Origin: Crambe crambe
Taxonomy: Eukaryota > Porifera > Demospongiae > Poecilosclerida > Crambeidae
Length of the DNA stretch: 64,000 nucleotides
Assembly: GCA_963924555.1 (NCBI GenBank)
Contig: OZ004591.1
Span: 558,001 to 622,000 of the forward strand
Direction: 5' to 3'
Both the position numbers and the translations under genes were made by a program. The notes beneath the pieces were generated by a model. That model was not told where the DNA came from, made no database searches, and worked only from the letters and a program-made list of their open reading frames with translations. This document shows, piece after piece, positions 1 to 64,000 of the stretch (position 1 is its first letter; each line of letters starts with the position of its first letter).

Positions 1-1735
1 ACAGACGTGATATCGAATCAAATTTCCACAACACGATGAGGCAGACAGAGAAAGCTCGAGCAATGGAATTGGAAAAAATACGGAGACTCTGTAAGTCTAA
101 GAAGCAAGATATGCTCATGAGAAAATTTCTGTCCCTTTCCGACCATGCCAAGAAGTTGATTCCTCAAGATCCTGCCCATTACCATGACTTGATATCTAAA
201 ATCAGTTTGTTCAAGACAAAGATGATGGCTAGCGTGCAAGCATGTACGAGAAGAACCGTCAGTATCTTGAACTGCTATGTGGATGAGATGCAGACACTTA
301 TGAACTACACTGATCATTTCCTTGACTCTGTGCATGTGGTCTTTGTCACTTATTACGGTGATGATGAAGATGCTGATTCAGGGTCAGGGGTGGAGTCAAG
401 TGGCGAGATTACCCCTGGCCCCACTCCTGAAATTAAAGCAACTGAGAGTGAGACACCAACACCAAAGAGTGACAAGACAACCCCTGCACGTGAAATTACA
501 CTACCTCCTGGATTCTTTGGCGTTGGACCTGTGATCATCAATCCTAAGGAAGTTGACGAAAATGAGATGTCTAATACCGATCCCTCTCATGAAACCACCA
601 AGCCATTACCTCTTCCTGTTGATTCCAAGGTTGTTGACGACACCAAATCTTTGCCTCCTAAAGAAACCAGTGAGACCCAGTCATCACCCACCATCGTGCA
701 CCACACCATTGTACTGCCTTCTAGTTTTTTCTCAAAGCAAACGACCACTTCCACCAGCGGGAAGAAGCAAGGAAAACCCACTCCCCCCATGCTCACTACT
801 ATATCTACTTTCACCAGCCCTAAAGAGGCAGTAACTCCCACAAGTCAAGAAACAGTATCCACTTCCAGAAGCCAGTCAGATTCACTAAAAGAATCACCCA
901 CTTCTATAGATTCCAGCAGCAGCATAGAGGAGCTTGAAACGTCAGGTATGAATACTCTGTGGCATAGGATCTAAGATGATGTTTTATAGTGGAATCAAGT
1001 AGGTGTTGATGGTGGGTGGCAGGCCACCACTACATATGTTCTGTAGAGGAGTCCTCCCTCAGAAGTATCACTGTATCAGAACATTGTACTGAGGGGGGAG
1101 GAAGCCCTCTAGTTTGTTTTTTTATTAAGTGCTCGATAGGGGATACCATTTCTTTTATACCATGGCACACACCACATTATACAAATACTGAGCAATTAGC
1201 ACTCGTGAAGTGACTATTGATAGCACATTGATCTTCAATTTGCAGAGATTCCTTCATGGCTGGACAAGGACTTTGAAGAAGCAACAACTGAAACTGAGGT
1301 TCTCCCAAGTGATCCCACTGCATCACTAAATCAAGCACCAAAACCTCACAAAAAACCAGGTAAGGAATACTTTTTATTCTACAATACTAATTCTATTAAT
1401 GTGACGTGTTCTCTCTCCTTTTCTATACAGCTCCCCATTCCAACTCACATGCTATTGTAGAAAGTTTAGTTTTCGACGACGAAGAGCCAACCAGAGACAA
1501 AGAAAGCAGAGATCGACATGGACATTCACATTTGAAACGCTACATCTTTATCTCTCTGACACTTGGCATCATTATAACCATTCTAGCCATCATCATAGTG
1601 GTCACTTTCTCTGTCATAGCATATAGAAGGCGTGGCAGGACAGCTGCACCGATCATTTCAGAAAAAGAGATGCTCAATGTCATGAAAAAGACAGGATATG
1701 TCAATCCAACTTACAAGTATTATTCTCAGCACTGA
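1..1735 (+). CDS. Amyloid-precursor-protein-like membrane protein, 3' part (5' end outside window)
   Basis: Type I membrane protein of the APP/APLP kind; the reading frame is open to the left edge, so the N-terminus is missing. Three exons are visible: 1-945, 1246-1359 and 1431-1735, joined in phase 1 at GT-AG introns. The first about 115 residues are helical, charged and resemble the end of the APP E2 domain. A Ser/Thr/Pro-rich, acidic juxtamembrane stalk follows. A hydrophobic membrane segment (about 1540-1630) ends in a basic YRRRGR stop-transfer. The short cytoplasmic tail ends in GYVNPTYKYYSQH, very close to the vertebrate APP tail GYENPTYKFF, with the NPTY signal that binds PTB-domain adaptors and drives endocytosis. 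APP family proteins are cut by sheddases and then gamma-secretase; whether this one is cannot be seen. No Abeta-like sequence is evident. The tail and topology make the call good; the E2 match is weaker. Confidence 0.75.
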
Positions 1736-2347
1736 TATCAGCACCGATAACACTGATACTATCCATGTTCTGTTGGTCTGTTTTGTTGGTCTTTTCTGTT
1801 GTATCTTCACCCAATGAAATTTATATGCACCAAAGCTGATCTGATTTTTTTTTAACCCAGTTATCAATGGTAATTTTACGGTGAATAGAAATCTCACTTA
1901 TGAAGTATTGTTACTTTTCTATATTATGGCCAATTTTTGTCACCTGGCTTATAGCCAGTTGTATAATTATCTATTGTCATTATTGCTTTCTTTTCTCTTT
2001 TTTGAAAATTTAAATTGATTAACGTATGCTTTGAGCCGGTAACTACACCCATTATCCACTTGAGTTGAAAGGTTGCTAATAATCATTCCTAGACCAACAC
2101 CATAATATCCAAGGTGACCAGAAAAAAATATGAATGTAGCCAGCATTGTATGAATCAAAGGGAGGACTTATTATACCTGCTTTATATAGCACTTAAGAAA
2201 AGAACTGTATTTCTGTACTGGGCATTTAATTAGCATTCAATTAGTGGACTTTGACCTCTAATTGTCTTACCACTGTCTTAATATAATTTTGGGAGTTATA
2301 ATGTACAGCATGATTATAAATACTGTACTCATGTTTTATATACAGTA
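1736..2347. other. Convergent 3' spacer between the APP-like gene and DYNC2H1
   Basis: No coding signal is seen. The stretch is AT-rich and lies between two converging stop codons, so it must contain both 3' UTRs and polyadenylation regions. Small open frames here are not supported by codon pattern or similarity. Confidence 0.5.
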
Positions 2348-5300
2348 CTAAGAATATACAGTTTTGAGGAATAGGGCAGCCCCAGACTGGATCCATTGGA
2401 CAGTGCTGGTCCCTGCAACTACAGGCACTTCAAGACAAGTCACCAGTTTGTCCCGGTCTGAGTTGTAATACAATGGTAGCGACACGCAGTTGGCACTATC
2501 ATAGGGAGGCGGAGTCTCCTTAGTCACCCAGGCAACCACACAGGGTGGAACGGCAGACACCGAGGGTGACTCTCGCCGGTTCTCCATCAACTGATTCCCA
2601 TCAAAAGAGCAACCTTCCAATAGCAAACCAGTGACCTGTACATAAGGAGGCAGAGTATAATACGAAGAATTGATCGCCATTGCTTGCCTTGACTGAGAGC
2701 TGAGCTCCTTGGACTCCAGAAGATTTCCAAGTAGCCGCAAACTTCAGGTTATCCATGCTACATTTGAGCAGTCTACATGCAATAAACAAGTCATGATTAA
2801 ATTTTGAGTAGTAGATGCATACATGTCCCCTTACCTTGCTGTTTGCTGTCGAAGAGCATTAAGGAAAGTGTCAGGATGGAAAAGTTCAGAGAGATCCAGA
2901 GCTTCATTTTGAAGGAGAGTGTTGGCTTTTCCCTTTTCTTCCCAGACCCCCAGAGCCAAGGATTTTGCCACAAGCGAGCGCAGATATGATATCGGATCAT
3001 CTGGCCCTGCCCACATTTTGTACCAGCTCTGTGGGACCTGTATGATGATTCATCAGATTTGCAAATAATTATTGAAAAGTAACTTATTTTTTAGACAGCA
3101 CATCAAAACCTGCTGTGGGCCAGGAACAATATATTATAGGCCTTGATAGGGAGGGAGTGGACTCTCTAGGGAGATCAAATGATTGGGATAGGTCCTGTTG
3201 GCAGACATGGCAGAGTGGGAGGTATAGCCTCACATTAAAGTCATTGAAGTGGATAAAGAATTATAATAGTTGGCAGACCTCTTGCTTGAGGAGAGAACTG
3301 GCCATTTTCTGGACACTTGGGGAAAGGAGAGCATTGCCTCTGATGACTTTATTGAGCTCAGCCAAACTGGCATGTACAGTCTGGACCAAGTGCACTGCAT
3401 TGTAGTGTTCCAAGGAGACAAACTCCACCACAGGAGAGTCTGCATGATCCAGAGGCATGGACAAACGTCTGCTAATCAACTCTGATCCCTATAATAATTA
3501 ATTTCCTTTAAAAAAATTTTCTAAGTAGCAGGAATTTTCTAAAATTGAACTTAAAAATTTTTCCACATGATATATATACCTGGTTGAGTTTCTTCCAAAG
3601 AGATAAAATAGGACTGAGTTCTGCAGACCAGATGGCTCTGTCAAACTGATCCCCACTGGTCTCACTACGCATCAAGACTTTCAGTTGTGAGATGACCTGA
3701 CTACTGATCGTCCGTTGACTAGACCGGTCAATATTGGCTGGCAGGCCGAAGAAAGAGGGTTTATCTTTTTCAGGAAGATTAGCTATGACTGAAATGTAGT
3801 CCTGAAATTAAGTATAATTATGTTGCCACGATTTAAAAATTGAAAAATTGAGTTATCAGTTCACCTTTAGAATTCTAATTTTGTGCATGCGTATCTTATA
3901 AGAGTGAACTCACCTGATAACGGACAGAGACGGGAATATTTCCAAAAGGTAGTGTCTTCTTTCCCCCAGGTTGCATAGAAGAAGACTCTCCGGTGATGAT
4001 GGAATTGTTATATATCTGCCTCAGGTAAGAAATAAGGACACGCATGTCAAAGTTGTTGTCCACTCGGCCTCCATAAATGGCATTTTCCATCAGCCCATGC
4101 ATGAAGTCCCATTGTGGGGGAGCTATAAGATAAGATATTCAACATTGAAAACATGTTAAATATTTTTTTAAAAACCCCTTGATTTACCTGAGCCTTGGAA
4201 GAGCCTATCAATAATGTTAGCTCCAGCCCTCAGATCAGAGAGAGAAAACTCATAAAATTTCGACCAGCCCTGTGGGATATAGCACCTTCGTTCTTGCACC
4301 ACAGCATGGAACCAAGCCAGAGCAAACAAAGCTTGAGAACGAATGATCGAGTCATCCTTGGCGATATAGTCAGCACTCCAGGAGTCGTAAGTCCTCTCCA
4401 GGTTCTTTTTAATGCCAGGAGGTGCCTCGTATGCTACTTTGAGGGTAGACTGAAGGAGTACTGATGGGAACTTGGGATGGCTCTCGGTGGTCAACCACAG
4501 ACGGAAATTCTCATGAGGCACAAGGGAATTGATCAATTTCTCAAGTGTTGGGAGCCATGGGGTAACCAAATGTAAGTTTTTCAAGCAGAGCCAATCTCCA
4601 TTCATGGTACATTTCTTTAAGGTCTGGATAGCAATGTCAGCCTGTCCTTGACCCATAGCCACTTGGTGGTAGTGCTCTTTCCCTACCACTTGTTCAGCAA
4701 GATCTTGTATCTCCTGGGATGGATCTGCCCCTGGGGAAATGATGACTAATATAGCCTCTGTGGAAAGAGAGTCAGTAGAATAGAGCCGCTTGAAGTTGAG
4801 TGTGGCAGGAGAGAGTTCTTTCAAGCCCAAAGCTCTAGTAGCAAATTGAGTCATAACTGTCTCTAAGCGATCGGGTCGCAGTGCCTGAATAACCAGAACC
4901 TGCTGAAAATGGCTGAGTACTTTGAGAATATCAGGTGGAATATCCTTTTCACATTGTGAACTATTGGAGAACTGAAGCCAGAGGTTCGCATTGGACAGAT
5001 TCAGGCTGTCGTACAGAGCTGGAAGATTGGATTGGAGTGCCAGGACTGCCGTGATTCTATCAGTATTCACCCAGGATGGGACTTTGCCCACTGTGGATTC
5101 TTTTCGTATACTGGACTGGCCAACTAGCTGCCCAGTAAACAGAGCCCACTCGTTTTCCTGGAAGAGTTTAGGTTGCATACCGTAGACCAAGTGGAGAGCG
5201 AACATGAGACGATTGGCTTTGAACAAAGATCGACAAATGTACTCATAGACTAGAGAAAGAAGAGTTGTAGTGAGTGCACGAATACGGAGCTCAGTGCTCC

Positions 5301-8300
5301 CAGTATCTTTTGGATTCTTCAGTGCCCTCTGGAAGAGCCTCAGAAAAGATGCAAGTGAGAACTGGTACATGTTATTCAACTTGGAGAGATCGCTGATCAC
5401 AAAGAAAAGATCACTGCCATAGGAAGCTAGAGGTAAGTAGCTGTTGCGTTCTTTGTCAAGCGATGTTTGCAGCTGCTGAGATTCTGATAGAGATTCTGAA
5501 ATAGTCAAGCTCTTTGTCTTTGTGAGGTTAAGGGATTCCAAAAGCACCTTGTTTTCCAAAATGTTCCCTTCAGCTGTAGCCAGTTCTTGCAGTAAGGAGT
5601 CCTCAAGCTCAGTCAGCTGCACCCTCAAATCTTCCTCGGTCTTCAGCAACTCAGATTTCCTTTCCTCTAATTCAGGTTTCTCATGTTGTATAGTGGCAGC
5701 TAGGAGCTGTGCTGCTAATCCAGCTCTGGTTGTAGTGAAATTCACTTTGGTGATGAGGCTGGATCCGTCTGGAGGTATCTCAGGGTTCGGATTGCGAGTG
5801 ATAATAAATAACTTGAAACTCTCATTGTAATCGATTGTCTTATCTCCAAGCTGTACCACGTAGCGAGGGCCTTGACTGATAAGGTCTTTCCGCAGTAGTG
5901 GATAAATCAAGGGCTCCACTCCGTCGACTTCCTGGATGACCAAGGTCTTACCAAATCGGACAGCCAACTCAAGAGCTGTGGTGAAATTGGAGTCTTGTTG
6001 GTTGATGACTTCCAAACGAGACTCCTTCAGGTGGGCTTTGAGCCATTCTGAAGCTCTTTGAGAGGGATCGATGAGGAAAGGACACTGCTGACTTTGCAAT
6101 ATCACCATGGCATTCTCCATACTTAAATCATCAGATGGAAGACCCTCAGCTTTCCACCCCAGCTGCTCACTCTCTGTACTAAGAAATCTCCTCATTTCGA
6201 ACTTCTCTAATCCCATTTTCTTCATCCAATCATTTAGCATCTTCCTTCGCCGATCTTCAGGAGCTCGGCTCAGATAAGTTATGAAGCCAGCTGCCAAGAG
6301 GGCTTTTTTCGGAAGCTGCTTCAATTCTTCAGTCAATTCCCCGACTTGACCTGACCATCGTTTGTGCTCCCCTTCAAGCTTACCCACTAGATTCTGAGCA
6401 GCAGCTATGATTTCTTCCTCCTTTTCAACATCAATCTTCAGTTTAGCAGCTTCAGTTGTGAGGACTTCAAATTTATCTCTCATCTCTTTCACCTTTACAT
6501 CTAATTGCTGTAGAACCACTCCAAGATCAGCTAGCTTAGCCTCTGATTTACTCAAGTTTTGCTTCAGAGCATCTTGTTCCCTTTCAAGAGGTCCAATTTT
6601 CTCCAGTACATAAGAAAATTTTATATTGGCCTTCACCCAAGCAGCCAGTGGGGCTGCAGCAACACTAGCCCTCTTAGCAGTTGCTGGTTCAAATGAATTT
6701 TTATTCCTCTCCAGTAACTTTTGAACACTTTCTCTGATCTCACCAGTGATACGACGTGCATCAAAGTCCCGAATCTCTTCTTTGACTCCCCTCTGAGCCA
6801 AAAAACTTCTCATGCTTCCCCAGGAGGTATCAAAGACACCCATGGTTCGAAGAACGCCTTCAAGAATGTCCCGAATCACATCAGGAGGAGCTCGCAAGGC
6901 ACGAATCTCAGAAAGCGTCTCCGGTTTAATATTACCAACAGCTTGCTTGGACTCTCTTATCAGTGGCTCAATCTCAGAAAGTTCAATATCAATCGCTTTC
7001 TTCCTCTTCTCTAGTTTTTTCCTCTCTTCTGACTGCTGTTGCTTCAGAACTTCCATTTCGTTCTTCTGTTCAGTGGCTGTCTGCATACTAACAGTAATCT
7101 CCTGCAAAGCTGCATCAGCCTCTGCCTGTTTATCAGCCAACTTGGCTTGTTGTTTGGCAGCTTTCCTCTTGAGCTTATCTACAAGAGCTGTAGCTTCATT
7201 CAGTTTGGAGACACCCGCCTGGAGATGTTTCTGCCTCTTTTTAATTTTTTCTTTTCTTGCCTCATACACCGATTTATAAGTCTTAAGGAAAGCAATATAC
7301 CTCCGAGGAACTGCACCTCCTATCTTATTACATGAATTATGGACATAATAGAAGAATTGACTCAAGTCCTCCTCGTCCTTATGAGTGTCTTCCTCATTCT
7401 CATGTTTTTTCTTCTTCTTCTTGAGAAATCTAGCAGCTCCTGTTAAGGATCCTTCTAGAAACATCTGGGGTACTTTGAGCATACTCTGTTTGGACCAGCT
7501 CTCCATGGACTGGAAGGAACAAACAGTGTAAAAAGCAGGGTTGGCTTCACAATATGCCGTGAAGCTTTCTGCTGTCGAATCCATGATCAGAACAACATGG
7601 AGTCTGCTTTTTACACAGTTGGAGAAATAAGAGAACAGTGTGCCTCTGAATCCATCTTGTGACATTTGGTCTCTAATAGGAGCTAGCATTGGCTCAAGCT
7701 CTTCAGGAGTGAACAATCCAGGGACCTCCCCTGCACTTAACAAGCTGTTAATGAGTTCCAGAAATGCAGGATTGACTATCTGGTGATCCTCTATGAGTAG
7801 AACCATTTCTTTCCCTTCGACTCCAACCTGCTGCATGACTGATTTCAGGTCATTCTTGAATTGCTTGAGTCCATAACCACGTGAAATGTGAGGAGTGAAG
7901 ACATCCATCTGGTGGAGGTGGGCCACCAAAGAGAGAGCAGTCCTACGTCCAACCCCACTCCGCCCACTCAGCAACAAGGATCCCCTTGGGGTTGTGAGAA
8001 CACGGTCGATACGAGCCATGTGGTCCAATACCTCATGGAAGAGAAGCACCTCTAAATCAATATATTCACGACCTACACATATATACAATGAAACAAGAAA
8101 ATGAAAGGATATCAATAGGAGATCCAAAGTAGTCAGACACTCAAATTGGTCAACCATTTCCTTCAAATTCAGTATTTTATATTAGAGTTATTGATTAGCA
8201 TAGGACCTACCGTACGCCACTACTTCTTTAGCCACCACTTCATAAAGATCGGCATGTGATAATTGTCCAAGTGGATAACCAAATTGTGCAGCAATATCCT

Positions 8301-11300
8301 TTCCCCCACGACCAAGCCCCCAGGTCACATACATGGCCTTATCTTCTTTCTCCGAGTTCAACACCACAGTGGTAGTTGACCAATCAGATGAGATAACAGA
8401 ACTGAGGATGGAGTCAAACTTGTCTCTCGCTTTACTACCGACAAGTCTATCTCTGAACAGCCTGCACGCTTCATAGGCCCATATCTCTAACAGGGCCTGA
8501 GCGGAATCGGAGTTGGCTGCTCCCCCTGAGCCTAGTTGGTATCGCATCAGGCCCAGAACCCAAAGGGTCAGGTGACGTGGCGTGAACACATAGTGAGAAT
8601 GGTCATCCACAGTGAAGTTCTTACGGACCTGATGAGGAATTATGGCAAGACTATAATATTAATTGGTCCATAAATGAATTTTTCCAACAGTCTGTTTAGC
8701 CTATAAATTATAGTTGCTTTGAAGTATGTACCTCTTCATATACTTGGACCATGGAGCCAGCCAGTTTGTGAATCTTAGCAGTGGATCCCCACACTGGGTG
8801 GGAGGAGAGAGAGTGATGAAGCACAGGGGTAAGGTAAGTCCCATATATAGTTTGCAACTGATCATTATCAGGATACCTATAATCATAAGCCACATCATGA
8901 ACAATTCCGATACTCACCCATGTAACATATCAATAGTACTCACCCTATGTAACATATCCTCACAATGGAAGTCAATCTTGTTGAGAGAGTATGCCTGCCC
9001 AGTGTGTTTCCTGGGTTCATGGACGCAACAATCTGAATCCCTTCCAGTCCCACCCACTCAAGATTATTATCGTAGAAACCATTGTAAGTGATTACCTATA
9101 ATTTTAATTAGAATAATCAATGAAGGATTGTAAACCAGTGGTTTGTTGTTATTTTTGTTTGTAAAGCAGTGGTTTGTTGTTGTTTTTGTTTGTTTTAGGA
9201 ATGAACACAAAATCGCACCCTATAAAAATTACTTTAAAAATAAACTCACTTGCTGCAAAAATGCTATGAGTTGACTAGTTCCCCACTTGTCTGGTTTTGG
9301 AAGGTTAAGATCTTTGAGGTACACAATGAGCTTTTCCGAGTCTCGTGGACGATACACCTTTCCCGTGTTGGTGGATATGACCATACAGACTTGAGATAAC
9401 TTCTGGATGACATGTGCACCTGATGTTTGAGCACTGCAGTGGATGATGGCCACTTGGGACGAACGTTGCTGCTCAAAACTGTAGCGTAGAAGGAGCTCTT
9501 TGCCACAGCCTTCGAGACCAACTACTATGAAGGACTGTTTGTTGAAACTGCTCAGCCATGGCTTGAACATATCCAAGCTGCGTTGGACGTCTGGCGTAAG
9601 CACAACAGGTAAGGAATTCCCTCCTTGGGAAGTTGCCAGTGAAGAAACAGCAAGATTTTCTGGCACCTTTGAAATCATAATGATAACACCTTTGAGTCTT
9701 GCCCCCAAAATGTTAACTTACTTGGAGCTGGTATGTTTGAAGTCTTCCTGCTTTTTTGTTGTAGTAGGTGTTAAGGGGATGCTGAGGATCAGGATGCATT
9801 TCCTGGGCCCAGTTGAAAATTTCGTGAGCAAACTTCTCCCTCGTCTCTAATTTTAGGTTGCCTCCTAAGCCTCGACTCAAAGCACAGATAAACTCAGCCT
9901 TACACGATGCACCCACAAGGTGTGAGAGTCCATTCATGGCCACACCTACTAGAGTGGTGTCGATAACATAATCTGGATCCTTGGTTACCCATTGGAGGGC
10001 ACGATAGAAGTAGTCATCTAGCCAACCCTCCAGATTGGAGCTAAGGTGTTCGTACTCCTTAGGCAGGGATTTGAGCCAGGCCATCACCAAGGCTTTGATA
10101 TCAGTGTCTTCATCACTGCAAGAGTGGAAAAAAGGCAGCTGGTAAGATGCTACACTGTCATATTATAACCATCACTTCTGTAATGTTTGGAACATAGGTT
10201 ATTCATTTACCTGAGGAAGATCATTCCCATTCTAGATATAGTAGCAGGGGAAGCACAGGAGAGGTCATGTGATTCAAAGAGGAAATTGACATTGGGTCCA
10301 AACTGGATTCTCTCCCCAGAGGGCATGGTGAGGAGTCTGTTGTCATCAAGGACAGAGTTGAGGGACTCAATCCACTCTGGGTCGATGTCTCCATCGCACA
10401 CAATCCAAGACTGGATCTCTGTAGGTTCTTTAACCACTTGCCGGGCACTGGAGGTTAAAACTCCATCTGTCCACTCACGAGTGTCCACATCTATCTGGCC
10501 AAGAAGCTAAGCAAAAGCATAGGTCCTGATAATATAGGAGCGTCTACCCCTTTTAATACTCTAGTATGCTGTGGTGCTCTACCTGTGTGCGGGGCATGGC
10601 TTTAGGGTTCATGGTGTAGTCCTTGACCACCTGGCCACTCTTGTTCAGGGCAGCCTTGAGGATTCGCCACACAATGCTCTTTCCAGAGCCAGACGGACCC
10701 ACTACCACCACGCCCATACGCTGCTTCAGTTGCTCATGCAGCTCCAGAGCTTTGCGAATCTAATATAATAATAACAACAACAACAACCAACCAACCAAAC
10801 AAATAAACAAACAATAACAACAACAACTTCCCCATGAAGTACCTACAACAACAACAACTTCCCCATGGATGAAGTACCTACCTGAGACTCAATGACCATT
10901 AAGTTGAGGTCCTTGCATACTTCTCTAAGGGCTTCTTCCAATCCTGCGTGCACCACTTCCTCAATTTGGACTCCAGCAAAGACATCTCTGACGAGGCTGT
11001 CAAACCGTTTGCTATCAGCAAAGGTGAGCTTGGAGAGAGTGTTGAGCCTGAGTGCTTGCACAACAAGCTTATATTCAACAGCAACATCGACTACATTCAA
11101 AAAAAAATTAATGGTACCTGGATACATCAAAGGAAGAATAATTTTTACTTACTTTTTGCATTTTTGTTTTCCTTTGCAATAGTGGCTTTCTCTTTTGCCA
11201 AAAAATCTCCACATCCTTTCAGGACCGTTTTCAGGGCTCTTAACCCCCAGTCGTAGTGTTGCTGAGAGGAGAGTAACTCCCTATAATTATGTACCACAAT

Positions 11301-14300
11301 TATTATAAAGTATTGATTTGTGGGAAAATTGAGCTATGATGACTCACTGTGATAAATTAAAAACAGCAACCAATTTCCTGCCAATCACTTTAGCATTCTT
11401 GAATCCCTCAGAAAAGAGGATAACCTCTGCAATTTGATCATTATCGGGGCGTGACATGGCCACTGGACGGAATAGCTGCTTGAGGTTATCAGGAAGTTTC
11501 TGTCTACCACCATAACCCTTGCCAGCAGGGTTCATGGTGATGAAAATACCCGAATTAGGGTCTATCTTTATCTCATGTTCCAAGAGATCACAGGTAGGAG
11601 CTTTATTCTTGATAGCCGCTTGAATAACTTGAATCTGCATGGACACTGCTGATAACACAGCTTCTTCCAAGCGGTTAAACTCATCGAAGCATCCCCATGC
11701 CCCACATTTGACCAGTCCGATAAAAATACGTCCCATGGACTTGACATCTATTCCCTGTTCATAAAAATAATGTTACAATCTCTGACCATCCTCGATACTA
11801 AACCACACACCTCATCACAGTTAAAAACCAAAACTTGTCTGCCAAAAAGTCCTCCCAAGGCCTTAACAGACTCTGTTTTTCCAGTACCTGCTGGACCATA
11901 CGGGTTGCCTCCGAGACCCATTAACATCCCCTGGGTCATAGTCAGGTAGCACTTGTCAGTGAGAGGGGTGTGGACAAGCTTGGGGGCGTTTCCCTGGTAC
12001 TCGTAAGTATAGTTGAATTCAGCATCCACCATTTTGAGTTGACAAATACCTACAGGAAATGTTCAATTTAAATTGGCACAGATATGTGTGAATAAATATA
12101 AAAAACACAGAAATTTCCCCCATCAAAATTTTTTTATACAGTTAATGTACCATTCACTAAGTAACACCGTAGTTGTTTCTGCCAGAGCCAATGATCAATA
12201 GTTTTTATAGATTTATGAATCAGCATCTGCACTACATCAATGGAATGGATCGTTTCCAATATCAAGGCCTTCAATTTTAGTTCCAAAACATGTGCTACAG
12301 GATCTCTCGAGCCTCCAGATGATGGCTGTATGAAAACCAAATACTTCATTATATACAGTGGAGCTCTATTAGAGGATTTTAGGGCTGATCCATTAAAAGA
12401 TTATTATACAGTGGAGCTCCTCGATCTATATTATTTCATGACTTTAGGGCTGCTCTATTAAAGGGTCCTCCTCTTTACCTCTATGTCTGCATTAGTATAG
12501 CTATCAAGTCCAGTTTCGAGTTCAATCAACAGTTCAGTGAGTCTGGATTTCTTGATGGCTTCCTCACACCTCTCTGTGAAAAGTATCTGCTCGGCTAAAC
12601 AAAGGATCTGAGAGGGGAATTGGACAGGGTTGATACTCCCTGTCTTACCACGTCCTTGTTTTACACACTCCACCAATAGCTCCTGTAAAGTGTGCTTCAT
12701 CTCATCAGAGAGCTTGCCCAGCCACACCTACAGTAATAATTCTTGATTAGCTAAGGGTTCACCTCTAATAATGGGCCATACGCTGAAATATAAGTATCAT
12801 CATTACCTCTACTTCAGGAGAGATTGGGACAGGTTTCTTGAGAGGTACCACTTCTCCCTCTAGTGACTTCATGGCTATGATCACACTGTTGTCCTGACCA
12901 AACTCCACCGAGTGAATGCCAGCAAAGAGCTTCTTCAGGTGTGATTGGATCACTGTAGGATTGGTGGCCTGTCCAAGAATCTCCAATAGGTCATCGTCTC
13001 CAATAAAGTAGAACCGTGGAAATATTGATCGCTTTTCCTGTAATAAGATTATTAATTGAAACAGCAGGTAAAAATCCACATACCAATGCTCACACATACC
13101 TCTAAAAACTCATTGAGTGCCTTTTGACACCTTCCTAGCTGATCCAGTATAGTGATCAAGTTTTGCTTGATTCCAGACTGATTGAGCATAGAGACGACTC
13201 GATCATCCCTTGCCACATACTCCATAATGGACCTGAAATCTGAATCCACACGTCTGAAACGAGCCTGTTCTTTAGGTAAAGCCCCACGTCCGAAGATGGG
13301 TTCCAGGTACACCCAACGGCGTTGAATCTGATTCAAATTGTGCAGGCACTCGTCTAGATCAGCCAGACGTGTCTCCCAGAGAGTTGCCTTGTCAGCAAAA
13401 CCACCAAAGTATGGTGAGTCTTTGAGGGACTGAAGAAGACATTGGTTGTCTCCTACAGAGTTCATCAAATCTTTCCAGTCTTTAATGATCTTGAGTTCTT
13501 TATTGGCCGAATCATGATAGCTAGTGAGGGAGAATGTGGTACTAGCTCCCCACACTTCTAATTCCTTCAGGGCCTCTCGGATAGAAACCTCCCCCTGGGC
13601 TCGGCTGTATAACTCCTTAATAGCATCGTTGTTTTTTATGATGCCTTCAGAAACGCTTAATAAGTCTCCAAATGTGAGTTTTTCCAATGTGGTTCCCTTA
13701 GGCAGACCCACCATGCGAAATAGCTTATGCCAGTGATCAGAGGAAAGTACGTCACCACGAACGTACCTCAATGTGGGGATTAAATCCTGGAAATTAAGAA
13801 TTAGGTATAGTCAGTGGGTCAGTAGGGCAATTGGGCTCTAATCTTACATGATATTTATCCACATCTTGTTGCAGTTTAATAGTTATAGAGTTAGTCTCCA
13901 CTTCTTTGTCTCCTTTCAGTTTGGTAGCCCAATTGAAGAGAAATTCCTCAAATTTCCCAGTCTTACTCCTAAATTATTGATATGCAGGTTAATCATCCTT
14001 GCATGTGACTATACTCTAGCAAGCTATGGATGCAGACCCATGAAGGATATTGGACATGCTCATGTAAAGCTTAAAATTGTTCCAAATAATGACCATCATA
14101 AGAGGAAAAAAGTTGATGACAAAAATACAATGGGCAGACAGACAAAAAGTAGACAATGATAAAAGACAGACCAGATGAATGAACAAAGTATGTGACTGAG
14201 AGTCTTAGTATTCTTGGCTTTGTGAAGATTTTTTGCCTCCACTGCCACTTTTCTTTGGCAGAAGAACAGCTTGGATATTTGGTAGCACACCACCCTGAGC

Positions 14301-17300
14301 AATGGTCACTCCAGAAAGAAGTTTGTTCAGTTCTTCATCGTTTCTGATGGCTAACTGTAAATGTCTTGGGTTGATTCTCTGCTTCTTATTGTCTCTGGCG
14401 GCGTTGCCTGCCAACTCGAGGATCTCGGCAGCTAGGTACTCCATCACAGCAGCCAGGTAGACTGGAGCTCCTGCGCCAACACGTTCGGCATAGTTGCCTT
14501 GGCGGAGCAAACGATGGACACGACCCACTGGGAACTGAAGTCCAGCACGATTTGAACGAGTCTTGGACTTGGCACGAGCTTTACCTCCCTTTCCACGGCC
14601 TGACATTGTTACTGTGTTTTTGACGAGCGAAGTGAGCGAAGAGAAGTTCAGTTGTACTGTTGTGTTTACAACGCGCTCGTTTTGTAGCAACAGCTTGTGT
14701 CGTTGTAGTGGATCATTTCACAAGGATCATTTCCAATACGACCAATCAAATTGCAGCATGCGGTGTCTTGCTGGATTCTGATTGGTCGCCTTAGAAATGA
14801 TCCTTCTGTAATGATCCGGGTACAGTTTCTCGTTATAAAAAGGAAGGAGTATTAGTTTGGACTCAATTGCGACTAAAGAGAAGATGCCAGGAAAAGTTGC
14901 TAGCAAGAAAGGTGAAAAGAAGACTGCTTTGAAAGCCCCGAAAAGTAGCGAGGGCAAGAAAAAGAGGCGTACAAAAAGAAAGGAAAGCTACTCCATTTAC
15001 ATCTACAAAGTGCTGAAACAGGTGCATCCTGACACTGGCATCTCTTCCAAGGCCATGAGCATCATGAACTCTTTTGTGAACGACATCTTTGAGCGGATTG
15101 CCACAGAAGCTTCAAGACTGGCTCACTACAATAAGAAGCACACCATCTCCAGCAGGGAAATTCAGACTGCCGTCAGACTCCACCTCCCTGGAGAACTTTC
15201 CAAGCATGCAGTGTCCGAAGGCACCAAAGCTGTCACCAAATACACCAGCAGCAAATAGACTCTTTGAACTAAGTGTTCCCATCTTGTGTCTGTATATCAG
15301 CTGTGTGTCTTATGTTTCATTCTTAAAACATGGTCATCACTAATGTCCATACACCATCATTCTCAATATTACAATACTATCTCAATGATACATAATTATT
15401 TAAAGGAAAAGATATGTACATGTGGAAATGGTCATCACATTCAGAGGCACCCAGCTAGCTTCCTTTTTGGGCAAAAAGGAAGGAAAAAAGAGGCTGGGTT
15501 CAAGGCTAATTATGCTACAGGCATGCAATGCAGTACGCACCTGAATGATATCCAATCCTCTTGACTGTATTTTTCCAATTCATCCGTAAATTCTACATAG
15601 ATGTTCCACATTGCTTCATACTTGTTGATATCTGCCTCCAACTCCTGTAGCAATGGAAACTCCGGGGCCTTCAGGTTAAAATGCTCAGAGTCTGATCTGT
15701 ATCATAATCACAAGCAGATTTAATAGTATGAAAATGTTTCCAAGATTAATTTTGGGCATGGGTAAAATATCTCACTTCAACTTTGCAGCTGTAGAAGCGA
15801 GTTCATTAAATTCTGCTCTTCTCTCTCTCAGGGAGGCAACGGCACTTGCAATGGCCTCTTTGTCTCCAGCCATTGCAATGTCATCACCAGGTTTCAACTG
15901 GTGCCAGCGAGCAGCAAACTTCTCAAGATCAGCACCAAAAGCTTGAACATCTGATTCTACTTTTGAAACCATTACTTTCATCTGAAAGTGAATTAACTAA
16001 ATAGAAGGATCACAAAAAGATGTCTTTTTTTTTTCCACCTGATCTTTGATCATGAGTTGATGACTCTCCATCATGATCTCAAATTTATCCCAACGAGTCT
16101 TCAGATTACTCAATTCGTCAACTCCACCCCCTGCCACAGAACGAAGTAACTTGTTCTTATTTTTGGCAGCCTGGAACAGTGGTTCCACCTCAGGTTTCTC
16201 TTTACCGAGCTCTTCATGTTTTTGGTTGACTTCACCAATTTCTTCCACAGTCTGTGGACGGGTTGAAAGAGATTCTTTGGCTTTCACCAGAAAAGTATCT
16301 ATGGTCTGGAATCAAAATAATTTCATGAATATTCAGAATGCTAGAGGTAATACTACAATACTATGAAGTTAAATTTTATGCATTCAGCAATAACTAACTT
16401 GCAAGTGACTGGAAATGGATTTTCTTAATTGTGAAAGAAGAGCATCAAATAACTGCTGAATATGATTATCAATGGTGGCCTTTGTGGGCAGAGTGGATAC
16501 TGTGATGCAGTCAATATTGATCACACTACGAAAGAAAGACATTATGAAGTGAAAAGGTTTAGATATAGGATTAGCACCAACTTTGGAAGTTTTTCGGCCT
16601 CTCTTCCTCTGACCTTCAGTGCTTTGAAGTTCATTTCCCAATCAACCACCTCATGGCAGTGCTGTTCCACCAGTTCTTCCAGACTTACTTCCCCCAACAC
16701 CACCCAATCCTGGAATACAGTCATTGCTTGACTCAGGCGCTGAAACAGATCCTCAGCCTGTGCAATAATAACCCCACATGCAACATCAATTTAATGATAG
16801 GGTGATCCCTACCTTTCTATAGACGACTGAGAAACCAGGTGCATTTCTATTGATCATGCGAGGAAAGATAGTATCAGCAGGAGAAGCAGCTTCTCCAACT
16901 CCTCGAAAGAACAGAGGAATACAAATGAATTTTTTCATCTCACGATAGTATTTAGCTCGTATTTCCTCCAGAGGGGGACGATACTGAAGTTTCTGGTGCC
17001 TTGTAGTGTTTGATACAGAAGTACACATAGATAATATTACTGTTTACAATTTCTCACATACCTATAAATGAGTTCGACTTTGATCTCAGGGAGGTTTTCA
17101 TTGAGAGACTCTAGCCCCATCTGGTATTGGTGTTCCACAGCTTTATATAACTGGTGGTCCCAGTGCAATCTCCATGGACGCATGTTGTTGGGGTTGAATC
17201 CCTCTTGGATTAAGGTGGCTATCGTGTGACGGATATCCATCAAAGTACTCTTCCATCGCTGCTGCTGACGCAGAAGATCCATACTCATCAATTGCACCGT

Positions 17301-19931
17301 CTAAAATAAATAAATAAATATCTTTTGACCACATGAGAGCAAGATAAACACATCTCACCTTTTCTATGAAAACCCCATGGCACTTTCTAAGTCTTCTGTT
17401 CTCTGAAGTGAGCCTATCGGCAGCAGATTGGAGCTTTCCGATATACTCCTCCAACTGCTGAGGATTGTCCCAAGTGATCTGAACTTGCTCCTACAATCAT
17501 TAGACTAATAATTTTTCTGAGAATGATTTTTTTGCATACCTTGGAGTCGGGATTTTTCACTCCCACAGTTGGGTTCTTGATAATGTGTTCAAAGGCCATG
17601 GCAGCATCCAGCATCATGGCTTGCTGGCTCGGGATCATCTGTTGGTCGATTGTGTTATAGAAATGGGCAACCTAAGGGGGAAAGATAGTGATAGCTTTAA
17701 GCAGACAGTATTTTTTCATCAAAACAATATGCTATCTTGATGAACTGACCTGCTTCAGAATGACTCCATGCCTGTAAAACTGCTGGGCGGTGTTAGCAGT
17801 GCTCTGTATTTTGCCTGGGATGATAAACCCTAGTGCAGCCAACTGCCTCACTTCCCTTAGCAGAGTCACCAACTTATCACTGTAATGAACCACCAGCTTA
17901 CCATCACTATGACTCAACTCCATTAGACGTCCAGTAGTCTCCAAGCTGGTGGGAAGAATTTTGCAAATATCACTACTCAAGCTTTAGATTAGAGGTGCTT
18001 CATTATCTCTATAGGAGCTCAGATAGTAATCTCTCATCCTTACCTTAATGGTTCATTCGATCGAGTGATATTGGCAGAAATTTCACGTGACCAACTATCA
18101 AATTGCTCTCTCTGGTAGTTTTTCAACTCTTCCCTCACTGCACTGGCTTCAAGCTGGAACCCTTCAAACCCAGAGAGATTTCCCAGCAATGCCTCTGCAG
18201 TAGCGAGGGTGTCACAGACCTTGGAGTCCAGTTGTCTGGTCCAGACTATGTTATTGACAACTGTAGGCATATTCTTGCCAGTGGGAGGGACCTGCTGTTC
18301 CAATGCTGCTTGTTGGGCTGGGTCAGCAGGTGCATCCGAATGAAGCATCATGCCAGAATTAGTAGATTTGGTGTTGAATTCATCACGAATGGAACGAACA
18401 TAACCCAATAGCTGGCCAAGAAGAATTTCTCTGTAATGAAATGAATAACAGGTCCAATCAATGTGTTTCGAATAAAGAAAGTGATTTGTCTCAGCACATA
18501 GAGAAGACTTTATGGTATGCAAATATTGGAATTCACACTAACCTCTCTGTGGTGAGCTGTTTGCTGATGTTGGGTCTCTTCACCAACTCCTGGTACCTTT
18601 GAAACTCACGCAGGAGCTGGTGAGGTTGAGCCTGTATGTTGTTAAATTTCCCTCTTAATTTTTCAGCAATTCTGACTTCAGCAGGAGCCACAGCTCTCTC
18701 AAACTGAGCAACAGCTGCCCTCCAGAGAGGCTCAGTGTAAGGATTATGTTGCAGAGGTTGTAAACCTGTAGGAATAGAGAACATGAAACCTTGTTGGTTG
18801 GCCACCTGGAATGTTCCTTATTTTTATCTTACCAGAAAAGGGAGAGAAAGCATTAGAGAGATTTAACTCGTGTCGCTCAGTTGGATCAACAAGGTGGACC
18901 AGTTGCTCATGAACAGAGCGAACAATCAGAATCTCTTCCAACCGGTGGACCAGCTGGGTCAGCGTGGGAGAAATAAACGGCCCACCTTTCCATTGATGGA
19001 GGGCATACTGCTTCCAATACTGGGCACTCAGAGCTTCAGAAGTAGAATTCCATTTATCACACACCCCCAAACCATCCTGCAGAAGATTTCGAACAGATCC
19101 AAATGATCCCCCCCACAAATCCAGATTGGCCAGTTTTTGCTGGACGTAGCGACCCAAGGATCCACTTATAACTTCAAGAAGGTGCTTCATTCTCTCTTCG
19201 GGGTAAGGAGGGGTGTGGTCCACCTGCTTCCAAAGGTCATCCAGAGTATCTTGTATCACCTCAATGAGTTCCAAACAGTCCGAAAAGGAAGCAGCATCCA
19301 AATTGGAAAATTCAGACACAAGGGGCTGCAAAGTATCTTGGAAGAACTGAGCACGCTCACGAGCTGCTAACTTATGACTATTTGTTGCAGACTCTGCCCA
19401 GAATCTATACTCGTCTGAAGGAGTAAGAATTGCATGGAGGCGTTCTTCAGATTGTTCGGCTTCAATTCCAATATCTTTGCCAGAGTGTCTCAGAGCACTG
19501 CCGAGTCCTGCCTCCAATTCAGTCAAGAGAAGTTGTATTTTGGGGTTAAGATTTTGCTCATCTTTTAGCAGAACAGGAGCAAATACTTTCTGTACGGAAT
19601 GATAGAGGGTATCGATGGGCGAATCGAGGACAGATGATATGAAAATGTTTGTATGGAGATTATCAGGATTAATAGTACAAGGTTGGAGTTTGAATAATAT
19701 TAACCATTTATCTAAATGAGACTTTGCCTCAATTTGATTATAAACTTGTATCAGCTTTACACCTTCGTTCATTTCTGGATGAAGAGCCAGTACCATGGAG
19801 TTTCCATCATCCAAGAAGGTGTTAAGCTCTTTGGAATCTGTGATATGAGCTATAGCACCGTCAGAGCTGGCGTAGCCGAAAAAATTGCCAATTGTGGCAA
19901 GAATAAACTCTTTCCTAGAGTCGCCTGACAT
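2348..19931 (-). CDS. DYNC2H1: Cytoplasmic dynein 2 heavy chain, complete
   Basis: Motor of retrograde intraflagellar transport; moves IFT-A/IFT-B trains from ciliary tip to base. About 35 exons run from ATG at 19931 to the stop at 2348, and most translate to sequence very close to human DYNC2H1. Exon blocks (approximate): 19931-18833, 18765-18543, 18430-18046, 17974-17751, 17672-17541, 17492-17359, 17302-17062, 17001-16815, 16758-16603, 16530-16400, 16306-16044, 15980-15777, 15695-15547, 13967-13849, 13784-13100, 13036-12810, 12728-12476, 12328-12145, 12037-11812, 11757-11346, 11280-11150, 11098-10882, 10760-10583, 10506-10212, 10118-9720, 9672-9250, 9093-8952, 8870-8733, 8629-8212, 8072-4188, 4122-3914, 3802-3580, 3490-3270, 3038-2835, 2775-2348. 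P-loops: AAA1 GPAGTGKTE (about 11890), AAA2 GPSGSGKS (about 10690), AAA3 GLEGCGKE (about 9500), AAA4 [10 protein letters not shown] (about 7960). The stalk coiled coil lies at about 7250-6350. The last residues, [11 protein letters not shown], match the family C-terminus. Codons at about 18766-18805 that look coding are intronic. A histone pair sits inside the 13968-15546 intron. Confidence 0.95.
4188..8072 (-). other. DYNC2H1: Single 3,885-bp DYNC2H1 exon coding AAA4, stalk, AAA5 and AAA6
   Basis: One uninterrupted exon runs from the acceptor at 8073-8074 to the donor at 4187-4182 and carries nearly a third of the protein. All other exons of this gene are about 50-1,100 bp. Its borders are given by GT-AG signals and by continuous similarity to the dynein-2 stalk and AAA5/AAA6 region. 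Confidence 0.85.
14205..14606 (-). CDS. Histone H2A with an H2A.X-type SQEY tail
   Basis: Core nucleosome histone, 133 residues, intronless, read from ATG at 14606 ([15 protein letters not shown]). The histone fold is intact, with the acidic-patch segment NDEELNKLL and the conserved [12 protein letters not shown] start of helix 1. The C-terminus ends [14 protein letters not shown]-aromatic is the H2A.X signature whose serine is phosphorylated by ATM/ATR/DNA-PK at DNA breaks. An upstream in-frame ATG (14690) would add 28 residues unlike any histone and is rejected. The gene lies in a DYNC2H1 intron on the same strand, divergent from H2B across a 277-bp shared promoter. No canonical histone stem-loop is seen after the stop, so the mRNA may be polyadenylated, which suits H2A.X. 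Confidence 0.95.
14607..14883. promoter_or_regulatory. Bidirectional H2A.X/H2B promoter with mirrored elements
   Basis: Shared 277-bp promoter of the divergent histone genes. GGATCATTTC occurs at 14710-14719 and 14724-14733, with its reverse complement GAAATGATCC at 14794-14803 and a second AATGATCC at 14810-14817. Between them are CCAAT boxes on the plus strand at 14733-14737 and 14742-14746 and an inverted one (ATTGG) at 14781-14785. The block is close to mirror symmetric around about 14763. A TATAAAA at 14834-14840 points to H2B; no clear TATA is seen for H2A. Paired CCAAT boxes are typical of histone promoters; the GATCATTT element is not one I recognise. Confidence 0.7.
14884..15258 (+). 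CDS. Histone H2B
   Basis: Core nucleosome histone, 124 residues, intronless. The start at 14884 ([13 protein letters not shown]) is chosen over an in-frame ATG at 14857 because PGK-type N-termini are usual for H2B. The basic tail is followed by the histone fold beginning [19 protein letters not shown] and the C-terminal helix ending AVTKYTSSK, which carries the lysine ubiquitinated in other animals (the K of VTKYTS). No canonical 3' stem-loop is visible in the roughly 100 bp after the stop. It is transcribed against the direction of the host DYNC2H1 gene. Confidence 0.95.
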
Positions 19932-20150
19932 TGCTTAATGAAATGAAAGAAGAATTATATCGCAGTCCCTCCAGAATCAATGTGCTCTTTTTGGAATGAC
20001 AACTTGAATGTTTTTACTTATGTTACCAAGCAACTAACGAGCCCGCCCACGCACATCATGAGAGTGTGATACGCCCATGATGAGCTATACCTCTAATTAA
20101 AGCCCACCAAGACGAGTTTATCTCTTCAAAAAAAGAGTGCTTTATTAAGT
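19932..20150. promoter_or_regulatory. DYNC2H1/COMMD8 divergent promoter with an RFX X-box match
   Basis: The two start codons are 219 bp apart on opposite strands, so both core promoters must fit here. At 20022-20034 the sequence reads GTTACC-A-AGCAAC, a full match to the X-box consensus GTNRCC-N(0-3)-RGYAAC bound by RFX factors, 91 bp upstream of the DYNC2H1 ATG. RFX sites close to the start are typical of ciliary genes. A short inverted pair CATCATG...CATGATG lies at about 20057-20083. Function is inferred from motif and position. Confidence 0.65.
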
Positions 20151-20904
20151 ATGGCAGAACAGGCAGGAAAGGATTCTATAGGAAGTTCTCTCAATATCTT
20201 AGAAAAGCTTGAAGGGGAAGAAAGAGAGAAGGTAAGTTGTGTTTTACTTAGCAAGCTAACTGGCTGCCTTTTTGAAATCTGATCTTCTTAGTTTGTGCAC
20301 AAAGCTATCAATGACATCTGTGAGAAGGCTGGCTTGAAATATGATGACCACTTCAAGCTTCTTCCACTGGCTGACTACTCAAATCTTACACATAACCTCT
20401 CCCTTGCAATAAGGACACTCTCCAGAGATCAACTCAAGAAGGAACAGTTGATGGAGAAACTTCAGGCTATGGGTACCAATCCTGATATTGCTCAGGTGGT
20501 AGTGACATGCATGTGGGTTAGAAGGGACGAAATACGGGCACAACTTGTCAAGGACAGCTGTAATATATCACAGGCAAAACTGGAGAACTTTGACTGGAAG
20601 CTAAAGGTCTGACACTTAAAAAACTACACATTTAGTTATCTAGGAGTGCAATGTATGTTATGCAGCTTATAATGTCGAGTAATCAGCTGGGATCAATCCA
20701 GCAACCTGTGATGTCTTTGGACTTTGAGATCACCGAAAATGGACAGAAAAGAGTGGAAAACATTGAACTGTCAAAAGACGAACTCTCTAAATTCATAGCT
20801 TCCTTGGAACCTGCTAATAGAGTAAGTTTCAGCGTACTATTTTGAAGATGAAACTCTACCAATCTCTTTGATTATTATAGGTTGTAACTCAACTGAGGAC
20901 TTGA
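20151..20904 (+). CDS. COMMD8: COMM domain-containing protein 8
   Basis: Subunit of the ten-member COMMD ring (Commander/CCC complex), which acts in endosomal recycling and has been linked to NF-kappaB and cullin-ligase control. Four phase-0 exons: 20151-20231, 20292-20606, 20666-20821 and 20881-20904, giving 191 residues, close to the usual COMMD8 length. The N-terminal helical part includes HKAINDICEKAGL. The C-terminal COMM domain begins at LENFDWKLKLIMSS and continues through QPVMSLDFEITENG and ELSKFIASLEPANRVVTQL, which matches vertebrate COMMD8 better than other COMMDs as I recall them. The last exon is only 24 bp. It is divergent from DYNC2H1. Confidence 0.85.
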
Positions 20905-21056
20905 GATTATGTGACATTGTGGTGTGCTGTGAGTCTTTGTGTAGTCAGCATTGTGTTGTTGTTGTTTTTTAAATGTTCACGTACCATTCAGTTATTGTTA
21001 AGACTGTTATAGTAAAAAATTACAGACAGAAACTCAATTATTAATAGTTGATCCTT

Positions 21057-22097
21057 CTATGCGGGCTTCACCATCAATGTCCTGCACACTGGACATGTGC
21101 TTTGAGATTCAAACCATTTGCTGATACAGTTTGGATGAAATATGTGATTACCATCACATTTCAGAATGCTAACCATTTCACCATTGATGAGATTCTCCAG
21201 ACAAATTGGGCACGAGATATTACAATCCCCTTCTTTTTGAGTGAACTCCTTCTGTTCTGGAGTGTATAATGTACTCAGAGTTCTACGAAACATTCCATCA
21301 TCAGTGTTTCCTAATTGCTGCATCTGAATCCCATACACATCATAACTACCAGCTCTCCGATGTCTTTTATCACAGTAGAATATACAGCAATAGAAGGTTA
21401 GTGGAATACACAGAGTCAGTACCGCACAGGATATTACAAACACGATCCACGCTACATGCACAGATGTCGGGTCAATGGGGCCCACATTCATGCTAACTAG
21501 TGTTGACATGTGTGTCAATTCAGAGCAGTTTCTGATAACTGCAATGCTGAGCAGAAGACCAGCAAATTTCTCACTGACAACAGCAATAGGTATTCCTGTG
21601 CCCACCACATCCACAGTAGACCCAATTGACTTATCATAGACGACTCCTACATCTTGAAATCTATCCTTGGGACTGTATGTGATAAAACCATCAAAACCAG
21701 CTTCTCGAATAAAATCTAGCTTTTGTTGTATGCAGAGATGGTAATTATCAAACAGGACCAGTTTAGAGATGTTTCTTTCATCTTTCCTATGCCCAGATCC
21801 TTTCAAAGTCAAAGAGCAGTCATCAAGTGAATAATTCGAGGGAGGGCAGCCATTCAATGAAGGTTTGATATAGTAGAGCAGTCCAATGATTCCTTCTGGA
21901 GGAATATTGGCGTGGACAGTGATGAACCAGTCTTGGGAGAAACCGTGTGGAAAGCTGTAATCAGCAAGATTTTTATGATTAGTAGATTTTACATCTATTT
22001 CGCTCCATGCTGCTCTATACTCTCTAATCTGGACTTGTAATTGTGCCTTAGAGGCGCTTGTGAGCACTCCTAAGAGAAAGAGGTAGCATAGACACAT
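21057..22097 (-). CDS. PA-TM-RING E3 ubiquitin ligase (RNF13/RNF128/RNF150-like)
   Basis: Membrane-anchored endosomal ubiquitin ligase family. Intronless, about 346 residues. The start at 22097 is preferred because MCLCYLFLLGVLTSASKA makes a signal peptide; the longer frame from 22172 would put 25 residues ahead of it. A luminal protease-associated domain comes first (segments DGFITYSPKD and GTGIPIAVVSEKFAG). A single membrane helix lies around HVAWIVFVISCAVLTLCIPL. A cytosolic RING-H2 begins CPICLENL and ends CPVCRTLM, with CDGNHIFHPNC at its centre. Here the third Cys and first His are separated by three residues instead of the common one, a small insertion that still allows zinc binding. 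It converges with COMMD8, about 150 bp stop to stop. The exact orthologue within the family cannot be fixed. Confidence 0.85.
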   Translation of the reverse strand: MCLCYLFLLGVLTSASKAQLQVQIREYRAAWSEIDVKSTNHKNLADYSFPHGFSQDWFITVHANIPPEGIIGLLYYIKPSLNGCPPSNYSLDDCSLTLKGSGHRKDERNISKLVLFDNYHLCIQQKLDFIREAGFDGFITYSPKDRFQDVGVVYDKSIGSTVDVVGTGIPIAVVSEKFAGLLLSIAVIRNCSELTHMSTLVSMNVGPIDPTSVHVAWIVFVISCAVLTLCIPLTFYCCIFYCDKRHRRAGSYDVYGIQMQQLGNTDDGMFRRTLSTLYTPEQKEFTQKEGDCNISCPICLENLINGEMVSILKCDGNHIFHPNCISKWFESQSTCPVCRTLMVKPA

Positions 22098-22281
22098 TTC
22101 AGTATAACAGCCCCGCCCACCCCTACTAAATTGCCGATTCAGCAACATTGTATGCGCATGCTCAATGGGCAAAAGTCAAATTTAATAAGCAAAAAGTCAT
22201 AAAATTAAATTCATTTATCATCTCTCTATATTAGTCACACATGTTGTGATGTCACAATAGGGCAGTTTTGGCATGGGCAGA

Positions 22282-24249
22282 TTATCTTGAACAAGAGAGA
22301 ACATAAGCATATTCCACTCGAAAGAAGTTCCACATGAAGCGACGAAGAACTCCACCAACAACAAGAACTGAAACAACAACAGAAAGTATGAAAAGACTAG
22401 TATTTTTCAAAATATTAAACTCACCTGTGTAAATCAAGTCAGTGTGTGTATCCCAAATGATAGCCAAGGATAACTTCAGAGTCCATAGGAACCGCAGCAC
22501 CAGATCGAGGACAATGGCCACCAAGTATATTACTTTGTGTCTGTACAGTAAACGACGTTGGAATAGGCCACAGTTTTTGATGTCCCAGAGTCCCCAATCG
22601 AAACTAATGTCCCACAGAGAGGTGTAAATGGCATGAACCAGAGAGACTACTGCCCAGCAGATGATGACCCATAGTATTTTATTGATACCAAGATGATCCT
22701 CAACTGTGCTGCTCTCTATGGTTGCATAGATTGTAGCCATAACGATCACTGGGAAGACAGTGAAATACTTGCCTGCATTCACGAGATGTTTGACTGAATG
22801 AGTGTCATAGTAGCATCGCAAGCATTGGAGCAAGCGCCAGAGTGCTGGAAGAAAGGAAATAATCGGACGAATTCCATTGCTACTTGAAGTGCAAACCATT
22901 TTATCAACGTCGTCTCCTGACCACGAGCCACTAACCAGATAACAAACAAGATATTGTATATCCAGGAAGACCGCCACAAGGCTGTTTAACTGGTCAGCGA
23001 GAAAGAAATCTGAGAAAGACACAAACACAAATGGAGCTAAGAGAATGTTCCCAAAGGTAAGGATAAAATTGAACCGAGCTTTTCTTAGAAGAATCCTTGA
23101 AGGATTAAAGATAAAAGCTGCTAGAATAAGCCACATGATAACTGGAATTATTTTGATTGGCAAAACAACAAAGAACGGACTAGCAATGGTGAAACAGACG
23201 GTAAGCAAAGTAAAAATGATTGTTAGTATCCCAGCAACATTGAAGACATACGTTGGAGTAGGAATGCCGTTGGGATGGTGATCGAAAATGGAGATGTAGT
23301 CAATTTTATATCGGATCCAAACACTCAAGTTGATGCCGTATAAATAGAGTACCAGGACTATAAGAAGAGGAGAGCGAACCAAACGTATAAACATGATCCA
23401 CTGATCGGAGGAATTGCTCCACTTGTACATACCCAAGAGTACACCTATGAGTACCATGAACAGGATGCCGTGTATCCAGGGTAACCAACGCACTCCGCTC
23501 TTGTCACCTGGAATGGAATCGGGGTGGTAGCGAAGGTGTCTCACTCCATCAATAGTAATATCATTTTTGCGACGAATTTCATCCATTTGATTTCCAATGT
23601 CTTTCAAACACTCTTTGAGTCGACCTTCAAATTCGTGTCGTTTCTGAGTCTTCACAGTGACCAATTCCTCCACGTCATCTGAATTGAGAACATGCCTGCC
23701 CTTTCTTGCAAGATAATCAAGTTTGGCACAATTGGTTTCTAAGATGTCTTTCAACTCCAACACTCTCTGCTTCACATTGCATAACACACCAAAAGCAGAT
23801 TTGTGTTCTTTCGCCTCATCTTCAGCAGTGGTAACTTCATTAAAGATACTAATGTTGTCGTAGTCACCTGCTTTCTTATTGATAGTCACTGCAGCAGCAA
23901 TTGTATATTCATTTGATGATTCTTCCATTCTCTTCAAACCTTCCTCAATTCCAGATGTCTCTTCTTCCATGAAGTCAAATAGCCTTTTCACTTCAAGCTC
24001 AGAAAAAGATGCTTGTTGAGAGACTGAGAAAGACTTAGAAGTCCAGAATACATTTCTATTGGTGGAATAATGGTTCATACCTGATAGTGAACTCAATCTA
24101 ATAGACTTTGAGAATAATGGTTCTGCCTCGTCCTCTGACAGTGGATGATAAGTGTCCTCTATGGAGCAATATGCAGGCTCCAGTGGATGACTAGTAATGC
24201 TGGATAAGGTAGCAGGCATCAAACTTCCATCGCTACGTTCATTGGCCAT
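22282..24249 (-). CDS. XPR1-like phosphate exporter with EXS domain, copy A
   Basis: Polytopic membrane protein of the SPX-EXS family, whose animal member XPR1 exports inorganic phosphate. The EXS core is clear: SDFFLADQLNSL, ALWRLLQCLRCYYDT, HLVNAGKYFTVFP, DWGLWDIKNCG and RRFMWNFFRVEYAY. Many hydrophobic helices span about 23,500-22,300. The N-terminal cytosolic part keeps SPX-like helices (KRLFDFMEEE, FEGRLKECLKDIG). It lacks the usual opening MKFxxxL and the lysine-rich FRKILKKHDK segment that binds inositol pyrophosphates. A likely 57-bp intron (22368-22424, GTGAGT...TTTCAG) is divisible by three and stop-free, so the frame stays open through it; removed, the protein has 636 residues. It is a tandem paralogue of the next gene. 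Confidence 0.85.
   Translation of the reverse strand: MANERSDGSLMPATLSSITSHPLEPAYCSIEDTYHPLSEDEAEPLFSKSIRLSSLSGMNHYSTNRNVFWTSKSFSVSQQASFSELEVKRLFDFMEEETSGIEEGLKRMEESSNEYTIAAAVTINKKAGDYDNISIFNEVTTAEDEAKEHKSAFGVLCNVKQRVLELKDILETNCAKLDYLARKGRHVLNSDDVEELVTVKTQKRHEFEGRLKECLKDIGNQMDEIRRKNDITIDGVRHLRYHPDSIPGDKSGVRWLPWIHGILFMVLIGVLLGMYKWSNSSDQWIMFIRLVRSPLLIVLVLYLYGINLSVWIRYKIDYISIFDHHPNGIPTPTYVFNVAGILTIIFTLLTVCFTIASPFFVVLPIKIIPVIMWLILAAFIFNPSRILLRKARFNFILTFGNILLAPFVFVSFSDFFLADQLNSLVAVFLDIQYLVCYLVSGSWSGDDVDKMVCTSSSNGIRPIISFLPALWRLLQCLRCYYDTHSVKHLVNAGKYFTVFPVIVMATIYATIESSTVEDHLGINKILWVIICWAVVSLVHAIYTSLWDISFDWGLWDIKNCGLFQRRLLYRHKVIYLVAIVLDLVLRFLWTLKLSLAIIWDTHTDLIYTGEFNILKNTSLFILSVVVSVLVVGGVLRRFMWNFFRVEYAYVLSCSR
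22368..22424 (-). other. Probable 57-bp stop-free intron inside XPR1-like copy A
   Basis: In gene direction the segment starts GTGAGTTTAA and ends GTTGTTTCAG, exactly where copy B has a 241-bp intron between ACAG and G(GC/TT)CTTGTTG. Its translation (19 residues) has no counterpart in copy B or in known XPR1 proteins. It can be retained without breaking the frame. Confidence 0.75.
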
Positions 24250-24619
24250 AGTTTAACTTTTGGGAGTCGCGGTGTTAAAGGTAGCCCCTCCCGCGGATGG
24301 ACCACTCGCTTTAAAATGTGCATGCGCATACCTTTGAAAATAATAATGCATGCACCGGCGCGCGCGGATGTGGTATTATAACTACTAGGCCCAGCCTAGC
24401 CCAAGGCAAGTGAAGGATCAAGCAATTTGAAAGAGCGGTAAATAAACAGGCAGGGTTTAAAGGCGCCTCAGCTCAAATAGGTTATAGCTAGATGCTAGCG
24501 ATCTTGCCAGCCAAGGTGGGCAGAGATCCAGCAAATTATTAAATTAATTATTATATCATAATGCACAAATATTAATAAGAGAATGGTATTATTGTTCCTA
24601 TAAATGCTGTGCAGGAGAA
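24250..24619. promoter_or_regulatory. Spacer between the XPR1-like copies (promoter of copy A, 3' end of copy B)
   Basis: No gene is seen. The part next to copy A includes a CpG-rich patch (CACCGGCGCGCGCGGATG, about 24354-24371) that stands out from the AT-rich surroundings and may mark the promoter. The rest is AT-rich and probably the copy B 3' UTR. Confidence 0.45.
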
Positions 24620-26807
24620 CTATTTCTTGACAGAGCAGGAGAGAGAATGAGCATACTCCACTCGAAAGAAGTTCCAAATGAAGCGACGAAGAACTTCAGC
24701 TACAACAAGGCCTGAATAAAGGAATTGGGTATTGAAAGAATAGTTCATAGGAGAATTAACCCCCTGGCCCCTCCCCTTACAATATAATCATACAAATCAG
24801 TCTTCAAAGTTATTTTTAGAACTTTGAAAACTTGAGCTATTTTTGTCAGTGCTTTTTTAGATTACATCATTAGTCCAAATAAATCCTGTGATGCAAGTAA
24901 TACTTTATAAGGAAGTCCTAAACCACACATGCAATAGCTACACCACACTCACCTGTGTAGATCAAATCAGAGTCCACTTCCCACACAATTGCCAATGTTA
25001 GCTTCATAGTCCACAGGAACCGCAACATCAGATCAAGGACGATGGCTACCCAATATGTTACTTTGTATCTGTAGAGTAAACGACGTTGGAATATGCCACA
25101 GTTCTTGATGTTCCAGAGTCCCCAATCGCAACAAACATCCCACAGGAAGGTGTAAACGGCATGAACCAGAGCAGCTACTCCCCACAAGACGATGACCCAC
25201 ACAATTTTTCCATTTACAACTTCCCCAGCACTATGGACAGTGGCATAAATAGTGGCAAAGACGATGACTGGGAAAGTGGTGAAGTATTTGCCTGCATTCA
25301 CGAGATGTTTGACTGAACGAGTGTCGTAGTAACATCGCAAGCACTGGAGCAAACGCCAGAGTGCTGGAAGAAAGGAAATAATTGGTCGGATGCCATTACC
25401 ACTTGAAGTGCAAATCTTAGTATTGGCTTCTTCTCCTGACCATGAGCCACTCACCAGATAACAAAGAAAGTACTGTACATCCAGGAAGACTGCCACTGTG
25501 CTGTTAAACTGGTCAGCGAGAAAGAAATCCGAGAAATACACAAACACAAAAGGAGCCAAGAGAATGTGAACACACACAAGAATAAAGTTGAACCGAACTC
25601 TTCTTTGAAAGATTCTGAGAGGGTTGAAGAGAAAGGCTGCTAGAATAAGCCACAAGACGACTGGAATTATTTTGATTGGCAAGACAACTGAGAATGGACT
25701 GGCAACAGTCAAACCGATGATTAACACTGAAGTAATGAAAGTCAGTATCCCGGCAACATTGAAGATATATTTTGGAGTAGGAATGCCATTGGGATGATGA
25801 TCGAAAATGGAGATGTAGTTAATCTCGTTTCTTATCCAAACTTTCAAGTTGATGCCGTACAAATATAATACCAGAATAATGAGGAGGGGAGAGCGAACCA
25901 AGCGTAAAGACACGATCCATTGGTTGGAGGAATTGCTCCACTTGTACATTCCCAAGAGTACACCTACAAGTGCCATGAACAGGATACCGTGCACCCAGGG
26001 CAACCAACACACAGTCTCGTCACCTGTAATGGAATCGGGGTGGTAACGAAGGTGTCTTACTCCGTCAATAATGATGGAATTTTTGCGACGAATTGCATCC
26101 ATTTGATTTCCAATATCATCCAAACACGTGTTTAGGCGGCCTTCAAATTCACGCTGCTTCTGAGTCTTGTCTTTGACTAATTTTTTCATTTCCTGTGAAT
26201 TAAGAGAGATGTATTCTCCCATTCCAACCAGACGGTCAAGTTTGGCACAACTGGACTCCAGGGTGTTCCTCAACTCCAACACTCTCTGCTTCACACTACA
26301 TAACGTCCCAAAAGCTGATTGGTACTCTTTAGCTTCTTCCTCAACTGTATTACCAATACTTATGTTGTCATAGTCACCAGGTTCTGCATTGATGGTCACC
26401 ACTGTGGCACTTGCATCAAAATGATCCTCTTCATCAGCCATCTCCTGAATCCTGTGTTCTACTTTTGAGGTCTCTTCTTCCATAAAGTCAAATAATCTCT
26501 TCACTTCAAACTCCGAGAAAGGAGCTTGGTGATGTATTGAGAAGGATTTGGGAGGTTCTGAAGTTTTAATATCCGTATAATACCCACTTTCATGTGAAAT
26601 GGTGGAGCAACGCTTTATTCTGTCGAATGGCGACACCAATCCGTTCGAGTTCAAAACTAAAGAGCAGGATATTTCTTCACTGTCGTCAATCTCTGACCCC
26701 TTGGCAGAATCTTGGGATGACTGCGGGTAGAAGGTGCCGTAGACAGGCTGTGGTGGATAGCTACCATTGATGCCCACTGGAATCACACTTTGGCACTCAC
26801 TGCTCAT
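24620..26807 (-). CDS. XPR1-like phosphate exporter with EXS domain, copy B
   Basis: Paralogue of the neighbouring gene, likely also exporting phosphate. Exon 1 is 26807-24953 and exon 2 is 24711-24620; together 648 residues. Reading exon 1 past its donor ends in an intronic stop, so the terminal exon must be joined: it codes GLVVAEVLRRFIWNFFRVEY and ends SCSVKK, completing the EXS C-terminus. The EXS motifs SDFFLADQFNS, LWRLLQCLRCYYDT, HLVNAGKYFTTFP and DWGLWNIKNCG match copy A almost residue for residue, while the N-terminal 100 residues differ widely. As in copy A, the SPX-type lysine cluster is not visible. The same orientation and shared intron position indicate local tandem duplication. 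Confidence 0.85.
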
Positions 26808-27472
26808 AGTTTTTCAGAAACATTACAGTCATCATTCCTATTGTTGAGTGCTGTGCTTGGTGTTCTACGACTGTCGGTGTGTGTAATTCCTACACTAGCT
26901 GTAAGTTCTAGCAGATCCTGATAGACAACGATCACGAATCGGTAATATGTAGCTACGACAACTCATTATGAAGAACGAACGGTAAACATACAATCTAATC
27001 CACTAAAACATGTACGAGTTACTCACACGGCAAAGGAAGTTACCGTAATTTTAATCCCAGTAGCTGAAAGACCCAGACTTCTTCTTAGTCAGTTCAAAGA
27101 TACTTCTCACCCAGTTTCTCACCCGTCCAACATAGTACCTATACCCAGCAGGCCCGCTCGCGCTTAAAATTAGGGGATGGAACGCATGCGCTTGCCTGGC
27201 CGGCCCATGCATTGCACATGCACACGTGTCCAATAATTTTTAATCACGATCTCTGCATGTACTAAACAATTACAGTGAATTGTAAGTTGGTTGTCTAAAT
27301 GTAAAGCGCAAATAAAACTTGCATGTACTGAGGAAAAGCCACAGGAACAGCCTCAAGTTTACACAGCTCTTTTAGATTTTGCATCTCACATTGGATAACC
27401 AACTTGCAAAAGGCGCTCCCCTAGCAGTGAAGTGAGCATGCGCATTAATAACCAATAATGATAATGTCTCAT
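26808..27472. promoter_or_regulatory. Spacer: promoter of XPR1-like copy B and 3' end of DCAF8
   Basis: No coding potential supported. Both flanking genes read leftward, so this holds the copy B promoter on its left and the DCAF8 3' UTR on its right. A GC-richer patch occurs at about 27150-27230. Confidence 0.4.
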
Positions 27473-31489
<4,017 letters not shown>

Positions 31490-31790
31490 GACAGTTCTTA
31501 CCTCGAGCTACAGTAATGTATACCCTCTATGGTAGGGCTCTAGATATGGTGCCTAGCCACACCAGAGAGTCTCGTATACCAGAACAAACACTTCACATGA
31601 GCGAATATTCGATGTAAAAATAACACTATTCTTTCTCCCTTCCGTCGAGACACATTGCTTCCTACGCTCGGTAAACTCGCAAGGCAACATCAAAGGACTA
31701 GTTAGCATGTAAACAATCGGTTGGCAATGATCGTCAGGAATGTGTATTGACGACCCTTTACCTATAGGATCTCGTATGCATATATGCATA
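31490..31790. promoter_or_regulatory. DCAF8/TTC12-like divergent promoter region
   Basis: The 301 bp between two opposed start codons must hold both promoters and 5' UTRs. A single RFX half-site-like GGCAAC lies at about 31682, without a good partner half. No TATA box stands out. Confidence 0.5.
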
Positions 31791-32703
31791 ATGGATGTTT
31801 CTAAAGAGGAGCTATCGAATTTCCTTGCCAAAGTTGATGAAATCGGTAAGTTAGTAATCATACTACTCATGCACACCTACAAGGATACGTGATCCTCAGG
31901 GGATCTCGTCAAAGGACTGGTCAACTCAGATGACCCCACCACCTCCTCAGAAGCAATAGATAAAGCAGACAGGTACATTCACCAGAAGTTATCCAGAGAT
32001 GACAAGGAAGGGAAGATTGTCCAGGACCGATCTCTCTTTAATACAACAGAAATTCCAAAGGTTGCCTCTGAGGAGAAGGGTGTGACAGAGGAGCAGACTG
32101 CCTTTTTCCAATCTGTGGAGGAAGACGCCAAAGAGAGGGCTGAAAGGAGAAGAGAAAGAGAGATGAGGGGAAAGGAAGCCAAGAAGAAAGGAAATAAGGC
32201 TTTCAGAGAAGGGAATTTTGACGAGGCCTTGCAACATTTCAGTGATGCAATCAGAGAAACTCCTTGGGACTTGACACTCTATACCAACAGAGCTCTGGTA
32301 AGGATAATCAAACATTATGACTGATTTTTCAAACATGATGTTATTTTTCAGACTTACAATAAGCTCTGTCAGCACTCTAAGGCGATTGAAGATTGTGATA
32401 ATGCCATACGGGTGAGTTCAGCAAGGCCTTGACTTTCACTTCTGCTGGTGTCTTATCCTTTTATATACAGTTTGAACCAGCTACTCTAAAGGCATACATA
32501 CACAAGGGAATTGCTTTGAAAGGACTTGAGAAATTTGACGAGGTAAATGCTTCCTTTAATCTCCATTCTTTTTAACTTGTGCTTCCATCAGAGATGAACT
32601 ACCAATCCATTCACAGGCTGAGGAGTGCTTCAAAGAAGCTTTAAAACTTTTTCCTGAGCACAAACAAGAGATTAGCATCTACCTCCAACAAGGCAACAAC
32701 TGA
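31791..32703 (+). CDS. Short TPR protein resembling the N-terminal part of TTC12
   Basis: Five exons: 31791-31845, 31900-32297, 32352-32411, 32471-32542 and 32617-32703, in frame, 223 residues. It opens ELSNFLAKVDEIGDLVKGL and NSDDPTTSSEAIDKAD, then AFFQSVEEDAKERAERRRE and a three-repeat TPR block beginning KEAKKKGNKAFREGNFDEAL. This order matches vertebrate TTC12, needed for assembly of axonemal dynein arms. Vertebrate TTC12 continues with armadillo repeats to about 700 residues; here a stop follows YLQQGNN and only 183 bp separate it from the next, convergent gene, so the ARM part is absent. It could be a TTC12 orthologue reduced to the TPR module or another small TPR co-chaperone. Confidence 0.7.
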
Positions 32704-32886
32704 AGAATTAGGTAGCTGTGACCACGGCAACAGCATATCACTTATAATGAACTTACATAATAATAACATTGACAATAATTAATTTCCTTCTGTACAAAAA
32801 AGTGCAGTATGTTTTTCAGGTGAACAAAAGGAAAAAAAAAAGTGCTGATTTGAAAGATTTAAAAACATACACTGTACATATATCGT

Positions 32887-34810
32887 TCATATGGTCAATT
32901 CTCCTTTCATTTCAGTTCCATTCTTCGTCTTTTCTGTTCCATTCCTGGTAGGTGGATCATAGCTCTGTATCACACCCATGACTCCAGCCACGCCTTCGCT
33001 CACTTTCTTGGCCTCTTCACGGTGAAGATCGGTTGATACCATGTCCAACTCCCCATAAGACTTCTCCCTCTCATCCACACCCACTTCCTCCATGTGGTCC
33101 TCTCCCTGAACTCCGTTTCCCCTCCCACCAGATACAGGTGTCGTCGAGGAACTCTCACTCCCTGACCTATACTCGGCCCCACCCCCATGAGATCCATGTG
33201 ATTGGGTGTTATTGCGGGAACGGATATAGTTCTGAACGTCACAGGTATACTTGAACGTCAGCTTCTTCCCCTGAACCTTATCCATGATTCCTTTGCTGTA
33301 ATAGTAACGAAGTCCACGGCTCAACTTGTCGTAGTTCATGCGTGGTTTGTTCTTCCTCGCACCCCAAAGTTTAGCAATCTCTTCTGGTTGGAGGATTCTG
33401 AATTCGTAGCCGTTGCCTGTCCAGTGGATCATGTGCTGTTTGTCTGGGGACAAGAGGAGGTCTAGCAGAAACTGCCACAACTGGATCGGGCCACGACCAG
33501 CTGGAACTGGAGGGTGGAAAGTGAAAGTTATGCTAAGTAACATGGTGTAATCACTAACATGGTATAATTACTAACATGGTGAAATCACCAAGTAACATGG
33601 TGTAATCCAACACTAACATGGTGAAATCACTAAGTAACATGGTGTAATCACTAAGTAACACGGTGTAATCACTAACATGGTGAAATCACTAAGTAACATG
33701 GTGTAATCACTAACATGGTGAAATCACCAAGTAACATGGTGTAATCACTAACTTATGCAATATGATCTCTGTAGTGACTTACATGGTGGAAGGTTTGTCC
33801 CCTCATGCAAGGGAGGCAGAGTAGTCTGCAGTCCCCCGGCTTCCACTATCTCCTTCAGTTCCTCTGAGTCATGACTAGGGGTCACTGGGGTCATTGGCTG
33901 GTGGGACTGAAAGGTAGGCGTGGCAAGAACCATCGGCGAGAGTGCAAAGTTCATGAGGGGACTGCTTTGGGGTGGTGTGGGAAATCCCAACATGGGGTCA
34001 TTCATCTTAATATCCTGGGGGATGTGAATCACAGTGGGTGGAGCTAGCTGACGAGGACGCATCCCATCGGGGATCCTCCGAGCCTTGGTGATCTCCACTT
34101 CCTCCTCTTCGTTCTGTTCCTCAATCTCGTCCTTCTTGGAGCACAAGGAGGAAGAAATCTGGGAAAGATGAGCGATGTCAGGGAGAGAGCTCGATCGTCT
34201 CCGTTTTGGCATGGAAGGTCTCATATCTGCTAGCATGTCAGAATCCGGAGATCGAGTCCTTTTGTGGTTAGTCTGGGAAGCATTGGGGGACTTCAAAGTC
34301 CTCTCTCCCTCTTTCATGGGACTAACATCACTGACCTCCTGTGTGGCCCCCAGGGTTTTAGTCGGGATTAAGGTGAGGGTTCCGTCTGGGAGAATGAAAG
34401 GAACTTTGTCAACAAGTCCCTGTAGGAGGGTGGGATCTGATAACATCATTGGTTTCCCTCCTTCCTTGGATTGCTGAGATAACAATTGCTGGAAAGCGGC
34501 TTGGTAGATGGGGTTAAACATGGCAGCTGTCACTGAATACTGAGGGTTACAGAGGAAATTGGCCGGACCGCTTCCCAGAAAGGGGAACATGCCTGCTGCA
34601 GCTGCTGCTGCGGCTGATGTCGTATTAAAAGGGTTAATGGAGGGGTTAACGGGGGATTTCTGAGGAGGGGAGAGCCCGTCTTGCTGCGAGGGCTGGGAAG
34701 AAGCAAATTTAGGAGGGGGCTGTGATGAGTGGGTGTGACCAGGATGCATGGCTGTGGAAATGGAGAGTGCACTGATGGGGATTTTTGGGAGTGTAATGGC
34801 TGAGGATGTC

Positions 34811-34847
<37 letters not shown>

Positions 34848-35752
34848 GCTGCTGCTGCTTTTGTTGCTGTTGTATCTGTTCGAAATGCTGTCGCAGAAAC
34901 TTTTCCTGTTCTTCTTGGCTGAACTTTGAACTCAGCGAGGATTGAGCCCCAGCAGCTGCAAACATTCCAAAGGAAGTGGAAGGACAATTACTAATGGATA
35001 AACTCTGCGCTGATGAAGAAATCACTTTCGCCTTTTTGGCAATCTCAGAATCGACTAGCTTGCTCCAACTCTGAGCCTCTGAAATAAATTTCTTCTTTTC
35101 CTCAGCAAATTCTTTCCCGGGACGTGCACCCGCATTTTTATGATTGGCAGAGGGCATGACCTTGGGATTTGAAGAGGATGTTGTGGCTACATTCCCCCCA
35201 TGTTTGAACTGGTCAACATACTCAATCTTCACCTCCATGTGGCCGTTGTCCTTCGAGAAAGGAGCAGGCTGGCCAAGAGTGCTTGTCTTCAGAGACCCAA
35301 AGACGCTGGAAACATCTGATGGATATGCAACAAACCCCTCAGGTATTCTGATAAAGTCTGGAGCACTCTCTCTGTGGAGTAACACTCCGTTATTTCGCCT
35401 CAGGGCCTGTTTTGATGAGAGGCGGTCCTGGTACGTGAGTCGATCCCTCTCCGACTGGGCCCTCCTGACTTGTGTGTGTGTCCGGTGGGCACTGTAAGGG
35501 CTGAGCAGTTGCCCCTCCCCCAGCCCTTTGTTAGAAGCCACACCTCCCAGTGACGTGAGGGATGTGGAGCTGATTAAGGGTGAGGGGAGGGAGGGACGGG
35601 TGGAAGTGGAAGAGGGGAGTGGCTTGGAGGAGACAGAGGGTGTGACAATTGGGGTCCACATGGAAGCAATGACAGATACGTTAGTGGTTAATGAATGGGG
35701 TATAGCCACACCAGGAGGCTGGATGGTCTGGGTTGAAGACTGAAGACCTGTG

Positions 35753-35816
<64 letters not shown>

Positions 35817-37972
35817 ATACATACTCGTTTTGGTGTTAATCTTGTTATGATAATAGCCTGCGGTTTCTATTATGAGGTAAAGCCAATACTAGCCCATGAA
35901 TACCTGCAGGCTAATTCACTTCTGAGAAAATGGCCAACAAGCAGCTGTTTTACTGTACATGGAAATATATTATGGCCTGGCTAGCTGGCAAAGGCCTATG
36001 GGTATGCACTCCACACCTTATTATTGGCACTTAAAATTGGGAGCCTCCACTTTTCCACTAATTGGGATGCCCGATTCCATGGACAAAGACAACAAAGACT
36101 TCTGTACTGCATGATCGAAGCCATCTGCAATGGTATATGAAGACTTGGACCAACACTCCAAAAAGGTCAAAGAGGCCTACAATGGCCAGAGGAACCTCCC
36201 CCTACTTGAAAGAGGAAACAACCTCAAAGAGGAAACAACCCCAACCACCTTATTACAAAGGTCGTAAGAGTGCAGCTGTTCAAAACAAGAGTCCCAAAAT
36301 CCCAAACTAATGGACTCAATCCACAAAAACAAGAGTTGATAGGTACTACCAAATGCACGAGTTTCCCACAGAATGTGAGTGACAACAGGAAGCCAACCTT
36401 AGCCAAGTCAGGTCTCGTTGTAAAATATAGGCACATGCACCTGCACACACAGAAACACGCACCTCTCTGCCACATTGTGTCTGGCTAACCACGTGGCAGA
36501 CATAATTATAGGAGTTTGGATGAGTTGTCTTGCATTGGGTTCCTGTCAATTGCACAGTTACTTCCTAACCCACAACACCCCCTCTCTCATCCACACTCCA
36601 AAAATACAGGGAAACCACAGCTGAAGTAGGAGTCTTGCTGACTCACTTATACGTCTCCATAGCGATAGAGAACTCTGCTCTCTCTCTCACTGACCCACTG
36701 TATGGGAAAGCAGTTTGTCAAGTCACTCAAAACCACCACATCCTTTGTCCCAAATGGTGTCTATAACGGTTGGACTGTGGAGCCAGGAAGGAAGATGGTG
36801 TCTATAAAATGGTTGGACTGTGTATATACTTGAGTCAGGAAGATGATTTAAATGGTGTCTATAATGGTTGGACTGTGTATATACTTGAGTCAGGAAGATG
36901 ATTTGATATTGACACTGCTTTGGGGTCATGCATGGAGAGAGAGATTCCACTGGCCTGCTTAGGAAGCTAGTCAGGTATGGCAAGGAAGACAAGCTGACAA
37001 TGGAGGGAAGCGTTATTCAAACATTCCAGGTGAACATAAGGAAGCCAGTGAGAAATTCCCCAAACACCTGAGTGTTGCTTCCTCCTCAGTAGTAGTAGTA
37101 AGGAGCACCATCACAGCGTGTCATAAGGTGTCATATCTATATTTTGACTATCATGAATAATTTATCATGTCCAGTCGAGCAACTTGAGGTTGAAACGACT
37201 TCATAAATCAGGCACAAGCTATGTGATGATGATATATGTGCTACCTACCAATGACCTTTGGACTGATTATGACATAGCTCCTTGGGTTGAGTTCCAAATG
37301 CAGTAATTCCCAGGTTGCAGCTGTTGTAATTAAGCATAAAGAGGTCATGTAAAAGGTCTTCCAGGAAAGTGTCTGGCACCTACTCCATAACACAAGGTGA
37401 ACAAGGCAGCTGCTTCAACTGCCCTATGCCATGTAACTACTCTAACACTGACTCCCTTCTAATAGGAAAATAACCTTATATTTTAGGCCCTACATTAATG
37501 CACCTAAAAGGTAAGAATTTTCCTTTTTCAAATTCTGCCACTTATATTATAGTTCATACCTTGAGATGTTTCCATTGGTGATGGGAGAGGAGAAACACTA
37601 TTTCTTATGACAGCTGCTCTCTTCAGCCAAACAGTGATGGCACTGTTCACCATGATGCCAAGCAGACCACTGTGCAGTCCAGGAGAATTGCTAGGTTCAC
37701 TGGGAGGCAGAGGGAACAGGATTTTCCAGAGTTCCTTCAGCCCACCACGATCCAAATAGAGCAAGAGATGATGGTAAAAGTGCTCGTGTTTCATTGTCAG
37801 TTCATGGACATTGATCCCCGAGGTGACCTTTACCCTCTCTGCTGCATCAAGGCAGCTGTTCTTGTTGGCATAGAGTAGCGTGGTGCTAATCTTGTTTCCT
37901 GAAGCATCTCTAGTACCTGTAGTATAGTATACATACCACAGCATTGTATGAAAACAAGAAGAACATCAAAGT

Positions 37973-38032
<60 letters not shown>

Positions 38033-38106
38033 TATGAAAACAAGAAGAACATCAAAGTGACGAGAGAGAGAGAGAGACTTTATGAAAACAAGAAGAACAT
38101 CAAAGC

Positions 38107-38153
<47 letters not shown>

Positions 38154-41100
38154 TAGCAGCAACTATAATGGACAATCCCTAATCCGATTAAACCGACAAC
38201 ATGTACTACTAATGTTTTCCTGACGAGAGATTGAAAGCCCAAACCTTGGGAGTCAAACCCCTACCTTATTAAATAGTCATCAATCAATTAGCTTCGATCC
38301 CCCCTCCCCCCCCCCTCTCCCTGCCTTCAGAATCAGAGGGGAAGAGAGGAATTTCTATCAGTCTATAAACATAACTAATTCACACATTAACACCCTGGTG
38401 GGATCCAGGAACCTTATTAAGGGAACATCTGGTCTCAACAAAGGTTTGATCTTCATTTGATTGGATGTAGTTGTGTGTGTGTGTGGGTGAAACTAGGGGT
38501 TACATCCCAGTGAAGTGGTTGTCCTGTATCCAAGGAAGACTATTGTATGCATTCAATTATAAGTGCCAAGAATTTAACCCTTTCCACTTCAGACGCAGGG
38601 ATTTAATTAACCCCTTCCACTCTAACAATAAGGCAGGAAGTAAGATGTTTCACACAGAGCACCTTGTCTAGCCATCCAAATACAGCACCAACACACACTA
38701 TCCTTATCATGTAGCAAGAGAGCAATTACATGGTTAGTACTTCCTATCTTATACATCCATAGATGTGCACTGATACATTCTTATGACAAAGGAAAACTTA
38801 GAGGCTGCCATACTTTCAGTTCAAAAGGACACAGTTTATCTGTATCCATAACAACTGTATGGCTGGTAGGAAATTGATGAGTGAAGTTATAAGCCAATGC
38901 AGAGTTTATACTAACTATCAAAGCAAAACACAAACCATCCCAGTCTGTTTTCCTTATCAAATCTGAACCTGTGACCTTGTTGCTGCTTAGTTCTAGTTAG
39001 TGGGACATAATAAGCAAGAGCTGGCTGGCTGGGGGGAAAAACCAATTTAATCACAACACCACATACGTTCTAGTATAAGACTGCATACAATAACAACCAG
39101 AGGGCTTTTTGACTGCATGAACACTCAATGGTATTCGTGATGCAATGAGGCAACTCCTACAATTAAGGAAATTCCACATCATATTAGTATACCAACACAT
39201 AGGATCCAGTCATTCACACAACAAAACTGCTTCTTTTTGGGTAAGTGCTAACATTTGTGCCACACATTCAGTTGCTTTCCACAATGCTAGCTGTTTGGAT
39301 GCTATAATTTGATTTTTGAAGAGGAGGAATCTATTCACATTATTATGGTCAGTGTGGTAACTATGGCAACAGATCACCTGGGGAACAAGGAAGTGATCGG
39401 CTCAGCTACCATCTGGGAATGGGCAAGAGAAGAAGAATAAGTTACTGGGAATGATAATGTCTGTTATATGCGATTCTGAGAAAAGTTATTGACTTACATT
39501 ACTACTACCTACCCATGTAGGTAGTTAAGGCTTTGCTAATGACCATATAATTGAAGAAGAGCCAACCCTTATCATTCACAAAAGACTGCCAGAGTAGGAA
39601 GCATAAAACTAGTCTCTATACCTTATATTAGATGACCATATAATTGAAGATGAGCCAACTCTGGCGCTGCAGCACAAAAGACATCTATCCTGCCAGAGTA
39701 GGAATCACAATTTTGATGAAAAGGAATGACGTAATTATAATTGAAGAAGAATTATCCACAAAAGACTGCCTATCCTAGAAGCATAAAACTAGTCTCTATA
39801 TCTTACGGGAAACACTGCGAGATATTCTACATACAAGTTGCAACCGAAATCTGCACTATTCTTTGATGGTTATTTCCTTGGGACACTTGATCAGTGAAGC
39901 ATAGAGAGATAGCTATTTCTAGTGCTCTGGGTCACAATGATGAGAGAATGGACTTTTCCAGCTCAGTGCACACAAAATAGCCAACTACAATTGTGGAGCG
40001 GAAACATGCCCCTTACTCATGCTAAACCAGCTGTATCTTTGTAAATACTTGCGTTTGATTGGCTGATACCACATTTACGGTTCAGAATCATCACACATCA
40101 TCATCTTAATTAACATCACTTTCACTATACCTCAGTTATTTTTAGACACCTTTGATGTTATCACATCACTTCTAATAATTCTGGGTCCTGTACCCCAACA
40201 ATCACATATAACTTTGTCTAACTGATCCTGAACGTCAAGGAAAGGATCAACTAATTTGCAAGTCTGTTGCCATGCATACATGCTGGTACATGGTGTTGGT
40301 CCCAGCTACAGGATACCTTAATAACTCTCAGTTCTAGGCGGATACATGCTGATACATGGTGTTGGTCCGACCTTTCACAGTGCCATCCCTCCCACCCCAT
40401 CTACATAATATAATGACTGGGCCATCTGGTGATTTACACTTGCGGTTCAAATATAGGCAGCATCAGATAAACATGTCATATCCCTCCTAATCTTGGCTAA
40501 CCAGCCAGCCAGCCATACATCTCACCCGCAATAGTATCAACACACACTCCTTAATCCCCAGGCTACATAAATAGAACCTCATCCTGACTGTGGTTCTCAC
40601 AAGGTACCTAATTCATGGCGCTAGATAGGAAATGGAGAAAGGCCTTATCACCCACTCCCTTCAGGAATTTTCCTGCTATGCACTTCCATTTTCTAGATCC
40701 CATGGAAACTGTACTGTCCTTATGGAGGTATTCTCAATTATAAAGGTAATGGGAGTTTAATAACACTGTCAGGGTTCAAGAAGCCCAGCCTTGATCCTTA
40801 TGGAGGCAATTTCAATTAAAGAACCACAAGTTATGTTAGCTAGCAAAGTTAGCCCTATAGTGGGCCCAGCTTCCCCAAGACACAGCCTAGATGCAGACAG
40901 CTTGGGAATCTAATAACAGGGTACCACTAGAACAAGCTCAAAACATTGCAAACTTCCCCCCAGCTAACCTATAGTGTTATTAGCAACAATCAGTACCATG
41001 TATGTGATGACATGATTAGTGTCTATTAAACCACATTGCCAACCAAATGCAAGTTGACTGTCAGTGGAACTTGACGAGTATAATATGAGCAATAGCTATA

Positions 41101-42304
41101 CAAGGAGACAGAAATCCTTAGCACACAAGTAGATCCAGCATTTCAAATGCAAGCACCCAACATGGGGCAGCTACTGCACTGCAACACCCTAGTACTGTAA
41201 GAGGTCAGAGCCTGAGGCTCCTTCTGGATTTTTCAGTGTCATATGTGGTGGTGGTAGGCCTTCAAAATAACTAAACTGCTCAGTCAAGTGAGTACTTGTA
41301 TTGTGCTATCCAGACTTTGTTGCATCCATTATATGGAGGACAATAAGGAAAATATACTGGTGGAGCTATGCCACCTGCAAGGGATTCACTGTCACCAAAA
41401 CATGCAACATTCTTCCTCAGCACAGTGAACTTCCCTCACCAACCAGTTTTGTTTGTAGTTATGACTCACCTAAGCGAGACACTGGGGAGACAGGTAGAAA
41501 CACTCTATCCAAGTTTGCCAGCTGCGGTACCCTCAACGTGAGTGCCACCAAAGGCTCCTGGAGAGACAGTTTAGGTGCTGAGGATATGAAGAGAGGAGGA
41601 GGGTGTGTGGAATCCAAGAATGTCCTTGCAAACTTGGGAAGGAAAGGGTCGTAGAATTCTCCATCGAATCCCACAAATATGACACTCCTGTTACGACACG
41701 CCTCCTTCAGGATGGGACCACCACAAGCATCTCCTACTAATTTCTTGTAATTGACGCAATCGCAACACACAGACTCCACCTGAGAGTATGCTCCATGCAC
41801 ATGGAGAATTCCAGGTCGTTGGCGACTTGCCCACCCTCGGACTGCCTCCTCATCGCTAAGGAAGACGGGGACCGTTTCCATACCTACATCCAGGATGGTA
41901 TCGTAATACGTGTAGATCAACAAAGCTCCTTTCTCTTGCAGTGAATGGAGCTTCTCCACCACTCCACCTTGCTTCTTCTGAATGGGCAAAGAGAGAAGAC
42001 TCCCAAATAAGTCATTCAACCACTGCTGGTACACTCCATGCTCCCTCAATACTTCCACTACTTTACTAGCAGCAAATGCAGGCTCCAACTCATAAGCACC
42101 AACCAGCAAAGAGTGCTTCCTGGTTTTTTCTTCCACACTTTTCGTTGCTTCCAATTCCAGCATCTTCTGGACACCAATATCAACGAGCATGGCATACGAT
42201 AGTGCAGCAGGCACCCCCTCGGCGAGTGCTAATGAAGCTGCAGCCAGCTGCGGTCCAAGAACCAAAACAGATCGTTCTGGGTCCACCTGAACTAACGGAT
42301 CCAT
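32887..42304 (-). CDS. SIR2-like (FAM118-type) / ETS-domain fusion protein, complete
   Basis: Four exons, 42304-41470, 37916-37560, 35747-33783 and 33506-32887, all joined in phase 1, give one uninterrupted frame of 1,258 residues. Residues 1-279 are a SIR2-like Rossmann domain closest to FAM118A/B: LVLGPQL (15-20), [14 protein letters not shown] (126-139), [10 protein letters not shown] (165-174) and [13 protein letters not shown] (208-220). Residues about 280-398 form a second domain ([27 protein letters not shown]) that I cannot name. Residues about 398-1052 are low complexity, with a polyQ tract, a polyA run, the stretch [15 protein letters not shown] and a basic PKRRRSSS. Residues about 1058-1142 are an ETS winged helix ([13 protein letters not shown]; recognition helix [10 protein letters not shown] intact), so it should bind GGAA cores in the nucleus. 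The SIR2 Asn usually before Y-D is Tyr. Large introns (3.5 and 1.8 kb) could hide extra exons, but none is needed. Confidence 0.8.
33507..33782 (-). repeat. Minisatellite filling the last intron of the SIR2/ETS gene
   Basis: Irregular alternation of TAACATGGTGTAATCAC and TAACATGGTGAAATCAC, with or without TAAG linkers, at about 33540-33760. In gene direction the unit contains CACCATGTTA, close to the exon 3 donor CACCATGTAAGT. Confidence 0.85.
34809..34868 (-). repeat. Coding CAG/CAA repeat (polyglutamine) in the SIR2/ETS protein
   Basis: A run of TTG and TGC triplets on the plus strand codes about 17 consecutive Gln followed upstream by QIQQQQK. It lies in the low-complexity linker at roughly residues 690-712. 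CAA codons dominate, which slows repeat instability. Confidence 0.95.
35757..35812. repeat. (GA)n microsatellite at the exon 3 acceptor of the SIR2/ETS gene
   Basis: About 28 GA units. In gene direction it is (CT)n ending in TTACACACAG at the 3' splice site, so it acts as the polypyrimidine tract. Confidence 0.95.
36733..36905. repeat. Tandem repeat of about 65 bp in intron 2 of the SIR2/ETS gene
   Basis: ATGGTGTCTATAA and GGTTGGACTGTG recur three times with CTTGAGTCAGGAAGATG between the last two. The rest of this 1.8-kb intron (35748-37559) shows nothing coding. Confidence 0.75.
37917..41469. other. Intron 1 of the SIR2/ETS gene (3.55 kb)
   Basis: No supported exon. It contains GA microsatellites, a (C)n run near 38300 and degenerate duplications. 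An element with AAGACTGCC and GCATAAAACTAGTCTCTATA recurs between 39520 and 39810, and CATGGTGTTGGTCC occurs twice at about 40290-40370. It is AT-rich with no protein-like frame. Confidence 0.6.
37948..38151. repeat. Compound repeat: three (GA)n blocks with a shared 30-bp linker
   Basis: (GA)n blocks at about 37976-38029, 38062-38077 and 38110-38151 are each preceded by GAAAACAAGAAGAACATCAA. It lies about 60 bp upstream, in gene direction, of the exon 2 acceptor of the SIR2/ETS gene, where it reads as (CT)n. Confidence 0.9.
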
Positions 42305-42734
42305 GGTTTGAACGGGGTCTTTTTTCCAGCAGCCCGTAAATCTGTTATAAGTTACTAACTATAGATACAATATAAACTGATTCGATGTTCAGAAGAAAGA
42401 TGTTCAATTCTTCATGATTCAGGCTTCCGTACCGCCTCTTCACTGGTTTGCAATCTCTTCACCTCCGATATATCATTCATCCACAAGGAAAAGAGGAAAT
42501 GAAACGGAAGGATGAATATGCGGTGTAGAAATCCGGTAATTAATCATTTCCGGTACACTAAGACATGCTGGTGACTGGAAATGAATCAATGTGGTCAATC
42601 ACAACCGGCGCGGCGCCTATTTACTATGTGTAAAACTGCTGCAATTAATTTTTCATTAAAAATGATCTATAAAAAAGTCACACTAAAATAATTATATTAG
42701 GCAAAGACTTATTATGAAGATGCAGAGCTGGCCA
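42305..42734. promoter_or_regulatory. SIR2/ETS promoter and XRCC1 3' flank
   Basis: 430 bp between the XRCC1 stop and the SIR2/ETS start codon, both genes reading leftward. ETS-core hexamers occur at 42424-42429 (CTTCCG), 42505-42510 (CGGAAG) and 42548-42553 (TTCCGG). CpG-rich CCGGCGCGGCGCC lies near 42605. Confidence 0.5.
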
Positions 42735-45700
42735 TCATCTGAGTGCCACCGCATAGGACTGATAAGGAACACACTTTTGTTTCTGGTGGCAAGCAAACAC
42801 CCACTTGGGTCTGACGAAAGCCAAAGTGCTGTTATCAATCAGAGCCTGGATACAAGGTATGGAAATGTATGAACATGTGAAAGGATGCTATAAAATCCCC
42901 TCTATAATTGGCTATCTCCAAAGTGGATTCCCTCTAGGACTTCTTCCTCACACCACTTAAGGGAAAATGAGAACTGAAGGATAGTCAGCCTGTCTATCTT
43001 ATTCATTGGCAGGGTTTCATTCAGGAAGGTGTGTCCTTCAACCCTTTTACAGTTCCTCACCTGATCAAAGTTGTCATCCCAGTCTTCCAGGGTTAGTACA
43101 TGAGTTACTTCACTGCTCATGTACTCCACGATATGTCTGGAGGTCAGAGAATTAGATGATATCAAAACCAATAAATACATTATCTACCACTCAGATCATA
43201 TCACCATGGAGACAAGGAATTTATGAGCCAATCACTTCCACATCCATTGCCAATATTATGAAAGGGTTGCCATGGCATTAGGGGACACATTATTTATAAT
43301 AGAGACATAATACTGTCATGAAATTAAGATGAAAGTAGCACTTCCAGCCATAAGGTCACATATAATAGTCCATTACAGGACACACTAATTATTATACTCT
43401 CAAGACACACACTAAACTGGGAAGCCATAAAAGTAAACTGCAGGTCACCTAATGAACCACTTCCTTCTAGGTGAAGAAGGAAGCCATTATTGTAATTTAA
43501 GCAAACCATAACCTCATATTGGGATGCCTGTTGAAGTTATGTAACTGAAACATTAAAGAAGTAAAAATCACAGGAGCAACCTATAGTCCAGGGGGAAAGG
43601 ATAGAGAAAGCAGAAGAAAAATTCCCATGGGTTTTTACAAAGCTTAGCACCTCTCAAGAATTCGGAGTTCAATTAACTATGAACTGTTTGCCTTACCCGC
43701 CATAAGCCACAATATATCTTGTCAGCATCCTGCGATCAGCCACCGAAAAGTCTCCGTAAAGAAACATGGTGCACTTGGAGAAGAAGTCAGGGAGGTCCAA
43801 TAGGGACCTGGGGACATGATCACTTGAGGGATCACCACTGCTGGTATCTGAGAGGAGAGAGAGAAAGAGAGGAAAACACAGAGTAATGTTAGGCAGTAAT
43901 TACAATTTCCCTGCTTTAATTGAAAAGGAACAGACAAAATAACAGAGCGGTAAACAAGTTATTTTGAACTGCTTGATGACGGAGACTATTAGGCATGGAG
44001 GTTATAAGTTAGTAAGGGGACTTATTAATGACAATAAGGGAAGCAGTAACAATATCAGATCCTATTGGGAAACCAGATGGGCTAAGTAACTTATTAATGA
44101 CGATAAGGGAAACAGTAACAATATCAGATCCTATTATACCAGATGGGCTGAGTGACTTATTAATGACAATAAAGGAAGCAGTAATGACATGCAAGATAGA
44201 GTAACAATATCAGATTCTATTTATATCAGGGAAACCAGATGGAGTAGATGACGCTTTGAGAATAGGAAATTTGGGAAGAGGATGTTGAAATTACATCCAC
44301 TGTACCCTGACAATAACTATTTCACAGTAATTAATACACAAAATGCCAGCAAGTCGACAGTCACTCTGGCATCAAAGAGATCCTAGACAACAAAAGGGAT
44401 TTCCATTGAAATATCATCTTAGCTGAATGACATCCCACATGATTCAGAGAGCAAGTAGCTACAAGAAGAAGGCATTGAGGCCTCAATCACCTATTGATGC
44501 TGCAAAGACCAGCCTGGTCTTGCAAGCAGCCCACAGCCATGATTGAAAGGGATGTTTTATTACCATGGCCATGAATGCATAATACAAGCCTGCCATCCCA
44601 TCACCTCCTGTATGTAAACAATACTACGCACATTATATTCTCAATAGCTACTTAATTTTCAGATGTGGTTTGATTAAATTCTAATGAAAAGCTTGACGAT
44701 CTCTACATCTAATTACAGGGGCAGGCCCACTAGCATCTAATTGCAGGGGCAAGCCCACTAGCATCTAATTACAGGGGCAGGTCCACTAGCATCTAATTGC
44801 AGGGGAGGTCCATTAGTGATTAAGAGCTAAATTTAAGTGTATGAAATAGCATCATCATTGAAATTAACTTTTATCAGAATGACTTTTATCAGAATGATTT
44901 TAGATGTTCCCATGGAAACTCATGGCAATAATAATGACTTATCAGAATGATTTTAGATGTTCCCATGGAAACTCATGGCAATAATAATAATATCTTCCAC
45001 AACTTGATCAACAAGGTTCTCAAAGTTTTAGTATTGTCCTTACATATGCATAACCCACAGACACCTTATTTGCCAAACACATTATATTAGGGATAGGAAA
45101 TCTTGAAAAAACAGAACAAGAAATATGCGAGTTATTTCCTGTTGGGGAAGGTGAAATGACATGCCTGGCATTCTCAATTTAATGGAGCAAATTAGGAGAA
45201 GATAGGAGAAACACCCCCACACTAACAAAGATCCCACCCTTGTATTATACATAGTATGCCATACCTATATCTTCCATACCTTTGTCGGTGTCCTTTGGCT
45301 GACTGTCTTGAGGACCTGGGTTCTCTTTGGCCTCCTTTTCCCTCTGTGACTGCCTCACCCTGCACCCACCACCACACACACAAGGAAGGAACAAAGGGAA
45401 GTCTTGTCAATATGAATGCGTGGAAACAGATTGAGCACGACTTCATGCCTCCATTGAGCATAATTTCTACGCTTCCTAAACATATCCAGCCTCTGATATA
45501 GATTGAGCATGGTTTCAAACCTTTTAATGCATACCAGCTTTATGCTGCTGAATGATGCCCTGTCATTTTACATAGCAATGTTTCCATACAGCACAACACC
45601 TTTGAATATGCAGATATCTTGGAACTTCAAAAGCAAAATGTAATTCATGGATATGCTCAGAAAATGGAAGCTACAGGCATGGGTATTCTACACCTCAACC

Positions 45701-48700
45701 AACTTATCAAGTGGGTAATGTAATGTCTTAGAACTAGAAATATTGATAACTACTAAACTATTTATCACTTCAAGAAAAATGCCAGCCAATTTTCAAGTGT
45801 TGTCCAATCCCACTCCAAAAAACAGAGTCCCTGGTGTACCAAAGGTGCTTCGTCACTTGAGAAAGGAAGTGTGGAGAATCCAAGTACTTGGCAAGCAAAC
45901 AAACAGAACCCATCTAACCATCTTCCAACAATCATTTATATTAGTCTCTCTCTCTCTCTCCTTTTATTCCATACTGTGATTCTGTGAGGCTGTTTATGCT
46001 GTAAGACTGGAAGGGTGAGGATGTTCATGGGTGTATGATGGGAAAGGAGAGGGTGTTCATGGGTGTATGATGGGAAAGGTGAGGGTGTTCATAGGTGTAT
46101 AATGGCCTTCCATAACTTCTTTTTCTTGTGTGAGAATAGTCACCTCCGCTGGCAAGATGTTGAGCCACTGTGTCTGGTTGGGTGAGTTTGCTTTAACCTC
46201 ATAATAACACTAATTACCAATTTCCTGTCTTTAGGGTGTGATATCAGACCATCAATTCAAGGAGGGTGGAAAGGATAGTGTGTGTAGCTGGTGATCCAAT
46301 GAGATAACTGCCTTAGTAGTAAATGACTACACAGTAGCCTAGACTATTTCCTCTACCCTATGTAAACAACGGGCCACTATGAATAATTATCACTTCTTCC
46401 CACAAGAAACTGGAAACCTCAGAGAAGAGGAAGCAAGGAGGAGACCTGTTTGGGATGCTTACATAACAATCACAACTTCCTCCCAACACAATGGCATTGC
46501 GCAATAGTGACAACCAGTTTCTCCCCTCTCACTTGTAACTAGATGCCACTAAAAAGATTATATTCCTGCTGGTGTGGTGTGATGTGGTGAAATTGGCTTC
46601 TAAGAAGGCCTGATGACCAGATAGAAGGAAATCTCCCCTAACCACTGTCCAGGAATCTAATTATTAGAAGCCCTATTCAGATATTGCATGTAGCATCCAT
46701 GCATGACACCCATGTGGTTATATCTGGTAGTAACTAGTAAACCATGTAGAAATATAGCCCTAAAAGGGGAGAATCCTGAGATTAATTACACACAGACAAA
46801 ACATGTGCACATGGTTGAGGCAAAGGGGGGGTGACCCTGGGATACACACAGATGCAATAGATAAACAGACACATTTTTCTTCTATCCAAAATAGAAAAGT
46901 CCCCCTTAATTACATGTGGTCATTATGCCTGCAAATTTGCCGTTCTACCACATAGCTACCACTTCCTCAATTCCTTACAGTAACTTGATACCCTTTAATC
47001 CATGCAAGCACCCAGTTCCTGATGCCATGACCTGCTGGTATGTGTACCCTTGGCATGACATCACTAATCTCATTATGGTACAGACCCCTAACTGTGCTAC
47101 AGACAGCTACAGACACATCACCAATCCTGTTGCTAGGAGAGAGCTATGCTATGAGGAAAGGCGATAGGGTTTATGTTTCAGAGAATATGGAAGTTATTTA
47201 TACAGTTGAAAGGTTATGCATGGCCCTACTGTATCCTCCTGTACTAATTGTTTACAGGAACTTCCAAATTTTGTGTATTTAAAATTTCCCAGTTTAGTGA
47301 AAATAAACGTAAAAGAAACAAAAACACAATTTCACAGCACACACCTGTTAGTGTAGCAATGAATACTCTCATAATTATTACCTCACTTTTTTGAACCTGA
47401 GTAGTACTTAAAAGGGTAACTTCACTAGAATGAGCATTTTGAACCCAAGGACTGGTATAGAGCAAGAGCATTTTGAACCCGACAACTGGTGTAGAGTAAG
47501 AGCATTTTGAACCCAAGGACTGGTATAGAGCAAGAGCATTTTGAACCCGACGACTGGTGTAGAGCAAGAGCATTTTGAACCCGAGGACTGGTGTAGAGCA
47601 AGAGCATTTTGAACCCGAGGACTGGTGTAGAGCAAGAGCATTTTGAACCCAACAACTGGTGTAGAGGAAATAAATAGTTGGAGTGTTTTAGCCCCTTGGG
47701 TTATATTGGATCCCCCTCATCAATTTCCACAAAACCATCCTTACTTTTCAATCTCATCTTCGGTGTCGCATTCAGAGGACCAGCGATCTTCCAAAGTGGG
47801 CGTGGTCAGGGACTTGCTCTTTACCACTGCTCTAGTGTGGAGTGACGTCATAATAAGAGCTCACTCGACATGAAACACACCTCACCTTCATCCTCTCCCA
47901 TTGGTTCTTCATCAGTAGAAATTTCATATGGGTCCTCCTCCTCCTTGTCAGACACACCCTCTTCATTCTTGACCAATGTCTGATTATCACCTTTGTCTTT
48001 CATGTCCACTCCTTTGTCAGGACTCTTGGCAACATCCTCCACAGAAACTTCAGCAACTTTCTTCTTGAAGATGGCAGCTTCTCTGGAATCGTAGCGCTCA
48101 TCCTCTGATGAACTGGTATCACCGATTCCTGATGATAACCGGTACCTAAAAATGATTGCATCTAATTATGGTTAAAAGTCTCCATCCATTGGATCACAAC
48201 ACTTGCTTCTTTGCAGGCAGTCGCTTTTTCTTGGCATGACAGTCAAGTACCCACTCTTTCTTGACAACTAGCCCTGCTGTCCCTGAAGATTATAGCAATC
48301 AACCGATCCAGTGTGCCAATCAAACCACACCCACTCACCTCTCACTTGGTTGAACTTTGGAGTATTAGGGAAAGCACAACTGTAAAATGATGTTTATTAT
48401 ACTGATGACCATTACCAGACATGTGGAACTATTGCTCAGTTTTAAAAAAACATTGGTTAATACCAATTGATTAATATCACATGATTCCATACTCACTCAT
48501 TCACTCACATGAGATGAGTGCAAGTGGAATCCCAGTCTGCCTGGTACACACCTCCCATCTCCACCCCTTTCTCCCTCAGCTGTCCACGGAATGGATTCTT
48601 GAAGCCACTCAGTACAAAGATAACTCCATCGAGAATCTTTGAGAGAGGCACCGGTGCACGAGTCTCATCAGCACTTACTGCATAATGTGAGGCAACAGGT

Positions 48701-49875
48701 AGCTAGAGAGGTAATGGGGAATACCACAATGTCTTGTCTAACATTAGTTCTTGTTTAGTTTCCCTCCCTCAGAATTCTTACAAGCCAACTATCTAGTCTG
48801 GTAAAGATTCCATGAATAAACCTTTAGGCTTCTTGGCTGGCAATAGCTCTTTGTAATCCATGGGTGTGGTTTTCTTTTTACGCCCACTGGCCTTATTTTC
48901 TGTTTGTACAGCCTTTCCTTGGTCTAATTGGTCAGTTTGTGACTGACTAGCTAGAGATTGTGCCTTGAGGGCAGCACTAGTGGCCATCCTTGCTTGAGCA
49001 GCTGCATTGGGAGAGGGCTCACTCCCTGCAGGTGGACTCATCTTTCTTCTAAAGAAGAGACTTCCAGAGGCTAGTGTTTTGGTTTCTTCCTTGAGGGAGA
49101 AAGCGCCAATCTTGGGAGGAGTTGAGGATGCTTGCACGTCAGCTGTATCTGATTTTTCAGGTGGAGAGTGAAGCTTGATGAAAGATAGTCCATACTTCTC
49201 ATTCTTAAAAAAAGAAGAAAAAATTTTGTGACTCTAAGCCCTGTTAATGTTTAGAGGTTTGGTAACACACATAATAACAAACCTTGTTATAAGGCTGAGT
49301 GCAAACAACTTTCACCCTGTCCCAATTCTGAGCTGCCACTTCCTTTGAGAACTTGTCCTTCCCTATATAATAATGCTGTATACAGAACTGAAATTTTCAA
49401 ATGATAATACCTGACTCACCAAACATCCTCACCCTGTTGATATGGGTCCACTGCTTGCTCTCAGGTGGGGTCATGAAGGTCGACATTCCAAGGAGTACTT
49501 CAAAGTTGTCTGGAGTTGTTGAACGACCAACCAGAATCTCCACAAATGCACTGCCATTATTTCCAATATCCAGGGCATGTATTTGACTTGATTTTTCGAA
49601 CTATAGCATAAGGAGAGTAATAAAAAAAATGCTCTATATTCTAATTAGAGCCCACCCTCACCTGCATAACAACAATGACTTTCTTCTCTCCAGCTGCAGC
49701 ACAACTCCATTTCTTATAACTCTCCAAGCTCAGCAAGTTATCAGCAGGTTGGTTCTGTAAGTGAATACTAGTTAGCTAGGCTAAATTTTTTACGAGTGTA
49801 GCTATTTTATAATGAACTACTTACAGGGTCTTCACTGCTACAAGAGTAGACGTGTAGGACCTTTATCAAAGGCAT
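42735..49875 (-). CDS. XRCC1: DNA single-strand-break repair scaffold XRCC1, complete
   Basis: Scaffold of single-strand-break and base-excision repair; binds DNA polymerase beta, PARP-made poly(ADP-ribose) and DNA ligase III. Fourteen exons: 49875-49825, 49754-49662, 49600-49420, 49362-49283, 49203-48822, 48677-48509, 48379-48339, 48282-48207, 48145-47886, 47787-47745, 45359-45280, 43847-43697, 43136-43061 and 42845-42735. They sum to 597 residues in frame. The N-terminal domain (residues 1-150) reads VLHVYSCSSEDP, KWSCAAAGEKKVIVV, DIGNNGSAFVEILVG, RVRMFG, WDRVKVVCTQPY and YGLSFIKLHSPP. BRCT1 contains LDGVIFVLSGFKNPFRGQLR, FPNTPKFNQVRG and KKEWVLDCH. An acidic Ser-rich linker (SSSEDERYDS) may be a CK2 target. 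BRCT2 contains LPDFFSKCTMFLYGDF and ends LAFVRPKWVFACHQKQKCVPY. Exon 5's donor (AAAG/GTTTAT) is weak, and exon 8 appears to use a GC donor. Human XRCC1 is 633 residues. Confidence 0.93.
43848..45279. repeat. XRCC1 intron 11 with several tandem repeats
   Basis: A unit of roughly 70 bp (ACTTATTAATGACAATAAGG ... AACAATATCAGATCCTATT) is repeated three times at about 44010-44220. A 29-bp unit with GCATCTAATTACAGGGGCAG occurs four times at about 44700-44810. A 42-bp unit with TTTTAGATGTTCCCATGGAA occurs twice at about 44890-44990. Nothing coding is seen. Confidence 0.8.
45360..47744. other. XRCC1 intron 10 (2.4 kb)
   Basis: No exon supported. It includes a 32-bp unit with GTGTATGATGGGAAAGG repeated about three times at 46010-46110 and the 34-bp minisatellite listed separately. 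The remainder is AT-rich. Confidence 0.6.
47432..47660. repeat. 34-bp minisatellite in XRCC1 intron 10, about 7 copies
   Basis: The unit is GAGCATTTTGAACCCGAGGA plus CTGGTGTAGAGCAA, in head-to-tail copies with a few substitutions (CAAGGA, CGACAA, CGACGA). It ends about 85 bp from exon 10. Because 34 is not a multiple of three, several overlapping open frames arise by chance. Confidence 0.95.
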
Positions 49876-50017
49876 GGAGCCCCTGGTTCTCAGTAGAGAG
49901 TCAGAGAGCGTTCAAGCAGTCTACAAGACCTCCTTTATTTTGAAAAACCCGCCACACTTGCTCTTTTCGATAACGTTGACGACCCCTTTCCAGTCTAGAA
50001 TAGTCTGGCGTGTCAAG
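49876..50017. promoter_or_regulatory. XRCC1/COPS2 bidirectional promoter
   Basis: Only 142 bp separate the two opposed start codons, so both core promoters and 5' leaders share this segment. No TATA box is evident. An open frame crossing it (49874-50143) is antisense to XRCC1 exon 1 and is not a gene. Confidence 0.7.
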
Positions 50018-55855
<5,838 letters not shown>

Positions 55856-56273
55856 CTCTTGAACAATTTCTCATCATTCTTAATTAATATTATTAAAATA
55901 ATATGCACTGTGTAATATAAATCGAGACACGATACTCTATAGTCAAGAGTCCTCGCATCCATGAGGTTTCTTAATTCGGGATAGCACAAACAATTGCATA
56001 ACAGCGCCGCATTGATTAATAAGTTGCAAAATATTTCTATCATTCAATAGCAAAAACTAAAAAACTGCACCTTAGAGAGGATGCAGAAAAGTGAGATGGA
56101 ACTCGGAACCTTGGAAGAACTGACCTCATGGTAAGCCGCTGGTCAGCAAGCTAGCTAGCTACATCCCATCCCATAAATGAATATAATGCGGTGGTTTTAT
56201 TTATACAAAATTGGGCTCAGTAGGTACGCTCTTTCTTCTTGCTTCTCTTCTCTCTAGATTTCTCGACTGCGAC
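55856..56273. promoter_or_regulatory. Spacer between COPS2 and the second SIR2-like gene
   Basis: 418 bp with the COPS2 3' UTR and the promoter of the next gene. A candidate non-coding first exon ends at ACCTCATG/GTAAGC (about 56131), with a matching acceptor TCTCTCTAG at about 56257. An ATG in that exon would hit a stop after joining, so it is taken as leader. Confidence 0.4.
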
Positions 56274-57618
56274 ATGAATCCATCGCTGGAGATATGGCCT
56301 TCTGCTTGTCTCTTCATAATAGGGCCTCAATTGACTGCTAATTCCTGTCCTGATTCTGCAAGATTGCACTACAAGACTATACTGAACTGTGGATGTGCAA
56401 TGCTCAGTCCAGAACATGTAGAGGGCAATATTGAGCAGTTTATGACACTAGATCCTTTGAAATCAATGGAAAAACTGCTAAAGGTATTGAGGAGGACAGG
56501 TTTGTATGAAGAATGGTTGAGAAGAACGTTTAACTTTAGCTTCAGTGATGATGCCAAGCACAATATCCCCAGCTCTGTTCAATGGCTGCATTACCTGCAG
56601 CAGATGGGGGCCATGTTAGCATGCACACAATATGATACTCTTCTGGATGGCTTTCTTGATGCTGAAGCCGTGACTATGTCCAATGAGGATGCAGCAGCGT
56701 TTGCAAAATGGTTGAAGAATGGAACAAAAGTATTGAAAATGACGCCGCATACACGACAGTTGAGCTCTGTTAATGATAAGACAATTGAGCAACAAGTTGA
56801 TGCAGACGCAGAATCCATTGTAGGCCAAAAATCTCAAATCTTGCATCTGCATGGAGTCCATACCATACTGAGTAGCATACGTCTTCTTCCATATTCCTCC
56901 AAAGAAAGGGAGTCCGGAAATCATGATAGTGACAGCTCCATCCCCAAGGAACAGATAGAGGCCCTGAGGGAGCTCTTCCACAACAAACTTGTCTTTTTGG
57001 TCGGATTTGACGGAGAACACTTTGACCCTCTCCTCCTGTCTCTTCTACAACTCTTGTATCCAGAAAGTGACTCTAAAATCCTGAAAAACCCTCCAGTTCT
57101 CCTCAGCACAACCTCCTCCCCTAAGGACGACCCCTTGCACTATGAACCTGCAATTTTATTACGACTGAAAATCAAGTCGATGGAGAACTTGAGAGAAGTC
57201 ATCCAACCTGGCTCCCTGAAGAGTTTTTCTGTTGGTAAGTTATTGGCTGGGTCCCTCCTCCCTCGATTTTTTCCCCTCTGCATTTCTCTGTGTCTCATTG
57301 CTTGTTCAATTCACCCATGAAAAGGGGATGCCCCTCTAATCAGGTGACATTTTAAAAGGGGTCCACATAAACTGCATGCAAAGGCTCAGTAATTCTGCCT
57401 AAAGTGCTGATACCTTAGAAGGAAATGGTGATCATAATGTGGATTCATCAGTCAAGTGCATGCATGTGGAACACAAACTCATTTAGCTAATGCTCCCTGG
57501 CATTCTTATTCATTGTTAATATTCATTTATATAGTAGTACCTTCATTAAAATGCTTACAGGTAATTCCATGTGGAGGTTGTTGAGTACAACTGGTGCATG
57601 AAGTATTTTCTTGGGAGG

Positions 57619-57690
<72 letters not shown>

Positions 57691-60600
57691 AAAAGCCTCA
57701 CAGGAGTCTTAGGAGGTGATGTAAGGTAGCCAGCATGTCTGTCTGTATATGCGCACCAATTGCCAGCCCTGACTCCGGGCCACATATTTACTAATAATGG
57801 GGACTGTGGCCCTTTTTTTGCCCGGGCCTATATGACTCTACCACAATTTGGTTTTTTGAGGTATGACCTTTTTGCTGGACTGCAAGACTCTATAACTACT
57901 CTATACTTCCTGTAGTGTAATGGCCCTGTATGGCGCTTGCCTGGCCCTGTAGGCTTGCCTGGTTATGGCCAGGCTGCCCATGGTAACCATCCCAATCCTC
58001 CAAATCCTCCCGTGAGAAACAGAAGTGAAATGTCTGTCCAAGACACTAAAAGAATAGATAAGGAGGGTAGAATACCACCTCTCTACTATGATTGAATACC
58101 TTATCTCACCTATATATTTTTATTAGCATATTTTGTGTCTATGGGATATGAATATTACCATGGGATGTAAGCTGACCTTTATTTCGGCTTGAATTCACCA
58201 TGTGCTCAACTCAATTATTATTATTTTTCTCAGTCTGGTCTCCATAGTTATTATAATATTGTTATGTAACCACTGTGACCCATATGGCATATGAATTGGT
58301 CACCTATCAATTAGCATTCTCTTCTGTCTGTCTGCTGGAATCTGACTGATAAAAGAGTTTTTGGATCTAGGGCATGATTCAGTGGGCGTGGTAGTAGAGT
58401 AAGTAATGATGACAGTTAGTAATAGCCCTAGCTTACACACCAGTTATTTCCCCTCATATTCTCATTACAGGATCTCAGTAGGATTGATATAACTGCCTTA
58501 CTGCACTAATGATAATGATAATAATAATGTGTTAGTTTAATAAACACTTGAGGTACCAATGGACAGATATAAACCATTCATGCAGACACAATGCAGAGAG
58601 ACCCCCTTCCTGTATCATCTCAAATAGCACTCTGAATATAAGAATAGTATGTCTGGATCTTAAATTGAAAGAATCTTATCTCCATAGCTTGAGTGCTGTA
58701 CTCAATTCACTATGCCAGTAGTCTGAGCAGTTAGTGATGTCTGACCAGTTAGTGATGTCTGACCATTGCCATTAGCAGCCAGGCTCAATTTAGACTCATT
58801 TACTCACTAATTTAATTTGCAGCTTGCTTAATAATATGGGTTATGTAACCCAGGGTATCCCATAGTTGGAGTCACCCCACCACTCACTCCTGTGTGGCAG
58901 ACTGTGGTGAAGCAATCCACCAGTCAAATGTTCAAGATTGTGTCTAGATTATAATGTGAGAGAACACGGTTGGCAGGGTGATATGTCAGAGAGATTCCTG
59001 CATGCTTTCTCTGCATGGCATGAAAGAAAAGTCACAGAGTGTTGCAGGAAAACCCATCATGTCTGCTCTGGATCATTAAATAACATCACTCACTCTTATG
59101 GAAATTTTCGTTGGATAATAATTCATGTTCACAATTTTCATGTTGCTTAATTTTCGTTGTTACAGCTTTTACTTATAATTAGATTTTAAACTATTTTGTA
59201 CAAAGTAATTAATTTTCGTGTTATTTTCGTTGTTGAACATAATCACAAAAATTAATCAACATGGAAAATTTCCCAATTTTCGGTGGTAGATGGTACTTTC
59301 CAAAGCATGATAATAACATTGACCACATTCAATTTATGGGAGTCTATTTCCTTGCTTACTTCATCACCTGATCCCCCTGGCCTGGCCCTCCAGCTCTCAT
59401 GCAATGTATAACAGTACAGGGGCAATCTGACAGAGGAAAAATCTCCGGGCAAAACTGCTGTTTGGCCAGCCATTTTCCTGTTGGCATTACAATAGAAAAA
59501 AATAATATATATAGCAAATTCAGTGCAAAATTAATGTCATGTCAGGTCAACTGTGATTAGTGGCCATGTGTGTAGCTACATAGATAGAGCTTCCAGCATA
59601 TCCACTGCTACAGACCAATGGTTAGGTTATCAGTACTCATACTATTAATTAAATTAGGAAGTTGACCTGTTCTCATGGACTGCCGCAAGTAAGCAGAGTG
59701 GCTATGCTTGCATGGGGGGTGTCTGGCATCAACATGTGTAGGAAGAGTTTCTCTAGGTTTTCCCAATCAATAAATAGCTTGGCCTGACCTCTTGCACCCT
59801 GCAATGACCGATTGGATTTTTAAAAATCTTTACTTAGCTGTAGCTATAGCAACCAAGCTGGTTATATCATAGCGTGGCCACTTTTTACCAGAAAAAAAAA
59901 GTGAACCAGGGACTCTCTTGCCATTATCATAAAGCTCAAGATTTAGAGGAAGAGAAATGTAGCTAGCAATCTCTTCTTGTAACCAATAAGAACTTAATTG
60001 TCATTTTAAAATTGGTATCAATATGATTATACTCCACTTCCTTGCACTTTTGTTTTCATAGGAAAGGAACACTCAGACAAGCACTGCGATGGGAAGATGA
60101 AAATCCAGGCCTTTCTCCTCTTCAATGAGAAACAGAGCTTCCGGAAACTGGGGGACATCATCTACCAGCAGAGCAAATCGGGTGAGATCTACGTCCGACG
60201 AGATGCCCTCACAGTAATCTTTGACGACAACAAGATCTTGTACGGCAATCTGGTGACCTATGGGGGCAACGGACTTAGACAACTGTGGGATTTGGTGTTT
60301 GCGGAGAATTCAGCACTTGTGGGGAAGGGATTGGTGGCTCTTGGACTGCAGAATGCCGTCATTGTGTGGATAAACAGCAAACCTAAAGCTCTGGGAGGAA
60401 TCATACGTAAGCAGTTCAATGGTGGGATATTAATTTTTCAGTATATACCAATAGTGAAAAAGATTGTGTTGCATAAGCAATGAGGCATACTTTATCACTA
60501 GGTATCAAGGCTACACATGAGCAGTGAATCTTTTTTCTTTCTTTTTTTTTTGGAGGGGAAGAGATCATTCATAATTATCAATGTTGTAGAAAAATGTCCT

Positions 60601-63600
60601 CATGATGACATTAATCATCCTTGCTTGCCCCCCCCCCCCTTTTTAGTTTGATGAGATCAGTGCTAGACTAACTAATCCAACAAAGGGGAAAGGTTGTTAT
60701 AGACAGCATTCCTCCAACATCACAATCCCACGAAATAAGGGTTAGCAACCTTTGTCTGTCTGTGCAGAGGACACCTGATCTGTTCTGTAAATATTCCTTT
60801 CATGTGGTGCTCTAAAGGTTCCTTTCTCATCACGGTGACATGCACTGACTTCCATGGCATTTAAGCCATTCATAATGATATAACACTGCCACCTCACTTT
60901 TTTGATTCATGTCCCTCCTCCTACAGTCACGAAAACCGGGCTTATGTATTATTATAATGAATCGCTTATTGTGTGGTGTGTAACTAACTCTCCTCATTAT
61001 CATGAACCGCTACAATGCTACCTGTGATAACACCACCATCACCCTCTTTTGTTTCCATTGTTATCTGATCCATTCTCAATGCCACAATCTTAAAATCTGG
61101 AGTAGCCCTTCTGGCCTTTGGTAAAGTCATTGAGGATTTATTGTAGTGAGAGAGAAAGTGGTGCAGTAGCTAGCTAATGGGAACCTCCACTCCAAAAGAG
61201 GACATTTGTATATGCACTCTATAACCTCCTAACCTTCTCTACAAAGGGGTCCCAAGTGTGTCCATCACTATGAAAAAAATAGTGTTTTTCAAGAGAAACT
61301 TGAAAAAAACATAGTGTATTTTTTTGTAGGATATGCAAAGGCACAACATATTTCATAATCATAGGAAACATGGAAACTTGCCATGCTCTGGTGTATCTCA
61401 TGAATTTTCTCATCAAGTTTCCCTACAGGTTTCAGGCTAGGATTCTCCTATTTTTTGTAGTGCATTGTTTGAATGTGTTGGCTAGCTGGCTAGTATATTT
61501 AAAGGTTTAGTCGATTATACATGCATGATTCTTACAATCATTTGAATGGGGTGATCATCATGTAAAGGAGTCTTCTAATAAGTGCCATCTCTAATCTTAA
61601 CATACATTGGCTGGCTAGTTAGCTACAGAGTTGAGAATATTCTACTACCACTCCATGCACTCCTATACAGGTACCATAGATTCAGTACACACTCCTGCTG
61701 CACATGAATTTATTCACAATATGGCCATGGCTCAAAACTCTTCCTCCTCTTCCTCCTCATCCTCCTCCTCCTCTGTAGTCTCGGAACAAAGCAACAACCA
61801 GAAACCACTCCCATTCTACACACCAGTCTCCACAACTCTTCCTTTGACTGCTGTCTGCAGAGATGGAGTTCCCACACCACCCCCAAGTAGTCACTCCTCC
61901 GTGGCACCTTCGTCCAGCACCTGTGGAGAAATAAGAAAAGAGAAAACATCAAAACGTATCACTTCTACAATCATATCACCACCACCACCACCACCAAACT
62001 TTATCAGCATCTCAGCAGCTAAAACAAACCTGATGCCCACTCACGTGTTCCCTCGTCCTCTGATCTTAGATCCTTTCTCCCTTTCCTTCTTCCCTGGTCT
62101 TAATGCCAGAGCAGCTGGCAGTCTGACCAGTCCTCAATATCTCCTCAACCTTCCCAACAGTCAGCTCCTCACACCAACTCCATTCCCACTCCCCATTCTA
62201 CCAATCTCAGTACCACTTTCAATTTCCCCAACTTTGGTTCCATTCTCAATCCAGCCATCAGTAATCCCAGTTTCCATTCCAATCATGGCTCAAGGCTCAC
62301 TATCATCATTGCAGTCTCAAGGTAGTGTAGTTCCTTCTCCCCCGGACAACCACTTCCCAGTCAAAACAGCAGGAGAGCAAGCTGATGTTGAAATGCTTAC
62401 AAAGATTCATGATCGTATCAACGAGCAGCTTGCCTCAGTGTCTCCTGATGAAGACTCAACTGTAGAAGTAATCAAGTCTCATGCACAAACTAGTCTACGA
62501 CAGAGCATTTTATGCACCTCACCTTCATCTATGAACTTTAAATTCAATGTAGCCGGGCCCCCAGGCATGCTTGCTAATACCCCCAGCCATGAGCAACACC
62601 TGAAGAGAATTCTAGAAGAGGCTGAAGTTGCAATCAAATATGTTGATACCAAAGGCAGTTGTAGTTCAACTGGTGAAGAAGACTCTAGTTCCTCCTCAGA
62701 CACTCCTGTAGTTGTCACCTCAGGGAAATTCACTACGACAACATCCCATGCATCACTTATCAGAGAACCATCTCTTGTCCCATCGGTTCCCTTACCTATA
62801 TCAGTTCCTTCATCGCTTCCTCTTCACCCCTCCTCCTCCTCCTCATCTTCTCCTCTCAAGTCTTCCAGTCTTCCAACCATCCTCCCCATCAGCACGAAAC
62901 TCCTATCACCACCAGTTCACCCTCTCCTCTACACATCTCCCTCAACTTCCACACCATCAGCTCTGACATCTCCTCTAAGCTACTACAATCTCCCTGGACT
63001 GTTCCAAACTCCTGCTTCTCTGAAGGAGACTCTGGTTTCCCCAGAACATGCCACTCCCTATCTCAGCCTCCAGCAGTTATCTTCAGTGATGAGAGGGACA
63101 GGAATTGTGCCTGGAGTGACGGGCGTGCCTGGAGGGATGGGGACTGTGCCTGGAGGGATGGGGATCATGCCTGGAGGAATGGGGATTGTGCCTGGAGGAA
63201 TGGGGATTGTGCCTGGAGGGACGGGGATCATGCCTGGAGGGACGGGGATCGTGCCTGGAGTACCATTGGTGAATGTCGTTTCTAGCTCTCCCCCCATGTA
63301 CAATGTTATGATCTCTAATACATCTCCTCTGACTCCTCCCAGTGAAGTTTCAGTCATGTCAACTACAACTATGCAGGGTGTGGAGCAAAGTGGTTCTGAA
63401 TCTGATGACATGGGAATGTGCACCAATGGGAATGGAAATAATAGACTTCAGACTCAATCGCTTAGCAGAAAACGACAGACTAGCTCGCAGACCTCGACAG
63501 GTACAAAAACCCTCAAACTTTCTGGTTCTCCCACATCCACAACTCCTCTCTCTCGTGGAGCAATACTTGCAGCAAAAATCAGCAGAGAAAGTAGAGATCA

Positions 63601-63737
63601 GTTACATGGCCATATGGGTCTCATTTTATCTCCTTCCCCCTCTTCTGGTCCTACCAAGGCCACAGGTCAGCTAGTGGTGACCTCAAGGAATCCTTCTCCA
63701 GGAAATGACCCTTCTAGTCTCAATACCAAAGCAACAG
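56274..63737 (+). CDS. SIR2-like (FAM118-type) protein, paralogue of the SIR2/ETS gene; 3' end outside window
   Basis: Three exons, 56274-57234, 60062-60406 and 61671-63737, joined in phase 1 for 1,124 residues so far, end at a GTGAGT donor, so at least one more exon lies beyond the window. Exon order, sizes (961/345/2067 against 835/357/1965) and phases copy those of the minus-strand SIR2/ETS gene. The SIR2-like domain has FIIGPQL (14-20), GAMLACTQYDTLLD (112-125), ILHLHGVHT (189-197) and LVFLVGFDGEHFDP (239-252). The second domain has GGNGLRQLWDLVF and LVALGLQNAVIVWINSKP, matching the other copy. The third exon is Ser/Pro/Thr-rich with polySer, polyPro, a (V/M)PGG(M/T)GI octapeptide array and a basic LSRKRQ. 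The paralogue predicts an ETS domain next, not seen here. The upstream ATG at 56211 is rejected because the homologous part starts at MNPSLEIWPS. Confidence 0.8.
57235..60061 (+). other. Intron 1 of the second SIR2-like gene (2.8 kb)
   Basis: No supported exon. It holds a (GA)n tract and, at about 59095-59290, an AT-rich stretch with repeated AATTTTCG words in both orientations, perhaps an old short transposon copy without clear ends. Otherwise it is unremarkable AT-rich DNA. Confidence 0.5.
57616..57688. repeat. (GA)n microsatellite in intron 1 of the second SIR2-like gene
   Basis: About 35 GA units after a GGGAGGGAGG lead-in, roughly 380 bp downstream of the exon 1 donor. Confidence 0.95.
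60407..61670 (+). other. Intron 2 of the second SIR2-like gene (1.26 kb)
   Basis: No coding signal beyond a short read-through of exon 2. It has a poly-C run near 60630 and is otherwise AT-rich. It ends CTCCTATACAG at 61670. Confidence 0.55.
63106..63262 (+). repeat. 24-bp coding repeat (octapeptide VPGGMGI-type)
   Basis: About seven in-frame copies of GTGCCTGGAGGGATGGGGAT (plus four bases) code the repeating unit (I/T)(V/M)PGG(M/T)G within the low-complexity region of the second SIR2-like protein. Pro/Gly periodicity suggests a flexible beta-turn linker. Confidence 0.9.
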
Positions 63738-64000
63738 GTGAGTTTTCAGCTTCTCATGGGTCTAGAGTCCAAGCTTGTAAGCCACACCTTAAACTCACCC
63801 TAAATGTAAACAAGAGCTTATCTGTGTATCTCTGGACCCCAAATTCCATATCCATGCACGAGGGAGGGGAATTATTTTCTGCCCACAGCTTGAACTCTGA
63901 ATCCAAGTTAAAAATGTTTTATTTAAAAATTTAAAAAGAATTAGCTGAGGAACAGATGGTAGGGTTAGGGGACTTTTTACTTCATGATCTTCATGATATA
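63738..64000 (+). other. Start of intron 3 of the second SIR2-like gene
   Basis: It begins at the GTGAGT donor after exon 3 and runs to the window edge. The open frame continues to 63934 by chance and loses the Ser/Pro/Thr bias. No ETS-like coding sequence is present in these 263 bp. Confidence 0.6.

Follow-up and report, generated by a model that had tools for sequence, protein, structure and literature searches.

ETS Factors and SIR2_2 Proteins: The Described Systems

ETS transcription factors are usually controlled by Pointed domains, phosphorylation, and autoinhibition, and in ETS1 the two arginines of the recognition helix, R391 and R394, read GGA(A/T). SIR2_2 proteins, for their part, are known as NAD-linked immune assemblies. 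Control of ETS factors through SAM domains is represented by Mae and TEL2, which regulate Yan, TEL1, and ETS1/2 (PMC3355116; PMC6226293). The SIR2_2 sirtuins include ThsA and DSR1/2 as well as the FAM118 proteins, which form a vertebrate clade with at least 41% identity to the human FAM118s; mutation of N163 or H206 abolishes NAD processing by FAM118B, the F122R substitution disrupts filament formation in FAM118, robust activity of human FAM118 requires two paralogues together, and YAP1::FAM118B fusions occur in tumors, all according to one study (PMC12700824).

Here we discuss a gene of the sponge Crambe crambe, hereafter gene A, which would encode one protein, starting with an N-terminal domain of the SIR2_2 kind (FAM118/antiphage sirtuin) and continuing through a short accessory stretch and a long low-complexity linker to an ETS domain near the C-terminus. 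It lies in a window of 64,000 nucleotides, by which we mean the whole stretch of DNA analyzed (assembly GCA_963924555.1, contig OZ004591.1, here C14, positions 558,001 to 622,000); coordinates given without the contig label refer to this window. Our best overall explanation, to which we attach a probability of about 0.55, is that of a fused gene that underwent local duplication, giving rise to A and two paralogues, B and C, with a non-catalytic SIR2 module and with B and C tuning the activity of A. This explanation draws on how the genes are laid out, on the existence of the paralogues, on what the domains are, and on which residues have been lost, all of which is supported at the level of sequence.

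Organization of Gene A

Gene A is carried on the minus strand and is made up of four exons with GT donors and AG acceptors, separated by three introns that are all in phase 1, and its spliced frame comprises 1,258 codons followed by one terminal stop. Exon 1 (42304-41470, 835 nt) opens with the start codon and encodes residues 1-278, with the SIR2-like domain, exon 2 (37916-37560, 357 nt) an accessory stretch (residues 279-397), exon 3 (35747-33783, 1965 nt) a long linker that is rich in Ser, Pro, and Gln, includes a basic KRRR run, and showed no domain in a domain search, and exon 4 (33506-32887, 620 nt) the ETS domain (residues 1061-1139), a C-terminal tail, and the stop codon. Intron 1 (37917..41469, 3553 nt) contains (CT)n tracts and three copies of ATTAAA on the gene strand, intron 2 (35748..37559, 1812 nt) is free of AATAAA and ATTAAA on that strand, and intron 3 (33507..33782, 276 nt) consists mostly of a 21/38/59-base tandem repeat. 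The sequence-only reading from which this analysis started had proposed four exons in identical phase giving a single 1,258-codon frame, which the GT/AG splice sites and the uniform phase bear out; the exon positions stand as well, with the correction that exon 3 starts at 35747. The same reading had the frame opening with a SIR2-like domain and ending with a complete ETS domain, and both were recovered, the former through a match of exon 1 to FAM118B (9r3e, E 1.8e-8, residues 8-215; phmmer against PDB sequences) and the latter through the Pfam Ets profile (residues 1061-1139, E 2.6e-32). Exon 2 represents a distinct stretch of about 105-118 residues lying outside the FAM118B match, which is confined to exon 1, and it yielded no convincing Pfam match, the best being DUF1508 at E 0.17.

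A Family of Three Genes

The SIR2-like half of each of the three genes was searched in six frames, exon by exon and with the best candidates scored, against the whole 143-Mb genome (119 contigs), and these searches returned three significant loci, all on contig C14. Queried with A, the genome gave significant matches at A itself, at C14 614274-615215 (+), and at C14 651260-651985 (-), with a further match on contig C5 at E 0.645; the queries B and C led to the same three loci, though each detected the other only weakly (E 0.07-0.08), and added a single match at E 8.2. Both of the other loci are situated within about 52 kb of gene A. The Pfam SIR2_2 profile detected gene A alone in this genome, below its cut-off (E 0.022), and the ordinary SIR2 profile gave 19 matches, at other places. 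Since all three significant SIR2-like loci are found 5' of a same-strand ETS exon, in a common four-exon, phase-1 layout, the association of the two domains is more than chance.

Paralogue B, modeled as four plus-strand exons encoding 1,224 aa, begins inside the window: exon 1 (56274..57234; C14 614274-615234) encodes a SIR2-like domain 31% identical to that of A, exon 2 occupies 60062..60406 (C14 618062-618406), exon 3 (61671..63737; C14 619671-621737) encodes the linker, and exon 4, with a degenerate ETS domain, falls just past the window end (C14:622233-622534). The model of paralogue C likewise has four exons, on the minus strand (C14 652135-651238, 650807-650490, 649110-647134, and 646418-646078), and encodes 1,177 aa. 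The SIR2 parts of the paralogues are 27-31% identical to that of A, and the introns, nine of nine across the three genes, are in phase 1 at matching places, with eight GT donors and one GC donor, the latter in intron 2 of gene C.

In exon 2, every pairwise local alignment of the three genes outscored all of its 300 shuffles, whereas phmmer reported the B-C pair alone (E 0.006-0.009), with A matching neither. In exon 3, the A-C alignment likewise outscored all 300 shuffles, although it is gapped and of low complexity, and exon 3 of B showed no similarity to A or C by the shuffle comparison (61 and 92 of 300 shuffles reached the score), nor did phmmer report any similarity among the three; homology of exon 3 across the family is hence best regarded as uncertain. 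Because A is accompanied by two further copies in which the SIR2 exon leads through another exon and a long one of low complexity to an exon for the ETS domain, with every intron in phase 1, the three are, judged by their sequences, a diverged three-member gene family.

One Gene or Two

That the SIR2-like and ETS parts are fused in one gene, as first proposed from A, appears very likely, and the proposal gains support from B and C, which have diverged from A and yet share its order of exons and its intron phases. Conservation of order and phase does not by itself settle the choice between one gene and two, given that a block duplication would copy both features, and the competing explanation is of two same-strand neighbors, one SIR2-like (exons 1-2) and one ETS (exons 3-4), that were block-duplicated twice and never shared an mRNA. 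Separate proteins could be encoded, since the exon-2 frame meets a stop some 2 (C), 10 (A), or 25 (B) codons past the donor and the first methionine of exon 3 is at codon 29 (A), 17 (B), or 23 (C) of that exon. Against two genes, however, the phase-1 donor with which exon 2 ends in each of the diverged copies identifies this exon as internal, and exon 3 likewise has a phase-1 acceptor; in gene C, moreover, exons 2 and 3 are separated by just 1379 nt.

The distribution of polyadenylation-type hexamers also speaks against separate genes, in that neither AATAAA nor ATTAAA occurs in intron 2 of any copy, where shuffled sequences contained 3.5 on average and 21 of 1000 shuffles contained none, in a comparison chosen post hoc. 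Downstream of the ETS stop, where 600 nt were read in A and in C and 1000 nt in B, such a hexamer is present at a distance of 125 (C), 327 (A), and 896 (B) nt. Counting against the joined model are the poly(A)-type hexamers of intron 1, three in A and five in B, and the GC donor that intron 2 of C requires. Finally, on the side of one gene, the sole convincing conserved coding sequence downstream of exon 2 is that of exons 3-4. When 384 sense-strand frames of at least 20 codons, drawn from the introns of the three genes and the 3 kb preceding each gene, were searched for hidden exons, four weak distinct BLASTP matches emerged, each spanning 10-20 aligned positions (E 0.018-0.047). One paired intron 1 of A with the upstream region of C and was reported from either direction (E 0.038 and 0.047); the others paired the upstream regions of A and C (E 0.018), intron 2 of B with the C upstream region (E 0.043), and intron 3 of B with the A upstream region (E 0.046). 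We judge these to be chance matches; they are not common to all three genes, and a DNA comparison of the same introns and upstream regions gave no match at E <= 0.01, so that no convincing further exon common to A, B, and C was found in this material. We consider two neighboring genes quite unlikely.

The ETS Domain and Its Recognition Helix

In a genome-wide profile search the ETS domain of A scored 117.2 bits, that of C 85.3, and that of B 52.4, against a cut-off of 26.9, and the genome holds nine ETS matches in total, six of them on C14. Compared with PDB sequences, the ETS domain of A is best matched by ETS2 and ETS1, the top match being ETS2 (4bqa, E 1.1e-36); it is 58% identical to human ETS2 and 59% identical to that of the gene at C14:528 kb in the same genome, and the ETS domains of C and B are 45% and 35% identical to it, respectively. 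In a tree of ten ETS domains (the nine in-genome domains and human ETS2), A takes no firm place, with bootstrap values of 45-91, so that the description of A as ETS1/2-like rests on the 58-59% identity and the PDB match. A phase-1 acceptor just 5' of the ETS domain could be recognized by eye in seven of the nine ETS genes and is probable in an eighth, and the ninth (C14:528490) has an open frame in its place; as most in-genome ETS genes have this acceptor, the last exon has the ordinary ETS form, which likewise favors one gene. In its winged helix and in the phase-1 intron just 5' of it, the family resembles ETS1/ETS2-type factors, from which B and C differ in having damaged recognition helices. 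The recognition helix is kept in A and corresponds to DLNCTLTSDSK in B and NLVASLKCYF in C; when the nine in-genome domains and human ETS2 are aligned, the helix with its two arginines is kept in A and lost in B and C. We take the arginines of the intact helix of A to be those reading GGA, and B and C, as far as their helices indicate, probably do not bind DNA.

With regard to the N-terminal module, A shares with the Pointed/SAM factors TEL1/ETV6 and Yan the combination of such a module with a long linker but differs from them in that the module is SIR2-like rather than Pointed/SAM. No SAM_PNT match was found in A at E <= 1 (Pfam), and of the ten SAM_PNT matches in the genome none is in A, B, or C; three exceed the cut-off (C14:471289, 467108, and 529685), and over-cut-off matches lie 5' of same-strand ETS exons at C14:528490 and C14:468227. 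As two neighboring ETS genes carry a Pointed domain 5' of their ETS exon, the SIR2 part of A stands in the Pointed position. Membership of A in the Pointed-domain ETS subfamily was considered and rejected on account of the absent SAM_PNT domain.

The SIR2-like Domain: Identity and Active-Site Residues

The Pfam SIR2_2 profile gives A 17.6 bits over the full protein and 20.1 bits over exon 1 alone, against a gathering score of 24.5. Besides the match obtained from A, FAM118B is matched from C alone (E 1.6e-5) and from a profile of A, B, and C (E 5.6e-15), and the SIR2 exon of B alone, searched against PDB sequences, did not match FAM118B, its sole match being an unrelated protein at E 1.5. Judged by these matches, the SIR2 parts of A and C are homologous to SIR2_2 superfamily proteins. 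That A is instead a coincidence, in which a real ETS gene lies beside a long frame open by chance whose SIR2-like score is weak and below the Pfam gathering threshold, has a practically negligible probability, being contradicted by the paralogues, in which the frame is open in three diverged homologous copies where an unselected frame would have decayed, and by FAM118B having been matched independently from A and from C.

Like FAM118A/FAM118B and other SIR2_2 sirtuins, the family here has a homologous SIR2-like domain, the catalytic histidine, and more than one paralogue. Over the aligned stretch, A is identical to FAM118B at 52 of 201 positions (26%); the chain numbering of FAM118B was shifted until W65, F122, N163, and H206 all bore the right letters, and the stretch does not reach L32, which like F122 belongs to the head-to-tail filament surfaces, nor D255 and Y307. 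The histidine corresponding to H206 is kept in all three proteins, W65 is replaced by Tyr in A and B and by Thr in C, in place of the GTG loop A and B have GPQ and C has GPT, and the essential asparagine, N163, is replaced by Y133 in A, Gln in B, and Gly in C. At the position of F122, the filament-head residue, which is not conserved, A, B, and C have Val, Leu, and Arg, respectively, a cross-clade mapping that serves as a lead only. The earlier label "FAM118-type" is apt insofar as FAM118B is the nearest solved relative of A, but it does not extend to membership in FAM118 proper, which is ruled out by the 26% identity, compared with at least 41% within the vertebrate clade, and by the lost asparagine; a further difference from FAM118A/FAM118B is that the SIR2 part would here be fused to a DNA-binding domain.

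These residues bear on whether a catalytic NADase or ADP-ribosyl-type sirtuin has been joined to an ETS domain, such that the factor would consume NAD at its target genes. The retained histidine and the aromatic Tyr in place of W65 in A and B are in its favor, as are the three paralogues present here, given that human FAM118 needs two for robust activity (PMC12700824). On the other side stand the Thr of C at the W65 position, the altered G-T-G loop of all three proteins, and above all the loss in three of three of the asparagine whose mutation stopped FAM118B activity, according to the same study. Because the asparagine required in FAM118B is replaced by Tyr, Gln, and Gly, none of the three SIR2 parts is likely to be an NADase; NADase activity was rejected as the main reading, and we consider it very unlikely.

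Proposed Origin and Mode of Action

In the explanation that we favor, a pair of SIR2 exons would have become linked by phase-1 introns to the 3' portion of an ETS gene, with A, B, and C arising afterwards through local duplication of the resulting fusion. The SIR2 part would have lost NAD processing and probably serves as an assembly or ligand-binding module, and A would bind GGAA-type ETS sites. B and C have kept the SIR2 part while their recognition helices are damaged, and they would thus most likely co-assemble with A and tune it. The single mRNA, the sequence of fusion and duplication, assembly, binding of a ligand and of DNA, and what B and C do are all inferred. The suggestion of the sequence-only reading that the factor answers to a nucleotide signal is likewise speculative, as is any filament formation after the manner of FAM118. 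Control of A by assembly or ligand, together with these roles of its paralogues, is put forward tentatively, as a mechanism that has somewhat less than an even chance of being correct. Unlikely, in our estimation, is a more far-reaching version, in which a new class of ETS factor would use a non-catalytic sirtuin pocket to bind NAD or a derivative arising from infection or stress and so switch assembly on DNA, with B and C as partners or antagonists, linking an immune-type SIR2 module to transcription inside one protein family.

The roles suggested for B and C have an analogy in Mae and TEL2, in that they would be partners sharing the assembly domain of a DNA-binding member and modulating it; the difference is that the domain mediating their action would not be SAM and that the interaction is here a proposal. 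The nearest published parallel that we found is the YAP1::FAM118B tumor fusion (PMC12700824), in which a transcription regulator similarly carries a SIR2_2 assembly domain; that fusion, however, is a tumor rearrangement, whereas the genes here are a family that was duplicated and that has a DNA-binding domain of its own.

Significance and Wider Occurrence

We regard A, on the domains predicted for it, as an ETS factor whose control domain is new and whose SIR2 + ETS arrangement may let an assembly or ligand-binding module govern a transcription factor. If this is true, the duplicated fusion would constitute a second route to assembly-controlled ETS activity and offer a natural test of whether a non-catalytic SIR2_2 domain can act as a sensor or scaffold; through B and C, whose recognition helices are damaged, dominant-negative control is directly testable. 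A described SIR2-ETS protein was not found in the open-access literature (PMC), and no relatives outside this genome were confirmed in the virus and prokaryote contig collections, a result that says nothing about other animals. In PADLOC, gene A gave weak matches to LmuA (E 5.9e-4) and Dsr1 (E 0.038).

Genomic neighbourhood and paralogues

A local cluster of Pointed-domain and ETS matches lies on the same contig as gene A, the four-exon SIR2-like and ETS gene, at C14:467108-529885 (whole-contig coordinates), about 61-124 kb from it, and this grouping suggests that the fused gene originated inside an ETS cluster. The genome search placed no same-strand ETS match next to the Pointed match at C14:467108 (+).

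Two diverged paralogues of the same layout are predicted as further SIR2-ETS genes. The second such gene, gene B, starts inside the window (56274-63737, +) and runs on to G000:C14:622534, with its ETS exon beginning, according to the gene model, 233 bases beyond the window end. The third, gene C, occupies G000:C14:652135-646078 (-); its gene model has a GC donor at intron 2, and the ETS domain alignment shows a recognition helix with neither of the two usual arginines.

Repeats and other frames in the window

Tandem repeats in gene A occur at 33533-33752, 35757-35813 and 37947-38151 (units of 21, 38 and 59 bases; AG/GA runs), making up most of intron 3 and also lying close to the exon 2 and exon 3 acceptors. 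Elsewhere, a pair of neighbouring long frames at 22285-26813 (-) carry domains of the EXS family, which match the Pfam profile EXS at E 3.8e-81 and 6.6e-75, and dynein heavy chain domains lie within 4171-19934 (-), where histone frames at 14208-15255, namely H2A (-) and a second histone-fold frame (+) that is apparently H2B, sit between the motor domain (4171-8181, -) and the N-terminal domain (18747-19934, -).
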